In this document: piece by piece, positions 1 to 64,000 of the stretch
How the letters are laid out: each line of letters begins with the position of its first letter
How positions within the stretch are numbered: the stretch's first letter is position 1
Notes under the pieces: model-generated
What the model was told of the DNA's origin: nothing
Database searches by the model: none
The model's input: the letters and a program-made list of their open reading frames with translations, nothing else
Assembly (NCBI GenBank): GCA_027450145.1
Contig: DAIDKH010000003.1
Coordinates: 1-64,000, forward strand
Length of the DNA stretch: 64,000 nucleotides
Direction of reading: 5' to 3'
DNA from: Chthonomonadaceae bacterium
GTDB taxonomy: Bacteria > Armatimonadota > Chthonomonadetes > Chthonomonadales > Chthonomonadaceae
Position numbers and translations under genes: made by a program

Positions 1-1023
1 ATATTCCACTGCATAGCCAGGCCGAAGCATTTCGACCTCCTGCATACCCGGAAGTGTCTTCAGAAACTCAATCTGCACTTCTGCCGGCAGGCTGGTAGAC
101 ATCCCTTGAACATACAGCGACGGACCATCCCATGTCTCCTGTTCCAAAAAAACAGGGTGACTTTCTTTGTCGGCAAAGCGAACGATCTTGTCCTCTATGC
201 TTGGGCAGTACCGCGGGCCAACGGACTTTATCTGCCCACTGTACATCGCGGACAGATGAATGTTTCGGCGAATTACCTCATGTGTGGCTGCGGTCGTGTG
301 AAGTTGCCAGCAAGGTAGCAGAGGGCGTGATACAGGCAGGTCTCGATGTATGAACGAAAACGGGGAGCAGGGCTCAGACGCCTGAGTAGACAATACTGAA
401 AAGTTTACGCTATCCCTATGAACGCGCGGCGTGGTACCGGTCTTGAATCGACCTAACCTAAGACCAGCGCGCTGAAGGGCCGCTGATATACCAACTGACT
501 CCCTCTCGCCAACCCTGCCGCCAGCGGTTTGTTGTGTGCCGCAGTGCATCAAGCCGTTCAGAAATGTACCTGTCGTCAAAACCACAGCGGCAGCAAGTAT
601 CGTCGTCCCGTTACTCAATCTCGCACCAACGACTGAAGCACCGTCGATAATGAGGTCTTCAGCGGAAGTCTCGAGCAAAGTGAGGTTAGTCTGCCTGGCC
701 AATGCGGTTTGCATGTTAAAAGGGTACAGGTCTTTGCACGCGTGTGCACGCAGTGTCTGCACCGCTGGCCCTTTGCTTGTACCGACAGTTCTGATGTGGG
801 TGAGCGATTTGTCGGTGTTTATGCCCATTTCACCACCCAGGGCATCCACTTCTCGAGCTAGCTGCCCCTTTGCTGGCCCACCAATGGAGCAGTTGCACGG
901 AAGATGTGCTATTTTGTCCAGGCGCAGGGTTACCAACACCGTATCGCAGCCCATTCGCGCGGCCGCCAGAGCGGCTTCGCACCCTGCGTGCCCTCCACCA
1001 ATAACCAAAACGTCACACTTCAA
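1..1023 (-). CDS. mnmG: tRNA uridine-5-carboxymethylaminomethyl modification enzyme MnmG (5' part)
   Basis: FAD-dependent subunit of the MnmE-MnmG complex, which builds the carboxymethylaminomethyl group on wobble uridine 34 of certain tRNAs in the cytoplasm. About 341 codons are visible and the C-terminal part lies outside the window; the family is usually about 620 residues. Translation of the minus strand gives the N-terminal dinucleotide fold DVLVIGGGHAGCEAALAA, then PCNCSIGGPAKGQLAREVDA, TTGTFLNGLMH, GRFKTGTTPRV and VGPRYCPSIEDKIV, all family signatures. The reading frame has a stop (TAA) ten codons upstream, and the only usable start is TTG at 1023, preceded by AGAGGTG. A mini-ORF overlaps this start. 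Identification is firm; the start is well constrained. Confidence 0.96.
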   Translation of the reverse strand, partial: MKCDVLVIGGGHAGCEAALAAARMGCDTVLVTLRLDKIAHLPCNCSIGGPAKGQLAREVDALGGEMGINTDKSLTHIRTVGTSKGPAVQTLRAHACKDLYPFNMQTALARQTNLTLLETSAEDLIIDGASVVGARLSNGTTILAAAVVLTTGTFLNGLMHCGTQQTAGGRVGERESVGISAALQRAGLRLGRFKTGTTPRVHRDSVNFSVLSTQASEPCSPFSFIHRDLPVSRPLLPCWQLHTTAATHEVIRRNIHLSAMYSGQIKSVGPRYCPSIEDKIVRFADKESHPVFLEQETWDGPSLYVQGMSTSLPAEVQIEFLKTLPGMQEVEMLRPGYAVEY

Positions 1024-1040
1024 ATCGGCACCTCTAACAT
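1020..1040 (-). CDS. possible 6-codon leader ORF (MLEVPI) upstream of mnmG
   Basis: ATG at 1040 follows a strong Shine-Dalgarno AAGGAG with 6-base spacing and reads six codons to TGA at 1022-1020. That stop overlaps the TTG start of mnmG in the tetranucleotide TTGA. The arrangement suggests translational coupling of mnmG to a leader peptide. It may instead be chance. No homologue is expected for something this short. Confidence 0.3.
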   Translation of the reverse strand: MLEVPI

Positions 1041-1055
1041 CTAAGTCTCCTTATT

Positions 1056-1061
1056 ATTATA
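1056..1061 (-). promoter_or_regulatory. -10 element for mnmG
   Basis: Perfect TATAAT on the minus strand, about 38 bases upstream of the mnmG TTG start. No convincing -35 hexamer lies at 17 bases. If used, the transcript would begin around 1049 with a very short leader carrying the mini-ORF at 1040-1020. Confidence 0.4.
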
Positions 1062-1169
1062 ACCCGACCAAATCATGCACACGCGGGCACTTGCTATTAC
1101 CTTTGTTTTTACCTAGTATGGCCCAGCTGGTGGACTTAACACGAAGGATACTACTACACGATCATACGA

Positions 1170-1185
1170 TGTGATTTAATTCACA
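1170..1185. promoter_or_regulatory. CRP/FNR-family operator candidate
   Basis: TGTGATTTAATTCACA has perfect TGTGA and TCACA arms with a 6-base centre, the consensus geometry of CRP-type sites. A second, overlapping dyad TCACA-C-TGTGA occupies 1181-1191. The centre lies about 65 bases upstream of the likely transcription start of the gene at 1277, a class I activator-like distance. It is also about 130 bases upstream of the divergent mnmG start. No CRP-family gene is present in the window, so the binding factor is inferred. Confidence 0.5.
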
Positions 1186-1207
1186 CTGTGAGTGTGGAAA
1201 AGTTCAT

Positions 1208-1236
1208 TTCGCTCAACAGGGCCGCTTGTGTACAAT
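1208..1236 (+). promoter_or_regulatory. candidate promoter for the beta-roll protein gene
   Basis: TTCGCT at 1208-1213 and TACAAT at 1231-1236 are separated by 17 bases. The -10 is good (5/6) and the -35 is poor. A weak -35 fits a promoter needing an activator at the upstream TGTGA-N6-TCACA site. Confidence 0.35.
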
Positions 1237-1276
1237 AGACCATAAGATTAGCGGTGCATTGACGAGGGAGACGCAC

Positions 1277-2434
1277 ATGGATCAAAAAATTGGTCAATCG
1301 ATTGACGAGCGGATAACGGCTCTAGAGCACGAGAACGCCAGGTTGCTAAGTGTACATCTGGAACTCCGGCAGACCTATGCCCAGTCAATACGCAGGATGA
1401 AGGCATCGGCAGCGAGTTTTGTACTGGTTAGCGGTGTGTTGCTGACATTGGGGCCCGGGCGCACTGCAATCGCACAGGGATACAGTAGCGAAATCACCGC
1501 AATTGAGTCGCGGATAACTAATCTACAACAGCTCGACGACACCATTCAGAAACGACAAGCCGGGCATGAACTTGCCATTGACAGTCTAAATGCGAGTGCA
1601 GTCAGCTTAAGTCAGGACGAAACTTCAATCCGCACGGAACAGGCTGCGCACGATTTGAGCATAAACGGCCTTACAACAAAGACCAAGTTCATGGTCACAG
1701 GTTTTGTTGGCGGGCGCCCTGCTACGGTCTTTCAGGCATGCAACGTCTACATACAGGATGGCGAGGGACACACAGCCCCGAGATCAACGCCTAACGGACT
1801 GGGCAATCTAATCATTGGGTACGACGAGGGAGTTGCAGGCCAGTATCCCGCCAACTTTGGTTGTCATAACCTCATCCTGGGCGTCGACAATAGCTATTCG
1901 TCTTATGGCGGCATAGTCGCGGGTACAGACAACTCGATTGAAGCGCCCAGCGCTTCAGTGTTGGGCGGCGTTGGAAACGATAATACTGGAAACAATTGCG
2001 TAATAGTTAGCGGGCAGAGTAACAAGATTAACGGTCAGTCCAGCGCGATCTTATCTGGTGTACGCAACCTGATAACATCGGAGGAAAGTGCGGTTATAGC
2101 GGGTGAAAGTAACATTGTTACAGGTGCCTATGGTTGTGTGGTGGGGGGTAAGCAGAATGTGGTGTTAGGTTCGTGGGCTACGGTTTCAAGCGGATTGGCA
2201 AATGGCGCAATGCAGGCCTACAGCTGGGTTGGGTCTGGGAACAACAACCACACCGAAGGGGTTGGAGCTTCTGTAGTTGGCGGCGCAGCCAATGTTGCAC
2301 AGGGCGACTATTCGAGTGTTTCAGGGGGCAGCACCAACACGGCGATCGGTGCGGACTCGACGGTGTCAGGCGGATTATCGGTTGTCAATGCATTCCCGTT
2401 CGGCTGGTCCGCAAGGGGGTTTCTCATCCCGTAG
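1277..2434 (+). CDS. N-terminally anchored protein with 15-residue beta-roll (YadA-head-like) repeats
   Basis: A 385-residue protein of no family I can name with certainty. Residues about 5-45 form a charged, helical, likely coiled-coil cytoplasmic segment; about 47-67 are hydrophobic (ASFVLVSGVLLTLG) and may be a signal-anchor. A second coiled-coil-like region, about 70-135, contains two related stretches (QAGHELAIDSLNAS and QAAHDLSINGLTTK). From about residue 210 there are eleven near-perfect 15-residue repeats of form [YS]-x-x-V-x-[SG]-G-x-x-N-x-x-x-G-x. These resemble the left-handed beta-roll of trimeric autotransporter heads, but there is no C-terminal barrel anchor. The start at 1277 is chosen because GAGGGAG precedes it. 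Inferred role: trimeric surface or periplasmic fibre. Confidence 0.75.
   Translation: MDQKIGQSIDERITALEHENARLLSVHLELRQTYAQSIRRMKASAASFVLVSGVLLTLGPGRTAIAQGYSSEITAIESRITNLQQLDDTIQKRQAGHELAIDSLNASAVSLSQDETSIRTEQAAHDLSINGLTTKTKFMVTGFVGGRPATVFQACNVYIQDGEGHTAPRSTPNGLGNLIIGYDEGVAGQYPANFGCHNLILGVDNSYSSYGGIVAGTDNSIEAPSASVLGGVGNDNTGNNCVIVSGQSNKINGQSSAILSGVRNLITSEESAVIAGESNIVTGAYGCVVGGKQNVVLGSWATVSSGLANGAMQAYSWVGSGNNNHTEGVGASVVGGAANVAQGDYSSVSGGSTNTAIGADSTVSGGLSVVNAFPFGWSARGFLIP
1904..2392 (+). repeat. eleven tandem 15-codon repeats (45-bp unit) inside the beta-roll protein
   Basis: Ten complete 45-base units and a partial eleventh, conserved at protein level but diverged at DNA level. Successive units begin YGGIVAGTDNS, SASVLGGVGND, NCVIVSGQSNK, SSAILSGVRNL, ESAVIAGESNI and so on to DSTVSGGLSVV. 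Every unit keeps its length exactly, as expected for coils of a parallel beta solenoid. Confidence 0.85.
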
Positions 2435-2486
2435 CCCGTCCAGATTGCGGTGGCGTGTAGTGAAGGCAGGTTGGGCCACCGTGTTG

Positions 2487-2526
2487 AAATAGCCCGCAAT
2501 GAACCGGAATTCATTGCGGGCTATTT
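2487..2526. terminator. bidirectional intrinsic terminator
   Basis: A perfect 17-bp stem (2487-2503 with 2510-2526) closes a 6-base loop CCGGAA. The core is AGCCCGCAATGAA, flanked by AAAT on the left and ATTT on the right, so it can act on both strands. It sits between the convergent beta-roll gene and ribD. Confidence 0.9.
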
Positions 2527-2568
2527 ATATTTGTGAATGTACGGATAGTAGATTTGAACAACTACGCT

Positions 2569-3687
2569 CTAATAGGCTATCTTCATTGTCAAAAGGAGGT
2601 CATTGCCAAATCTTGAAACGGAAATACGCCCTGTGTTCCACGCCTCCCCAACGGTATCTACCCCGGACCCACCTACCGGGCCTGGTGCCTCTCGGCCACC
2701 AATAACGATGGGTGCAATGAAATACATAGCCTCGTTAACGAGTCTCTCCGCTAAAAGGGAAGCCGCCAGCTCTGCCCCGCCCTCACAGAGAACGCTTACT
2801 ATTTTGCGTTCAGCGAGCAGCGCCATCAGTGCATGGAGCCCAACTCTTCCATCGCGATCGCTGGCTAACACCGCAACTTCTACACCTGGGCCGGACAGGG
2901 CAGCCTTAGCCGCCTCGGAAGCGTGACGGGTAGTTGCAATGAGTAGCGGATGGGTGTCCGGGTAGTCCCGCGCAAGCCGAACTGCAGCACTGTTGACGGG
3001 CAGGCGAAGATGTGAGTCTAATACAACCCGCAATGGCTGGCGCGGTACTACCGCTCCGGCTGGACGCGCATCCAGGCGAGCGTCGTCCATAAGGAGTGTG
3101 TTGATGCCCGCAATCACGGCACCGCTACGTGCGCGCAGTATGTGCACGTGTTGCCGTGCCTCGGAACCAGTTACCCACTGCGAGCTGCCTAAATGCGTCG
3201 CAATACGACCATCGACGCTCATAGCCGCCTTCAGCGTGACATACGGACGACCTGTTTCGTGAAAATGAAAGAACGAACGGTTTATTTCGCGGCAACGGTT
3301 TTGCAGCAATCCAGTACAGACTTCGATACCGGCAGCCTGAAGTGTTTCAACCCCTTTACCCTTCACTCGAATGTCGGAGTCTCGTGTACCAACGATAACC
3401 CTTTTTACTTTCGCAGCGATGAGCGCCTCTGTGCACGGTGCGGTTCGTCCACGGTGGCAGCAGGGTTCGAGGGTCACATAAACATCAGAATCCGCTGCTT
3501 TGTCGCCAGCAGCGCGCAGCGCAAAGACCTCAGCATGTGGCTGGCCTGCCGCAGGATGCCAACCCTCTCCTATCACCTGACCGTTCTTCACTATCACACA
3601 GCCCACCATGGGGTTAGGGTGGGTGAAGCCCTTTTCGGCAAGGGCTAGTGCCCGCCGCATATACTTTGTGTTGATGTGAGTGTCCAA
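2569..3687 (-). CDS. ribD: bifunctional riboflavin deaminase/reductase RibD
   Basis: Catalyses deamination and then NADPH-dependent side-chain reduction of the pyrimidine intermediate of riboflavin synthesis. At 372 residues it has the normal bifunctional length. The deaminase half carries the zinc motifs HAEVFALRAAG and PCCHRGRTAPC, followed by GTRDSDIRVKGKG. The reductase half begins TLKAAMSVDGRIA and contains INTLLMDDARLDARP and LCEGGAELAASLL. TTG at 3687 directly follows the upstream gene's TGA; an alternative ATG at 3660 would still keep the whole deaminase domain. It is the last gene of the minus-strand cluster; other riboflavin genes are not nearby. Confidence 0.95.
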   Translation of the reverse strand: MDTHINTKYMRRALALAEKGFTHPNPMVGCVIVKNGQVIGEGWHPAAGQPHAEVFALRAAGDKAADSDVYVTLEPCCHRGRTAPCTEALIAAKVKRVIVGTRDSDIRVKGKGVETLQAAGIEVCTGLLQNRCREINRSFFHFHETGRPYVTLKAAMSVDGRIATHLGSSQWVTGSEARQHVHILRARSGAVIAGINTLLMDDARLDARPAGAVVPRQPLRVVLDSHLRLPVNSAAVRLARDYPDTHPLLIATTRHASEAAKAALSGPGVEVAVLASDRDGRVGLHALMALLAERKIVSVLCEGGAELAASLLAERLVNEAMYFIAPIVIGGREAPGPVGGSGVDTVGEAWNTGRISVSRFGNDLLLTMKIAY

Positions 3688-4086
3688 TCAGTGTTTCTCG
3701 TCAGTTTTGCTTTCCAAGCGCTGCTTCATCGCCTCCGACGCTCTAATAACCAGTGTGGTACGCTCGTAGAGGTACTGCCTTGTAACTTCACGCACGTCGA
3801 GCCACGCAATTACAAAGAGACTGATGAGTAGAACGCCGCTAACCGACCAGTACGCGATCGCGACGAGGACCTGAACGACCAGCACATGGTGCATGTGAAC
3901 CGCCGCAGCGCTAAATCCACGTGCCGCCGCAGCATGTCGGTGAACGCTCGCAATTGTTCGCGGCATAATAACGCGAACACCGTATAGGATCATTAGAAGC
4001 AGGAATAACAGGATTACAAGGCCCATTGTGCGCAGGCGGCGCATCTTTGCTGTAACGCGGGACTTATAGGCTTCTAGCGGTTTCAT
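3688..4086 (-). CDS. small two-helix membrane protein, unknown function
   Basis: 132 residues with two hydrophobic segments: about 20-42 (MGLVILLFLLLMILYGVRVI) and about 68-92 (HVLVVQVLVAIAYWSVSGVLL). The N-terminus is basic (KSRVTAKMRRLR), the loop is His/Ala-rich, and the C-terminal tail is charged and helical. Its ATG overlaps the rpe stop by four bases (ATGA), and ribD starts right after its own stop, so it is translated within the cluster. I do not recognise a family. Confidence 0.75.
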   Translation of the reverse strand: MKPLEAYKSRVTAKMRRLRTMGLVILLFLLLMILYGVRVIMPRTIASVHRHAAAARGFSAAAVHMHHVLVVQVLVAIAYWSVSGVLLISLFVIAWLDVREVTRQYLYERTTLVIRASEAMKQRLESKTDEKH

Positions 4087-4757
4087 CTACTTGCGGCAGT
4101 TCGCAGGTCCGAGATGGCATCGACGACGGACCTCCCGTCACCAAAGATTGCTGTGCCTGCGACCAGGGCCGTAGCTCCCGCCTGGGTTACCGCCGCCGCG
4201 GTGTGCGGGGATATTCCACCATCAACCTCTACATGGATAGGGTGTTGTGCCCGTGCCGCCATGATTTTTGCCTCTCGTATCTTGGGTAGCATTCCGGGAA
4301 TAAATGATTGCCCACCGTAACCTGGATTTACAGTCATGACCAGAATCAGGTCGGTCAATTCCATCACAAATTCAAGGGCAGAAACTGGAGTGTGCGGGTT
4401 TATTGCAACGCCGGCGTTCATGCCAAGGTCCCTGATATGCTGGAGTGTACGGTGAAGGTGTGTGCATGCTTCGTAGTGTACGGTAACGCCATTAGCGCCA
4501 GCGTCCGCAAAGTGCTTGATCTGCTTTTCAGGTTCAACAATCATTAGATGGACGTCGAAAAATGCTGGCGAAATTCGGCGCAGCGAACTCACTGCCTGAC
4601 TACCAAATGTTATTTCTGGTACAAATCTGCCGTCCATAACATCAAAATGAAGATATTCTGCCCCACCCTCGGCACACTCTGACGCTGCCTTAGAAAGATG
4701 GGCAAAATCTGACGCCAACAACGACGGCGCTATCACAACCTCATTCACAACACTCAT
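4083..4757 (-). CDS. rpe: ribulose-phosphate 3-epimerase
   Basis: Interconverts ribulose-5-phosphate and xylulose-5-phosphate in the pentose phosphate or Calvin pathways. The 224-residue TIM barrel starts IAPSLLASDFAHL and has HFDVMDGRFVPEITFG, FFDVHLMI, LILVMTVNPGYGGQSF and HVEVDGGI, which contain the metal-binding His and catalytic Asp residues. It overlaps the kinase gene before it and the membrane protein gene after it by ATGA. Placement next to a PASTA kinase recalls the Firmicutes order prkC-rsgA-rpe, but rsgA is missing here. Confidence 0.97.
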   Translation of the reverse strand: MSVVNEVVIAPSLLASDFAHLSKAASECAEGGAEYLHFDVMDGRFVPEITFGSQAVSSLRRISPAFFDVHLMIVEPEKQIKHFADAGANGVTVHYEACTHLHRTLQHIRDLGMNAGVAINPHTPVSALEFVMELTDLILVMTVNPGYGGQSFIPGMLPKIREAKIMAARAQHPIHVEVDGGISPHTAAAVTQAGATALVAGTAIFGDGRSVVDAISDLRTAASR

Positions 4758-6724
4758 TGTCCCTGTCCTTTGCCAGCGCTAGATTTCAGCGACTGCGGAT
4801 CCAGAGTTTTGTCATATACTTTTACGCCGTTGTAATAGATCTTCAGTTCAATCGTTTTACCAGTGTACTGGAAGCTGACGGGAACCTTATCTCCATCACT
4901 CTGTTGTGCGTCCATAACCTCGTGTTCACCGGTTGTATCAGTGTAGGTTATGCGCACATCCCAGGGTCCGGACCCACTAGTGGTCGTTTTACGCAACGTA
5001 ATTGGGAAGTTAAATGTGTGTGTGGACTGGGTTGTAGGTGCAGAATTTCCTCCTGCTGGACTTGATCCTGCAGCACCTGCGGCAGCGGCCGCGTTTCCGC
5101 CAGTAGTCTGAGATCCATTGGTGCCTGCGCTGCTAGGACTAGCGGACGGTTGGGAACCCGACGCACTCGTATTGGGTGTACTTCCCGTGGCAGTCGGTTG
5201 GTTTTCGAACCCGGGAGTCGGACCATCGCTGTAGATGAGATTAATGGGGGTATCATGAAGCACGCGCTTGTTACTGTCAACGCTCTGGCTGATTATATTA
5301 TCAATTGGCACCGTGCTGCTATACTGCGGCTGTACCTTTCCCACGGTAAGACCAACACTATCTAAGGTCTTCTTCGCAGTATCTCGATCCATCCCCTTCA
5401 CGTTTGGCACACTAACATACATAGGCCCCTTGCTGTACCAAACGTTAATGTATTGACCAGGGTGAACAGCAGCACCCATGTCTTGATCACTTTTAAAGAT
5501 AATGCCCTTAGCCTGATCGGAATACGAGCCATGTGCAAGTAGACGTATCTTTTTCGCGCTGGAAATGGCCTGTGCCTGAGTAATATCCATACCCACAAAC
5601 GAAGGAACTGTTTCTGTTCGGGGGGGCACGAAATACCTAGAGTAAACAACGTAGTAACCTACAAGTACCACGAACAGTGCTGCGGACATGAAGCCAATGG
5701 CGCCCTTGATGAGGTTGGAAACCCTCTCTTCACGTGCACGCAGTCTATTAGTGGGCGACATATAAACTCGTTCTCCATCTGCAGGGGGCTCATCCTGCGG
5801 GCGCTGGTAGCTTGCACTGCTCACAGCGGGCGCAGGGCGGGTCACAGTCTCTGGCGGAAGCTTCTCGAGATCGATAGGGGACCATGACAGTGGCTTGCCA
5901 AATCGCAGAGCATCCCTTACCGCTCGTAGGTCGGTTAAGAGTTGCGCCGCACTCAAATACCGCTGATCCGGCCGCTTCTGGAGGCACTTAACAACAATTC
6001 CCTCAATGCTTAACGGGACGCCTTGATTGAGGGCTCGCGGCGATGGTATTGGTGCGAATGCATGAAGGTCTGCTATGGCCGCAGGTGTCTCGCCAGAATA
6101 GACTACTGCGCCTGTGAGCATTTCATAAAGCACGGCGCCGACGGCATAGATATCGCCAGCGACCGTACCAGGAATAGTTGTTGAGAGCTCTGGGGCATGG
6201 TACGGGGCAGATCGTGCCAGCATGGCCGCCTGAGCTGCGGGTGAGGCACTTACTCCCGAGGAAATTCCGAAATCCAGGAGCTTTACCGCTCCCTCGGGAC
6301 TTACAATTACATTTTGCGGTCGTATGTCGCCATGTACCATCTTGAGACCATGGGCAAATTGTAACGCCTCAACCAGCGCCGCCGCAACGTCAACGGCGGC
6401 CGCAAGAGTGAATGGAGCGATCCGCCTGATTCTCTCTTTTAGATCGATACCTCTAACAAACTCGGAGGCGAGCGCCGGGCCCAGCGGAGTTTCCAGCCAC
6501 TCCAGTTGCTGGCAGATGTTCGGGTGCTTAAGGGCAGAAGCTTGGCTTGCGCCCGATTTCAAACCGGCAATGAAGGCTGCATCGTCCTGCCATGCCTTTT
6601 TAACGGCTTTCAGGGCGACCACGCGATTTGTACTCTTGTCCCGCGCGCGGTAAACCGCAAAAAGGGTACTTTCGCTGGATTTTTCAAGTACCTCGAACCG
6701 CTGGTTAATGACCTGGTTGATCAA
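4754..6724 (-). CDS. PASTA-domain Ser/Thr protein kinase
   Basis: Hanks-type kinase of the PknB/PrkC kind, 656 residues. The kinase domain spans about 9-280, with Lys39 (VALKA), HGDIRPQN at 131-138, DFG at 151-153 and HAPE at about 176-179. A single transmembrane helix lies at about 341-361. Two PASTA repeats (about 372-505) would face outward and bind muropeptides or lipid II. An Ala/Gly/Ser/Thr-rich linker and a beta-type C-terminal domain (about 575-656) follow. Unusual points: the HRD arginine is glycine, and the glycine-rich loop reads EKSSESTLFAV with no glycines, so ATP binding may be weak. The TTG start at 6724 is preceded by GGAG. No PP2C phosphatase gene is adjacent. Confidence 0.92.
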   Translation of the reverse strand: MINQVINQRFEVLEKSSESTLFAVYRARDKSTNRVVALKAVKKAWQDDAAFIAGLKSGASQASALKHPNICQQLEWLETPLGPALASEFVRGIDLKERIRRIAPFTLAAAVDVAAALVEALQFAHGLKMVHGDIRPQNVIVSPEGAVKLLDFGISSGVSASPAAQAAMLARSAPYHAPELSTTIPGTVAGDIYAVGAVLYEMLTGAVVYSGETPAAIADLHAFAPIPSPRALNQGVPLSIEGIVVKCLQKRPDQRYLSAAQLLTDLRAVRDALRFGKPLSWSPIDLEKLPPETVTRPAPAVSSASYQRPQDEPPADGERVYMSPTNRLRAREERVSNLIKGAIGFMSAALFVVLVGYYVVYSRYFVPPRTETVPSFVGMDITQAQAISSAKKIRLLAHGSYSDQAKGIIFKSDQDMGAAVHPGQYINVWYSKGPMYVSVPNVKGMDRDTAKKTLDSVGLTVGKVQPQYSSTVPIDNIISQSVDSNKRVLHDTPINLIYSDGPTPGFENQPTATGSTPNTSASGSQPSASPSSAGTNGSQTTGGNAAAAAGAAGSSPAGGNSAPTTQSTHTFNFPITLRKTTTSGSGPWDVRITYTDTTGEHEVMDAQQSDGDKVPVSFQYTGKTIELKIYYNGVKVYDKTLDPQSLKSSAGKGQGQ

Positions 6725-6730
6725 ATATAA

Positions 6731-7018
6731 CTATCTCCCGGATCCCTCAGGCTTGGGCGTGCTTGGTTCTCTCGCATGTACAGCCTGCATTCCCGCAACG
6801 GCTATAATCGCGATGAGGAGTATAAGATAGCAAATGAGCAAAGGTCCGTGGTCTAGAGCACTCACCTGGGCTCCATTTAATATGCCTAACGCCTGCAGCA
6901 AAGGAAAGCCTATCCAACGACCAGCAAACAGCAGGATCCAGCAGAGTGCAATGCCTGCGTTGGTGCTTGAAATCTCGAAAAACCCACTGTCTTCCTCAAG
7001 CTCATCATCCGACAACAT
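6731..7018 (-). CDS. small two-helix membrane protein, unknown function
   Basis: 95 residues starting MLSDDELEEDSG at 7018, chosen because GAGGG lies 8 bases upstream and a longer start would overlap aroB by 80 bases. With this start it overlaps the aroB end by 14 bases. It has an acidic N-terminus and two hydrophobic segments (about 23-40, GIALCWILLFAGRWIGF; and about 57-77, GPLLICYLILLIAIIAVAG), and the tail ends Pro/Gly-rich. It lies 6 bases before the kinase start, so it may be a membrane partner of the kinase; that is only context. Confidence 0.65.
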   Translation of the reverse strand: MLSDDELEEDSGFFEISSTNAGIALCWILLFAGRWIGFPLLQALGILNGAQVSALDHGPLLICYLILLIAIIAVAGMQAVHAREPSTPKPEGSGR

Positions 7019-8129
7019 CTGGAAGTTCCCTCTGCCTTCGAAGGCTTTTGAGCACAAGGGTGTTATCAACATCTCCTTGTACACATGTGGTACCTATAGC
7101 CGGAGAAAGCACCCAGCGAAGTTTTCCGTTGCGAGCCTTTTTGTCATGGGCCGCGTGCTGAAGCAGCTGTTCATCTGTGATATCGGCAGGTAGATGAATA
7201 GGTAAGCCAGCACGCTGAATGGCCTCTATTGTTTCGCTCGTAACTGTTGAAGGAGTAATATCTAGTGCTTCTCCTATTAGGCAGGCGCTTACCATGCCAA
7301 TGGCCACGGCTTCGCCATGCTTATACGTACGGTAACGAGTGGCTGTTTCAACGGCATGCCCGATGGTGTGCCCAAAATTGAGTATTGCGCGAATTCCCTG
7401 TTCGGTCTCGTCCTGTGAGACAATTTGCGCTTTTATCTCGCAACATCTGGCGATGGCGGGTAGAAGGTACTGCGAATTCCTTCGAAGTATTGCAGGTAGT
7501 GAGTTCTTCACCTCAGCGAACAGGCGATTGTCGAAAATAATACCATATTTGATTACTTCCGCAAGTCCAGACCGTAACTCGCGTAAGGGGAGGGTGCGAA
7601 GCGTTTCTGGATCAACAATTACCGCACGAGGCTGGTGGAATGCACCAACCAGGTTTTTGCCCGCAGGCAGATCAACGCCCGTTTTACCACCTATGGATGC
7701 GTCGACCTGCGCCAGAAGCGTAGTTGGGACCTGGACGACCCGTACACCTCGTAGATAAGTAGCAGCAGCGAAGCCTGCTAGATCGCCCAGTACTCCACCA
7801 CCTACTGCAACGATCACCGTCCGCCTGTCGAGATGTTGTGCGGCCCAATCATCATAAAGCCGAGACACCGTTTTAAGTGATTTTGTGCGTTCACCCGCCG
7901 GAATTGTACTCAGCAAACAATCAATTCCAGCGGCCTTCAGTGCATCACAAAGCGGCTGAGCGTATTTTCCTGTGAGGCCCGGGTGACTGACCACTACGGC
8001 CCTTGATCCGTTGCTGAGTTGAGCAATAAGCGACGGAGCAAGCGTTGAAAGCAGCCCATTTCCCACGTGAATGGGATACTTTTCCGTAGTCGTTTCAACA
8101 AAGAATTCGTAGTCAGAAAGTTGGGTCAT
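7005..8129 (-). CDS. aroB: 3-dehydroquinate synthase
   Basis: Second step of the shikimate pathway: converts DAHP to 3-dehydroquinate with NAD and a divalent metal. It has 374 residues, the usual length. Visible signatures are VVAVGGGVLGDLAGFAAATYLRGV, the substrate-binding stretch PTTLLAQVDASIGGKTGVD, LRSGLAEVIKYG, and the metal ligands in NFGHTIGHAVE and YKHGEAVAIGM. ATG at 8129 overlaps the aroK stop (ATGA). It follows aroC and aroK in one cluster, giving three shikimate-pathway enzymes in a row. Confidence 0.98.
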   Translation of the reverse strand: MTQLSDYEFFVETTTEKYPIHVGNGLLSTLAPSLIAQLSNGSRAVVVSHPGLTGKYAQPLCDALKAAGIDCLLSTIPAGERTKSLKTVSRLYDDWAAQHLDRRTVIVAVGGGVLGDLAGFAAATYLRGVRVVQVPTTLLAQVDASIGGKTGVDLPAGKNLVGAFHQPRAVIVDPETLRTLPLRELRSGLAEVIKYGIIFDNRLFAEVKNSLPAILRRNSQYLLPAIARCCEIKAQIVSQDETEQGIRAILNFGHTIGHAVETATRYRTYKHGEAVAIGMVSACLIGEALDITPSTVTSETIEAIQRAGLPIHLPADITDEQLLQHAAHDKKARNGKLRWVLSPAIGTTCVQGDVDNTLVLKSLRRQRELPDVVG

Positions 8130-8668
8130 TTGCCTTCACCTGAAATGGTCTTGAATAGGTTCACAACGCTCGCTGCAGACTCCACAGGAGATAGTCCACG
8201 TACTTCGACGGTGCAGTGTGCGGCTTCCCGATAGATCGGTGTGCGCTTCTTGAGCATCTCTTCCACGTGTGCCCGAAGATCCGTCGCCCCAGCCAGGAGT
8301 GGTCTATGTGTCTGATGACGAACTCTTTCAACGATGGTATCTAAATCAACATTGAGCAATACCACCAGCCCCGTTGCTCGCAAAGCAGCCACATTTACGG
8401 GATTTAGTACGACTCCTCCCCCTGTCGCAATTACCTGCCTAGAGCCTGTACTCAATTCCTGTATGAGATTACACTCCTGACGACGAAACTCTTGTTCGCC
8501 CAGCTCAGAGAACAGCTGGGTGATCGACATTTGATATTTGTTCTCTAGAATTTGATCCGTGTCGCACAGGGTCATTCCCAGTCGGCGAGCACAGATTCTC
8601 GCAATTGTTGACTTGCCGGCACCCATGAATCCAATGAGCACTAGGTTCGTTAGTCCGGAGTGCGTCAT
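8126..8668 (-). CDS. aroK: shikimate kinase
   Basis: Phosphorylates shikimate at O3 using ATP. It has 180 residues from ATG at 8668; a longer reading would run deep into aroC. The P-loop is GFMGAGKSTIA, then the DTD substrate motif in MTLCDTDQIL, FRRQE, GGGVVLNP and RTPIYREAA with the adenine-site region. ATG is one base after the aroC TAA, and its own stop overlaps aroB, so aroC-aroK-aroB are translationally coupled. Confidence 0.97.
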   Translation of the reverse strand: MTHSGLTNLVLIGFMGAGKSTIARICARRLGMTLCDTDQILENKYQMSITQLFSELGEQEFRRQECNLIQELSTGSRQVIATGGGVVLNPVNVAALRATGLVVLLNVDLDTIVERVRHQTHRPLLAGATDLRAHVEEMLKKRTPIYREAAHCTVEVRGLSPVESAASVVNLFKTISGEGK

Positions 8669-8669
8669 T

Positions 8670-9851
8670 TTACAGGGCTTGCCATCCCCGCAATTTGACA
8701 TTCTCCAAATAGGATTCAGCGTTTCGCACGAACTCTTGTAGGCTGTCGCCGCCGAACTTTTCCACGGCAGCCTCTGCAAGGGTAAGCGCGACCATGGCCT
8801 CGCCGATCACCGCAGCGGCAGGTACCGCACATACATCTGAGCGCTCGAAGTGGGCTTTTACTGGCTGGCGCGTTTTCATATCTACCGATGCCAGAGGAGT
8901 GGGAAGGGTAGAGAGAGGCTTCATTGCCGCGCGAACCACCACCGGTTCACCGTTGGTCATTCCGCCTTCTATTCCCCCTGCGTTGTTCGTACCGCGTGTG
9001 AAACCGTCTCCTTCGGCAAAAAAGAGCTCGTCGTGCACTTTGGATCCTGGAATTTCAGCAACCCCGAAACCCATGCCAATTTCAACTCCCTTAATAGCCT
9101 GGATGGACATCAAGGCTGCTGCAAGTCTGCTGTCCAGCTTTCTATCCCACTGAGCATAACTGCCCAATCCAGGAGGACAGCCGATAGCGGCGACCTCGAA
9201 AACACCACCCAAGGTATCCCTGGTAGCATCTTGCATACAGTGATCAATTGCCGCCACCATCTTAGCAGCCGCTTGGGGGTGAGCGCACCTCACCGGGGAA
9301 CCTTCCGCAATCTCCGCTAGCTCGTTATAGTCAGGCTTACCTGTGAATTCGGCCCACACACCACCTATCATTACCACGTGGCTAACGACGCGAATACCAA
9401 TTGCGTTTAGCAGGGAACGACACACGGCACCAAGAGCTACTAAGGCGGTGGTATTGCGCGCGCTGCTTCGTTCCAGGATAGGACGTAGATCATCTGTGTT
9501 GTACTTCAGCATACCGGGAAAGTCCGCATGACCAGGACGCGGCTGCGTAATGGGTGGTGCAGGATCGTCCACCTGGGTGATGGACATCCTTTGGAGCCAG
9601 TTTTCCCAGTCACGGTTGCGCACCAGCATGGTGACCGGGCCGCCCATCGTGAGCCCATACCGAACACCTGTTAGGATTTCAACAGTGTCCGATTCAATCT
9701 GCTGGCGGGCGCCACGTCCATAACCACCCTGCCTTCTTCGCAGCTGCTCGTTGATGGCATCTATATCTACCGGAAGGTTGGAGGGAAGACCCTCAACCAT
9801 AGCTGATAGTGCCGGTCCGTGTGACTCACCGCCTGTTAAAAAGCGTAGCAA
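8670..9851 (-). CDS. aroC: chorismate synthase
   Basis: Last common step of aromatic amino acid synthesis: EPSP to chorismate with reduced FMN. It has 393 residues. Signatures are FLTGGESHGPAL at the N-terminus, RRRQGGYGRGARQQIESD, RPGHADFPGMLKY, RSSARNTTALVALGA, NNAGGIEGGMTNGEPVVVRAAMKP and DVCAVPAAAVIGEAM. The start is TTG at 9851 with AAAGGA eight bases upstream. It is the first gene of the minus-strand cluster, divergent from der. Confidence 0.98.
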   Translation of the reverse strand: MLRFLTGGESHGPALSAMVEGLPSNLPVDIDAINEQLRRRQGGYGRGARQQIESDTVEILTGVRYGLTMGGPVTMLVRNRDWENWLQRMSITQVDDPAPPITQPRPGHADFPGMLKYNTDDLRPILERSSARNTTALVALGAVCRSLLNAIGIRVVSHVVMIGGVWAEFTGKPDYNELAEIAEGSPVRCAHPQAAAKMVAAIDHCMQDATRDTLGGVFEVAAIGCPPGLGSYAQWDRKLDSRLAAALMSIQAIKGVEIGMGFGVAEIPGSKVHDELFFAEGDGFTRGTNNAGGIEGGMTNGEPVVVRAAMKPLSTLPTPLASVDMKTRQPVKAHFERSDVCAVPAAAVIGEAMVALTLAEAAVEKFGGDSLQEFVRNAESYLENVKLRGWQAL

Positions 9852-10341
9852 CGACGATGTCCTTTCTCAAATGCAATTAATTAGGCTAGTTTTCTGTAAT
9901 GCTACCACACACTGTCTACACCCTATGGAACATGTGGTAAGCGATGAACGTTAGCCTATCCGCAATATGGCGCCTCTGTAAGCAGATTGTGGCGGCTGGC
10001 ACGATACATCGCACGCGCTGGTACCCAATGAGATCGTTGAATAAAGAAACAGATTGATCTGCAGTGTGGTAACTCACATCTGGGTCTCAGTCGCGCTCCA
10101 ACGCGCTGCGAACAATGAAAAGTACGACTCGAACATCAGTGATTTTCGCCATCGTCATACTGCGCAGACGGCATCTGCTGGCAATGTCTACACTTCATAT
10201 CCATTTTGTTTCGCGTACCTGCCGTTGTGATCCGTACCGGTGCGGTTCCGGAACCGACACTTCAACAATGGTATAATAGAGCACTTTAATATAGATATTT
10301 GTGCATCATCTGCTTCGCCGCACTCTGTCTGGAGGATCTTT
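9852..10341. other. 490-bp divergent intergenic region between aroC and der
   Basis: No credible gene. It must hold promoters for both the aroC cluster and der. The der side has a clear extended -10 and a 14-bp palindrome (10243-10277). On the aroC side I found no convincing -35/-10 pair. Confidence 0.6.
10243..10277 (+). promoter_or_regulatory. der promoter with overlapping 14-bp palindrome
   Basis: TATAAT at 10272-10277 is preceded by TGG, an extended -10. CGGTTCCGGAACCG at 10243-10256 is a perfect palindrome covering the place where a -35 would be. It could be a repressor operator. The inner ten bases (GTTCCGGAAC) recur once more in the window, at 50188-50197. Confidence 0.5.
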
Positions 10342-11709
10342 ATGTCACGCCCCGTGGTCGCCGTGGTTGGTAGACCAAATGTTGGTAAATCAACCCTGTT
10401 TAACAGATTGATCGGCCGAAGAGTCGCTATAGTGGAAGATGTGCCCGGTATTACCCGCGATAGGCTTTACCACAACGTGGAGTGGCGAGGAATAGAATTC
10501 ACCATTATCGATACTGGTGGAATCATCCCGAACGAAACCGATCCTCTTATAGTACAGGTGCGTGCCCAGGCACAAGTCGCTATGAGTGAGGCGGATGTGA
10601 TTTTATTCGTGGTGGATGCAGCAGATGGCATTACCAGCACTGACCACGAGATTGCCAATGCCTTGCGAGGAACTGACCGCCCGCTATTGTTAGTCGTTAA
10701 TAAGACCGACAACCCCCGCCTTCAAATGGACGCTGCCGAATTCTACAGCCTTGGGCTCGGCGAACTGCATACCATTTCTGCTGTACATGGGCACGGCATT
10801 GCAGATCTACTGGACTCGACAGTGAGTCTGTTTGACGGTGAGCGCATTAAACATGAGGAAGAGAACGATGACCTTCGGCTGGCGATCGTTGGAAGGCCAA
10901 ATGTAGGGAAGTCTTCGCTGCTTAATGCCATACTCGGGGAAGATAGGTCTATTGTGAGTCCAATACCCGGAACCACTAGAGACAGCATAGATACCCGATT
11001 TAATTGGAATGGCGAGGAACTGGTACTTCTTGATACGGCTGGCATTCGCCGAAACCGCAAGATTCAGGGAACAGTTGAATACTACATGGTTCTACGCGCT
11101 CGCGCGGCCCTTGAGCGAAGTAATGTGGGTGTGCTCGTGATTGATGCCTCGGAAGGTGTGGTAGACGGTGACAAACGTGTAGCAGGCATTGCACAGGACG
11201 CTGGTCGAGCATGCGTCGTCGTCGTAAATAAATGGGATATCGTAGACCCGGGTATTGTCGCGGGATCTGGTGGGCCAAGGCGTCCCGACAGGCGCAAAAT
11301 CGAGGTCTTCACCGAGATGTTTCGCAAGGAGTGCCCATTTCTTGCCTACGCGCCACTTATTTTTGTTTCAGCGCGCGAAAGGTTCGGTATCCGTTTTGCC
11401 GTTGAAACTGCCATACAGGCCGCTCAAAATCATGCGCACCGCATTCCCACTGGCATCCTCAATCGACTAATACGCGAGGCAATTGAGCGGCGCCCTCTAA
11501 GCGATCACGGCCGAAATTTAAAAGTGTACTACGCCACCATGCCGCGCACTCAGCCGCCGACGATAGTACTCTTTTGCAACGATGATAAGATGCTTCACTT
11601 TTCCTACCAGCGCTACATTGAGAATCAGCTACGCCTCACATTCCCATTAGAGGGTACGCCTATTCGTATTGAAGCTCGTAAAGTGGAAAACAAGGAGCGA
11701 GAGGAGTAA
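10342..11709 (+). CDS. der: ribosome-assembly GTPase Der (EngA)
   Basis: Double-GTPase needed for late 50S subunit assembly. It has 455 residues from ATG at 10342, selected because GGAGG lies just upstream; longer readings run into the promoter. Domain 1 has GRPNVGKSTLF, DTGG and NKTD; domain 2 has GRPNVGKSSLL, DTAGIRR and NKWD. A KH-like C-terminal domain (about 360-455) ends in a charged tail. radA begins 10 bases downstream, forming a likely operon. Confidence 0.97.
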   Translation: MSRPVVAVVGRPNVGKSTLFNRLIGRRVAIVEDVPGITRDRLYHNVEWRGIEFTIIDTGGIIPNETDPLIVQVRAQAQVAMSEADVILFVVDAADGITSTDHEIANALRGTDRPLLLVVNKTDNPRLQMDAAEFYSLGLGELHTISAVHGHGIADLLDSTVSLFDGERIKHEEENDDLRLAIVGRPNVGKSSLLNAILGEDRSIVSPIPGTTRDSIDTRFNWNGEELVLLDTAGIRRNRKIQGTVEYYMVLRARAALERSNVGVLVIDASEGVVDGDKRVAGIAQDAGRACVVVVNKWDIVDPGIVAGSGGPRRPDRRKIEVFTEMFRKECPFLAYAPLIFVSARERFGIRFAVETAIQAAQNHAHRIPTGILNRLIREAIERRPLSDHGRNLKVYYATMPRTQPPTIVLFCNDDKMLHFSYQRYIENQLRLTFPLEGTPIRIEARKVENKEREE

Positions 11710-11719
11710 TAAACCGGCC

Positions 11720-13129
11720 ATGACCAGACTGCAGAAGCGTTATATTTGCAATAGCTGCGGTCACGAGAGTTTGCGATGGATGGGCAGGTGCCCGGAGTGT
11801 GATGTGTGGGACAGCCTTGTGGAGGAAGTAGTTTCTGTAGCGGCGTCGCCATCGTCCTCTCAACAAAGGCACGATACACACGGTGTGGTTGGTAGCGGTG
11901 TTGGTCGGCCTGTTTCGCTCACAGAGATACCTGCAGAAATTGGCCATCGCCTGACCAGTGCCATCCCAGAGTTCGACAGAGTGCTTGGCGGCGGAGTGGT
12001 GCCAGGCAGTATTCTTTTGGTGGGTGGCGACCCAGGTATCGGTAAGTCTACACTGCTTACGCAGGTTGCATCCTCCATTGCAACGGTCAGCCACAAAAAT
12101 GTGCTGTATGTCTCTGGCGAGGAGAGCGCCCAGCAGATTGCCCTTCGCAGCCAGCGGCTAGGGGCCGTGCATGACCACGTGCTTGTTTTAGTGGAGACCG
12201 ACGTTGCGAGCATCGCTCATCACGTCATACAGAGTGCTCCAGCACTGGTGATTGTCGACAGCATACAAACCATGGCGGACGCTTCGCTCGATTCCATTCC
12301 AGGTTCGGTAAGTCAGGTGCGGTCAACAGCCTCCCATTTCGCCAAACTAGCCAGATCCAGCGGGACACCGATCATTCTCATTGGTCATGTAACCAAGGAC
12401 GGAGGACTGGCGGGCCCCCGCGTTCTGGAGCACCTTGTGGACGCGGTTCTGCAATTCGAAGGTGACCATCAGCATGCATACCGCATGCTTCGTGCGGTTA
12501 AGAATCGATTTGGTTCTACTGATGAGCTTGGGCTTTTCGAAATGCACGAACATGGCTTGCGCAGCGTGGAAAACCCCTCAGCTACTCTGCTTGCTGAACG
12601 GCGGCACGAGGGTAGCGGCTCTGCGGTCACTGCAATTCTTGAGGGTTCGCGGGCACTTTTGGTGGAGACCCAGGCACTTGCTACGCGATCATTTCTGGCG
12701 AGCCCGCGACGGGTGGTTACAGGGTTCGATCCCAACCGAATCAACATGATGCTTGCGGTGCTTGAAAAGCGTTTGGGACTTCGCCTTGCCGAGCAAGATG
12801 TGTTTGTGAATGCCGCCGGAGGCGTACGCGTAGTCGAGCCCGCAGCGGATTTAGCAGTCGCCGCCGCAGTCGCATCCAGCTTTCGGGATCAACCCATTGA
12901 ACAGCACACCGTACTATTAGGCGAAGTGGGGTTAGCAGGTGAGGTTCGTGCAGTTGGGGGCCTTGAGAAGCGCCTTAGGGAAGTGGTGAGGCAGGGCTTT
13001 AAGCGCGTTATCGTACCGAGGTACGGCGCTCACCAGCTTCCTGCCATAGACGGTCTACGCTCGGAGGCCGTGGAGACAGTGGAACACGCCTTGCATTTAG
13101 CACTAACAACGTCCTCCGCCCACACTTAG
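11720..13129 (+). CDS. radA: DNA repair protein RadA (Sms)
   Basis: RecA-like, DnaB-type helicase that drives branch migration in recombinational repair. It has 469 residues from ATG at 11720. The N-terminal zinc finger has paired cysteines (CNSCG at 10-14 and CPEC at 24-27), the Walker A is GGDPGIGKST at about 102-111, and the RadA-specific KNRFG motif lies at about residue 260. A Lon-protease-like C-terminal domain follows, with LGEVGLAGEVRAV. GAGGAG sits 14 bases before the start, within the end of der. Confidence 0.97.
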   Translation: MTRLQKRYICNSCGHESLRWMGRCPECDVWDSLVEEVVSVAASPSSSQQRHDTHGVVGSGVGRPVSLTEIPAEIGHRLTSAIPEFDRVLGGGVVPGSILLVGGDPGIGKSTLLTQVASSIATVSHKNVLYVSGEESAQQIALRSQRLGAVHDHVLVLVETDVASIAHHVIQSAPALVIVDSIQTMADASLDSIPGSVSQVRSTASHFAKLARSSGTPIILIGHVTKDGGLAGPRVLEHLVDAVLQFEGDHQHAYRMLRAVKNRFGSTDELGLFEMHEHGLRSVENPSATLLAERRHEGSGSAVTAILEGSRALLVETQALATRSFLASPRRVVTGFDPNRINMMLAVLEKRLGLRLAEQDVFVNAAGGVRVVEPAADLAVAAAVASSFRDQPIEQHTVLLGEVGLAGEVRAVGGLEKRLREVVRQGFKRVIVPRYGAHQLPAIDGLRSEAVETVEHALHLALTTSSAHT

Positions 13130-13152
13130 CCGTAATCCTCAGTGTAGGACGT
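13109..13152. repeat. inverted repeat across the radA stop codon
   Basis: ACGTCCT (13109-13115) pairs with AGGACGT (13146-13152), and ACACT (13122-13126) with AGTGT (13141-13145). There is a 6-base bulge on one side and a 14-base loop. It lies between the convergent radA and mbfA-like genes but has no U-tract, so it is at best a weak or factor-assisted terminator. Confidence 0.35.
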
Positions 13153-13154
13153 GG

Positions 13155-14303
13155 TCACCCAATCTTTAACAGCAGACCCAGGACGTAAGTTACACCCCCA
13201 CAGATAAACCCGATCATTGTCATCTCGAGTCCACTCGACCACCAACTGCGTGCGGTTACCAGGCTTTTAGCCGCTCCGACAGCAAAGTGAGCTGCCATTC
13301 CTACCGCGGCGGCTGCAAGAACCGCGGGCATTCCTTTTGTAAAGAAGAATGGCAGGGTAGGGATCATTCCACCTACAGCAGTGCTGGAGGCAGCGGTAAA
13401 CGCGCCCAATACGGGGTTGGGGAAGTTGTGTTCGCTTAGACCAAGCTCTTCCTGTGCCATCGTTTTTAGAAACTGGTCAGGATTCGCAGCCATCCGTTGC
13501 GTCAGTGTTGTAGCCTCTGACTCGGAGAACCCCTTCAATTGATAGATGAGGTTTAGCTCTTCAATTTCATGCTCTGGCGATTGCTCAATCTCCAGCTTTT
13601 CGCGTGCAATCTCGGCCTCGTACACCTCGCGCTCTGACTTCGCGGCCATAAATGCGCTCGTGCCCATTGAGAGCGCAGAGGCGAGCGTTGCTATGAGGCC
13701 GGAGGTTAGCACGACTTTCATTCCATCCGGCGCAGCTGCCGTAGCTCCCGCCATTCCGCTTACCACTCCAAACACAGCACCTAGCCCATCATTAAGCCCA
13801 TAGATTGCGTCGCCGATCCAGCTTCCCGTAGATGCGTGTTTTTCGCCTTTCATCATGGCTTCGAGGCGTGATTTTGGGCCGTCACCCGTTTTTAGGTTCT
13901 GCAGCATAATGGTGTGCTGCTTCTCCTCCTCCTCAATCTTAAGGAATAGCTGGTGGGATTCGGGATCACTTTCCAGTGCGGCCGCATGGCGCCCAAATTG
14001 AGTAACGTTGCGCGTCTCCTCTGCCTCTATGCGCCGTAACATGGCCTCTGTGCCCAGCGAACGTGCCAGCAGCTTTTGGGCAGTAGTAGGTGTTGTCGAG
14101 TCCTGAGGTGGAATGCCGCCAAGGGCAAGAATTCGATCTGCAAACTGGCGTGCGTGATCCTCCTCAATTGAAGCTAATCGGTGCAGTATTCTGGCTTTTT
14201 TTTCGTCACTTTGCTGCTCGGCAAGCACATTATATAGCCGTGCGGCCTCTATTTCACGTTCCCAGGCAGCTCGTAATGCACTTATAACCTGCTTGTCATT
14301 CAT
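13155..14303 (-). CDS. mbfA: MbfA-like iron exporter: ferritin-like domain fused to VIT1/CCC1 transporter
   Basis: 382 residues from ATG at 14303 (MNDKQVISAL; AAGGA upstream). The N-terminal part (about 1-150) is a ferritin/rubrerythrin-like four-helix bundle with iron ligands in EREIEAARLY, ASIEEDHARQF and KIEEEEKQHTIM. The C-terminal part (about 165-382) is a VIT1/CCC1 membrane domain starting GSWIGDAIYGLNDGLGAVFGVVSG with about five helices. Characterised MbfA proteins export iron and protect against peroxide stress. The neighbouring PerR-type regulator, upstream on the same strand, supports that role. The gene symbol is by architecture. Confidence 0.85.
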   Translation of the reverse strand: MNDKQVISALRAAWEREIEAARLYNVLAEQQSDEKKARILHRLASIEEDHARQFADRILALGGIPPQDSTTPTTAQKLLARSLGTEAMLRRIEAEETRNVTQFGRHAAALESDPESHQLFLKIEEEEKQHTIMLQNLKTGDGPKSRLEAMMKGEKHASTGSWIGDAIYGLNDGLGAVFGVVSGMAGATAAAPDGMKVVLTSGLIATLASALSMGTSAFMAAKSEREVYEAEIAREKLEIEQSPEHEIEELNLIYQLKGFSESEATTLTQRMAANPDQFLKTMAQEELGLSEHNFPNPVLGAFTAASSTAVGGMIPTLPFFFTKGMPAVLAAAAVGMAAHFAVGAAKSLVTARSWWSSGLEMTMIGFICGGVTYVLGLLLKIG

Positions 14304-14604
14304 ATAATTGTAAGTCCTTAAGATGTTCAGTAAAATATGACCTTGTTGCACAACTACCGTGCGATTGATCTGTTTGCGTATTCTGGCCAACGACCGGCAG
14401 CAAATTCCGGCTTCATTTTTACGGCGCACGCTTCACACACCTAGCCAACACACCGCTCATTTGTGCTTCGCGGCTATGCCTCATGTACTTAGGTGCGTGT
14501 TTGGTTACTATATGCTGCCGCATTCACATAGAGGCCCAAACATCGCAGGTTCTTTGCCGTGCATGGCAGTTAGCATCTAAAAATACAACAGTGGCGTTGG
14601 CTGC
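14304..14604. other. 301-bp gap between perR and the mbfA-like gene
   Basis: No gene seen. At 14570-14580 there is TTAG-CAT-CTAA, a perfect 4-bp-arm dyad that shares the 11-mer CATCTAAAAAT with the box in the perR promoter (15046-15056). It could be a second regulator site, though it lies about 270 bases from the mbfA-like start. No clear terminator for perR or promoter for the downstream gene was found. Confidence 0.4.
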
Positions 14605-15033
14605 CTAATCATTCTTCACTTCAAAGCACAAAGCGCACGTCCCGCGCAGGGTAATTTGCATACTCTCAACCTGGTGTCCGCCGGTATTCAACATGGTTGT
14701 CTCAAGCCTGTCGGTGGCTTCTACGTCCTCTACCATTCCACAAGTTGAGCAAATAAAATGGTGATGAGGTTCAAGGTTGGGGTCAAAGCGCTTCACACCG
14801 GACTCCTCAATTATGTTGACCAGCTCGGCGTCAATAAGCAAATTAAGGGTGTTGTACACTGTCGCGCGGGAAGTCATGGGAAACCGGCGATTGACATCCA
14901 TGAAAACCTCGTCGGCCGTAGGGTGTACACGCGTTGCCGCCAGGCATTCAACAATCGCACGGCGCTGCGGTGTCATTTTGAGGCCGCGTTCAGCAACCAG
15001 TTCAGTTAGTTTTTGAGGAGTTAGCCGAATCAT
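14605..15033 (-). CDS. perR: Fur-family peroxide-type regulator (PerR-like)
   Basis: 142-residue metal-dependent repressor, counted from ATG at 15033. The winged helix includes MTPQRRAIVECL and RATVYNTLNLL. All five regulatory ligands of Bacillus PerR have counterparts: His37, Asp84, His90, His92 and Asp103. The Asp at the position equivalent to PerR Asp85 (here RFDPN), rather than Glu, is associated with peroxide sensing. Structural zinc cysteines are Cys95/Cys98 and Cys133/Cys136. The promoter places the transcription start at or next to the ATG, so the mRNA is probably leaderless; a start five codons earlier would lie inside the promoter. Fur or Irr-type function is the alternative. Confidence 0.88.
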   Translation of the reverse strand: MIRLTPQKLTELVAERGLKMTPQRRAIVECLAATRVHPTADEVFMDVNRRFPMTSRATVYNTLNLLIDAELVNIIEESGVKRFDPNLEPHHHFICSTCGMVEDVEATDRLETTMLNTGGHQVESMQITLRGTCALCFEVKND

Positions 15034-15037
15034 GATA

Positions 15038-15068
15038 TTAGAATACATCTAAAAATGGATTTAGTCAA
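15038..15068 (-). promoter_or_regulatory. perR promoter with PerR-box-like operator over the -10
   Basis: On the minus strand, TTGACT (15068-15063), a 17-base spacer and TATTCT (15045-15040) form a good promoter. The -10 ends six bases before the ATG at 15033. A 15-bp dyad, TTAGAATACATCTAA (15038-15052), covers the -10 and matches the PerR consensus TTATAATnATTATAA at 11 positions. This suggests autorepression of a leaderless transcript. Confidence 0.6.
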
Positions 15069-15228
15069 ATGTTGTATATTTCACTAACTTACTGCGGGAT
15101 ATTGTGAAATACCGTTTGGCACTGCAACAGTGTGATTAACTCCCAGTCATTTTATAAATTATCTATATTTTGAATTACCCCAAGACCACAACGCTCCCGG
15201 TGAGCATTTAAGAAGGAACTTGGTAATC

Positions 15229-15244
15229 TACTAGAGAATTAGTA
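15229..15244. promoter_or_regulatory. operator-like dyad upstream of sugar ABC transporter
   Basis: TACTA-GAGAAT-TAGTA is an inverted repeat with perfect 5-bp arms, 56 bases upstream of the binding-protein start. TTGGTA at 15220-15225 could be a -35, which would put the dyad over the -10. A sugar-responsive repressor is plausible, but none is encoded nearby. Confidence 0.3.
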
Positions 15245-15299
15245 AACAATTGATCCATATTCCACATCGCACAATGACCACCAACTTTCTAAGGGCTGC

Positions 15300-16577
15300 A
15301 TGAACTCACAGGAAAAAACCTACCTACCAAATAGCCGTACCAGGCGCGATATTATTAAGACGTTTACCTTTGCCTGCGGTGCACTGCTTTCTGGCTGTGC
15401 TAGTTCGGACTACGTAAACGGTAAGCTGGTCTTAACGCAGTGGTACCATCAGTATGGCGAAAAGGGCACGTTCCAAGCGGTCCACCGATATGCTCGCGAA
15501 TACACCAAAGTAAATCCGCACATCCTGATAAAGGTCGTCTGGATACCGGGAGATTACGGCACTAAGTTGGCAACTGCGCTGCTCACTCCAGATGGGCCTG
15601 ACGTTTTTGAGAACCAGTTGAGCCAGGCGATGGTCGAGGCAGGGCAAGTAGCTCCCTTGGATGACCTCTTCACCCCAGCCGATCTCGCAGATTTCAATGC
15701 CCGTGATACAGCTCTGAACTCGGTTAATGGCAAGATTTACGCGATAAAGATGATCGACGATATGGGTCTGCTGTACTATCGCAAAAGCCAATTTAAGGCT
15801 GCAGGTATTCAACCGCCCACTACCATGGCGGAGCTTCTTAATGCAGCAAAGATGCTCACGACATCCAGCCGTAAGGGTCTCTATCTTGGTAACGATGGTG
15901 GTATTTCGGCTCTGCTGAATGTACTGCCCTGGTCTGCGAACACGGATTTTCTGGTGGACAACCGGATAGTATTTAATAACCCGCGAACCGTAACCTCCTA
16001 CCAGGCCCTGGTTCAACTAAACCGTAGTGGTACGTTGCTCATGGGGGCGCCAACAGACTGGTGGGATCCGTCGGCATTCACTCAGGGGGCGGCCGCAATG
16101 CAGTGGTGTGGGTTATGGGCATATCCCGCCATTTACAAGGCTGTGCAGGATGACCTTGGTGCTGTAATTTGGCCTGCACTCGATGCTGCAGGATCACCGG
16201 TTACGTTCCTTGGTGGATGGTCGGCAATGGTTAATGCCAACAGACCTCACGTGGAAGAGGCCAAGCGGTTTTTGCAGTGGCAGTGGATTCAGAACCGCAA
16301 GATACAGCTTGATTGGTGCGTGGGATATGGTTTTCACGTGCCTCCACGTCACAGCCTGGCAGTTTCTACGCCCAAACTCCAACAGCCGGTACCCGCCTAT
16401 GCGGTAGAGATGCTGAGCAAGTACGGCAAGGCGCTTCCACCACTCTGGTCGAGTTCCATGACCAGCGACCTTACAAGTTCGCTCACCAATATAGTAAAGT
16501 TGGGGCATCCTGCAGATCAGGAAATTGCATCTGCAGCATCTTCATGCCGACGTGAACTACGACGAGAGCTAGAGTAG
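15300..16577 (+). CDS. ABC sugar transporter, substrate-binding lipoprotein
   Basis: 425-residue family 1 extracellular solute-binding protein. The signal region is notable: a twin-arginine motif (TRRDIIK, Arg15-Arg16), then a hydrophobic stretch and lipobox LSGC with Cys33, so export is probably by Tat followed by lipidation. The mature part has LTQWYHQYGEKG, a typical start for this family, and KIYAIKMIDDMGLLYYRKSQF and AAMQWCGLWAYPAIY near the cleft. Two permease genes follow at once. The substrate is probably a sugar or oligosaccharide but cannot be read from sequence. Confidence 0.9.
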   Translation: MNSQEKTYLPNSRTRRDIIKTFTFACGALLSGCASSDYVNGKLVLTQWYHQYGEKGTFQAVHRYAREYTKVNPHILIKVVWIPGDYGTKLATALLTPDGPDVFENQLSQAMVEAGQVAPLDDLFTPADLADFNARDTALNSVNGKIYAIKMIDDMGLLYYRKSQFKAAGIQPPTTMAELLNAAKMLTTSSRKGLYLGNDGGISALLNVLPWSANTDFLVDNRIVFNNPRTVTSYQALVQLNRSGTLLMGAPTDWWDPSAFTQGAAAMQWCGLWAYPAIYKAVQDDLGAVIWPALDAAGSPVTFLGGWSAMVNANRPHVEEAKRFLQWQWIQNRKIQLDWCVGYGFHVPPRHSLAVSTPKLQQPVPAYAVEMLSKYGKALPPLWSSSMTSDLTSSLTNIVKLGHPADQEIASAASSCRRELRRELE

Positions 16578-16599
16578 GAAGGCTGGCAAGACACGCGCA

Positions 16600-17556
16600 A
16601 TGACAACCACGACCCAAACTGCACGCGATGGCGAAAACCGGGCCCGAAAGCGGCTTGGTACGGAACTGTCCTTTTGGGGGTTTGTTACGCCTGCAATGGC
16701 GGGGCTTGTGCTTTTTATGGCAATCCCCATGGTTTGGGGCTTCCTGTTGAGTCTTTCGCGTGCGCAGAACACAATCCATTTCGGGCACTTTATCGGCGTT
16801 AGAAATTACACCGATTTACTGACGGATCCTGAGTTTCTTAACTCACTATGGACGATCTTTGTATTTACTCTATTCATTGTGCCCACCACATTTGTGTTTT
16901 CGCTCTGGCTAGCTATCGCAGTGCACAACATACCACGCGGCAAGGCGTTCTTTAGAACAGTGTTCTTCATCCCTACAGCAGTATCGTATGCCGCAGCCTC
17001 TCTTATTGCACGAATGAGTTTTTACAGCGGGCAATCCAATGGCTTTGCAAACCATATCATTGGGCTATTTGGTTTGGCGCCGATTCAGTGGATTGGCACT
17101 GCCTCCCCGCCCTGGTACTGGTTAGTACTGGTAAGCGTGCGACTGTGGTTGCAGGTCGGCTTTTACATGATCATCTTCCTTGCAGCATTGCAGCAGATTC
17201 CGCGCTCACTTTATGAGGCAGCCGCATTGGATGGTGCTTCTGGCGGGTTCACTGTATTCCGCTACATAACGCTTCCGCAATTGCGCGCCGCTACTGTCTC
17301 CGTACTGTTGCTCAACCTTATTGCGGCGTTTCAAGCGTTCGACGAATTCTATAACATCCTGGGTGGTAGTGGGTCGTCCAGCGGCAACATTGGCCTTGCG
17401 AGGCCACCACTCGTCTACATCTACAACGTAGCACTTAGCAGTCAGGATTTTGGTAGAGGGGCTGCCGGTGGCTTCATTATTACATTCATTATTGTCGCGT
17501 TCACGCTGGCCCAAAGTAGGCTGTTCGGGTTTGGAAGCGCGAAGGAGGGAAGGTAG
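16600..17556 (+). CDS. ABC sugar transporter permease, MalF/UgpA type
   Basis: 318 residues with six predicted membrane helices, the first at about 24-48 (FWGFVTPAMAGLVLFMAIPM). The EAA loop reads YEAAALDGASGGFTVFRYITLP, the docking site for the ATPase. It lies 22 bases after the binding-protein gene and directly before the second permease. No ATP-binding subunit is in the cluster, so a shared MsmX/MalK-type ATPase encoded elsewhere is implied. Confidence 0.93.
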   Translation: MTTTTQTARDGENRARKRLGTELSFWGFVTPAMAGLVLFMAIPMVWGFLLSLSRAQNTIHFGHFIGVRNYTDLLTDPEFLNSLWTIFVFTLFIVPTTFVFSLWLAIAVHNIPRGKAFFRTVFFIPTAVSYAAASLIARMSFYSGQSNGFANHIIGLFGLAPIQWIGTASPPWYWLVLVSVRLWLQVGFYMIIFLAALQQIPRSLYEAAALDGASGGFTVFRYITLPQLRAATVSVLLLNLIAAFQAFDEFYNILGGSGSSSGNIGLARPPLVYIYNVALSSQDFGRGAAGGFIITFIIVAFTLAQSRLFGFGSAKEGR

Positions 17557-18399
17557 GTGAGAGCGCGTACACTTGGACAAAAGTTACAATTAGCTCTTCG
17601 CTACGCCATACTCTGCGCGTTGTCAATTCTATTCCTGCTGCCCTTCTACCTTATCCTCCGCAACGCGCTTATGACCGACGCTCAAATTACATCCCCGCAT
17701 TGGCAGTGGTTTCCGCTACAACCGCATTGGGAGAATTTTCGCGAACTCTTTGCCGATAAAACTGCTTTCATGTGGGTGGGACTTCGCAATAGTGCGATAA
17801 TTGCGACCACAACACTCGTGCTGCAGATGCTCTTTTCATCGATGGCAGGGTATGCCCTTGCTCGCATACCATCACGTGCAAGTCGATCTGTTTTCGGCTC
17901 GGTGCTGCTCACGCTGATGATACCAGGCGCTGTCACATTTGTTCCCACATTTGCGATGATGGCCTGGGTGGGTGGTGTAAATACCCTGTGGGGCGTGATT
18001 GCGCCTGGGCTGTTTAGCGCGTTCAGCATATTTCTGTTTCGCCAGTTTTACTTGGGCTTCCCCACCGAGATTGAGGAGGCTGGGATGATGGACGGTCTCG
18101 GGTATGCCGGTATCTATTGGCGCTTGGTACTGCCGAACTCCCGTGCCGTATTGATGTCGTTGGGAGTTCTCGCATTCGTAGGAACCTGGAATACGTTTCT
18201 ATGGCCCCTCGTAGTTGGACAGAATCCGTCGTCATGGACCGTGCAAATTGTTCTGTCCACGTTTCTTACGGGGCAGACGGTCCAACTCCACGAGCTCTTT
18301 GCTGCTGCCCTGGTGGCGGTGCTTCCATTGGTTGTGGTCTTTCTGTTCATGCAGCGATACATTGTGGAGGGCATTACGTTTTCTGGCGGAAAGGAGTAG
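17557..18399 (+). CDS. ABC sugar transporter permease, MalG/UgpE type
   Basis: 280 residues and six helices. It starts with GTG immediately after the TAG of the first permease, with a purine-rich GGAGGGAAGG in front. The EAA loop is EEAGMMDGLGYAGIYWRLVLPN. It pairs with the upstream permease to form the membrane channel of a carbohydrate importer and ends the transporter operon. Confidence 0.93.
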   Translation: MRARTLGQKLQLALRYAILCALSILFLLPFYLILRNALMTDAQITSPHWQWFPLQPHWENFRELFADKTAFMWVGLRNSAIIATTTLVLQMLFSSMAGYALARIPSRASRSVFGSVLLTLMIPGAVTFVPTFAMMAWVGGVNTLWGVIAPGLFSAFSIFLFRQFYLGFPTEIEEAGMMDGLGYAGIYWRLVLPNSRAVLMSLGVLAFVGTWNTFLWPLVVGQNPSSWTVQIVLSTFLTGQTVQLHELFAAALVAVLPLVVVFLFMQRYIVEGITFSGGKE

Positions 18400-18477
18400 G
18401 ATGCAGTTCGGTTGTCAAAGGTCGGTGGACCGCACCTACTTGCGACCCATCGCAATGGTTGATGCGGTGCGCTAAGG

Positions 18478-18483
18478 TATAAT
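18478..18483 (+). promoter_or_regulatory. -10 element for the MFS-ruvX-aroE group
   Basis: Perfect TATAAT 56 bases upstream of the MFS GTG start. No good -35 at 16-18 bases. The gap between the permease and the MFS gene suggests a separate transcript begins here. Confidence 0.4.
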
Positions 18484-18538
18484 TTATAACGTTATCAGGT
18501 TGTCGACCGCAACTGCGTGTTGTAACAGAGGAACTAAC

Positions 18539-19735
18539 GTGGCTGATTTGTACAGAGCTGCATGGATCGAGGCTGGCGTTAGACTTCGTGATGAACGCGC
18601 ACCATCATTGTTAATCGGCTGCCTCATCAACCTCATTTATGCCATTTATCTCACAGGTGTACCGGTCATCATGACCTCCGTCGGCCTTACGTTTCACATT
18701 GGGCTTGATGCGCAGGCACGCCTCTACCCAGCAAGTTTTGGTGGGCTAACATTGGGCGTATTACTCAGTGGCGCTCTCTCTGACAGGCTCGGTAGAAAGC
18801 AACTTTTGCTCGCAAGTATAGGGGGCTTTGCAATTGGTGCACTCTGGTTTGCTATGGCGCGAAGCTTTGCGCCGTTACTAGCTGCTGCGGCTCTAGCAGG
18901 AGCGGGAAGCGGGTCTATGCAGACGGTGAGCAACGCGCTCTTATCGGACCTATTTCCGCGGCGTCGTGAACTAGCTCTTAGCATCACGCAGACAATGTTC
19001 GGTTTCGGTGCTTTTTTAGGGCCGTTCATCATCCTGACATTAGTGCATTTCAGCCGATGGGAATCGGCATACATCTTCATGGCAATTGCAGGCACGGGCC
19101 TGTTCATCTGGCAAGCCGTTCAACCTGTCAGTAATTCCGCACCGCAAGTGATTGGGGCGAAAGTCCCCTGGACGAACCCACAGTTGTTGCTGCTTGCCGT
19201 TGCTGCATTTCTCTACTCTGGTTGCGAGGTAAGTTATTGGGGTTGGGTTCCCAAGTATCTCACCGCGCTCTCTTTGGCGGCTTTATCCGCAGCGGTAATT
19301 TCCGTCTTTTGGTTCGCCATGACCATTGGACGGGCGCTCACCAGCGTCCTGGCAGCGCGTTATTCGTCCACCGCGTTAGTGATGACGATGATGCTTACAT
19401 CTGCCTGCACTGCTCTTGCCACTATATTCGCGCCACATAACCCCCTTGTCCTGGTTCTGGTGGCTCTAACCGGTCTAGCAATGGCTGGAACTTACGGTCT
19501 GCTGCTGTCTCTCACTGCAAACAGGTTTTCGACGGATGCCGGCGCAACATTAGGACTCGTTGCTGCGATGGGTGGAGCCGGCGGTGCGGTGCTGCCATGG
19601 TTGTGTGGGCAAATGGTGAAATCAACTGGCTGGCACGTAGCATTGCTTGTTCCAGTAGTTGGCGACGTTGTAGTCGTCCTACTTGCGGCTGTAATAGCCT
19701 CGCTGCGGAGGTCGGAAGTGTGCACGGTTCAGTAA
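18539..19735 (+). CDS. MFS transporter
   Basis: 398 residues from GTG at 18539, chosen for AGAGGA eight bases upstream. About twelve hydrophobic helices are present. The loop between helices 2 and 3 reads GALSDRLGRKQLLL, the MFS signature G-x3-D-R-x-G-R-[KR]; SGCEVSYWGWVPKYLTAL occurs in the second half, as in sugar-type permeases of the FucP/NagP kind. It may transport sugars, matching the adjacent ABC importer, but the substrate is unknown. Its end overlaps ruvX by 16 bases. Confidence 0.85.
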   Translation: MADLYRAAWIEAGVRLRDERAPSLLIGCLINLIYAIYLTGVPVIMTSVGLTFHIGLDAQARLYPASFGGLTLGVLLSGALSDRLGRKQLLLASIGGFAIGALWFAMARSFAPLLAAAALAGAGSGSMQTVSNALLSDLFPRRRELALSITQTMFGFGAFLGPFIILTLVHFSRWESAYIFMAIAGTGLFIWQAVQPVSNSAPQVIGAKVPWTNPQLLLLAVAAFLYSGCEVSYWGWVPKYLTALSLAALSAAVISVFWFAMTIGRALTSVLAARYSSTALVMTMMLTSACTALATIFAPHNPLVLVLVALTGLAMAGTYGLLLSLTANRFSTDAGATLGLVAAMGGAGGAVLPWLCGQMVKSTGWHVALLVPVVGDVVVVLLAAVIASLRRSEVCTVQ

Positions 19736-20166
19736 TTGCCCTCGATGTTGGCTCTAAGACAGTGGGGCTCGCCTACTGTCCAGAAGGCGTGAATTCCTGC
19801 GTTCCCCTAACAACACTGCATAGAAGCGCTTCACTGCGTCGCGATCTAGGTTACCTTCGGGAAGTCGTAACGGGGCGCCAGGCAGCCAGTATTGTGGTAG
19901 GATTACCGCTTATGCCCGATGGCACAGAAGGCGAACGAGCCAGAATGGTTCATGCATTTGTGGCGAGTTTGCGCGGCTTTGTGCGCATTCCAATCGTCTT
20001 TCAGGACGAGAGATATACAAGTTTTGCAGCGAGCGAGATAATAGCAGCGGAGAAATTCGACGCGAGTGCCGATATTCATTCTATCTCGGCAATGTTAATT
20101 CTCGAGGATTATCTGCGCTCCATAGGTGCGAATATCAACCAGTGCTCACATTCTGGCGAAGGCTAA
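19720..20166 (+). CDS. ruvX: RuvX/YqgF-family nuclease (putative pre-16S rRNA maturation, Holliday resolvase fold)
   Basis: 148 residues from GTG at 19720, with GGAGG seven bases upstream inside the MFS gene. The RNase H-like fold shows ALDVGSKTVGLAY with the first catalytic Asp, VVGLPLMPDGTEGERA, FQDERYTSFAA and the C-terminal DIHSISAMLILEDYL. The E. coli member processes the 5' end of 16S rRNA. Confidence 0.92.
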   Translation: MHGSVIALDVGSKTVGLAYCPEGVNSCVPLTTLHRSASLRRDLGYLREVVTGRQAASIVVGLPLMPDGTEGERARMVHAFVASLRGFVRIPIVFQDERYTSFAASEIIAAEKFDASADIHSISAMLILEDYLRSIGANINQCSHSGEG

Positions 20167-20318
20167 CGCAACAATGGCAACCCAAAAGGCAGGTGGATGT
20201 CATGTGCGTTCAGCGCTTGCACAACATCAGAGCGCGGTGGCACGATGTCATGAACTTTCCCGCGTTCTTTCCGCGTCAACTATTGTAGAAACGGTGTATC
20301 GCGATTTCTAGCAAATTT

Positions 20319-20861
20319 ATGAAAAATGAGGTGCGTAAACGGTCCGGGCTATTGTTGTGCTGCCCGCACCAGACGGCTCGTCAAATCACAGAGATATCGC
20401 TGGTCGATTTAAGAGGTCGTTCCATTATGGCCATCATACTGGATCTAGATAACACCCTCGTACGATGGCAACAGGAAGATATCTCCTTGGAAGTGGTGAG
20501 CTGGATTGAGGAAGCGAAGAAACTTGGTTTTGCCCTGTGCATTTTGTCGAACTCATTTTCGGGTCACAGGGTGAAGCGCATGGCTGAGCGGTTGAACATT
20601 CCGTTTGTTCGCCGTGCGAAGAAGCCGGGCAGGGCAGGGTTTCAACAGGCGTTTCGTCTACTCGGGCATCATGCTGAACAGACTGCCATCATTGGAGATC
20701 AATTATTTACGGACATTCTCGGTGGTAATCGAGCAGGCGTTCACACGATTCTTGTCAATCCGATGCACACTCGAGAGTTCCTCTACACGCGCATAATAAG
20801 CCGTCCACCGGAGCGGATGCTAATTAGGCACTTTCGCAGGCGGGGGCATATGGGCAACTGA
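20319..20861 (+). CDS. YqeG-family HAD-IIIA phosphatase
   Basis: 180 residues as read from ATG at 20319; the exact start is uncertain because no strong Shine-Dalgarno is visible. HAD motifs: DLDNTLVRW (nucleophile Asp), CILSNSFSG, KPGRAGFQQAF and IIGDQLFTDILGGNRAG. In Firmicutes YqeG lies next to yqeH and aroE; here aroE follows with a TGATG overlap, so part of that order is kept. The substrate is unknown; some family members act on phosphatidylglycerophosphate. Confidence 0.85.
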   Translation: MKNEVRKRSGLLLCCPHQTARQITEISLVDLRGRSIMAIILDLDNTLVRWQQEDISLEVVSWIEEAKKLGFALCILSNSFSGHRVKRMAERLNIPFVRRAKKPGRAGFQQAFRLLGHHAEQTAIIGDQLFTDILGGNRAGVHTILVNPMHTREFLYTRIISRPPERMLIRHFRRRGHMGN

Positions 20862-21745
20862 TGGTTTACAGTAACGCAGCAATAGAAATCTCTGGGAAGA
20901 GTCAGATCGTGGGAGTCATGGGCTGGCCCGTGGAACACAGTCTTTCGCCCCAAATGCATAATGCCGCATTTACCGAGATGAACCTACCATTTGTTTATGT
21001 TCCGTTTGCTGTGCGGCCTGCAAATTTAGAGACTGCAATTTCGGGGCTCACAGCGTTAGGCATGCGCGGTGTCAACCTAACGATACCCCACAAGGAGGCT
21101 GCACTCTCGCTGGTTCATGAACTGGATGAGAGTGCTGCGCGAGCCGGCGCTGTCAACACCATCGTTCAAAAGGACGGCAAACTGAAGGGCTACAATACGG
21201 ATGGCATTGGATTCCTGAAACCTTTGAGCAACGATGGATTTAAGTTTGAGGGCGGTAGGGCGGTCATTCTTGGTGCAGGGGGCGCCGCGAGATCTGCAGC
21301 GTTTGCACTTGTGGCACAAGGTATGCATGTTACACTCGTAAACCGCACCCTCGAAAGGGCTAGAGCGCTGGCAGAGGCTGTGAATGAGTGGAGTTCGAAC
21401 AGTAGCGTAGATTATGTCGTCCTAAACAGTGATGAGTCATTGCGTCAAATTGTCGGCAAGTCTGAACTACTGGTTAACACCACACGTGTTGGAATGCATC
21501 CAAACGAGACGGAGCCACCTCCTGTAAGTGAGGAGATCCTGCATTCCGGCCTGTTTGTGTACGATCTTGTGTACAATCCGCAGGAGACCCGTCTTCTTCA
21601 GATGGCAAGGGAGTTGGGTTGTCGCACGCTTAACGGCGTTCGAATGCTTGTGGAACAAGGAGCCGCAGCCTTTGAACTCTGGACGGGCTTAAAACCCGAC
21701 TCGAGCGTTATGGAATCTGCAGTTTTGAAGGGACTGCAGCGGTAA
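20861..21745 (+). CDS. aroE: shikimate dehydrogenase
   Basis: Reduces 3-dehydroshikimate to shikimate with NADPH. 294 residues. The substrate domain has GWPVEHSLSPQMHNAAF and NLTIPHKEAA with catalytic Lys, then NTDGIGF. The nucleotide domain has ILGAGGAARSAAFALV and NRTLERA. It overlaps the yqeG-type stop by one base. A fourth shikimate gene in the window, separate from aroC-aroK-aroB. Confidence 0.97.
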   Translation: MVYSNAAIEISGKSQIVGVMGWPVEHSLSPQMHNAAFTEMNLPFVYVPFAVRPANLETAISGLTALGMRGVNLTIPHKEAALSLVHELDESAARAGAVNTIVQKDGKLKGYNTDGIGFLKPLSNDGFKFEGGRAVILGAGGAARSAAFALVAQGMHVTLVNRTLERARALAEAVNEWSSNSSVDYVVLNSDESLRQIVGKSELLVNTTRVGMHPNETEPPPVSEEILHSGLFVYDLVYNPQETRLLQMARELGCRTLNGVRMLVEQGAAAFELWTGLKPDSSVMESAVLKGLQR

Positions 21746-21803
21746 TATTCGCTCGTGGATAGTAGTCAACAGTGTCGAGCGGGCACAAAAATAAAATTAA
21801 GTC

Positions 21804-21832
21804 TTGCGCCGAAACGCTCCGTGTGTTATAAT
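21804..21832 (+). promoter_or_regulatory. promoter of the type IV pilus operon
   Basis: TTGCGC (21804-21809), a 17-base spacer and TATAAT (21827-21832) preceded by TGT (extended -10). It lies 80 bases before pilB. No terminator-like structure with a U-tract was seen between here and 50199, so one transcript could cover the whole pilus region. Confidence 0.7.
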
Positions 21833-21912
21833 CGGGCGCAATAATAGCGGCACAATGTCGCTCAATTCTGCACGTGGTCTTTTCATAGACCGATTAAGGT
21901 GGAGACACAGGC

Positions 21913-23688
21913 ATGGTAATGGCACGAATGAGCCTTGGTGATTACATGGTCGAGAAGGGGTATGCCTCTCCTGAGCAGATCGAAGAGGCAAAAAAGGTGC
22001 AGCAAAACTCACGCGGCGATCTTGCGAAAATCCTTTTGAACATGGGGCTCAACGCACGCGACGTGTACGAGGCCAAGGCGCAGGAGGCTGGAGTAGCCTG
22101 GGTTGACCTTTCCACATTTAAGCCTGACCCGTCCGCGGTCAACGTCGTGCCGGATCATGTCGCGCGAAAGAACAACGTGCTGCCCATTCGTAAGCAGGAC
22201 AACGTCCTCTGGGTCGCTATGGCTGATATTAACAACCTGGCCGCTCTGGACAATGTTCGCCTGGTATCTAGGTGCCAGGTTCGGCCCGTCGTGGTGGTGC
22301 CTGACATTTTAGAGGACGCCATCAATAAGGCATATGGCGGCGGTGTTGCCGTTGAGGGTTCGAACAAGGGTGGCATGAACCCTAACAGAAATTTACAGGA
22401 AATTGGTGGCGGCGAAGCTAAGTCTGCTATGAACGAGGCTATTGCCGCGTATGGCGCCCAGGGGGACGCTGCAAAATCTGGGGACGAGGACGCCGACCTT
22501 AAAGCGATGGTGGATGAAGCCCCAATCGTAAGGTTGGCAAACACCATTCTGCAGGAAGCTTTTAAAGAGCGCGCCTCTGACATCCACCTTGAGCCGGATC
22601 GAAGGTTCATCCGAGTGCGACTTCGCATTGACGGTGTTCTGCATGAGATCATGCAGATGCCCAGCTACATTAAAATGCCGTTGATCGCTCGCTACAAGAT
22701 TATGTCGGAGATGAATATTGCTGAGCGGCGTGTTCCACAAGACGGTCGTATCGCAACGCGTTATCAGGGCAAGGAGTACGACCTCCGTGTGTCCTGCCTG
22801 CCTAACCTCCACGGCGAGAAGATCGTTATGCGTATTCTCGACAAAAACAGCGTTATGATCGGTTTGAACAAGCTTGGTTTTACCCCTGAGATGCAGGCGC
22901 AACTTGAAGAGCTTTCAAACCAGCCGAACGGAATGCTTCTTTCCACTGGGCCGACGGGACATGGCAAGACGACGACCCAGTATTCGCTCCTCAATAAACT
23001 GAACAGCGTTGAGAAGAATATCCTTACCATTGAGGATCCTTGCGAGTATGTACTCTCGGGCGTCACTCAGGTGCAGGTAAACCGTAAGGCAGGATTAACG
23101 TTCTCCTCTGCACTGAGAGCCTTCCTGCGTCAGGACCCTGATATCATCATGGTTGGTGAGATGCGCGATCTGGAGACGGCGGAAATCGCAATCGAATCCG
23201 CACTTACCGGCCACCTTGTACTCTCTACGCTGCATACGAACGACGCACCTTCCGCCACCATCCGACTGATTGACATGGGAATTGAGCCGTTCCTTATTTC
23301 GGCTACAGTCATCGGCATCCTAGCCCAGCGCCTTGGAAGACGCATTTGCAACAACTGCAAAGAATTCTATGAAGTTCCTGCAATTGAGCTGCGTAAATTT
23401 GGCTTTAAGCCGACCGAGGCTGGGCAAATGGTTCAACTCGCACGCGGCAAGGGTTGCGAAGAGTGTCGTATGACAGGATACAGAGGCCGTATAGGTTTCT
23501 ATGAACTCATGCAACTTAACGCGGAAATGGCAGAAATGATCGTGCGCCGCGCACCACTGTCCGACCTTAAGGAAGCCGCCAAAGCCAACGGCATGATAGA
23601 GCTTCGCGAAGATGGTCTGATAAAGGTGCTTGAGGGCGTAACCACGCCGCAGGAAGTTATGAGAACGGTCTTTACAGCAGGATTCTGA
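21913..23688 (+). CDS. pilB: type IV pilus assembly ATPase PilB (GspE family)
   Basis: Hexameric motor that extends the pilus from the cytoplasmic side of the inner membrane. 591 residues. The N-terminal MshEN-type domain (about 1-150) contains MSLGDYMVEKGYASPEQIEEA. The Walker A is GPTGHGKTTT at about 346-355 (His where Ser is usual; the GxxxxGKT frame is intact). The Asp box and Walker B are around GEMRDLETAEIAIESALTGH and LSTLHTNDA. The tetracysteine zinc site (CNNC and CEEC) is present. ATG at 21913 follows GGTGGAG. Confidence 0.96.
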   Translation: MVMARMSLGDYMVEKGYASPEQIEEAKKVQQNSRGDLAKILLNMGLNARDVYEAKAQEAGVAWVDLSTFKPDPSAVNVVPDHVARKNNVLPIRKQDNVLWVAMADINNLAALDNVRLVSRCQVRPVVVVPDILEDAINKAYGGGVAVEGSNKGGMNPNRNLQEIGGGEAKSAMNEAIAAYGAQGDAAKSGDEDADLKAMVDEAPIVRLANTILQEAFKERASDIHLEPDRRFIRVRLRIDGVLHEIMQMPSYIKMPLIARYKIMSEMNIAERRVPQDGRIATRYQGKEYDLRVSCLPNLHGEKIVMRILDKNSVMIGLNKLGFTPEMQAQLEELSNQPNGMLLSTGPTGHGKTTTQYSLLNKLNSVEKNILTIEDPCEYVLSGVTQVQVNRKAGLTFSSALRAFLRQDPDIIMVGEMRDLETAEIAIESALTGHLVLSTLHTNDAPSATIRLIDMGIEPFLISATVIGILAQRLGRRICNNCKEFYEVPAIELRKFGFKPTEAGQMVQLARGKGCEECRMTGYRGRIGFYELMQLNAEMAEMIVRRAPLSDLKEAAKANGMIELREDGLIKVLEGVTTPQEVMRTVFTAGF

Positions 23689-23747
23689 AATGATCGGGCC
23701 ACTGCCGCACTAGATGCGGCTGTGAGTCTGTTTACCGGAGAGCATTC

Positions 23748-25028
23748 ATGCCAGACAATATACCGCAGCCAAACAGAACTACACCGCCGCCAGTGGCGCC
23801 GCCGCAAGCCTATGCGGGCGCACCGGTTGGCAGTCCCGCTCCTGCTGCACAACAGGCGGCACAACCTGCTGTTGTTACCGCACAGCCGTTGCAGGTCGCA
23901 ACCGCTAGGCCGTTGCCGCTTGACGATGCTCACATCGATGACCTGCTTAGAGCCATGGTGGACAAAGGATCCTCCGACCTTCATATCGCTGTAGGCATCC
24001 CACCAATCATTCGTGTGGATGGCGCGCTGATGCCCATCCCGTTTGATAAGGTGACCCCGCAGGACTCGCAGCGCTTAATCTACGACATACTCACGGATGA
24101 CCAGATTCAACGCTTTGAAACGGAGCTCGAGCTGGACTTCAGCTACCAGCTGGCACGAACGGCTCGCTTCCGTGTAAACGTATTCCGTGACAAGGGAAAC
24201 GTGGCCACTGCCTTCCGGCAAATCCCCCAGAAGGTGCCAACTGTCAAGGATCTTGGCCTGCCCGCGGTACTTGAAGAACTGACAAGGCTTCCTCGTGGAC
24301 TTGTACTTGTTACTGGGCCTACTGGATCGGGTAAATCTACAAGCCTTGCGGCAATGATTCATCAGATTAATATCGAGTCCAGCCGCCACATCATCACGAT
24401 TGAAGACCCGATCGAATACCTGCATACACACAGAATGTCCGTTATCAATCAGCGTGAGGTAGGACAAGACACGCTCCAGTTCAAGAACGCATTAAGGGCA
24501 GCTCTTCGCGAAGATCCTGATGTAATTCTCGTTGGTGAAATGCGAGACCTTGAGACGATGCAGATGGCAGTTTCGGCAGCAGAAACCGGCCACCTTGTCT
24601 TTGCTACACTGCACACAAACTCTGCGGCTACGTCTGTAGAGCGAATTGTTGACTCGTTCCCAGGTGATCAACAAGGTCAGGTAAGGCTTCAGCTCTCCAA
24701 CAACCTTCAGGCCATTGTCTGCCAGCAGCTGCTTCCTCGAGCAGGGCAACCCGGCCGTATTTGCGCTATGGAGATTATGCGCGCTAGCGCAGCCATCCGC
24801 AACTTAATTCGCGAATCGAAGGCCCACCAAATTACATCCATGATTCAGACCAGCGCATCTATGGGCATGCAGACCATGGACCAGTGCCTCAGAGATCTCT
24901 ACCTGCGTGGCTTAATCACGTATGAAGAGGCCATGAACCGCGCCATGAACCAGACTGAACTGGAGAAGATGATCAGGACCATGTCCTTGGGGCCAGGTGC
25001 TGGTGCGCCACAAACAGGGAACCGATAG
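23748..25028 (+). CDS. pilT: twitching motility retraction ATPase PilT
   Basis: 426 residues, longer than usual (about 350-370) because of a Pro/Ala/Gln-rich N-terminal extension of about 60. The core starts DDLLRAMVDKGSSDLHIAVG; Walker A is GPTGSGKSTS at about 190-199, and GEMRDLETMQMAVSAAETGHLVFATLHTNSA includes Walker B. The PilT-specific AIRNLIRE motif is present, which separates it from PilB and predicts pilus retraction. The gene starts 59 bases after pilB with GGAG upstream. Confidence 0.96.
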   Translation: MPDNIPQPNRTTPPPVAPPQAYAGAPVGSPAPAAQQAAQPAVVTAQPLQVATARPLPLDDAHIDDLLRAMVDKGSSDLHIAVGIPPIIRVDGALMPIPFDKVTPQDSQRLIYDILTDDQIQRFETELELDFSYQLARTARFRVNVFRDKGNVATAFRQIPQKVPTVKDLGLPAVLEELTRLPRGLVLVTGPTGSGKSTSLAAMIHQINIESSRHIITIEDPIEYLHTHRMSVINQREVGQDTLQFKNALRAALREDPDVILVGEMRDLETMQMAVSAAETGHLVFATLHTNSAATSVERIVDSFPGDQQGQVRLQLSNNLQAIVCQQLLPRAGQPGRICAMEIMRASAAIRNLIRESKAHQITSMIQTSASMGMQTMDQCLRDLYLRGLITYEEAMNRAMNQTELEKMIRTMSLGPGAGAPQTGNR

Positions 25029-25121
25029 CTACTGATAGATAGAATGCTGAGCCCTGACTTCTGTGCTGCTCTGACTTTGTAACTGGCAATTACTTCGGGA
25101 TAAGAGGGTAGGAGGCAATCA

Positions 25122-26342
25122 ATGCCTGTTTTTCAATATACCGTGAGCGATACGACAGGAAATATGCGCACCGGAACCTCAGAGGCGGAGAGTGAGGAGA
25201 TCTTAACTCGCCGCCTGCAAGAACAGGGGTTTAGGGTTACCGGCGTCAAAAAGACTGCAAAATCCAAGGGGAGTGCGTCCAACGTCTATTTCGGCAAAGT
25301 CAAGTTAAAAGATATTTCGATCTTTTGTCGTCAGTTCTCAACGATGATCGATGCCGGTGTGTCGCTGGTGCGGTCCCTGGATGTTTTGGGAGAACAGACA
25401 CAAAATCCCAAGCTCAAGCAGATCATACACGAAGTTCAGATTGAGGTGGAGGGTGGATCGAACCTTTCAAAGGCTCTGTCAAAATACCCCAAGACATTCA
25501 ACAACCTGTTTATTGGTTTGATCAAAGCTGGTGAAGTCGGTGGTGTAATTGAAGAAGCACTCCAGCGATTGTCTACCTTCCTTGAAAAGGATATGGAGCT
25601 TAAGCGGAAAATAAAATCCGCCATGACATATCCTGTCATCGTCGTTATCGTGGCCATTGTTATAGTTTTGGGTCTGTGCACCTTCATCGTTCCTAAGTTT
25701 ATCTCACTGTTTAAGGATCTGGGAGTTAAGCAGTTACCCGCGCCAACACAGATGTTGATGGACTTCAGCGACTTCCTGAAAAATGAGTGGTACGTAGGAA
25801 TTGGAATTATCGTTTTCGTTTGGTTTGCCATCAAGATGATTGGGCGAACCAGGATTGGCCGACGCGTAATCGATCGAATGAAGCTCTCGGTCCCCGTTTT
25901 TGGTCCGTTAGGCCATAAGGTCATGCTTGCGCGGTTTTCCCGAACGCTGGGAACCCTGCTGGTTTCGGGTGTTCCCATTCTGCAGGCGTTGGAAACGGTT
26001 GGCGACGCAATAGGTAACGTTATTCTTAGTGAAGCTATTATGAATGCGCATGCGCGAATTCGTGAAGGCGATCGTATCAACGTTCCGCTTCAAAAGAGTG
26101 GCCGCTTTCCACCAATGGTTGTCCATATGATCTCGATTGGTGAGGAATCTGGTTCTCTTGACCACATGTTATCCAAGATCGCGGAGTTCTACGAAGGTGA
26201 AGTGGATGCGCAGCTTGCATCACTTACGGCTTCCATCGAACCTATCATGATCGTCTTTCTGGGTCTGTGCGTTGGGTTCATCGTCATATCGCTGTTCCTG
26301 CCGCTCATTGCCGTTATCGCTAACCTTAGTGGTGGTGGCTAG
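25122..26342 (+). CDS. pilC: type IV pilus inner-membrane platform protein PilC (GspF family)
   Basis: 406 residues. It begins MPVFQYTVSDTTGNMRTGT, typical of the family, with two related GspF halves (KLKDISIFCRQFSTMIDAGVSLVRSLDVL and VMLARFSRTLGTLLVSGVPILQALETV) and three membrane helices. The C-terminus EPIMIVFLGLCVGFIVISLFLPL is conserved. It couples PilB and PilT to pilin insertion and removal. Confidence 0.96.
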   Translation: MPVFQYTVSDTTGNMRTGTSEAESEEILTRRLQEQGFRVTGVKKTAKSKGSASNVYFGKVKLKDISIFCRQFSTMIDAGVSLVRSLDVLGEQTQNPKLKQIIHEVQIEVEGGSNLSKALSKYPKTFNNLFIGLIKAGEVGGVIEEALQRLSTFLEKDMELKRKIKSAMTYPVIVVIVAIVIVLGLCTFIVPKFISLFKDLGVKQLPAPTQMLMDFSDFLKNEWYVGIGIIVFVWFAIKMIGRTRIGRRVIDRMKLSVPVFGPLGHKVMLARFSRTLGTLLVSGVPILQALETVGDAIGNVILSEAIMNAHARIREGDRINVPLQKSGRFPPMVVHMISIGEESGSLDHMLSKIAEFYEGEVDAQLASLTASIEPIMIVFLGLCVGFIVISLFLPLIAVIANLSGGG

Positions 26343-26353
26343 CTAAGGAATAT

Positions 26354-27415
26354 ATGCCTGCATCCAACGGGTACTGGCTTGCAGTTAGTGTTATCTTTGG
26401 CCTGACAGTGGGCAGTTTTCTGAACGCGGTGATATACCGATTAGGTCAGGAACCGCCCCTGTCGTTGCTAGAGCCTAAAACATCGATATGTCCGTCCTGC
26501 AGGCACCCATTGGGCGCCATGGACCTGGTGCCTGTACTCAGTTTCCTTTGGCTGAAAGGCCGATGCCGATATTGTAAGTGCTCAATTTCGTGGCGCTACT
26601 GCGGCGTGGAGCTGCTTACTGCTGCACTTTTTGGTGTGATGTATTTGGCTGGACCAGGAATGGCCCAGCCATTTACAACGATCTCGTTGCAATTGTACGC
26701 TGCAACTCTGGTTCCTGTGTTCTTCATTGACCTGGCAACATTTACAATTCCAGACTCGTTGAACATTTTGCTGCTGGTCATTCCTGTAGCACTCGATGTC
26801 TATGGAATCCTGAATCACCTTCCGGGCCATGCACTCGCAGATGGTTGGTTGCCGTTGTCAGTAATGGGTGCCCTGGTTGGTGCGCTCATCTTTGGGGCCG
26901 TACGGGTGGCCGGGTGGCTTTGGAAGCGTGTTGAGGCGATGGGCCTGGGTGACGTGTTGCTTGCTCGGGGTATGGGCGCAATGTTAGTCTGCATGGCTGG
27001 TGTGGGGCACAATCCGTTGTGGTTGTTCCCATCCTGGGTGCTGTTGTCATGTTTGAGCGGCATTGTGGTTGGCCCTCTGTTGATTTGGCAGCGCCAAAGG
27101 ACGGCTTTAAAGCATCCTCCAGTGACGTCTCCGCCACCTGCTCAGGAAGAGACTGTGGCGGACGAAGAGACGGGTGGCTTGACGAGGGAGCTTACTGATA
27201 TTGCGTGGTGCCTTGTGTTAGGGGACTTGTGGCACTATGTGGTCAGCCGAGTTCGGAAACAGCCTCTATCGATAGTCGAATTGCCAGTTGAACCGTGGAC
27301 TCCGCTTCCGTCTGCGATTCCATTTGGCCCGTTTCTAGTGATCGGCTTTTTCGCCGCCCTCCTGTGGGGCGGTCCGTTGACGACAGCCTATTTGCACTAT
27401 GCGCTGCACCGGTGA
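26354..27415 (+). CDS. pilD: prepilin peptidase / N-methyltransferase PilD
   Basis: 353 residues. The N-terminal methylation half has VGSFLNAVIYRLG and the zinc cysteines CPSC and CRYCKC. The aspartyl protease half has the catalytic Asp in FFIDLATFTIPDSLN and GLGDVLLARGMGAML (GxGD; the usual Lys two residues on is Leu). The extra C-terminal part, about 240-353, includes a hydrophilic stretch and a final helix and exceeds the standard family length of about 250-290. It processes the prepilins encoded just downstream. Confidence 0.94.
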   Translation: MPASNGYWLAVSVIFGLTVGSFLNAVIYRLGQEPPLSLLEPKTSICPSCRHPLGAMDLVPVLSFLWLKGRCRYCKCSISWRYCGVELLTAALFGVMYLAGPGMAQPFTTISLQLYAATLVPVFFIDLATFTIPDSLNILLLVIPVALDVYGILNHLPGHALADGWLPLSVMGALVGALIFGAVRVAGWLWKRVEAMGLGDVLLARGMGAMLVCMAGVGHNPLWLFPSWVLLSCLSGIVVGPLLIWQRQRTALKHPPVTSPPPAQEETVADEETGGLTRELTDIAWCLVLGDLWHYVVSRVRKQPLSIVELPVEPWTPLPSAIPFGPFLVIGFFAALLWGGPLTTAYLHYALHR

Positions 27416-27502
27416 TATGGAACAGCGTTAAGTCTTTTGTCGTCCTACATTACGATGCTTCTGCTATGAATTGAAGCCGGATAGCGGATGGAGATCTTTG
27501 AG

Positions 27503-28333
27503 ATGGATCGAAAATTCAACGGGAATTGGTCTGGTCGTTCCGACAGTGGATTTACGCTTATCGAGCTGCTCGTTGTTATAGCCATTATAGCGATACTGGC
27601 CGCAATCCTTTTTCCCGCGTTCGCTGCTGCCCGTGAGAAAGCACGACAGTCAACTTGCCTCTCCAACCTGCATGATATCTATCAGGCTACCGCATTGTAC
27701 TACCTGGATAACCGCAAGTATCCGGGCGTCCTGTGGCAATGGGCCGGCGTCAACTACACCAATCTTGACACCAACTGCGGCGGTACGGCAGCTGTGCATC
27801 CATATAAACCCCTGTACACGACTAAAAAGCTCTCAGGGGATGCAGAATTCAGTTGCCCGGATAATCCCACCAATAACAAGACGAACACGGTGCAAGTCGT
27901 CTATCCGCCCAGCGTACCACTGGCGCAGTCGTTCAGTGTTGTGGGCTACAAGGACACTCCTGCCCTTTCTCAGGCAGTGGGAACCAACGTTTCGTTTCCC
28001 ACCGCGACCGAGCAGTTTTATCCGTTTGATTCGTATGACATCGGCCCGTCTCTCGATACGAATGGCAATCCCGTGAAACAGGGAGGCTCCTTTGTGTACG
28101 AGTTGCATTACAGCCTCGACTGGACTGGGGCGACCGGGCCCAACGACTTTCCTAATCAGTTGAAGTATGGATCACTGGCACCGCCTGCAGAAACAGTTCT
28201 AACCTGGTGCACCTATCATCAGGCAGTGAATAGTGCGGGAGTGGTGACACTCATTTTGAACGATGGAACCGCGCGTACCATGGATGCCAGAACATTTGCG
28301 CAGAAGGGTCCGCTGCATGCATTCGCACCCTAA
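27503..28333 (+). CDS. type IV prepilin-like protein, first of a tandem pair
   Basis: 276 residues from ATG at 27503, preferred over 27488 because GGAG lies about nine bases before it. The class III leader is short; cleavage is predicted between Gly16 and Phe17 of SGFTLIELL, with Glu21 as conserved Glu5. The helix continues [33 protein letters not shown], a form common in Armatimonadota and Planctomycetota. The C-terminal region has [11 protein letters not shown] and TWCTYHQ...LNDGTAR. It is similar along its length to the next gene. Major or minor pilin status cannot be told. Confidence 0.88.
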
Positions 28334-28367
28334 TTTCGTAGACAGGTTTTTGACGATGGAGACGACC

Positions 28368-29363
28368 ATGATCCGGACGAGGCCAACCAGACCAACGAAC
28401 CACCGCGCATTCACGCTTATCGAGCTTCTCGTGGTGATCGCCATTATAGCGATCCTTGCTGCTATCCTTTTCCCGGCTTTTGCGGCAGTAAAGGAACAGG
28501 CACGGCAATCCGATACGATGTCGAACATGCATGAGATCTACGAGGGTGCGCGCATGTTCTACGAGGATGAGGGGCACTATCCTTCGTCATTATTCGGTTA
28601 TGCCGAGACGGTATCCCCCAACATTGGTGTGCCAGGTTCGCCGCCGGCGATGCCAGCAATTGCAGGGGATCCGATTACTCCGATGGAGAAGGCAACCGAG
28701 GATTTCACTACAGCAACTTCTGGCAGCACTTTTGGGTACTTGTATGGACATCAGGTCAAGGATTACAATGCGTTTTTGTGTCCCGACAATACGGTTACCA
28801 ATCAGAGTGCGGTTACAGAAGTGTACTATCCTTTGTCACTTACCAATAACCAGCCCACATTAGTAACCTGGCAGCAGGATTCTCCGACAACCCCGTGCCC
28901 GTTCTACGGCGATCCCGACTTACCCGCCCGACAACTAGGCGGAGGTGCTACCAACCCTACGTTCTATGTCGGTCAGCCGAAGCTCTACTATGTCATGGAC
29001 ACGATGGACATCGGGCCAATGATCGACAGCACAGGTAAGCAGATGGTGGATTCCAACGGTGCCAAAATGTACGAGCTGCACTATTCTACCGACTGGACGC
29101 ATATGCGCTACGATGCGCAAAATGCTTGTGATCTTTACGGCGACAACGGCGCGCCTGCTGGTACATCGGCAACCAATGGCTCGCCAATCACCGCCCAATT
29201 AAAATATCAGAACCCACCGTCAGAGAATACGATACTCACCTGGAATACTCAGCACGTTGCGACTGCAGGCTCCAGTAGCGTTATCATTCTTCTTCTCTCG
29301 GGTACTGCACGCAAGATTAGCATATCACAGGCGTTACAGCAGCTTCCGCTTAATTACCGCTAA
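28368..29363 (+). CDS. type IV prepilin-like protein, second of a tandem pair
   Basis: 331 residues from ATG at 28368, six bases after GGAG; an in-frame ATG at 28356 is the alternative. Leader cleavage is predicted at Ala14-Phe15 (RAFTLIELL), with Ala replacing Gly at -1. It matches the previous pilin in the N-terminal helix, FLCPDN, MDIGPMID, YELHYSTDWT and TILTWNTQH, but has longer middle loops. A tandem duplication followed by divergence is the simplest reading. Confidence 0.88.
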   Translation: MIRTRPTRPTNHRAFTLIELLVVIAIIAILAAILFPAFAAVKEQARQSDTMSNMHEIYEGARMFYEDEGHYPSSLFGYAETVSPNIGVPGSPPAMPAIAGDPITPMEKATEDFTTATSGSTFGYLYGHQVKDYNAFLCPDNTVTNQSAVTEVYYPLSLTNNQPTLVTWQQDSPTTPCPFYGDPDLPARQLGGGATNPTFYVGQPKLYYVMDTMDIGPMIDSTGKQMVDSNGAKMYELHYSTDWTHMRYDAQNACDLYGDNGAPAGTSATNGSPITAQLKYQNPPSENTILTWNTQHVATAGSSSVIILLLSGTARKISISQALQQLPLNYR

Positions 29364-29449
29364 ATAAGGGAACACCAACCTTCAAGCGGACGTCCAAAAG
29401 TGGATCGAAATATTAACTTCTGTGTAAACGGTATGGAGATTCGAGAACG

Positions 29450-31474
29450 ATGAGGCGAGGAAATCGCGAACACAATATGGAGACGGCCAGTCGGCGAATT
29501 CGCCGTTCGAAACATGGCTTTTCTCTGGTTGAAGTCCTGGTAACGATGGCGATTCTCGTAATTGGGATACTCGCCGTGGCAAGGCTGTTCCCTTATGGTT
29601 TCCTCTCAATTCAACGAACTGCAAACATAAGCAAGGCGCAGGCAATGGCAGCGGCGGCCCTCAATTCCTACCAGACGCCCGCAGAGTATATTGACGCAGG
29701 TTTGCCAGACGCCAATGGCCAAATAGTCGATATCCCGGATGTGTTGCCGGACAATTTAGCGCCCGCAACGTCTACCGAATTGGCTGGACTAGAGTCAGCG
29801 TTGGGCTTTACACTTCCAACCGGCTTTCCACTCTACTCCTTCTCTAACGTGAACCGGATCAAATACATACACGGGGAAACCTTTACGGTTCCGGCCTCCA
29901 ATCCCGCTGTTCATCTCTTGAAGCTCGGTCCCGTTTATAATATCTTTAGTACGGTTTCGAACGTTCCCAGTGACAGTCTAGTGGTTCACGGGAGTAACCT
30001 CAGCCCGATTGTAGAAAGCTCCCAACCAACAACAGACAACCCTTCGGCGTATCCTACGCTAACCTCGCCATCCGATTATGCTATTGACTACGCGAGAGGC
30101 GCCATCGCCTTTTACCCGCGTATCGCAAATGCCGGATACGCCGTACCATACCGCACGTTTCTAATGTCGTATCAAGGTTACGCTTCTGGCGCCACTGCTC
30201 CAAGCGCAATTACCATACAGATACAGGTGCCTGATGTAGCCGCACCGCAGCCCGGCCAGATTGTTGAACCGAAGTGGATGGCCATAAATGGTGCGAACAC
30301 GACAGTGATCAGTCCTCCTGGTCTATCGAATGCTGCATTGCCGGCCATCTTCCCTGGCAGTGACCAGGTGTCACGCCGGTTCCGGTTAGTGTCCACCACG
30401 CCGGGCCTCAATCAGCCTTTTAGCAGCGATCCCTACGAGTATGGTTGGCTTACGCCGCAAGAAACGGGTAGCGCGAACGTCGGTACACTAATCTTTAATC
30501 CCTTGGGACGGGCCGCCGCCGACGTGAACGGCAGTGGGCTAGTCGCGCAGAAACCGCTGCAGGTCTTCGTTGATTACCTGGTGTATGACAACCATATCCT
30601 GCGCGACGATAGGAGCTTCCCAACAAGCCGGCCCTATGACCTGCAGCTATCCGTCAGCGGAATAGACCAGGAAGGGGATCCCATGACAGACCAAACAACA
30701 TATGACGGTCTGTACCATGATATTCCTGGCGATACTACGCCGGATGAAGCAGATCTCGTTATCGTAAACCGGACTACTGGGTTGCCGATGTATTATGCCA
30801 AGAATGGAACGATTTACACATACAATCCATCTTCGCCTTATTCCCCTGGTACAGATCTTCCAGTAGGCACCGTGGATGCAAAGAATGGTATTCTCACGTT
30901 CCAGCAAACCTATGTTGAGTCTAACAACTTGCAGGGAATTCCGCTTCGCGTGCTCTACAGAGCTCATCGATCGTGGGGTGTTCAACTTCAGCAGGCCGCG
31001 GCGCAGTATACTCCTGCTGCATCGGGGCAGTCGCCAACCTCGGACACTTATTACATAGGCGGCGGTGCGCTTGGTGGTTCGGCATCCCGTGTGTACTTCT
31101 CGCCATCCGAACAGGGCAAGACAGTTACTCTTACCGATGTCTACTATGCAACGAATCTGCCTAATTTCAACGCGAGCGATCCTACCACCTATGGTCATTC
31201 GTACCAGGTTACTGCGCAAATTGGCACGCTGGTACAGCAGGTTGGCGGATTTCCTATGGTTTATGTCGACATCAGCTCGCTAGTACCTAACGCCACCACG
31301 TTGTCGACCGTACCTACGGGGTTGGCACTGCGGTCGGTAGAAGGAAATTCTATTAAAGCCCGCGTAGTTTGGCACGATAACCTCACACCTGGTCAGGACC
31401 TCTTCTGGCACAAAGTTGACGAAGACGAATTTCGACCTGGCGGCGCGCTCACATTGATAGGAGGTTCACAGTGA
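29450..31474 (+). CDS. large PilV-like minor pilin with C-terminal beta domains
   Basis: 674 residues. The leader ends KHG and the helix starts FSLVEVLVTMAILVIGILAVARLFPYG (cleavage Gly23-Phe24, Glu28), the PilV-type N-terminus. The remaining 600 residues are Pro/Thr/Asn-rich beta-type sequence, far larger than ordinary PilV (about 150-200). Two copies of a motif I/V-D-x-x-x-G-x-I-x-F occur at about 212 (IDYARGAIAF) and 475 (VDAKNGILTF); both are followed by an aromatic L-x-[SY] strand. The stop overlaps the next start (GTGA). Context points to a tip or priming minor pilin. Confidence 0.82.
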   Translation: MRRGNREHNMETASRRIRRSKHGFSLVEVLVTMAILVIGILAVARLFPYGFLSIQRTANISKAQAMAAAALNSYQTPAEYIDAGLPDANGQIVDIPDVLPDNLAPATSTELAGLESALGFTLPTGFPLYSFSNVNRIKYIHGETFTVPASNPAVHLLKLGPVYNIFSTVSNVPSDSLVVHGSNLSPIVESSQPTTDNPSAYPTLTSPSDYAIDYARGAIAFYPRIANAGYAVPYRTFLMSYQGYASGATAPSAITIQIQVPDVAAPQPGQIVEPKWMAINGANTTVISPPGLSNAALPAIFPGSDQVSRRFRLVSTTPGLNQPFSSDPYEYGWLTPQETGSANVGTLIFNPLGRAAADVNGSGLVAQKPLQVFVDYLVYDNHILRDDRSFPTSRPYDLQLSVSGIDQEGDPMTDQTTYDGLYHDIPGDTTPDEADLVIVNRTTGLPMYYAKNGTIYTYNPSSPYSPGTDLPVGTVDAKNGILTFQQTYVESNNLQGIPLRVLYRAHRSWGVQLQQAAAQYTPAASGQSPTSDTYYIGGGALGGSASRVYFSPSEQGKTVTLTDVYYATNLPNFNASDPTTYGHSYQVTAQIGTLVQQVGGFPMVYVDISSLVPNATTLSTVPTGLALRSVEGNSIKARVVWHDNLTPGQDLFWHKVDEDEFRPGGALTLIGGSQ

Positions 31475-33633
31475 ACTACCCTTGCAGCGATTCAAGAGAA
31501 TTCAAAATGAAATCCTATCGTAAACATCAATTATTGGATCACACCCGACGGGTCCGTCGACATACTGCGTTCACTCTCGTTGAGTTACTCGTGGTAATTG
31601 CCATCACATCCGTGCTCTTAATACTGGTGGTCAAGCCGCTTACGGACTCTTTTAACCTTGTAAGTGAAGCCGGTACGCAGGTAGAGAGCCAGGCAGCTGC
31701 GCGTGATACGATGCGGGAAATAACTGCGGACCTTGGTGACGCGGCCTGGGTGTACGATAACAACACGCCAACTTCGTCTATCAACCTATGGGTTTACAGT
31801 CAAACTGGCACGCCAGGCCTGCAATCGTTACCCAATGCCATGGTCGACATGGTTATGCCTGCGCGCCAACTCGATCAAACTGGTGGAAGCACACAAACCG
31901 ATCCGACTACAGGTTTACCGATTTATCCCGCCGGCTCGAACGGAATTGCATTACCCGCGGCTCCTGGGCGTGTGATTATGCGGTATTTTATTGGCCTGCG
32001 GGATAACCGATCCGGCGCAGACACTAGCGGAGCAAAGCAGGATGGTATGCCTGTCGCGTCCGATGGAACCACATTCCATGGGTATGCAAACCGCTGGGCA
32101 GATCCTTCGACTTCCAATGCAGACAACCGTACTACGCTATATAAAGCTGAATTTCCTTCCAGCATATACAACTCGTCGACCAAGAGCTACATACCCAATT
32201 TGGATCTGTTTCATACGCAGAATCCTGCGGCACCCGGTTCGATCACAGATTCGGAACAGGGCCAGCTTGTACTGAACGATCCTAATTTCTTCTACGATAG
32301 CACACCTGCCGGTCCATCCGACGACCCCACATTTAAACAGGGCGACCCGCATTGGGGCGTGGCTGGCTGGCAACGAGTCGCACAAGCGAACGGGATGCCG
32401 TTAACGACCGTTTACAGGTGGGAAAACTGGGCTGCCATCGCTAGTCCGGTATTTCCAACGAACAAAGCAGACGCAGTTACGATGCTGCGTAATGACGACG
32501 GTACGCTTCAGTATTGTAACAATCTGCCAGTGGTTCGACCGCTCGTCACCTTTACTCCCAAGGCAGTATCAACAGAAAACCTCACGCCGAACAACACTTC
32601 TGCCGCCGGCGATGAGTCGCCGACAACAGCAGCCCCCATTTTTGTATCAAAGTATGGTGCGTGGTCCTCGCCGTTTACCGTGAACGTTTACCGGTCGATT
32701 GCGGGTGGGGATCCGTTGGGGCAAAATCCCCTGACGTATTACGAATATTACATTGGCGCCGATGGATTGGCGCACATCGTCGCACAGTCTGTTGCACCTG
32801 GTGCGGCGGCTCCGAACCCGTCGACCCTTCCGGACGTGGGACCACAGATTAATTCTCAGGGCCTGTTTAACCTGAATCAGCTGCCTGCTGTCCAAATGGC
32901 CTTTTCGGTAGATCCTGTAAGCGGTACCGTTAACTTTGCGTTCCCGCAATGGGCAACTCTCGGAGTAGTTTCCGCTCCGCAACAGTACGATCCAAACGCA
33001 ATCAACAACGGGCTTACAGGTGCGTATGGCAGCCGATATCTCCTGCTGTCTCAACTGGCTCAGTCGGCCTATGGAACCGGAACCCTAAATGGCACTTTAC
33101 CGAATGCTGCAATTCCCGCGCTGCGGCTCGCCAACGCAACGATAGTTCCGGGTAGTGAGCGAGTGTATGGACCCGATCAGAGGCCGGGGCCACATTACGG
33201 TTACCGCATTCAATATCGACGTGTAGCTGCCTTAACCGGCGTCATAGGGCCAAACGAGTACAAGATTAATTACACCAACCTTCCGGGATACCAGAACGGC
33301 GATCCACGCCTTCAGGTAGGATACGTTCAGTTTGACAGTCAGGCAGACTCTGTTAACCAACCGAATTTGACATCAGATCCGGTCAACAATGTCTATCCAC
33401 CGAATAGTCTGCCCAGTTTCAAAAATGCTGGCGGCACCAATGTGGTTGCTGATCCTGTGGAGATTTCCTACCAGTTTCAGGACAATCTGCCTGGGGATGT
33501 CGTGCAAGCGAACTACGTTACCCGGGATCAAATGTCAGTCAGCATTGATGCCCAATTGTATGACCCAAGCACTGCGGCATCCCAACAGACGTCGCTAACC
33601 CAGGTGGTGGATGTACGGAACCTGCAACGGTAA
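31471..33633 (+). CDS. large PilW-like minor pilin
   Basis: 720 residues from GTG at 31471, with GGAGG six bases upstream. Cleavage is predicted at Ala33-Phe34 of [23 protein letters not shown], with Glu38. After the helix, SEAGTQVESQAAARDTMREITADLGDA is PilW-like. The rest is a large Asn/Pro/Thr-rich extracellular region, including VDPVSGTVNF at about 480, a motif shared with the preceding gene and the 2789-residue protein. It is translationally coupled to the PilV-like gene. Confidence 0.82.
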   Translation: MNYPCSDSREFKMKSYRKHQLLDHTRRVRRHTAFTLVELLVVIAITSVLLILVVKPLTDSFNLVSEAGTQVESQAAARDTMREITADLGDAAWVYDNNTPTSSINLWVYSQTGTPGLQSLPNAMVDMVMPARQLDQTGGSTQTDPTTGLPIYPAGSNGIALPAAPGRVIMRYFIGLRDNRSGADTSGAKQDGMPVASDGTTFHGYANRWADPSTSNADNRTTLYKAEFPSSIYNSSTKSYIPNLDLFHTQNPAAPGSITDSEQGQLVLNDPNFFYDSTPAGPSDDPTFKQGDPHWGVAGWQRVAQANGMPLTTVYRWENWAAIASPVFPTNKADAVTMLRNDDGTLQYCNNLPVVRPLVTFTPKAVSTENLTPNNTSAAGDESPTTAAPIFVSKYGAWSSPFTVNVYRSIAGGDPLGQNPLTYYEYYIGADGLAHIVAQSVAPGAAAPNPSTLPDVGPQINSQGLFNLNQLPAVQMAFSVDPVSGTVNFAFPQWATLGVVSAPQQYDPNAINNGLTGAYGSRYLLLSQLAQSAYGTGTLNGTLPNAAIPALRLANATIVPGSERVYGPDQRPGPHYGYRIQYRRVAALTGVIGPNEYKINYTNLPGYQNGDPRLQVGYVQFDSQADSVNQPNLTSDPVNNVYPPNSLPSFKNAGGTNVVADPVEISYQFQDNLPGDVVQANYVTRDQMSVSIDAQLYDPSTAASQQTSLTQVVDVRNLQR

Positions 33634-33701
33634 TAGTGTCGTCTAACAGCGGTAACCTCCGCGTTGGACATTTAAGAGAATTCACGAAGAGAAGAGCTGA
33701 G

Positions 33702-36700
33702 ATGGTGCAAAGCAACCGACATCACAATTCGCGTTATAGCCGCTCACAGCGCGGTCAGACGCTCATCATAGCGCTGATCGTTCTGTTCGCCCTGCTGTTT
33801 TTGGGTGGTGTGTTTGTTACTCGAATTGCGCGCAACCTTCAGCAGAGCGGGCGCACACGGCAGAGTGGCGAGGCCGCTACGCTTGCGCAGGCTGGATTGG
33901 ATTACTGTAACCGGAATCTAAATTCATCACCGCAGGGTGCAGACTGGCGCCCAACTCCTTCCACCCCAATCAACAATCAGGATCCTGATATTTACTGGCT
34001 GGTTCGCGGCTTCTCGCGCATTTCAGTACCCGGAGGGCGGGCGCTAGTGCGCGTTGCGTATGATCCATGTCCCGACAACCCCAGTGGCAGTAATCTGGTC
34101 ATCGAGTCTATTGGGCGACCCGGTGCCTTACCAAATCCACCAGGCAGCGACCCGACTGTGTTTGTCCCAACCGGTAATTCCCCGCGGCTGCGGCAGGAGT
34201 TGGTTGCCTACAAACAGATTGGTCTTACGGACTACGGACTGTACGTAACCGGAGCTACAATGCGCACCGTGCCAAATTACATCGGTACGCCTGCTATTGG
34301 GCATAACGTCGCTACTGTGCTTGGCAACCCCATGCTGGGATTTAGCACCTATAGCAACGGCGTGAGCAATTTTGGTCCCAACGGTGCTCAGGCACTCTAT
34401 GGCTTCCCCATTTACGTGAATGGAAATCTCAAATTCGGCAGCGATACCTACCTGTACGAAGGCCATCGGGGCGGCTCAACGGCCCTTACGCAGGAAAGCG
34501 TGCTGGTGAACGGCACCATCAGTCTGGATCCAAGCCGAACGACAAATTTGTACAATACAATTAACGACTCCCAATTGCCGGCTTACCTGAACGAGGAGAT
34601 TGACCAGTCACCTGTACCTCAGGTGAGCAACGTTGCCGGAGCCATTCTTCCAAGCAACGGTCAGTTTAACAGCTACGACGGACTAATTCGTGACTCCAAC
34701 GGCGGCCCGGATGTCAATGGCATCGAGCGAGCGGTGCCGCGCCTCACTCCTCCCAGTCTGGATACGCTGGATGGTAGTGGTGTGCTGAGGTACCGGGCAC
34801 TGACTCGTGACTCGGGTTCATGGTACACGAACTCTGCAGGGGCACTTCTCAACACAGGCGCTGACGGATATGGTACGGGAATTTACGTTAACAACTTTGC
34901 TGATCAACAGCGCGAAACGTCCGTGGCAGGGCTGAACGGGGCCTATTCTCTCCGGAGTGACTGGCTTAATCCTCAGGCTCATTTGGCCACCACAATCAAC
35001 GGCGTGAATTACGGCTGGGATGGACCTTACTACCGCGCCCCAGGAGTGGACATACTTCTCTTGGGTAACACCATCCAGCTGACCCGAGATGATGGCGTGC
35101 CATTTACGCTTCCGGACGGAACGCAGAGTGAGACGATCACGCTTCCGCTGTGGGATTACGCTAGAGACAATACGGTGCTCCCGAACGGTATCCATTTAAT
35201 GCCGCTGCACCATGATGGCGACAACGGAGGTGCGAACAGCCCCTTTGGTGACAAAAATTCCTACGGCGTTAATTTAGTGCTATTCGCCGAGGGGAATGTC
35301 AAAGTACATGGTGTGTACGGTGCAATTACCAACACTGCAGACACTTCGGAAAGCGCTACGGTCAGCAAGTTGGGGCGCGTTCACCTTACTATCGTCTCTG
35401 GTGGAACCGCCTATATCGACGGGAACCTGGTTAGTGGTGACGGCTACGTGAACGGTGGTGTGGTGACAATGGAGCATGCCTCTACCCTGGCAATCCTAGC
35501 CAAGGATTACGTCACCGTAAACACTACGATGTTCATGCGCCCTCAGACGCCTAATACGTGGTCATCTGAGAATGAGGATAGTAACCCGCCGTTCTACACG
35601 GAGCTGGGGCAGGGCGGCGCGTCTGCCATGGACATGGCATTTTCGTGGGGTGTAGACCCTTCGCAGAACTATAGCGTGCAGGGAAGCCGATCTCCTCTTT
35701 TCCTAATGGTTCGACAAGGCGCAGTAGGTAACGGGGTCGCGCCATACAACCTGCTCCTCAATCCTGGAGTGGCTGCACCCTATAGTAATGCCTACTACCA
35801 GTTTCCGTTTAATACCGTCCCGAGTACTGCACCTGCAGCGGGAACCTATGGGGTTGTTGGTACCGAGATGCTGGGTCTACCACTATATCCTGGGAATGCT
35901 CAGCTGCCCGGTTTGGTAACTCCCGGATACGACAATGTATTCCGCTTCCAGTTCGATAGATCTGCAGCGCTGGCAGGGCAGCAGCTCACAGATATGAAAC
36001 TGGGCGGAGCTGCAGTAGTGCCGCTGGATATTCGGATAGAGGCTACGTTGTATGCCCAGAACCGGTCGTTCTTCGTAATACCGGGATACTCCTTCAATCC
36101 AAACAAGGCAGATAGCCGAGCGGAGTATCAGTTGCGTGGGGATATTCGCATCTCGTACAACGGCGCAGATGTGCGTGATGTTAGCAATCCGCAGCCGTCG
36201 CCAGATCGAGAAGCCAAGGACGTGTTCCCATTTTATGGCGAGCCGACGGATATTCGCATCACGATGTTCGGTTCCATTGCTGAAAACTACACAGCCTCGG
36301 CTGGGGATCAGGCTGCCTGGCTTGCCAGGTGGGGCTACATTCCGGCCTACTATGGATCGACCGAGTACTACACGAACACCGCCGCTCGGGTACAGGTTCC
36401 CGATATGCATCTTATGAATCAGGATCCGACGTCGTTGGTCGCAGGTGAGGATACAACGCTTAATTACCGTACGCCTCTAGAAACTCAGGCCGCCGGCACG
36501 CCAGCCATTGATCAGGACATTCCAATAACTAACGGACTACGCTACGAGTATAACCCAATCCTTGCGATGCCATATTACGACCCAACCGATGTGACATTGA
36601 TCCCACTTGCCAACCACCTTACTAGACAGCAGCGTGCTATCCGTTCGCGGTCTTACCAGATCACGGTACCGGGAGGCGGCGCCTACACGATTGAGCAAGT

Positions 36701-36803
36701 ACTCCCGGCCATTCCAGATCTGCCAGTTTGCCCAAACACGCTCTACTCTGGCCAGGGTACCGTTCCGGTTGGCAGTCTGCCAGATGACAGTGACCAGCTA
36801 TGA
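33702..36803 (+). CDS. giant PilX-like minor pilin component
   Basis: 1033 residues from ATG at 33702; GTG at 33636, three bases after the previous stop, is an alternative that adds 22 residues. The N-terminus SQRGQTLIIALIVLFALLFLGGVFVTRIARNLQQS is PilX-like: a hydrophobic helix with no Glu5 and a poor peptidase site. Then GEAATLAQAGLDYCNRNL, and about 950 residues of beta-rich, Asn/Gly/Thr-rich sequence with a stretch resembling autotransporter passenger repeats (VNLVLFAEGNVKVHGVYGAI). Its stop overlaps the next start by ATGA. It holds the PilX position in the minor-pilin order. Confidence 0.75.
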   Translation: MVQSNRHHNSRYSRSQRGQTLIIALIVLFALLFLGGVFVTRIARNLQQSGRTRQSGEAATLAQAGLDYCNRNLNSSPQGADWRPTPSTPINNQDPDIYWLVRGFSRISVPGGRALVRVAYDPCPDNPSGSNLVIESIGRPGALPNPPGSDPTVFVPTGNSPRLRQELVAYKQIGLTDYGLYVTGATMRTVPNYIGTPAIGHNVATVLGNPMLGFSTYSNGVSNFGPNGAQALYGFPIYVNGNLKFGSDTYLYEGHRGGSTALTQESVLVNGTISLDPSRTTNLYNTINDSQLPAYLNEEIDQSPVPQVSNVAGAILPSNGQFNSYDGLIRDSNGGPDVNGIERAVPRLTPPSLDTLDGSGVLRYRALTRDSGSWYTNSAGALLNTGADGYGTGIYVNNFADQQRETSVAGLNGAYSLRSDWLNPQAHLATTINGVNYGWDGPYYRAPGVDILLLGNTIQLTRDDGVPFTLPDGTQSETITLPLWDYARDNTVLPNGIHLMPLHHDGDNGGANSPFGDKNSYGVNLVLFAEGNVKVHGVYGAITNTADTSESATVSKLGRVHLTIVSGGTAYIDGNLVSGDGYVNGGVVTMEHASTLAILAKDYVTVNTTMFMRPQTPNTWSSENEDSNPPFYTELGQGGASAMDMAFSWGVDPSQNYSVQGSRSPLFLMVRQGAVGNGVAPYNLLLNPGVAAPYSNAYYQFPFNTVPSTAPAAGTYGVVGTEMLGLPLYPGNAQLPGLVTPGYDNVFRFQFDRSAALAGQQLTDMKLGGAAVVPLDIRIEATLYAQNRSFFVIPGYSFNPNKADSRAEYQLRGDIRISYNGADVRDVSNPQPSPDREAKDVFPFYGEPTDIRITMFGSIAENYTASAGDQAAWLARWGYIPAYYGSTEYYTNTAARVQVPDMHLMNQDPTSLVAGEDTTLNYRTPLETQAAGTPAIDQDIPITNGLRYEYNPILAMPYYDPTDVTLIPLANHLTRQQRAIRSRSYQITVPGGGAYTIEQVLPAIPDLPVCPNTLYSGQGTVPVGSLPDDSDQL

Positions 36804-39800
36804 TAAGAGAATCAGCGGGAATGAAACCTATGAAACGCAGCTTAAATCTGTTAGCAGTAATGGCGGCGGCCACTGCCCTATCGTCTAGTGCAGCACTGGC
36901 AAGCAACATTAGCTTTAACAGCAGTACCCGCACGATCAATGCGTGCGTGCTTGTCAGCAGTGCCTCTGAGGCGAACAACAACGGTGTCGTATACCCCGTA
37001 GATCCGGCCCCCTACCTGTTCTATGCAGTGAGTAATTTTAAAAACTACACGCCCGCTGGCTGGAATATCCAGAATCCTCTGGCGCCTCCGGTTATAAATG
37101 CAGCAATTTACCAATCGTGGAAGGAGCGTACAAACGGAACAAACGATCCTGCGTTTAATGTGGGTACACCCCAGTATGCACAGTTTCAGATTGGCCAGCC
37201 TGTAGACAAGTCGATGGGGGCGTACTGGGAAGAGAACCTAGACACGATGACCCAGGCGGATCTGGATCGGTATAACATTGTCTACATGCCGCTCTCGGGC
37301 CAGCGCTACGTGGGAACAACTCCAGTGGGTCTGATATTCACGGAGGCAGAAAAGGAAAAACTGCGGGAATATGTGGATCAGGGCGGAACTCTCATTCTCG
37401 AGAGTGTCTATGGCTACAATCCAAAAAACTACGGGTCAGACATCAACTTTTTCATTCCGCTGGTCAACCAGGATTTAACCGCTTATGGTCCAAATTATTC
37501 TGACCCCAATCCGAATGCCAATCTGCTAAACTGGCCGCTCAAAATTTCCTACCAGGATATACTGGGCATATTTGCATTTTACTTTGTACCAACAAGTTCG
37601 GTCTTCTCATCCCCCGGAATGACGGGCCTGACTCCAGCCTTTTTCAAGCCTATTGTTACGGCACCGCCAGAGGTGGTTCTTGCCCAAGGCAATTATGGTG
37701 CCGGCCAGATCATCTACTCGTTTGCTCTGCTGCAGTATGTATCTGGCCAACTAGCGCCATCCAGCAACTACATGGGTGTGCAGGGGTTCCGGAATACTGG
37801 AGCAGTTAGTGGATCAGAGTTTAATTCCCAGCAGAGTGGAAATTTGAAGATCGCTGTCAATGTTGTAGGCGCTGCAGGCGGTGTTGCCCATGAAAGCGAT
37901 GCTACACCCCAGCGGATGCCCTCTGCTATTGCGAGCAGCTGGAGTGCAGTGCCATCCAACGCAAATAATATAGGCGGTGGTTCATCGATTATAGACGGGT
38001 TGGGTTTTACCGTTGACGGTAACAATCTCCTTCACTGCTACGATCTAACACCAGGCACTAGCCTGGGAGGGTTTGGCAGCGTTAACGGAGTGGACAACGG
38101 CCTGCAGGACTATAGTGTAGGAACTCCATACGACGAGATCTGGAACCTTACACTGCCAGGCTCCGGCAGGTATGGTGCGCCGCGAACGATTTCGAATGGC
38201 CAGGGGATATACTGCGCGGTCACTTCGTCCACCGGGAACACCGTAGTGACGAAGGGCGTTACTTATGCCGCCAATGGCGCCGCAAACGCCTCTTCATCTG
38301 TGGTATTTTCGGTGGCTGGTTCAGCCGGGCCTGATAGCGCGATTGATCCCACCACCGGTGGCCCGCTGCCAACGCTCGGAACGGGGTACGCAGGCGGATT
38401 TCTGTTCGCGCCGGTCTATACCGGTAATGGTTGGCAGATTGAAGCCGTCGATTTCGCCAATAGTGTGGCAAACGGGGCGGTGGTGCCGGCTTTCGGCACC
38501 GGCGAGTCGTCCGTTGTGCCGCCTACCAGTGTTTCGTCTACCGGGCTTGGCCCGCTATGCGGACCCGTGACGGCAGGCTTTGTAACAGACTCCGCAACCG
38601 GTGCGCAAGATCTGGTGGCATATGCGCCGCTTCAGGGTGTGAGTGCAGGTGCGCCGGGTGGTTTTGCAGGTGCCTGGTTTGAGACGCGGGGGGAACCGCT
38701 TGAGGCAAACGGTACAGATCCAAACAACAACTACCTCATATATCAGCCCAAAGGCGATCGCGCACTTATACCGTGGTTCGATACAGCCAACGGAAATGCA
38801 TCGCTATTGCCTGTTATCTATGTCTCTGTTGTGGACGCTGCCGGTAACCTTGTAAGTATGAACGTTTACCAGGCGAATAATGCGAATGTCAACCTGCTTT
38901 GGGGACAACATAAGCCGATCGACTTTCCATCCAACGAGCCCATTACGCCTGGCCAGAACTTCATGGAAATCGAAATTAATCCGGCTGCGATGCCAGCCTT
39001 GCCTACTGGCGAGAGTTACGTGGTGTCCGCTGATTATGCTCTTGACTGGCCGGGTGATCCTATCAACGGCACGAGTCTAGTGCCGTCGGATTTAGCAAGA
39101 ATTACCAGCCGCGGGTTTAGCCTCTATAATCCATCTGCGTCACCGGGAGCAAATTACCTCGCGGGCGGTCTCGCTATGGACCCAACCGGATCGCTGTTGT
39201 TCACCGTTCATCCCACTGGTGTCCTCGATAATTCTGGAGGAAATGCATCCCGACTTCCCGATCGTGTGTACAGCGTCACTGATCAGTTCTCCGGGACTAC
39301 TCAGGGCGGGATTACTGCCGCTGGCACGACAGTGAACTGGATGTGGAGTCCTACCACCGCAGAAGTGTTTGATGGAAATCAGATTAAGTCACGGCTGACC
39401 TACACTGCGAGCAACGGGACCGTCTATCCTATTTCAGGGTTCCAGGTAATAGGCAAACCTGCGGTCTTTAATGGTACGGTTTATGTCGTCGGTACTGGCT
39501 ATATTGAAGGCGCGGGGCAGAGCAATTCCACAGTTCCTGCGACAATGGTGCTGGCGCTTTCAAGCACAATCAATCCTGTGGTTACGCTCAACCCTGCTAT
39601 TGAACTGTCGACCGCTGCTGGTGCGGCCCAGGCGCCAATATCAGTTCAACAACCTGACTTGGAGCGTTCATCTCAGGGCAGCCCTGCCTATAACACGCTC
39701 ACTCCTAATCGTGACTACGTGCTTAATAAGCAGGTGGATAATACCGGCGCAACCTATGCCACTGCGATTGTTTTCAGGTCATTGCAGCCTGTAGGCAACC

Positions 39801-41728
39801 GAGATACGTTCAATGCCGCTATGCCACTTTTTATTTCGAACGGAACCACCGGTCAGCGTACAGAGATCACTGGCACTTCTGGTTACGGTCCGCTTGATAA
39901 CCTTCAGTGGGCGGTTGCTTATCCTGAGGCACCGGTAGTGGGGGACATTGCCTCGATCCAGGGTGAGGAGAACATCGCTCATTTCGCCCCGCCGAGTTCT
40001 GGTATTACCGCATCGACCTCGGGTCTGTTCTACGGCACACAAGCGGGTACCATTGTTCAGGTCAATCTTACCAGTGCATCAGGGATTAAAGCTCCAGGTG
40101 CTGCGGATGTTGCCACAGCGCAGGTGAGTGGAACACTAACCAATGCAGCAGGCACCCCAGTGTCCCAATCAATTATCTATGCGCCGGCCGCAGCCCAAGG
40201 CAATCTGCTGGTTTCGACACCTGAAGGAGCAGCCGACCTAAATAGCCGGTCGACCGTAATAATGGACAATGACCGCCTCCTTTCGGTGGATGCCGGTGGT
40301 AATGTGGAGTGGATGATAGACAGTTCTTCGCTGAACGTACAGGTGAGGAATCCGTTCGACTCAACGCCATCTGCACAGACCAACGTACCGTTTTCCGGGG
40401 CGTCTGCAGTACATCTTATTAGTGCCGGGCAGTATATTGCTGCCGATACGAACAATAATAGAATTGTCTGGTTTGACTCGGCGGGTAATGTATTACAGAA
40501 CATAAGTGAAGTCCGTAATGACCTCATGGTTCTGCCTCAGGGACAGTCGTTAGCACTCAGTGGACCCACTGATGTACAGTTCTACTCGGAAACGTCCAGC
40601 AACACGACCGTCAGCTACACCAACCCCGTTACTGGTGTGACCTATTCCTATACTGGGCCTCTAACGCTCTACCACTACGTCATTGCCGACAGTGGAAATT
40701 ATCGCGCAATGGAGGTAGTCGATGGGTTGAATCCGATCAGCGGGGCGTTCGTCCAGTTGAAGCCTACAAGTGGCAGCTACACGCCGATTGTACTCTACCA
40801 CCAGGTCGTATTCTCGACTGCGTCGCTAGCCACACAGGGCCAACACTGGCGCTACCGGACCATTCAACAGTTTTTTGACCCGTTGAGCGGTGTTGAGTCC
40901 CTGGTGGCAGCGATCAGCAACGTTACCCCGGCCTCATACCAGGGGCTCGCCGGGTTGGGTACGACAGGCGCGGATGTACAGGGCTCTGATGGTGGGGCAG
41001 TACTATTCCTGGCTCGAACGGGTGCGCAGCAGGCTAAGATCATTCAAATTGCAACGAGCATCAACGTGCCCAATGGCGCAGGTGGATTTATTCAACAGCC
41101 CATTCAGAAGCCGACCTTCTTTAAGCAGTTCTTCCTGCAGGTGAATGGGGCGCCGCAGATCCGTTATTTGCTATGCGACGCGAATGGTTGTTATGAACTG
41201 CAGGCAGATCCTAGCGGAAAGGCCCTTGATGTTGACTGGATGCTTTCTTCCAGCAACTACCAGTATCTCACCGGACGACCGCTAGATGCACTTTCCATTC
41301 AGCGCATTCCGTCTACCGACATATATACGGATGCATCCGGTACGCACCTTGCGCCGCACTATTTAATCACGAACGGCTACCACGGGAATGATGGCGCAGT
41401 GGAGTGGTTCAACACGATGTTCGGAGCGGCTCCGCCTAATGTTGCGGACGGTTACATTCACGGTGAAGTTTTTGAGATCAAATCGACGCCCTACTATACT
41501 GGCGGATACCAGCAAGCTGTAAACGTCCTTTACACTCAGAATGGTCTGGGAGAGATGGTTCAAAACCCGAACGGAGCGATTGTTCAACTTATTCCGAATG
41601 AGCAGCTGCTTCAGACGGATACCGCAGGGAATGTGATAAAGGCGCCGATTCGCAGGGCGTTGGGCACTGCCGGAAGCGGGGTAGACACTACAACATTGTC
41701 CGGGCCTACTTTTAGTTTGCGTCCATAA
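36800..41728 (+). CDS. giant exported protein 1 at the PilY1 position
   Basis: 1642 residues with a Sec signal peptide (LNLLAVMAAATALSSSAALA, cleavage near residue 34). The ATG at 36800 overlaps the PilX-like stop; ATGs at 36821 or 36830 are alternatives. Residues about 135-215 (DRYNIVYMPLSG... EAEKEKLREYVDQGGTLILES) look like the alpha/beta unit of DUF4159/GATase-like domains. Later parts have beta-propeller or NHL-like strands (FYGTQAGTIVQVNL; YIAADTNNNRIVWFDSAGNVLQ; YVIADSGNYRAMEVVDG). No known full-length family is recognised. Position suggests a pilus-tip or priming protein like PilY1. Confidence 0.7.
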   Translation: MIRESAGMKPMKRSLNLLAVMAAATALSSSAALASNISFNSSTRTINACVLVSSASEANNNGVVYPVDPAPYLFYAVSNFKNYTPAGWNIQNPLAPPVINAAIYQSWKERTNGTNDPAFNVGTPQYAQFQIGQPVDKSMGAYWEENLDTMTQADLDRYNIVYMPLSGQRYVGTTPVGLIFTEAEKEKLREYVDQGGTLILESVYGYNPKNYGSDINFFIPLVNQDLTAYGPNYSDPNPNANLLNWPLKISYQDILGIFAFYFVPTSSVFSSPGMTGLTPAFFKPIVTAPPEVVLAQGNYGAGQIIYSFALLQYVSGQLAPSSNYMGVQGFRNTGAVSGSEFNSQQSGNLKIAVNVVGAAGGVAHESDATPQRMPSAIASSWSAVPSNANNIGGGSSIIDGLGFTVDGNNLLHCYDLTPGTSLGGFGSVNGVDNGLQDYSVGTPYDEIWNLTLPGSGRYGAPRTISNGQGIYCAVTSSTGNTVVTKGVTYAANGAANASSSVVFSVAGSAGPDSAIDPTTGGPLPTLGTGYAGGFLFAPVYTGNGWQIEAVDFANSVANGAVVPAFGTGESSVVPPTSVSSTGLGPLCGPVTAGFVTDSATGAQDLVAYAPLQGVSAGAPGGFAGAWFETRGEPLEANGTDPNNNYLIYQPKGDRALIPWFDTANGNASLLPVIYVSVVDAAGNLVSMNVYQANNANVNLLWGQHKPIDFPSNEPITPGQNFMEIEINPAAMPALPTGESYVVSADYALDWPGDPINGTSLVPSDLARITSRGFSLYNPSASPGANYLAGGLAMDPTGSLLFTVHPTGVLDNSGGNASRLPDRVYSVTDQFSGTTQGGITAAGTTVNWMWSPTTAEVFDGNQIKSRLTYTASNGTVYPISGFQVIGKPAVFNGTVYVVGTGYIEGAGQSNSTVPATMVLALSSTINPVVTLNPAIELSTAAGAAQAPISVQQPDLERSSQGSPAYNTLTPNRDYVLNKQVDNTGATYATAIVFRSLQPVGNRDTFNAAMPLFISNGTTGQRTEITGTSGYGPLDNLQWAVAYPEAPVVGDIASIQGEENIAHFAPPSSGITASTSGLFYGTQAGTIVQVNLTSASGIKAPGAADVATAQVSGTLTNAAGTPVSQSIIYAPAAAQGNLLVSTPEGAADLNSRSTVIMDNDRLLSVDAGGNVEWMIDSSSLNVQVRNPFDSTPSAQTNVPFSGASAVHLISAGQYIAADTNNNRIVWFDSAGNVLQNISEVRNDLMVLPQGQSLALSGPTDVQFYSETSSNTTVSYTNPVTGVTYSYTGPLTLYHYVIADSGNYRAMEVVDGLNPISGAFVQLKPTSGSYTPIVLYHQVVFSTASLATQGQHWRYRTIQQFFDPLSGVESLVAAISNVTPASYQGLAGLGTTGADVQGSDGGAVLFLARTGAQQAKIIQIATSINVPNGAGGFIQQPIQKPTFFKQFFLQVNGAPQIRYLLCDANGCYELQADPSGKALDVDWMLSSSNYQYLTGRPLDALSIQRIPSTDIYTDASGTHLAPHYLITNGYHGNDGAVEWFNTMFGAAPPNVADGYIHGEVFEIKSTPYYTGGYQQAVNVLYTQNGLGEMVQNPNGAIVQLIPNEQLLQTDTAGNVIKAPIRRALGTAGSGVDTTTLSGPTFSLRP

Positions 41729-41806
41729 GCTGCGGAGGCAAGGTCCGTCATAGAAACAGGACTAACCCAGGTGGGTACGTCCACGTGAGATAGAGGAAGA
41801 GACTCC

Positions 41807-44800
41807 ATGAGGCAATCGGCATTGTTTGCCATAAAAAATGCGGCCATCTGTGTGTTGTTGCTCGTCATTGCCGGCGCAGGTGCCCGCGCACAGTACGCCT
41901 ACACTGGTGACGACTGGACACTGGATCGCGGCTCAGCGACAGTGGATACGCTAAATAATGGTCTCGCTCTGCGCCAAGGCTATAACGCCTTTACAGATAG
42001 CGCTAATAATCCGCTTCACGCGGTGCGGCGCTGGGTATGGCCTGCTACTGCAGATATCGCGGCACAGACCGGTAGTGTTGGCGGTAACTATTCACTCACA
42101 ACCGACAACTACAATCCGAATGACTTGCCGGCTAACAAGGTTGTGGAGAGCAACGGTCAGCAAGCAACAGATGCCATCGCAGTTTGGAATGGCAATATCT
42201 TTGGTATACCAGTTCCTGCCAATCGTGTGCCATATGGCGGCTTTAGCTACATTACTGATCCTACCAACGCAAACTCCTTTGACTACGGCGTAGCAGTACC
42301 AGTACTTCAGAATATTGAAGACGGAAATGGCAACGCGGTAAGTTCTACCACTCTAGAGGCTCTGCCTTATGTGTCGTCCGACATCTATTCCAATGTGCAA
42401 AAGGCGCTCATTGCAGATGACAATAACACGGCAGAGTGGTCGATGGGTACTCCCACGCTCCCGACACTTGCAGCCAACCAGTATGTGAAGGTTCAGTACG
42501 AGGTACAGGTGTGGTCACCGGGGGATGGTACTGTCACGCAGGTGAATGGCGCCAACGTGGTTCATCCCAATATTCAGCATGCTTTTGTGCGGGTGAGTTG
42601 GAACAACACTGTCGCAGGTGGGACGCTTAACTACGGCACGGGTGTTGCTGGTACGGGCGGCATTAACGATCCAGAGTACAGCCGCATATTCATGTTGAAT
42701 CTTAGCGGTGGGCCTGGATGGAGAACTGTGGGCGCTTATGCCAGTGGTAACCAGACGGCCGCAGTGCAGCCCGCACTTTTCCCGTATCTAAGCAGTGCGC
42801 CGGCCAGTCAAGTCGTTGTCTCGCTCTACCGCCTGACGCCGGATAACCCGAACGATACGACAATCTACACCAATCCACCGCTGGTAACCGCGGATGCGGT
42901 GCGGTTTGTACCCGTGAGCGTTCAGCTTTACACTAACGGTGTTACGCCAGTACCGGATACGACGAATATGGGGCCAATCTCGGCGATTGGCCGCATTCTT
43001 GCCCCGGTTGTCTCCAGCAAGAATATCGCGACGGGCAACGGTGTGGACGCGGGCGATCCGATGGCCGGTCAGGATCTCTGGTATGCAGCGCGCGAGGAGA
43101 CAATTCCCACCACCACGACGACGATCGTGGACCCCACGCAAACCAATCTCACGGCCAACAATGATCCATTTGCCTCGCAAACAGCCCCGGTCTTCTACTG
43201 CCTCACGAACGTAGATGAAGCAGTAACCGCGGGTACAACGATCACCAATGTTCCATCAATCGACCGCGTGCGGTGGAGATACGTCGCTACGCCCGATGAG
43301 GGTACTGGCACCTGCATCGCATCGCCTCTGCTCGCGAACGTCAGATGCCGCGACGGTGTAGTTCGCCCCATGGTCTATTTCGTTACGACAAACGCAAGTG
43401 GGTCGCTAGGCCACATCTATGCCCTTGACCCGCTGGGCAACAATCCGTTTGATAATTTTAACGGCAACGGAGTAGTAGATCCAGGTGATCTTTCTACTCG
43501 GACGACTAATGCCTATTGGGTCTACCCTTCGGTGCGCTGGATTACAAACTCGTCGGGTGGAATTACGACAACCGTCAATGGAACTAACGCTCCACCAAAC
43601 GCCCCCGCTGGTTGGGATGATCCAAACTATACGGTACCACTCAACCTGGGAGGTTACTCGCGCACCGGATATCCCGCTGCAGCCTACGGTGCAGACCAGG
43701 CAATTCCGTACTACGACGGCGACATTGTCACAAACACGGCAGCCAATGCGGCTACCACGCCGTTTGTAACGCGGACCGACACGCAGATAACACTGGGCGG
43801 TATGGCATGGGCGCCATTGATTGTGAACGATCCCAGTAATCCTACAGGCGCACAGGAACTGATCGTCGGTTCGCAAGCGGTTACCAGCTCTAACACTCTT
43901 CAGGGCCGCCTCTGGGCATTTGATGCCGGTGGCCGCGGAGATTTCGGTACAATCAGTGTAACGGAAGTTGACAATAACGTTACGCCTATCACCACGACCA
44001 CTGCGACAGTACCAACACCAGGAACTACGCAGAGGCTGTGGACTTGGCCGCATTTTGGAGCTGACGCATTTCATCGTGTAAATGCTGATACCGCGGGTGG
44101 CTACACTCAAACGTTCAACATACTGGACGAGACACCATTAGGGCTTATATCAGGTTCGCCGACGTTCGATCCCAATTATCCTGGTACAGAACAACCGGTG
44201 ATGTTTGGCACCTCGGACGGTCGAGTCTACGCTGTGCTGCCCTATCACGACTCCTTCCAGAGTATCAATGCGAACAATCAGGCAGTCTACGACAATAGCA
44301 TTCGTGAGTATTGGACATATCCTAACATCTCAGTCGCGGGGCTGGGTGCGGGTATATCGTCGCTGGCGACTTTCGTAAGCAGTAAAACATCCGCGCGCTA
44401 CCTGGTCTTTACCAGTGATCTGCCGGACGGCAGCGGTGGCCGTGTTTACGAGATTCCTGAGGCAACTGTTACTGGCGCGCTAGGCAGCCAGACCCCCGCA
44501 GGTGCTACGTTGACATGGGTTTATCCGCCCGCCACCAATCCACCTGCCGCCGATCCAAATAATCCGAACGCAACCGCGCCCTTGGCGCCAGGTTTCGGTC
44601 CCTCAGCTCCTGTCGTTGTCAATTCTGGAACTGTCAATCTACTGTCGGCAAACCTGATTCCGTACGACATGGTCTATGCGGTGCAAAATGATGGTACCGT
44701 GGATGCGATTGAAGCGGATCCTAACGGGGACGGTAACGGCACAACGCCGCTTCTCTACTCCACTAGTCCTGCTTTCACGAACACGACCACCTGCACGCCA

Positions 44801-47800
44801 ACGGCTACACAGATCATAGCCCAACAGGGCATGCTCAATAACACACCGCTATCAACGGTCGCCAACAACTCCTTCCCTGCGGTAGTATTTGCAGATGACG
44901 GAGGCGCCATTTCTGCTATTGGTATGAATGCGATCGACGATGGAACTGGCACAGGCACTACGCTTCTACCGGCACTGTGGCAGTACAGTGACAGCGGAAC
45001 GACAAGGATAGCGACTGCTTCCCTATCGAATGGCTACATAGTGGAAGGGGACGAAGGGGGTCAGCTTCGCGCCTACAGTAATGGCTTGGGCAACGGGACT
45101 CAGGAGACAGTGCCTCCATCCGAGGCATTGGGCAACTCCACCGATGCAACAATTGATCTACGGTTACTTGATTATTATGCCCAGCCCGACTGGAAGAACT
45201 TCATGCAGCCGCTAGGAACTGCCGGCGCTGAGACACCTGCTGTTAGTACGACGGGAGCCTATTTAGGCGCCAAACCCATCGGTTCAACGCAGCTGCCACG
45301 AAATGGTGTTCCAGCCGACTGGGGCGATACTCTCTACCTGGCTGCGTGGGGTGTCTACCACGCACAGCCGGAGGGGACCCAAGCCGGCACGGGTAAGATT
45401 GAGCAGGGCCTTACTGCGCCAAGGATCACTGTAACTTTCAGGGTCCTTCAACCTGGTTCGGCGCGCAGTGTGCTGATCACGGTGCCCGCGGAGCTTACAT
45501 CCACGGCTAATAATGGCTGGCCGGCGGATACCGCAGCTCTTGGCACCAACTTCTCGATAGCGGGCTGGGATAACACTCTTCAGGCAGTGCAGCTTCTCAC
45601 TGGACCCACTCAGAATGTATTTCCTTGGGTGGCTACCTACTCGTTAGTGATCAAACCTGACGCTCAAAACCCATTCACGCCAGGACTTGCTGGAGTGCGC
45701 GTAGCAGCTCAGGCGCATATTCAACAGACAATCCTTATACAGCAACAGGGATCACCAAACGTTACTGAGGACGCTCGCAGGGACTCAGTTATCCTACGTG
45801 CTGGACAGCATGACTATGTAGGCTTCGCCAACACGGATGGAAACGGAAACTGGTTTGCAGGTACGCCCAATAATCGTGCGCTCCGTGGTCGCGCCCGCCC
45901 GGTGTTCATTACAAACCCGCTCGCTCTCACTACGGCTGGCCCCAACCCGGCGAACACCGCGGTTGGTATCAACAACATAGCCGATAACACTGGCACCCCA
46001 GAAACGATGGGGTGGGCTGGTTCTGTGCAGACTGCGGTCACCTCGCTGCCGGATCTTTTTGGAAATGGCGCCTCCATTGGCTTCCCAGGCAGTATCGCCT
46101 ACAAAGCGCTTCTTGCTCCATTAGATTTGGTACCGGATGGTCAAAGCGTCACCTATCAGGGTCTGAACAACGCTGGCGCCCGTGTGCCTGCGCTATATGC
46201 CATGGATCGAAGCGCCTACTACGAGGTTACTGGCAACGCACTTCACTACCAGGTGAATGTGCCACAGTTTAACTGGTATGGCGGGGCCAACGCAGTAATG
46301 AACCCATTGCCGTGGGAAGCGATGCCTGGTGATGGCGTAGATTCCGCGGACTATCCCGCTATTCCATCTACGGCGGTTAAGGTAACTGATCCGACGGGCA
46401 CTAATGTGGTCGCTTCCAACGGCGTGTTAACTCCACCGACACAGCCAGCAGGGGATTCCAACGTCGCTGACCGCATACTGTCTCCTGTACCGCTAACGCT
46501 CCAGCTGAACGTGCCAAAGTATCAACCCGCTAACGTGAATGCCGGAATAGCCACCTTCAATGGCGTATCCATCGGCGGAAGCTACACGGACATTGCCGGC
46601 CAGGTACTTGGAAGCGCTGGAAGTCCGGTCTATGGCCCGATGCTCACATACGGTAACGGAGGATTGAGTCCTAACATCAATGCTGCCTCCTTCCCTGCCC
46701 TGGGTTACGTAGGTCAGAACTTCCAGGTCAATGTGGTACTTCCCGGACAGATCTCCAATCTACCACCCAACGGGTTTAGGCGTGCTGCTCCTTCGCGAGA
46801 CTTCACATCTACCGTATGCGTGGCGCCGGACTTCAAGATGAAGATTGGGCAAAGCGCCATCGATCTAGGCAGCGAGCCGGCGGGAGCTGGATACAGCTCG
46901 GCTAATGGAGCCGCTTACAGCCTTCCATTCGAACCTACCGGTGTTGGCGCCTACACAAATTCCATCAGCCCATGGGATGGCACTGCGACGAATCAAATTG
47001 GTAAGTTCTTCCAGCCATTTACCTTGCAGAGTGACAGCAACGTCAATCTAGTGGACCTACGTATTGCGAAGCTGTTCGGCTTACCCGGTGCAGCAATCAA
47101 TGGAGACTCTCTTGCGACGTCTCCTTATCAGACAGGCGCAAATGGGGTCGCTGTCAGCGCACGGATGCAGAGTGACACCGTAGATCAAACGCTGAGCCCG
47201 TGGTTGCTCGCCACTCCATTCGGGCTCTCCGGCAGCAATGCAAGCGGACCAGGTCTTGGAAACATCGGCGTCGTTTCGTCGTTCGATCATGCCTCTCTAA
47301 GTGATAGCCAAACGAGCGCTGTTTCGCTCTATCCAATACCAGGAGCCGCATGGCCAGGTGGACAAGAACCGTACCCAACGCTGCACAAACCCCTTCCAGG
47401 TGATCCATCTGGCACGATAGCCACTGTTCCTGACGTGCCCCACAATTACAGTGGTGTGCAGCTGCCGTCTCCGGAAGTAGGTATTGCAATACCTTACGGA
47501 ACCCCTGTAGGTACCTACACAGGGCGGCTAATTGCTTATGAGGATGAACTACCGGTTCAGTGGCAGGCATGGCTCTCTACGCTGCGTGGTTCAACTAACG
47601 GTTTGCCGGTAAACAATGACGGCATTCTTAACACCAGTTCGATTTCCGCAGTACAGGGCTTGACCGATCCTACAGGGACCGTTGCCGCTGGTATTCTGGA
47701 GCCAATTTCCAATGCTGTACCAATCCAGATAAAGGTCATCGAAAATCGACTGACTAATGGAGTTACGCCCGGTAGCCTTAGTCAAATGGATCTCGTTAAC

Positions 47801-50176
47801 CCATTGTTGGCCTTTACGTCATCAGCAGGCGGTCAACCCGGGCCTTATAATACATCGCCGGCACTGGCATATGTACCGGGTGCTGCGAACCAGTCTGCAA
47901 ACCCAAGTCGAATTGTCTGCTTCTGGTCCTCCAGCAGAAACACTGCCGGTGGTGGCCAGGAAAATCTCAACGCTAGCCAGATCGCACTACCTTACGCGGT
48001 GTTCAGTTACACCGGCGCAAACGGGAATACCCAGTTTGTCCGGGGGGATGCTGTAACGGCTGGCGGCACTGCTGAAAACACACTCTGGTGGTCGACGCCA
48101 CAGCAGCTGCTCACTCTTAATAGTGGACTAGCGAATACTTACTTCCCATCCACCGGGGATGCCGCGATAGCGGGTACTCCGTCGATCGATACGTTGCGAT
48201 TTGCCGACCCTGCAATCGCACAGACGGTAGATGTGAACGCAGCAGGTGCAGTTGCTACGCCCGGAAGTGATCCACTTGGCTACATTTTCTACCGGGGCCA
48301 GGTTGACAAGTCCATTGGCGGGCAGCAATCGATTGATCACCGGCTGCTTTATCAGAGCCTGAATGGTGCAGTTCCACAGGGAACGCCTATTGCCTATCCG
48401 AATGATCCATCGCTCCCTGCGGCAACTCCGGAGCCTATTGCGATCAACTTTACTCAGGCTGACGGCGCACGTGGCACTTCAGCTCAACAGATGGTCTATG
48501 TGTTCTACGGTACCGGTACCGCTGGCGCGGCTCACCTGTACTACAATGTGAACGCGTATACAAACAACGGAGCGACGTTGAACTCGGGTGGCACTGCAAT
48601 CACCGCGGATGGGTGGATAAGCAGTGGTGCAGCCGCTGATCCGCGTCTTGGCGCCCAGGTATTGCCCCTTCCCGCAGCGGTCACCGCGGCGACGCACCCA
48701 ACTGTCATCTACAGGCAGGTGGTAACGCACAATCCGTTTGACCCTGCCAATCCGCAGGATCTGCGCAGAATAGATTGCCTGGATGTCTACTTTAGCGGCA
48801 AGGTGCGAGGTAGAAGTGGCGTTCGGTTACTCATGGTGCGCTTTGGTATCTACCGTGGAGAGAACTACGGTGCGGGAATGCCGGCCATGAAGATGGGGCA
48901 GCTGTTCGTAGTGCCTTTACCACCGGTGGTTTCCGAGCTCGCTGAACAACATGGGGATGCAAACACCTGGGCAGGGCGTGATAGCGGCTGGTATACCGGC
49001 GTTCCATCACCGATTGTTGTTCAACTCGAGCATTTCGATAACACTACAGGAAATTACTCTGGGCTCATAAACCTTAATGCACCTGCAGGTTCCACAGTTG
49101 CAGCGCAGGGCCAATTTGATCCTGCGAGTGGCGATCTGTTCTACCAGGTACTTTCTACCAACGCGGCCACAGGCGCCACCGTGAACAACGCCAGCGGTCA
49201 ACCCCTGCTGCAGGGTGGGGCCATGGTGGTAAATCCGGGTGCTGGAACGGTTTCGTTCCCCAATATTGCACCGTCGCCAAATGACAGGTTGATGGTTTCG
49301 TACATCCCGGAAATCCGAGACCTTTCCGTGGCGCGTAACGATAGCAATATCATTCCCGGTGGTGGCTATGGTGCGTACGGCGCAAATATCCCAGCCACAC
49401 TACTTCCGCAGGTATGGAACAAAGTGGCGGGTGATGCCTTTGGCCCCGTGGCAACTCTGGATACAAGTGCCAATCCGCGCCAGCAATACACTGCTCCTGC
49501 AGTTGTGTTTAGCGCGAATGGCCAGTACCTGCCACCGTCTAACGGCATAATGCCGGTTGATCGACTGTGGGTGGTCTACCGTAAAACCGATCTTGGAGGA
49601 GCGCAGGCCCAAGGTCTGTTTGTCAAATCCATGCGCCTTATGGTTCGCTTGCCGTATCCGGTGTGGTTGACCGCACCTGATGCCAATGGTAATCAGCAAA
49701 TTCAGGCACTCACCGTTGCGGTAGACCCGTCGGATCCTAACCAGGCACCGCTCAATGGGCCATATGAAGTAGACTGGGCACGAGGAAGGATCTACTTCAC
49801 CACTGCAGATGCTGGCCGGATCATTGACGTAAGCTACACCGGTGCAGTTGGAGGGGGTCCGGGCAATTCTGGAAAGCTTGTCTATCGAATTGCCTGGGGA
49901 GATGAGGTTAGCACCAATCCTGACTATGAGTATGCGTTAGTGAACGGCGAGCCTGTGATTCAGGATGGGACCGGAAACACGGTACGTGACCTAACCACCC
50001 CCGAAACAGCCGTACCGATGGCGTACAGGGTCAACGTTGGTCAGGTGGCTGCAATGGCGGATCCAATCGTCAACCGACTGTGGCTATTCTGGTCAGGAAC
50101 AGCGTTCGGTTCTACGGACCTCTACCAGGAGGCCTATGCGCCCAACCTGTATCCCATAACTCCAAGTCAACACTAG
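41807..50176 (+). CDS. giant exported protein 2 (2789 residues) with PQQ-propeller-like blades and EF-hand-like loops
   Basis: It has a signal peptide (AAICVLLLVIAGAGARA, cleavage near residue 28) and a clear start with AGAGGAAGAG upstream. The N-terminal half has blade-like repeats ending in strands such as GHIYALDPLG, GRLWAFDAGG, GTSDGRVYAVLPYH, GTVDAIEADPNG and GGQLRAYSNG. EF-hand-like loops are at 550-561 (NFNGNGVVDPGD) and 971-978 (DPNGDGNG). The C-terminal region has the VD-x-x-x-G-x-I-x-F motif at about 2475 (VNPGAGTVSF) and 2655 (VDWARGRIYF). It ends the operon at a strong terminator. The PilY1-like role is inferred from order and fold, not from full alignment. Confidence 0.72.
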   Translation: MRQSALFAIKNAAICVLLLVIAGAGARAQYAYTGDDWTLDRGSATVDTLNNGLALRQGYNAFTDSANNPLHAVRRWVWPATADIAAQTGSVGGNYSLTTDNYNPNDLPANKVVESNGQQATDAIAVWNGNIFGIPVPANRVPYGGFSYITDPTNANSFDYGVAVPVLQNIEDGNGNAVSSTTLEALPYVSSDIYSNVQKALIADDNNTAEWSMGTPTLPTLAANQYVKVQYEVQVWSPGDGTVTQVNGANVVHPNIQHAFVRVSWNNTVAGGTLNYGTGVAGTGGINDPEYSRIFMLNLSGGPGWRTVGAYASGNQTAAVQPALFPYLSSAPASQVVVSLYRLTPDNPNDTTIYTNPPLVTADAVRFVPVSVQLYTNGVTPVPDTTNMGPISAIGRILAPVVSSKNIATGNGVDAGDPMAGQDLWYAAREETIPTTTTTIVDPTQTNLTANNDPFASQTAPVFYCLTNVDEAVTAGTTITNVPSIDRVRWRYVATPDEGTGTCIASPLLANVRCRDGVVRPMVYFVTTNASGSLGHIYALDPLGNNPFDNFNGNGVVDPGDLSTRTTNAYWVYPSVRWITNSSGGITTTVNGTNAPPNAPAGWDDPNYTVPLNLGGYSRTGYPAAAYGADQAIPYYDGDIVTNTAANAATTPFVTRTDTQITLGGMAWAPLIVNDPSNPTGAQELIVGSQAVTSSNTLQGRLWAFDAGGRGDFGTISVTEVDNNVTPITTTTATVPTPGTTQRLWTWPHFGADAFHRVNADTAGGYTQTFNILDETPLGLISGSPTFDPNYPGTEQPVMFGTSDGRVYAVLPYHDSFQSINANNQAVYDNSIREYWTYPNISVAGLGAGISSLATFVSSKTSARYLVFTSDLPDGSGGRVYEIPEATVTGALGSQTPAGATLTWVYPPATNPPAADPNNPNATAPLAPGFGPSAPVVVNSGTVNLLSANLIPYDMVYAVQNDGTVDAIEADPNGDGNGTTPLLYSTSPAFTNTTTCTPTATQIIAQQGMLNNTPLSTVANNSFPAVVFADDGGAISAIGMNAIDDGTGTGTTLLPALWQYSDSGTTRIATASLSNGYIVEGDEGGQLRAYSNGLGNGTQETVPPSEALGNSTDATIDLRLLDYYAQPDWKNFMQPLGTAGAETPAVSTTGAYLGAKPIGSTQLPRNGVPADWGDTLYLAAWGVYHAQPEGTQAGTGKIEQGLTAPRITVTFRVLQPGSARSVLITVPAELTSTANNGWPADTAALGTNFSIAGWDNTLQAVQLLTGPTQNVFPWVATYSLVIKPDAQNPFTPGLAGVRVAAQAHIQQTILIQQQGSPNVTEDARRDSVILRAGQHDYVGFANTDGNGNWFAGTPNNRALRGRARPVFITNPLALTTAGPNPANTAVGINNIADNTGTPETMGWAGSVQTAVTSLPDLFGNGASIGFPGSIAYKALLAPLDLVPDGQSVTYQGLNNAGARVPALYAMDRSAYYEVTGNALHYQVNVPQFNWYGGANAVMNPLPWEAMPGDGVDSADYPAIPSTAVKVTDPTGTNVVASNGVLTPPTQPAGDSNVADRILSPVPLTLQLNVPKYQPANVNAGIATFNGVSIGGSYTDIAGQVLGSAGSPVYGPMLTYGNGGLSPNINAASFPALGYVGQNFQVNVVLPGQISNLPPNGFRRAAPSRDFTSTVCVAPDFKMKIGQSAIDLGSEPAGAGYSSANGAAYSLPFEPTGVGAYTNSISPWDGTATNQIGKFFQPFTLQSDSNVNLVDLRIAKLFGLPGAAINGDSLATSPYQTGANGVAVSARMQSDTVDQTLSPWLLATPFGLSGSNASGPGLGNIGVVSSFDHASLSDSQTSAVSLYPIPGAAWPGGQEPYPTLHKPLPGDPSGTIATVPDVPHNYSGVQLPSPEVGIAIPYGTPVGTYTGRLIAYEDELPVQWQAWLSTLRGSTNGLPVNNDGILNTSSISAVQGLTDPTGTVAAGILEPISNAVPIQIKVIENRLTNGVTPGSLSQMDLVNPLLAFTSSAGGQPGPYNTSPALAYVPGAANQSANPSRIVCFWSSSRNTAGGGQENLNASQIALPYAVFSYTGANGNTQFVRGDAVTAGGTAENTLWWSTPQQLLTLNSGLANTYFPSTGDAAIAGTPSIDTLRFADPAIAQTVDVNAAGAVATPGSDPLGYIFYRGQVDKSIGGQQSIDHRLLYQSLNGAVPQGTPIAYPNDPSLPAATPEPIAINFTQADGARGTSAQQMVYVFYGTGTAGAAHLYYNVNAYTNNGATLNSGGTAITADGWISSGAAADPRLGAQVLPLPAAVTAATHPTVIYRQVVTHNPFDPANPQDLRRIDCLDVYFSGKVRGRSGVRLLMVRFGIYRGENYGAGMPAMKMGQLFVVPLPPVVSELAEQHGDANTWAGRDSGWYTGVPSPIVVQLEHFDNTTGNYSGLINLNAPAGSTVAAQGQFDPASGDLFYQVLSTNAATGATVNNASGQPLLQGGAMVVNPGAGTVSFPNIAPSPNDRLMVSYIPEIRDLSVARNDSNIIPGGGYGAYGANIPATLLPQVWNKVAGDAFGPVATLDTSANPRQQYTAPAVVFSANGQYLPPSNGIMPVDRLWVVYRKTDLGGAQAQGLFVKSMRLMVRLPYPVWLTAPDANGNQQIQALTVAVDPSDPNQAPLNGPYEVDWARGRIYFTTADAGRIIDVSYTGAVGGGPGNSGKLVYRIAWGDEVSTNPDYEYALVNGEPVIQDGTGNTVRDLTTPETAVPMAYRVNVGQVAAMADPIVNRLWLFWSGTAFGSTDLYQEAYAPNLYPITPSQH

Positions 50177-50198
50177 GCAAATTAACAGTTCCGGAACG

Positions 50199-50239
50199 GT
50201 TATAGCCATCGTCAGGGTAACCTGAACGATGGCTATAAC
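50199..50239 (+). terminator. intrinsic terminator of the pilus operon
   Basis: Stem GTTATAGCCATCGT (50199-50212) with ACGATGGCTATAAC (50226-50239), plus an inner CAGG/CCTG pair closing a GTAA loop with one bulged A, followed by TATTTTC. It lies 22 bases after the stop of the 2789-residue protein gene. Confidence 0.9.
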
Positions 50240-50619
50240 TATTTTCAAGGGGTCATTTTTAGATCGATTGGTATTTCCGCGGCGGTGTTAGCCGAAGGTC
50301 ACCACGTCGTAGCTTTTGGTGCGCGGCACGCGAATCTGCAACCGATAAACCGGCCCCACAACGTTCAAATTCAAGCATCGTGCGCCAGGATCCCAGCGTG
50401 TTTACGCGTCCAGCCCCATTGATCGAATTAATTCCCTTATACGGTAACAAAGCCCTTGCAGAATTACTATGTAGTCGCTATAATTCCACTATAGTTATTT
50501 ATATTTTCGGGGTTGTGATTTCGCGAGTGCAAATACGGTAGATCCCCGCGGCTCGTGTGTGTGATGTGCCTGCAATGTGCTTGGATAATTCGGTAATCTC
50601 CTGGAGGAGGTGCCTGGGC
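50240..50619. other. 380-bp intergenic region between pilus terminator and the A2M operon
   Basis: Contains the promoter at 50456-50484. A 63-codon minus-strand reading (50450-50259) starting with TTG is open, but it has no Shine-Dalgarno and no recognisable motif. Nothing else is seen. Confidence 0.5.
50456..50484 (+). promoter_or_regulatory. promoter of the membrane protein-A2M-VanW operon
   Basis: TTGCAG (50456-50461), a 17-base spacer and TATAAT (50479-50484). The expected transcript starts near 50491, leaving about 130 bases of leader before the ATG at 50620. No opposing structure was found in the leader. Confidence 0.7.
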
Positions 50620-52293
50620 ATGGAGAAGTCACTGTTCTTGTGGGCGTTGTTATTGGTCGCACTTGGTGGACTGTTCAGCCTGTCCAGCATGATTGTCCAC
50701 CGCAAGGGGCGCGACAATAATGACCGGCTAAGTTCAGGCGCTTGGTGCATGTTGGCCGCGATACTAGCTGCCGGTTCGGTGGTGACATACCCCCTGCACC
50801 ATCTCTATTCACACGGCCATGGTCCAGGCATTGGATTCGCTATTGGCGGTGTTGCGGCTCTCCTTGTCATCGTAGTAATCAGCAAGATCGGCGAACGCAA
50901 TGATTTGGCACTCTCTCCTCTGCCTTCTTTTGCTGCAGCTGCGGTCCTTACGGCTGCTATCATCCCGGAGATATGGTTTCGTCATAAGTTGTTGGATGTA
51001 CAGTGTGGGGTGATGATGGGGTGGGTGGCAGAAGTATTCATGTGGATGGTTCTAACACCGCGCACCAACGAAACAAGGCGAGCTATCTCTGCTATGTTGG
51101 CAGCAACCGGCCTTCTTGTAACCGTTGCGTCGGGTATGTTGATTTCGGAAGCCAGGGCACAACTCGTGTTCGGGAGTGGAATTTCAGCAATTCATTGGAG
51201 CGCGCTCATCGCCTTGGGTGCCGCGCCTATACCGGCGATAATCGCAGTAGTGGCGCTGGCAGCACGTTATGCAGTGCGTCTGCCAGGGGCCTCAACGGCT
51301 GCACTGTTAACTTCGCGTTGGTTAACCACTGACGGGTCGAGAGGTGTAGCGATACGCCTTGCAATCGGCACGGCGTCTGGTGTCGTAGGGCTGGTTGCTT
51401 TCCGTGCGTTGCAAGTCCGTGTGGCTTCTCATCCACCTCTGTTTGCCATCGCTGCTACAGGTGTAATTGCGGGCACTGTGATCTACTGGCTCGTAGCCAC
51501 CGTATGCGTTGCACAGGCAAATACGGAGCAATCTGCTTATAGAAACATTTCTATCGGCATTTTGATTATCACCGCAACATGTATCTCTGCATACCAACGA
51601 AGTGCCGGGTTTGGCATGACTCTGGTGATGGTCGGCGCGTGGAATGTCGTCCTTATGCAGGTGTCGGCTGTAGATGGGGACGGAAATTGGGGGGGCAGTG
51701 CTTCCCTGGCTACGGCTGGGGTGCTGATGACCGGCACGGTTCTAGTAGTTTACAGGCTTGTTGGCCTACGATTTTACGAGGATCTGCACTGGTTGTCGCA
51801 TACAACCCATTATCAGCTGTTTGGGCTTGTGACGGGCCTATTCGGAGCGTTGTTTGCCAGTTCACTTATTGTGAAATCTGACGACGGCGAGAAGAGTTCA
51901 TTGAGTCGCTCGGCGGTTTCGGGCCTCGCAGCAGCATTGGTGGGTCCGTTCCTTGCCGTGTCGGAGATCGTAATCTTCGGGCCAAAATGCTGTGAGGGCT
52001 TCGTGATGGGCTGCGTGCTGGCATGTGGTATTGCGATGGTAACCAAGTTTGGCCTTCAACAAAACGCACAAGGATCTGTTGTTGCTGCCTTGACGGTGCT
52101 CTCAGCGCTAACAGGTCCGATTGTCCTTTCAGAATGGTTGCACTCACTCCTCCCACTATCGCTACTCTCCAGGGCTGCTCGTGCGCACATGGTGCTTGAG
52201 GGTGCCGTCCTCATCTCCGTGCTCGTACTCGCCCAAGGGATTCGACTGGGCACAAGAGGTCGTCGTAGCGATTCGAGGACTGAACAGCCATGA
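50620..52293 (+). CDS. polytopic membrane protein of unknown family
   Basis: 557 residues from ATG at 50620, preceded by GGAGGAGGTG. Roughly 13-14 hydrophobic helices run the whole length, with short loops: a His-rich loop YPLHHLYSHGHGPG near residue 50, and SHTTHYQLFG near 400. The C-terminal tail is basic. I recognise no family. The stop overlaps the A2M gene start by ATGA, so it is the first gene of a coupled three-gene operon and may anchor or help export the A2M protein. Confidence 0.8.
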   Translation: MEKSLFLWALLLVALGGLFSLSSMIVHRKGRDNNDRLSSGAWCMLAAILAAGSVVTYPLHHLYSHGHGPGIGFAIGGVAALLVIVVISKIGERNDLALSPLPSFAAAAVLTAAIIPEIWFRHKLLDVQCGVMMGWVAEVFMWMVLTPRTNETRRAISAMLAATGLLVTVASGMLISEARAQLVFGSGISAIHWSALIALGAAPIPAIIAVVALAARYAVRLPGASTAALLTSRWLTTDGSRGVAIRLAIGTASGVVGLVAFRALQVRVASHPPLFAIAATGVIAGTVIYWLVATVCVAQANTEQSAYRNISIGILIITATCISAYQRSAGFGMTLVMVGAWNVVLMQVSAVDGDGNWGGSASLATAGVLMTGTVLVVYRLVGLRFYEDLHWLSHTTHYQLFGLVTGLFGALFASSLIVKSDDGEKSSLSRSAVSGLAAALVGPFLAVSEIVIFGPKCCEGFVMGCVLACGIAMVTKFGLQQNAQGSVVAALTVLSALTGPIVLSEWLHSLLPLSLLSRAARAHMVLEGAVLISVLVLAQGIRLGTRGRRSDSRTEQP

Positions 52294-55200
52294 ACACCCA
52301 GAATTCCGGTCGATTGGCTGCCATAGTTGGAATCTGGCTGCTTGCTTGGTTCACCGGCAGAGTGTTAATGCAAGCACCAGCAATTGGGCGCGTATCTGGT
52401 GTGGTTTACCTGGCGGAAGCCCACACAAGATTTAAAGGAGCAACTGTCTACTTACAAGTCCACGGCGGCAGTGAGCGGACGCGTTACGTTACCAGTCAGG
52501 ATGGCGGTAGGTTCTCATTCTCAAATGTACCTGCAGGGGATTACAATATCTGGGCATCGTCTGCAGAGCACGATGTACGTTCGAGTCGTATCACTGTGCT
52601 GGATGGCGCCGATACACCGGTTACCTTGAGCCTGTCACGCAATTTACCGGCATTCTCTTTGGCTGTTCATCAACAGAACTATACCACCTCTGAGCGGCCC
52701 ATGTTCGCCGTAAAGGGCTACCAAAACTGGCGTTTACCTATGGGGCACGATTGGTTTACACTCTCTGTCTACCATACACAAATGTCGAGAATGCTCTCCA
52801 CGCAGGCATCTGCCCGGTCGTTTGCGGCGGTGGGGCGTTCCTATGACGCTGCACCCTATCTGCCAAAGGACGTTCTGCATTTTGCCTCCGGCATGTCGCC
52901 GAGGCTGCTGTTTAGGCGAACTGTACGTATTACTCGAACGGATACGGAAGGCTTCTACTACCAGAGGTACTGGTTTCCCAAACTTCCAACAGGGCTATAC
53001 CTGCTAAACCTAAGGCACGGACATGACACGGCCTGCACATGGCTGCTTGTCACCGACACCGCACTCATCACCAAGCGCGTACGGAGCCAGGTACTGGCAT
53101 ATGTAGTCAATATAGTATCTGGTACACCTGTTGCCCACAGCCTCGTTTCATTTTACCGATATGGCAGGGCTGCAGCCCAGTCCACGACAAACTCCCATGG
53201 AATTGCTGTCCTTAGAGTACCGCCACCGCAGCGGGGACAGCAGTCTGGTTCTAGTTACGTTACCGCCTTAAATCACGGTGACGAGGCACTATGTTCAAGC
53301 TACTTTGGAGACGCAGGAAATCGCCAGAACTTTGTAGTGTTCAGTTATACAGACCGTCCGATTTACAGGCCCGGGCAGGACATTCAGTTCAAATGTATCG
53401 TAAGAAAGCGCTCTTACCCGGCTGGGACCGAGGCTCTTACGGCACTGAACAGCGCTAAGGGTAGTGCTACGAGTGCCCTTACGGTACCTTCTAACGAGAC
53501 TGTTCACGTTGAATTGCGCGACCCATCCGGCGTAGCTGTGCTGCGGCGGAATTATGTCACAAATAGCTTTGGTGCAATTCATGGGAGTGCTGAACTGTTG
53601 AATGAGGCGTCCACCGGCGTCTACACACTCTTCGTAACACCAGCAGGCGGCGGCTCCGCGCATACACACGACATTGTGGTATCTGCCTACCGCAAGCCGC
53701 AGATTAAGCTGACAGCCGTGGCAGCACAGGCTCAGGTAATTGCAGGAACAAGCGCGACCGTTCATGTCTCAGCCGCTTACTATTTCGGCGCCCCGGTCGC
53801 AGGGGCAAAAATCACCTACACGGTTTACAGCTCACCGGATTGGGAATCGGACTTTCCATCTGATTACGACTATCAGTCTGGAGATGAAAGCATCTTTGTC
53901 GATTCGGCAGGGGACAACTATTACGGTTCTCAAATAACGACTGGAACAGCCGTGCTGGATGCGAACGGCAATGCAACGATTACGTTTCCTACCCTCGAAC
54001 CGAATGTACCTGGCTCTGACCTTACGCAGAGCAAGCTGTTTACGTGTAGTGTTACCCTCGCGACAGGTTCACAGCAATCTACAGAAGAGGATGCGACTGT
54101 TCACGTGGTTCAGGGCAACTTCCATCTGTCTGTTGAACCAGCCGGATACCTGGGCCAACGCGGTCAACCTATGAATGTTGTTGTTACGGCGCAGGGTTAT
54201 GACGGTGTTGCACGGGCAAACAAGCTAGTAACTCTCAGCCTCTACTATCAGTCTACTACCACCGAAACGTATAAACGCATCGCAGCGGGCGTTTTGCATG
54301 CCACTACGAATGAGGCGGGTAAGGCTCTGTTTACCGTGGTACCACCTAGAAACGGCGACCTTATGTTAAAGGCCACAGCACAGGATGCCGCGGGCCGTAC
54401 CATCATGGCGAGAAATGATTTGTGGGTGGAGTCCGCAGGGGACGATGGAACCAACACGATTGGTAACAGTCTCACCGTATTTACCGATCGCCGACAATAC
54501 AAACCTGGTCAGACTGCGCGGGTATTGATTTCAAGTCCCGGTAAAGGATATTCAGCTCTCGTCACCCTTGAGGGCGGACGGATTTACCGCTCTCAGGTTG
54601 TTACACTATCTACGCAAAATACGGTGTTGCACATACCCATTCGAGCAGACTACGGACCGAACCTTTTCATTGACGTATGCTATGTAAGTCACAAGGCATT
54701 TGCGTCAAGCGAAGCGTCACTGCGGGTTGCCAACCCCAAGAGTAAACTTCATGTCACCGTGCAGCCAGTTTACGCCCCAGGGCAGACCGTTTTTCGCCCG
54801 GAGCAACCTGTTCGCTATCGCATTCATATTACGGATTGGCGTGGCGAACCGGTGCGCGCTGATTTCTGCCTGGGGGTAGTAAATGAGGCCATTTACGCGC
54901 TACGCGAGGATCATCCAGAGGCCATCTGGAATAAGTTCTATCCGCGGCGCTACAACGCTGTGGATACAGAGTATTCCTTTGCGCCGCTGTATCTGGGAGA
55001 TGCGGACAAGGCTGAGCCTAAGATTGTTACGCGCAAGAAATTTCCAGATACGGCATTTTGGGCACCGGATATTACGACCGATAAGAATGGCAATGCCGAT
55101 GTCACGTTCATACTGCCCGATAACCTTACACAATGGCGTGCGACGGCTATTGCACAAACGATGGATACCGAGGTGGGGTGGGGAACGTGTGATATACAGG

Positions 55201-57095
55201 TCACTAAGCCTCTCGTAATTGAACTGACGACGCCGCGTACCCTGGTACAGAATGACACAGCGCAGATTACCGCAATTCTCAATAACAACACGGGCCTTCC
55301 GCAAACAGTGGTTGCAAAGCTCACAGCTCCGAATGTCCAGGTAGAAGGGAACGTACAACAGAGTCTAGTGATGAGTGCGGGCGCCACTTCGCAGGTGACA
55401 TGGACGATTCACGCCGCGGCCGCTGGTACCGCTCGGTTTACCGCTGCCGCTTGGACCGTGCCAACCACGGGATCACGCCAGTACACGGATGCGATGCAGT
55501 CGTCGATACCAGTACGTGCATTTGGCTACCTTCATATTACAACGGTCTCCGGCGACGTAACATCCTCGCTTCCTCAAACGGAGAATGTACGAGTTAATCC
55601 TCTCACCGCGCCGGAACAGGTCAGTGCCGTTGTGCATATCATCCCGTCGGCTATCACAGCCATCACTGGTGGACTTGCAAATCTTGCGGATTACCCCTAC
55701 GGCTGCGTTGAGCAGACCAGCAGCAGGCTGGTAGCCGACGTGGCTGTAAAGCGAGCTATGCGACAAATGGGAGGTAGTGCGGCCAACGCAGTACCAGATG
55801 TTAATTCCATGGTATTGGAGGGGATCGCTAGGCTTTATCGGCTTCAACATCCTTCGGGTGGTTGGGGGTGGTGGCATTACGACTCGGTGAACCCCACCAT
55901 GACCGCAATCGCGCTCATGAGCCTTGAGGAAGCCCGAGCATATGGCGCACCCATCTCGATGAATGTGCTGAACAAGGGAGCACGCGCTGCAGTCACTTTA
56001 CTTGAGCGCTGTAAACCCGCTGAAAAACCCGCATTGCTCTACGCACTATCGCTCGCGGGACGTACCGCCATCGTGCACCGCGTCATTGCGTCCATGCCAG
56101 ACAGCGCATTCGACAACTCAGGCGCTGCCTATGCGCTCATGGCGTCGATTGGTGATAGGAAGTCCGCGCAGCGTTTTGCGCACTTGCTGGTGTCGAGAGT
56201 GAGCCTGCAAGGGCAGCTTGCCCACTGGGGCGGCGGACCTCAGTCGTTTAGTGACAACGTAGATACCACCGCTTTGGCTCTGCGTGCGTTGGCATCTGTT
56301 GACCGGCGAAACGGTCTGGTAGCCCCTGCTACCCGGTGGCTTATGCTGCAAAATAGCGATGGATGGTGGGTTTCTACGCGCGATACCGCAGATGCGGTTC
56401 TAGCTCTACTAGCGGTGCTTGGTGAACAGCACCCGGCGTCGTCCTCGGGGGCCCTTCAAATCCTCGTAAACGGGCAGGTCAAAACCACTGTGCCCATCGG
56501 TGGAGAGAACCTGAACGAGCAACAGCTGGTGGTTCAACTGCCACCTGGCACCTTCCATGCAGGAAATAACCAGGTCACATTCGTGCGCACTGGGGGTAGC
56601 AGTGCAGTATATTACTCTGTAACCACACGCCAGCTTGAACCCTCCACACCGGTCACCGGTACACTGCGTGGCCTGACAATCACTCGACAGTACCTTCGCG
56701 TGGTCTCGTCGTCGATGGAAGGACTGAATACCACACCGCTCTCCAGCTCGGTCAAGCTAGGAAGCATAATCCGTGTTCATCTTGTGGTGAAAGCTCCGCG
56801 AGAGATGAGTTACGTCGTCATAGAGGACCCATTTCCAGCAGGATTTGAACCGGATGTGCGAGGAGATGCAGACGTGATGGACGATTGGAACTATTGGTAC
56901 AGCGGTGTCGATGTTCGTGACGACAGGATAGCATTCTTTGCGCGCGGCGTACCCAAGGGTACCTCGGTGATCGACTATACGCTGCACGCCCAGACTTCCG
57001 GGGCGTTTAGCGCGCTTCCTGCTTTGGTACAGTCGATGTATGCGCCAACGGAACAGGCGTCAACGCGCATTCATCAAGTGAACATACAGCCATGA
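52290..57095 (+). CDS. bacterial alpha-2-macroglobulin with thioester motif
   Basis: 1601 residues. An N-terminal membrane helix (about 8-28) has no lipobox, so it is anchored or secreted rather than a lipoprotein like E. coli YfhM. A carboxypeptidase-regulatory-like domain (about 33-115, VSGVVYL...VPAGDYNIWAS) is followed by macroglobulin domains with the hallmark TDRPIYRPGQDIQFKCIV, the A2M stretch DNLTQWRATAIAQT and KPLVIELTTPRTLVQND. The thioester site YGCVEQT has Cys1139 and the Gln intact, then an alpha/alpha toroid (LQHPSGGWGWWHYDSVNP) and a receptor-like C-terminus. Family role: trapping attacking proteases in the periplasm or at the surface. The usual pbpC partner is absent; vanW follows with an ATGA overlap. 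Confidence 0.93.
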   Translation: MNTQNSGRLAAIVGIWLLAWFTGRVLMQAPAIGRVSGVVYLAEAHTRFKGATVYLQVHGGSERTRYVTSQDGGRFSFSNVPAGDYNIWASSAEHDVRSSRITVLDGADTPVTLSLSRNLPAFSLAVHQQNYTTSERPMFAVKGYQNWRLPMGHDWFTLSVYHTQMSRMLSTQASARSFAAVGRSYDAAPYLPKDVLHFASGMSPRLLFRRTVRITRTDTEGFYYQRYWFPKLPTGLYLLNLRHGHDTACTWLLVTDTALITKRVRSQVLAYVVNIVSGTPVAHSLVSFYRYGRAAAQSTTNSHGIAVLRVPPPQRGQQSGSSYVTALNHGDEALCSSYFGDAGNRQNFVVFSYTDRPIYRPGQDIQFKCIVRKRSYPAGTEALTALNSAKGSATSALTVPSNETVHVELRDPSGVAVLRRNYVTNSFGAIHGSAELLNEASTGVYTLFVTPAGGGSAHTHDIVVSAYRKPQIKLTAVAAQAQVIAGTSATVHVSAAYYFGAPVAGAKITYTVYSSPDWESDFPSDYDYQSGDESIFVDSAGDNYYGSQITTGTAVLDANGNATITFPTLEPNVPGSDLTQSKLFTCSVTLATGSQQSTEEDATVHVVQGNFHLSVEPAGYLGQRGQPMNVVVTAQGYDGVARANKLVTLSLYYQSTTTETYKRIAAGVLHATTNEAGKALFTVVPPRNGDLMLKATAQDAAGRTIMARNDLWVESAGDDGTNTIGNSLTVFTDRRQYKPGQTARVLISSPGKGYSALVTLEGGRIYRSQVVTLSTQNTVLHIPIRADYGPNLFIDVCYVSHKAFASSEASLRVANPKSKLHVTVQPVYAPGQTVFRPEQPVRYRIHITDWRGEPVRADFCLGVVNEAIYALREDHPEAIWNKFYPRRYNAVDTEYSFAPLYLGDADKAEPKIVTRKKFPDTAFWAPDITTDKNGNADVTFILPDNLTQWRATAIAQTMDTEVGWGTCDIQVTKPLVIELTTPRTLVQNDTAQITAILNNNTGLPQTVVAKLTAPNVQVEGNVQQSLVMSAGATSQVTWTIHAAAAGTARFTAAAWTVPTTGSRQYTDAMQSSIPVRAFGYLHITTVSGDVTSSLPQTENVRVNPLTAPEQVSAVVHIIPSAITAITGGLANLADYPYGCVEQTSSRLVADVAVKRAMRQMGGSAANAVPDVNSMVLEGIARLYRLQHPSGGWGWWHYDSVNPTMTAIALMSLEEARAYGAPISMNVLNKGARAAVTLLERCKPAEKPALLYALSLAGRTAIVHRVIASMPDSAFDNSGAAYALMASIGDRKSAQRFAHLLVSRVSLQGQLAHWGGGPQSFSDNVDTTALALRALASVDRRNGLVAPATRWLMLQNSDGWWVSTRDTADAVLALLAVLGEQHPASSSGALQILVNGQVKTTVPIGGENLNEQQLVVQLPPGTFHAGNNQVTFVRTGGSSAVYYSVTTRQLEPSTPVTGTLRGLTITRQYLRVVSSSMEGLNTTPLSSSVKLGSIIRVHLVVKAPREMSYVVIEDPFPAGFEPDVRGDADVMDDWNYWYSGVDVRDDRIAFFARGVPKGTSVIDYTLHAQTSGAFSALPALVQSMYAPTEQASTRIHQVNIQP

Positions 57096-57910
57096 GCCTC
57101 TACATCTGGCTTCAGCGTATTACCGCTGCGCTTTTGCTAGTGAGCGGTGTCATCCTTGTAACCCACGTTGGACGAGGCCCGACTGTAAGAGAGAAGCTGC
57201 TTGCCTCATACGCCACGAATGTGGCTCTCAGGACTCCGGCGCAGCGCAGAAATGCGAGACAGGCGGCTAACGCACTAAATGATTCGGTGATCCCACCTGG
57301 GGCTGTGTTTTCATTTAATCGCACCGTCGGTTCGTGGTCCGCCGATCGCGGCTACGTACCCGCACCTGTCAGTTATGATGGTGAGTTGGTGAAAGCTCCA
57401 GGAGGGGGAGTGTGCCAAACATCTACCACTTTATACAATGCAGCCCTGTTGGCAGGTATGGAGATCGTGCAGCGCCACCATCATGACTACGCACCGGGAT
57501 ATGCGCCACCGGGTAGGGATGCGGCTGTAGCGCAGTATACTATTGACCTGCAATTCCGCAACCCATATTCCTTTCCAGTGAGGGTGAAGTGTGGAGTTCA
57601 TGGTAAGCGACTCGTTGCATCATTCTATGGATTACGAAGACCGCCATATCAAATTCGCGTAGAAAGTTCCTTCCTTAGTGTGAGCCGCCCGCTTAGTATT
57701 ACGAGAGTTATTGTTGGTACTCGTGGTGTTGGGCTGCACGCCTACGTTCGTAATCCCGGGGCTACGGGTTACCGAGTACGTACCTACCGCACGTACTACC
57801 TGCAGGGCCGCGTAATGAAGAGGCAATTGCTGAGCGATGACACGTACGGCTGCATGAACCGAATTGTTCAGGTAGTGGAGATGCCCGGTGACCGAAGTCT
57901 TTTGAAGTGA
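57092..57910 (+). CDS. VanW-family protein
   Basis: 272 residues with one N-terminal membrane helix (about 7-27) and a VanW domain: NALNDSVIPPGAVFSFNRTVG, APGGGVCQTSTTLYNAALLAGMEIVQRH and YAPPGRDAAVAQYTIDLQFRNPY are signature stretches. VanW occurs in B-type vancomycin clusters, but its biochemical role is unsettled; a cell-wall-related function is assumed. No vanH/A/X or two-component genes are nearby, so this is not a glycopeptide cluster. It is translationally coupled to the A2M gene. Confidence 0.92.
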   Translation: MSLYIWLQRITAALLLVSGVILVTHVGRGPTVREKLLASYATNVALRTPAQRRNARQAANALNDSVIPPGAVFSFNRTVGSWSADRGYVPAPVSYDGELVKAPGGGVCQTSTTLYNAALLAGMEIVQRHHHDYAPGYAPPGRDAAVAQYTIDLQFRNPYSFPVRVKCGVHGKRLVASFYGLRRPPYQIRVESSFLSVSRPLSITRVIVGTRGVGLHAYVRNPGATGYRVRTYRTYYLQGRVMKRQLLSDDTYGCMNRIVQVVEMPGDRSLLK

Positions 57911-58000
57911 AGGGGGCTCGCGTCACCTAGAAACCCGTTGCTAGAAACGAAATATACCTTCTGAAGGCTGCACCATTGACCCTCCGGTAGTTCGCAGCAC

Positions 58001-58032
58001 AAACCGAGGGGAGCCGAAACTCCGCTCGGTTT
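58001..58032. terminator. bidirectional hairpin between convergent genes
   Basis: AAACCGAG (58001-58008) pairs with CTCGGTTT (58025-58032); after one mismatch GGAG pairs with CTCC around a CCGAAA loop. A-rich on one flank and T-rich on the other. It separates the VanW gene from the convergent gene at 58061. Confidence 0.65.
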
Positions 58033-58060
58033 ATGATAGTCTGAAGCGCGGGGGCACGAA

Positions 58061-58696
58061 TTATTTCTTGGGATGTACCCAGTCGTGCATGGCATACGCG
58101 ACTGCAATTTGCACGGCTCGCTGTTCCTGAGGTGTCTTGGGGCCACCACTTACCGCAGTTACCAGCGGCGTGATCAGTACAGCTCCTGCATATTTCAGGA
58201 TACTTGTTTTGGCGTCGCTCCGTCCCTGCACGTCCACTCGCTTGTACACAATCCTGCCAGAGGACGCATCAGTAATTCTTACGGTCACGAAAGCGGTTGA
58301 TATGGTGCGTGGGCCAATATCGACCCAAATAGACCGTGTATGGAACCTGAACATGGGTTGCACAACGTACCTCGCGTGAACTGCTCGGGCAAACTTCACA
58401 ATGTCCGAAGTGGTAGCGGGGCGATCCGTGGTGGGTTCTCGCAGGTCTAGGTGCTTCCAGGTACCGGCAGCCACAGTTTGAGATATCAGCGTGAACCCGC
58501 CTTTTTCTAGCGTCTCTCGCACTGACTGTACCGCAGTGTGCCGCGCGGTGGTCGTACCGGATCGCTGTGAATAGACGATGGGCCATACTACTGCCGTGCC
58601 GCGCGAGGTTACCGCTGCAAAAGCAGCTGGCGCCACACAGAGCATCGCCGAAATAGCTATACATGTAGACAATAGGTCTTTTCTAGAGGGAAACAT
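58061..58696 (-). CDS. exported protein of unknown function
   Basis: 211 residues with a signal peptide (KDLLSTCIAISAMLCVAPAAFAA). The second of two adjacent ATGs (58696) is chosen because AAGGAG is five bases away; the first would leave only two bases. The mature part looks like a small alpha/beta domain: AVVWPIVYSQRSG, SVRETLEKGGFTLIS, VKFARAVHARYVVQPMFRF and TVRITDASSGRIVYKRVDVQGRSD. This pattern recalls periplasmic proteins of the TolB-N/GNA1162 general kind, but I cannot assign a family. Confidence 0.75.
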   Translation of the reverse strand: MFPSRKDLLSTCIAISAMLCVAPAAFAAVTSRGTAVVWPIVYSQRSGTTTARHTAVQSVRETLEKGGFTLISQTVAAGTWKHLDLREPTTDRPATTSDIVKFARAVHARYVVQPMFRFHTRSIWVDIGPRTISTAFVTVRITDASSGRIVYKRVDVQGRSDAKTSILKYAGAVLITPLVTAVSGGPKTPQEQRAVQIAVAYAMHDWVHPKK

Positions 58697-58699
58697 CAT

Positions 58700-59383
58700 T
58701 ACTCCTTTTCTACCATTTGGTGCCCGCTTGGGACGAACGGCTCACAATTTTAGTTCAACTCATTAAGATCGTGGTACGCGCATAGAATTTTTACAAATCA
58801 TACAGGCAATCTCACGTCCAAATTAGCAATGTGAGCAACACTCATAGTATTATTTACGAAATAGACCGGCGAATGAGCGTTCGAGCCCAAAGATTGAGCG
58901 AGAGCCGGGTATAGGAGCAACGCGAACAATCCACTGAGTGTCTGAGCATTGTTATACGGCGGACAGCTAAAAATCGCAGAATTGCTGTGTTGCTGATGCA
59001 ACCTTAAGGTGCCAGACTAGGCAAATTGTTGGAGCATACCGGTGCCTGTTTACAATATGAAAAGTTGCTTGTTCTGTTGTGCACCGGCGCCACATGCAAA
59101 GACGAATCGCTTTTCGCCGTGGTGTTACGAAGCTGCTGGCAGGTATGAAATAGAATGTGCGGTTTGCTTTCGTGTACAAACAAATGTGGCGAGGAAATAT
59201 ATTCATGGCGCGTAGCGTAGAGATAATTACACGCACTGCGAGGAAGAGATAACCGAGATATGCTTGGACCCGCGGTACGAGGCGATACCGTTCATTTCGC
59301 CACTGAACCAATGAACGGGCTATGTTCGGCATCACGACACTTGACACACGAGGCTACCCGTGCTAAAATTGAGGGCCGTATCT
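58700..59383. other. 684-bp gap before tRNA-Ser
   Basis: No protein gene I can support; short minus-strand readings lack ribosome sites and known motifs. The last 45 bases hold the tRNA promoter. The promoter of the exported-protein gene at 58696 must be here, but I could not place it. Confidence 0.5.
59341..59369 (+). promoter_or_regulatory. strong promoter of tRNA-Ser
   Basis: Consensus TTGACA (59341-59346), a 17-base spacer and TAAAAT (59364-59369) preceded by TGC (extended -10). The transcript would begin near 59376, about eight bases before the mature tRNA. This is the best sigma-70-type promoter in the window. Confidence 0.85.
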
Positions 59384-59472
59384 GGAGTGATGTCCGAGTT
59401 GGTCTAAGGAGCACGACTGGAAATCGTGTAATGGTCACAAGCCATTCGAGGGTTCGAATCCCTCTCACTCCG
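59384..59472 (+). tRNA. tRNA-Ser(GGA)
   Basis: 89 bases including the discriminator G. The acceptor stem GGAGTGA pairs with TCACTCC (59465-59471). The anticodon stem-loop is CACGA-CTGGAAA-TCGTG with anticodon GGA (codons UCC/UCU). A long variable arm (class II tRNA) and the T-loop GGTTCGAATCC are present. CCA is not encoded. The PIG-L gene starts 53 bases downstream without a visible terminator, so read-through is possible. Confidence 0.97.
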
Positions 59473-59524
59473 TTTCTTCCGGTAATGACGCCGCTTCCCC
59501 TTTGGCTGGAGAGTTCCGCAGGCA

Positions 59525-61054
59525 ATGCCTATTGCTTCCCGTTTTAAATCAATAATTAGAGCAATCTTGCTATTATGCGCGCTACCAGGGATCTATGAGG
59601 CGGGTGCGAGCATTGCTTTCGTGCTGCGGGAACGTAAGGCAAATGCGGATTATGCTGCTCTTCGGCTACCCGTAGAATCGGCTCCATATCGCGGCGAACG
59701 ACTGTTGGTTGTGGCTCCGCATTGCGATGATGAAACGCTTGGCTGCGGCGGCCTCATGCAACAAACTCTTAAAGATGGCGGAGACGTAGAAGTCGTTTTC
59801 CTTACCAACGGCGATGCTTTTCGCACTGCAGTAGAGTGTATGACTCACCGCGTAAACGTTACACCGGCCGATTATATAAAGTTCGCAGATTTAAGACAGC
59901 GCGAATCTACTCGTGTGCTGGAATACCTGGGGGTAAAGCCCTCTCGTATTCTCTTCCTGGGCTACCCAGATCAGGGTTCCATGAACATCTGGCATTCGCA
60001 CTGGTTGAGTTCATCGCCATTTATGTCGCCTTATACTCGGTGCAGCGCTTCGCCCTATGCAGTCTGTTTTCACTCCGGCGCCCCATACTCCGGTGAGAGT
60101 ATTGTAACCGACCTTCAAAAGGTTATTGAACAGTATCGTCCCACGCTTATCACAGTAACCCATCCCTCCGATGACCATGTGGATCACGTGGGCGCGGAAG
60201 CCTTTACTCACACGGCATTAGACCTTCTGCGATTGTCGCCAGATGACGCCTCTTGGGCTCGTCGAATAAAACTGCAGTATTATCTCGTTCACCATGGTGA
60301 TTGGCCAATTCCACAGGGCATATATACGAAGTTGCCATTAACACCTCCCAGGCCGCTCGCATACCTGGACACACACTGGAACGAGTTGCAGCTTACGCAT
60401 GGCCAGGTGCTTAAAAAGCTCCATGCAATAAACATGTACCACAGCCAAACAGCGATGATGGGGCGATTTCTGGACTCGTTTGCGCGGAGCACGGAGATAT
60501 TTGGGACGCTGGATACCCAGGTTGTCACCAACGTGACCGGATCACTGAAACCCAATGCGCCTGCCTGGAATATGTTGTCGCCGGTACTCCTCAATCCGCA
60601 GCGTGACGGCATAATGCGCGCGCTAAACGGAGCTGCAAATATCTCGTCTGTATACATGGCAAGAAATTCCACTTCGCTGGTAATAATGGTCAAATACCGC
60701 GATAGTATCTCTGCCCACTACCGTTACTTCGTCACAGTTCGGCCGTTTGGGCTGCATGGCGAGAGCAGTATGTCCGCGATCAACCTGTTATACACGCCTG
60801 GTACCACGCATGATGCCAGCGGAGTTGTATTTCAACGTAGTGGGCAGAGCCTTGTAATTCGAATACCCTGGAGTCTCATTGTACGGCACGCAACGGGGGT
60901 TCAACCAGCTTTAGCCGGCGTAAGTGCCAGTACGACTATAGGAAATGTGCTCGTGGACAAAACCGGAATCCGAATTGTCCATTTCGCCACCACACCTGTA
61001 GCTGATGGTGATGTGCATTTAACCGCATATAATTCCACGGGAAGGCGGTATTAA
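59525..61054 (+). CDS. PIG-L family deacetylase with extra C-terminal domain
   Basis: 509 residues. An N-terminal membrane helix (about 11-33) precedes a LmbE/PIG-L zinc hydrolase domain: PHCDDETLGCGG at 65-76 gives two zinc ligands and the catalytic Asp, and THPSDDHVDHVGAEAFTH carries the third His and conserved Asp. The family removes acetyl groups from N-acetylglucosaminyl compounds such as glycolipid or thiol precursors. The last 150 or so residues are beta-rich and resemble a sugar-binding module, but I do not recognise it. GGAGAG lies 13 bases before the ATG. Confidence 0.88.
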   Translation: MPIASRFKSIIRAILLLCALPGIYEAGASIAFVLRERKANADYAALRLPVESAPYRGERLLVVAPHCDDETLGCGGLMQQTLKDGGDVEVVFLTNGDAFRTAVECMTHRVNVTPADYIKFADLRQRESTRVLEYLGVKPSRILFLGYPDQGSMNIWHSHWLSSSPFMSPYTRCSASPYAVCFHSGAPYSGESIVTDLQKVIEQYRPTLITVTHPSDDHVDHVGAEAFTHTALDLLRLSPDDASWARRIKLQYYLVHHGDWPIPQGIYTKLPLTPPRPLAYLDTHWNELQLTHGQVLKKLHAINMYHSQTAMMGRFLDSFARSTEIFGTLDTQVVTNVTGSLKPNAPAWNMLSPVLLNPQRDGIMRALNGAANISSVYMARNSTSLVIMVKYRDSISAHYRYFVTVRPFGLHGESSMSAINLLYTPGTTHDASGVVFQRSGQSLVIRIPWSLIVRHATGVQPALAGVSASTTIGNVLVDKTGIRIVHFATTPVADGDVHLTAYNSTGRRY

Positions 61055-61061
61055 GGACCTC

Positions 61062-61685
61062 GTGCGTATAGGCATCATGGGCGGAACTTTTGATCCTGTT
61101 CATTATGGCCATCTCTTTGTGGCTGAAGAAGCCAGGGTGTTGTTTGGCCTGGAAAAGGTGTTATTTATACCGAATGGGCGACCGCCTCACCGCCCTGAAG
61201 GTGCATGTGCCAGTGCAGCAAGACGGTATGCCATGACGCTTATTGCAACACACAGCAACAATGCGTTTACTTGCTCACCGGTTGAAATTCATAGATCTGG
61301 CCCGTCATATGCTGTAGATACGCTGGTCGCTCTTAATCGAGATTATCCAGATGCCGAATTCTACTACATAACGGGAATTGATGCCGTAGCCGAACTAGCA
61401 ACTTGGCACCGCTACGAGGATGTAGTGAAACTGACGCGGTTTATCGCAGCCACTCGACCTGGCTTCCCGATCGCCAGCCTTAAGAGCAGGCTTCCGTTGG
61501 CGTGTCTAGAGCGCATTTTACCACTGCAAACAAGCTCGCCAAACATTTCGTCAACCACTATCCGTGATAGAATTAAGAAAAATTTGCCAATACGCTATCT
61601 CACACCGGACGGTGTTGTAAACTATATCTATGAACACCGACTCTATGTCGACTCGGAACTGATAGCCGTGGGAGAAACCGCTTGA
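61062..61685 (+). CDS. nadD: nicotinate-nucleotide adenylyltransferase
   Basis: Adenylates nicotinate mononucleotide in NAD synthesis. 207 residues from GTG at 61062, with AAGGA upstream. Signatures: MGGTFDPVHYGHLFVAEEA (the HxGH nucleotidyl-transferase motif), FIPNGRPPHR, YYITGIDAVAELATWHRYEDV and SSTTIRDRI. rsfS overlaps its stop, a gene pair conserved in many bacteria. Confidence 0.97.
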   Translation: MRIGIMGGTFDPVHYGHLFVAEEARVLFGLEKVLFIPNGRPPHRPEGACASAARRYAMTLIATHSNNAFTCSPVEIHRSGPSYAVDTLVALNRDYPDAEFYYITGIDAVAELATWHRYEDVVKLTRFIAATRPGFPIASLKSRLPLACLERILPLQTSSPNISSTTIRDRIKKNLPIRYLTPDGVVNYIYEHRLYVDSELIAVGETA

Positions 61686-62260
61686 CCTGTGAAGACAACA
61701 TAAGAGAAGACGTTGCTGATTTGTCAGAATCTGGTAGCGCGTCGACAGATCCAAAAAGAACTAAGCATGAAAACGTGAATTTGCATGACCCCGACAATGA
61801 CCAACTCGACAATCAGCTTGAGGACGAGGATTTCGATCTTGATGACGAGGAATTGCCGGAGGTAAGTGAGGATACAGACTCCGAGGAGCGGGCGGCCTGG
61901 CTTGCCCTGGCTGCGGATGCTGTGCGTGCCGAGGATATTAAGGTACTCGACCTTCGCGGTTTGACAATCATTGCCGACTTTTTTGTGATTTGTACCGGCA
62001 AGTCGTCTATACAATTGAGAGCGATTGCCGATCGCGCAGAGGAGATTATGGAGCAAAGGGGCTACAAGAAGCTCCGAGTGGAGGGGTATCAGGAAGCCGT
62101 TTGGATATTGCTAGACTATGGTGACGTGGTTATGCACATTATGGCGGCTGAACAGCGGGAATTCTACCATCTTGAGGACTTTTGGAAGAACGCCCCGTTG
62201 TTGCCGGTAGACCTCGACAACAATCCATTTATTCCCGTGCGCTCGAGGCCCGCGATTTAG
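61682..62260 (+). CDS. rsfS: ribosome silencing factor RsfS with acidic N-terminal extension
   Basis: Binds uL14 and blocks joining of ribosomal subunits under nutrient limitation. 192 residues from TTG at 61682 (overlapping the nadD TGA; GGGAG seven bases upstream). The RsfS domain covers about 75-180: AEDIKVLDLRGLTIIADFFVICTG, YQEAVWILLDYGDVVMHIM and REFYHLEDFW. The first 70 residues are an Asp/Glu-rich, probably disordered tail absent from the standard 105-130-residue family. Confidence 0.93.
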   Translation: MTCEDNIREDVADLSESGSASTDPKRTKHENVNLHDPDNDQLDNQLEDEDFDLDDEELPEVSEDTDSEERAAWLALAADAVRAEDIKVLDLRGLTIIADFFVICTGKSSIQLRAIADRAEEIMEQRGYKKLRVEGYQEAVWILLDYGDVVMHIMAAEQREFYHLEDFWKNAPLLPVDLDNNPFIPVRSRPAI

Positions 62261-62270
62261 AGGAGCGACA

Positions 62271-63185
62271 ATGGACGCAACCCCGGAAGAAACGGCGCCT
62301 TCGCAATCTGAGGATATCCTGAAGGCGGATCCCGCAAAGAGACGGCAGGCAGAATTGGATTTGGCCATGATGGGTATGTCACCCGTTGAGATTGCTCGCC
62401 TGCTAGATGCCAATACCAGCACCTTTGACGGTACGGCGCCTCCCGTTGCGCCGCTGGACGGAAAGGGTCAGCCAGTCTCTCCTGAAGTTACCATAGATAT
62501 GTTGCGCATGCAGGCGGTTGCTCGCGAGCAGGAACGAACGCAGGAGTTAATTAAACGGTCTCAACAGATTGATTTGAAGCTGCCACCCGCAAGGGAGGCC
62601 ACTCCGATGGAGAAGGGGCGCGCGGAGAAGTTGCTAAGCGAGGCAGCTTTGCTGCGCAGACGAGAGAGACCTAAAGAGGCCGAGGCAAAATGTAGGGAGG
62701 CACTGGATGCTGACCCGTGTGATGCTGCTGCGTTGGAGCTTCTAGGAGACCTTTATCAGGACATTGCCCACATTGAGGAGGCGCTCGCAGCGTACAGTAG
62801 GGCCAACGAACTACAGCCAACACGAACGACTGCGGAGCGCAAGTACGCTAACCTGCTCACCAATCAGGAGCAATGGAGTGCCCTGGAGTCGGAAGTCATA
62901 GTAAAAAGCCCTGGACTAGCACTGGTTTTGAGCCTTGTATTGCCGGGATTGGGGCAGTTTTACAACTCCGAAATTGGCAAGGGAATCCTTTTTATCGTAT
63001 TGGACTTGCTCGACTTTTTTATGCTTGCTTTCTCCCCGTGGGGATTTGCTGCTGCAAAGCAGCACGGCGGACCGAGCGCCGGGCTTGTATTTTCGTCAAT
63101 TTTCCTGGTCATTATCTACCTAGTCTCATCCATCGATGCTATGAATGCGGCGCGCATGGGAGGCGGCCAAGGAGGCTGGAAGTAA
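62271..63185 (+). CDS. TPR protein with C-terminal membrane domain
   Basis: 304 residues; GAGGAG precedes the ATG. The N-terminal 120 residues are Pro/Glu-rich, with a motif DLAMMGMSPVEIARLLDA. Two TPR-like helix pairs (about 125-205: EAEAKCREALDADPCDAAALELLGDLYQ and EEALAAYSRANELQP) precede a hydrophobic module beginning SPGLALVLSLVLPGLGQFYNSEIGKGILF, as in TM2/DUF5683-type proteins with two to three helices. Function unknown. Confidence 0.75.
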   Translation: MDATPEETAPSQSEDILKADPAKRRQAELDLAMMGMSPVEIARLLDANTSTFDGTAPPVAPLDGKGQPVSPEVTIDMLRMQAVAREQERTQELIKRSQQIDLKLPPAREATPMEKGRAEKLLSEAALLRRRERPKEAEAKCREALDADPCDAAALELLGDLYQDIAHIEEALAAYSRANELQPTRTTAERKYANLLTNQEQWSALESEVIVKSPGLALVLSLVLPGLGQFYNSEIGKGILFIVLDLLDFFMLAFSPWGFAAAKQHGGPSAGLVFSSIFLVIIYLVSSIDAMNAARMGGGQGGWK

Positions 63186-63250
63186 CGCGGCTTCTGCCGC
63201 AGGCTAAAGACCGTTCACTTTTTTGTTCAATTGCACCTAAGGAGTTCTTT

Positions 63251-64000
63251 ATGAAGATTCACGAGTACCAGGCGAAGGAAGTCCTGGCGAGAAGCGGTGT
63301 GCCTGTTCCCAAAAATGCAGGTGTGGCGGATACGGCCGAACAGGCAGCACAAGCCGTAGAAAAGCTTGGTGGCCGGGGAGTTATTAAGGCACAGGTTCAC
63401 ACCGGCGGGCGCGGCAAAGCCGGCGGCATAAAAGTAGCCGAGAGTCCGGAAGCTGCGCTTGAAATTGCCAAGAGCATGCTGGGAATGATTCTGAAAACTC
63501 ATCAGGCGCCTCAGGGTATACGTGTTGACAAGGTCCTCATTGAAGAACCCATCACAATCACCTCCGAGATATATGCGGCGGTGTTGCCAGATCGCGTCTC
63601 TCGTAAGAATGTCATTATCCTGAGTGCCCGTGGTGGCATGGATATAGAGGCTGTTGCCGAGGAAGATCCCGATGCCATAGCCCGTCTTTCCGTGGACCCG
63701 CTGGAAGGCGTGTGCGACTACCAACTGCGTGATCTCTGTTTCCGTGCCAAGATTGAAACCGCCTTTGTAAACAAGGTGAGTGGATTCCTTCGCAGTCTCT
63801 ATAATGCGTTCGTCGCTTGCGATGCGTCGTTGCTCGAAATCAACCCGCTTGCTGTAACCGACACTGGTCGCGTACTGGCAGCGGATGCCAAAGTGGACAT
63901 TGATGAGAGCGCACTATTCCGGCATCCCGAACTGGCAGGATATGCGGAAGAGAGCGAGGATGATCCCATAGAGGCCGAGGCTCACAAGAAGGACATCGCC
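63251..64000 (+). CDS. sucC: succinyl-CoA ligase (ADP-forming) beta subunit, 5' part
   Basis: The first 250 codons of a family of about 390 residues; it runs off the window. Starts MKIHEYQAKEVLARSGVPVPKNA, followed by the ATP-grasp stretch GGRGVIKAQVHTGGRGKAGGIKVA and LLEINPLAVTDTGRVLAADAKVD. TAAGGAG lies just upstream. It makes ATP in the TCA cycle with SucD, whose gene probably follows outside the window. Confidence 0.96.
   Translation, partial: MKIHEYQAKEVLARSGVPVPKNAGVADTAEQAAQAVEKLGGRGVIKAQVHTGGRGKAGGIKVAESPEAALEIAKSMLGMILKTHQAPQGIRVDKVLIEEPITITSEIYAAVLPDRVSRKNVIILSARGGMDIEAVAEEDPDAIARLSVDPLEGVCDYQLRDLCFRAKIETAFVNKVSGFLRSLYNAFVACDASLLEINPLAVTDTGRVLAADAKVDIDESALFRHPELAGYAEESEDDPIEAEAHKKDIA

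Follow-up and report, generated by a model that had tools for sequence, protein, structure and literature searches.

In Armatimonadota, a phylum of which few members are in culture, the place of PilY1 in the minor-pilin operon is held in almost all genomes by one or two giant exported proteins of predicted beta-propeller type. PilY1 was not found in the genomes searched, which suggests that the pilus tip evolved separately here. Where they have been studied, proteins of the PilY1 type act in the priming of type IVa pili, in adhesion and in surface sensing. On balance, the first of two consecutive proteins (giant 1), together with the second (giant 2), is probably the Armatimonadota functional counterpart of PilY1, a tip and priming module made from different proteins. 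The fuller picture is offered more tentatively: throughout the phylum, two conserved giant propeller proteins, unrelated to PilY1, would take its place at the type IV pilus tip, having gained a PilY1-type calcium loop by convergence and sitting on oversized minor pilins. If true, the capping and priming role of PilY1 can be filled by another protein family, and a conserved giant in its slot would separate the features that a tip requires (position after PilX, propeller, calcium loop) from accidents of the PilY1 family.

Gene order in the window and across the phylum

The window, a stretch of 64,000 nucleotides from a Chthonomonadaceae bacterium, carries on one strand, from 21913 to 50176, genes in the order pilB-pilT-pilC-pilD-prepilin-prepilin-PilV-like-PilW-like-PilX-like-giant 1-giant 2 (Table 1). 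PilB, PilT, PilC, PilD and N_methyl prepilins, as expected of a type IVa minor-pilin operon, are all present, with four N_methyl prepilins upstream of the giants (ORFs at 27488, 28263, 29450 and 31471). The second of these probably starts downstream of 28263, since its ORF overlaps prepilin 1. Matches to PilM_2 (1.1e-56) and Secretin (1.9e-30), representing PilM and the PilQ secretin, lie elsewhere in the genome on contig C8, where gene order also suggests PilN- and PilO-like genes. A complete-looking type II secretion system (T2SS), with GspE-, GspF-, GspG- and GspD-like proteins and further prepilins, is encoded separately on contig C79. With PilM and the secretin on another contig and the T2SS separate, the cluster in the window represents the ATPase and minor-pilin portion of a type IVa-like pilus. 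The three minor pilins at 29450-36803 are oversized too (674, 720 and 1055 aa).

Table 1. Features of the pilus operon and of the two giant proteins in the window
Feature	Position	Strand	Basis
PilB-like extension ATPase (T2SSE + MshEN)	21913..23688	+	Pfam 2e-131, 4.5e-19
PilT-like retraction ATPase	23748..25028	+	T2SSE 8.6e-50
PilC-like platform protein	25122..26342	+	T2SSF 3.6e-68
PilD-like prepilin peptidase	26354..27415	+	A24_N_bact 1.5e-28, Peptidase_A24 5.2e-07
Prepilin 1	27488..28333	+	N_methyl 2.8e-09
Prepilin 2	28263..29363	+	N_methyl 3.4e-09
PilV-like large minor prepilin, 674 aa	29450..31474	+	N_methyl 2.3e-07; TIGR02523 PilV 4.2e-06, below cut-off
PilW-like large minor prepilin, 720 aa	31471..33633	+	N_methyl 2.6e-05; TIGR02599 7.8e-08, below cut-off
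PilX/GspK-like giant minor prepilin, 1055 aa	33636..36803	+	N-terminus conserved in homologues; GspK model 6/25 members; PilX_N only below cut-off
Giant 1, 1642 aa, secreted (predicted)	36800..41728	+	intact ORF; family in 248/291 phylum genomes
Giant 1 Sec signal peptide, ...SSSAALA/SN	36800..36901	+	sequence; heuristic
Giant 1 DUF4159-like (amidotransferase-like alpha/beta) core	37235..37414	+	PF13709 0.0027 here, below cut-off
Giant 1 PQQ/BamB-like propeller region (approximate limits)	37982..40099	+	PQQ_2; PDB 3hxj by profile
Site of the family's PilY1-type calcium loop, giant 1, degenerate here (SLGGFGSVNGVDNG)	38060..38101	+	alignment
Giant 1 C-terminal region with NHL-like propeller repeats	40127..41725	+	NHL; PDB NHL propellers; internal repeat
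Giant 2, 2789 aa, secreted (predicted)	41807..50176	+	intact ORF; family in 187/291 phylum genomes
Giant 2 Sec signal peptide, ...AGARA/Q	41807..41890	+	sequence; heuristic
Giant 2 PQQ-like propeller region (approximate limits)	43244..45376	+	internal repeats E 1e-22; PQQ_2; designed PQQ propellers
EF-hand-like loop DNFNGNGVVD, giant 2, genus-private	43451..43480	+	sequence comparison
Giant 2 conserved central region, no assigned fold	45869..48136	+	family alignment
Giant 2 C-terminal region, no assigned fold	48137..50173	+	conserved in family alignment; weak internal repeat E 2e-4

A sequence-only reading of this DNA had placed the two giants in the PilY1 position behind the minor pilins, with the first coupled to the PilX-like gene by ATGA. 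The giant 1 ORF does lie directly 3′ of the 1055-aa PilX-like ORF, and its stop codon shares the sequence ATGA with the first in-frame ATG of giant 1; initiation at this ATG is uncertain, as the ATGs at 36821 and 36830 suit the signal peptide equally well.

The position itself was confirmed by the survey of Armatimonadota that the reading had proposed. The giant-1 family is present in 248 of 291 genomes and in 176 of the 194 near-complete ones, mostly as a single copy, which makes it a near-universal marker gene for pili in the phylum. The PilX-like family was found in 275 of the 291, and the giant-2 family, searched with its conserved central region, in 187, fewer than giant 1. Among the 119 genomes listed in both the giant-1 and the PilX-like searches, 114 carry giant 1 immediately 3′ of the PilX-like gene in the same orientation, and in the remaining five the two are on different contigs. 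Giant 2 follows giant 1 at a distance of no more than 12 kb in 94 of 108 genomes, the other 14 again having them on different contigs, so that no exception places the homologues away from pilin genes within a contig. Inspection of about 38 neighbourhoods across the phylum found a giant-1 homologue after the PilX-like gene every time, and a further long ORF after giant 1 wherever the contig extends far enough; the single complete genome examined has its next gene beyond giant 2 on the opposite strand. Because the order recurs across the phylum, it is not a product of chance. Two small genomes of 1.5 Mb (G152 and G153) have weak PilX-like matches only and no match to giant 1 or giant 2.

Domain content of the giants

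Searches of Pfam, NCBIfam and the PDB with the window's own giants alone returned almost nothing, and domains are seen only family-wide. Profiles show giant 1 as a predicted DUF4159-like alpha/beta domain with PQQ-like and NHL-like propellers: DUF4159 (PF13709) matches 23 of 27 family members (best 2e-09), and PQQ_2 (best 2.8e-09) and NHL match eight each. Against the PDB, the giant-1 profile finds the PQQ-type structure 3hxj (4.2e-06) and the NHL propeller of TRIM71 (3e-05); designed Pizza propellers outscore the natural ones, their scores being inflated by identical repeats. Internal repeats are found in the NHL region at E 7e-9 and in the PQQ region at only 7e-5.

For giant 2, the profiles show a putative PQQ-like propeller and about 1600 residues without an assigned fold. 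Internal repeats are strong over residues ~480-1100 (E 1e-22), the family profile matches designed PQQ propellers in the PDB (4.7e-13), and PQQ_2 is found in 4 of 20 members (best 3.5e-20). Profile comparison also finds similarity between the PQQ regions of giant 1 and giant 2 (probability 67%, E 5e-5). No recognised domain came from Pfam or profile searches of the ~1600 residues, and Golvesin_C is present in 3 of the 20 members. AlphaFold2 models from shallow alignments were unusable, with pLDDT 35.2 for giant 1 residues 385-1584 (5 sequences) and 27.1 for giant 2 residues 1590-2789 (4 sequences); the propellers, of which PilY1 has a seven-bladed one, are predictions from sequence profiles in the giants. 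Both the Sec signals and the propeller-like sequence first noticed in the giants hold up, the former being evident by sequence and heuristic in most homologues as well, the latter supported by PQQ/NHL profiles and internal repeats. The propeller regions of both giants have the same type of repeat sequence as BamB/PQQ and NHL propellers (PF13360, PF01436); however, the giants are proteins of 1300-2900 aa, secreted, tied to pilin operons and without the lipoprotein context of BamB.

Such proteins could also act away from the pilus tip, as surface or matrix adhesins or polysaccharide-binding proteins that are co-expressed with the pilus and remain on the outer membrane or are released. This would suit the presence in each giant of a Sec signal alone, with no recognised pilin-binding domain, as well as the Golvesin_C matches in a few giant-2 members and the long portion of giant 2 without an assigned fold. 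However, the giants are placed strictly after the PilX-like gene across the phylum, in a last operon position that otherwise belongs to PilY1/PilC, and no lipobox or cell-wall anchor was seen in them except for a possible LAGC in one giant-2 member. We regard a role off the tip as rather unlikely.

Relation to the PilY1 family

Judged by sequence, neither giant belongs to the PilY1 family. The PilY1 beta-propeller model (PF05567) finds neither of the giants at E 1, none of 27 giant-1 and 20 giant-2 family members at E 0.1, and nothing in the 291 Armatimonadota genomes, where a PilY1 too divergent for the model could escape; as a positive control, the same search matches a Cupriavidus metallidurans megaplasmid record. 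Adjacent pilX and pilY1 genes were seen in a control. By hhalign, the 27-sequence giant-1 profile aligns with a single PilY1 (C. metallidurans) at E 0.2 over 32 residues, a chance match, and giant 2 with a single PilY1 sequence at E 0.37. PilY1 proteins of different genera recover one another by plain tblastn, at E 5e-47 to 1e-7. Many PilY1 proteins, though not all, have an N-terminal vWA or DUF4114 domain; neither was found in giant 1, where the DUF4159 match stands instead.

Homology of the giants to PilY1 is thus unsupported by either the family model or profile comparison. Nor are they a PilY1 split into two genes, since a signal peptide and a predicted propeller are present in both, and giant 1 by itself combines the alpha/beta domain with a propeller. 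What survives of the earlier idea of large PilY1-like adhesins is the position, conserved with the minor pilins across the phylum, the export signals, the propeller-type sequence and a calcium motif in the giant-1 family. With PilY1/PilC of Proteobacteria and Myxococcota (PF05567, PDB 3HX6) the giants share Sec export and a site directly after pilX at the end of the minor-pilin operon, and giant 1 additionally shares an N-terminal domain with a predicted propeller and, in its family, calcium motif 1. In contrast to PilY1/PilC, the giants lack PF05567, vWA and DUF4114 and have predicted PQQ and NHL propellers and a DUF4159-like N-terminus, and the Armatimonadota loci usually encode a second giant protein and have large minor pilins (674-1055 aa here) and a loop elsewhere in the blade.

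Calcium motif 1 of PilY1 is an EF-hand-like Dx(D/N)xDGxxD (PMC13190605). Exact copies occur in 21 of 44 giant-1 homologues, against 0.14 expected from shuffling. Of the 27 aligned sequences, 16 contain an exact copy, and every one of these has a copy at the same shared column, at which 19 of the 27 carry at least a relaxed motif. The acidic residues of the loop have been lost from the window's own giant 1 and from its closest relatives. Since the loop here is degenerate, calcium bound through this putative site cannot be essential in the lineage. The genus and several of its relatives within the family share this relaxation, while most other lineages keep the loop. Comparison by eye of one PilY1 locus with the giant-1 alignment places the PilY1 loop before a blade strand and that of giant 1 in the hairpin after the strand; the two motifs therefore need not be homologous, and convergence would account for them as readily as descent. 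The EF-hand-like loop that had been noticed in giant 2 is real (residues 549-558), but is private to the genus, being retained only in a sister genome as DNFDGKGVVD, and was rejected as a family feature; the conserved calcium loop belongs to giant 1.

It is rather unlikely that giant 1 is nonetheless a genuine PilY1, strongly diverged and extended by a second propeller, in which the PF05567 propeller has drifted past recognition. Gene position, the propeller with an N-terminal alpha/beta domain and the family's calcium motif 1 would all be as expected. However, PF05567 misses all 27 giant-1 members at E 0.1, the family profile finds PilY1 only at chance level although single PilY1 sequences still find each other across genera, and the profiles that do match giant 1 are PQQ/BamB and NHL.

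The PilX-like protein and a possible tip complex

The PilX-like protein begins with G-QTLIIALIV, without Glu5, and this N-terminus is kept in its homologues; PilX of Myxococcus xanthus likewise lacks Glu5 (PMC7541494). PilX_N scores below cut-off against the protein here (E 0.39) and matches 2 of 25 family members, while the GspK model matches six of them. The family resembles the GspK/PilX tip (pseudo)pilins in the missing Glu5 and in the six GspK matches and differs from them in its length (~740-1160 aa), with a large conserved extension that has no assigned fold. A near-invariant GADWRP motif lies ~60 residues after the transmembrane start in the family alignment. Weak N-terminal matches link the PilV-like protein to Verru_Chthon cassette B (TIGR02598) and the PilW-like protein to cassettes C (TIGR02599) and D (TIGR02596), none of them near the cut-off or reaching beyond the N-terminal pilin segment; a literature search found no published function for Verru_Chthon cassette proteins.

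A type II secretion-like pseudopilus, with the giants as its secreted substrates or enzymes, e.g., quinoprotein-type oxidoreductases, is a very unlikely reading: although the PilX-like family scores against GspK, PQQ-type repeats occur in enzymes as well (1kv9, E 0.1 with the giant-1 profile) and Armatimonadetes have been scored as possessing a T2SS (PMC6668835), the quinoprotein matches are weak, no catalytic domain was found in the giants, and the operon was rejected as a T2SS because it contains a PilT-type retraction ATPase and the genome has its separate, complete-looking T2SS with GspD, GspF and GspG.

In M. xanthus, PilY1 and minor pilins form a priming and tip complex (PMC7541494). From this, together with the missing Glu5 and the GspK scores of the PilX-like family, we infer how the giants could serve as the counterpart of PilY1. 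Both would be exported by Sec to the periplasm, bind the outward-facing PilX-like and PilW-like pilins there, and make up or cap the complex that primes pilus extension. They would then ride on the pilus tip, giant 1 remaining as the pilin-binding cap and giant 2 forming a more distal, adhesive part. The role would fall to propellers of the PQQ and NHL types and to a DUF4159-like domain, none of which shows detectable homology to PilY1.

In the cultured Fimbriimonas ginsengisoli, pili have been proposed to serve attachment, the strain being non-motile (PMC4072686). The present genome has 68 prepilin-type N_methyl matches in total, most of them in ORFs of ~200-330 aa, and the number in F. ginsengisoli is similar (65 of 79 pseudopilin genes; PMC4072686). 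Downstream of giant 2 in the window, a 578-aa ORF (50557-52293), apparently membrane-embedded and without a match in Pfam, is followed by a gene for a bacterial alpha-2-macroglobulin-like protein (52290-57095; bMG10, MG2, A2M, TED).
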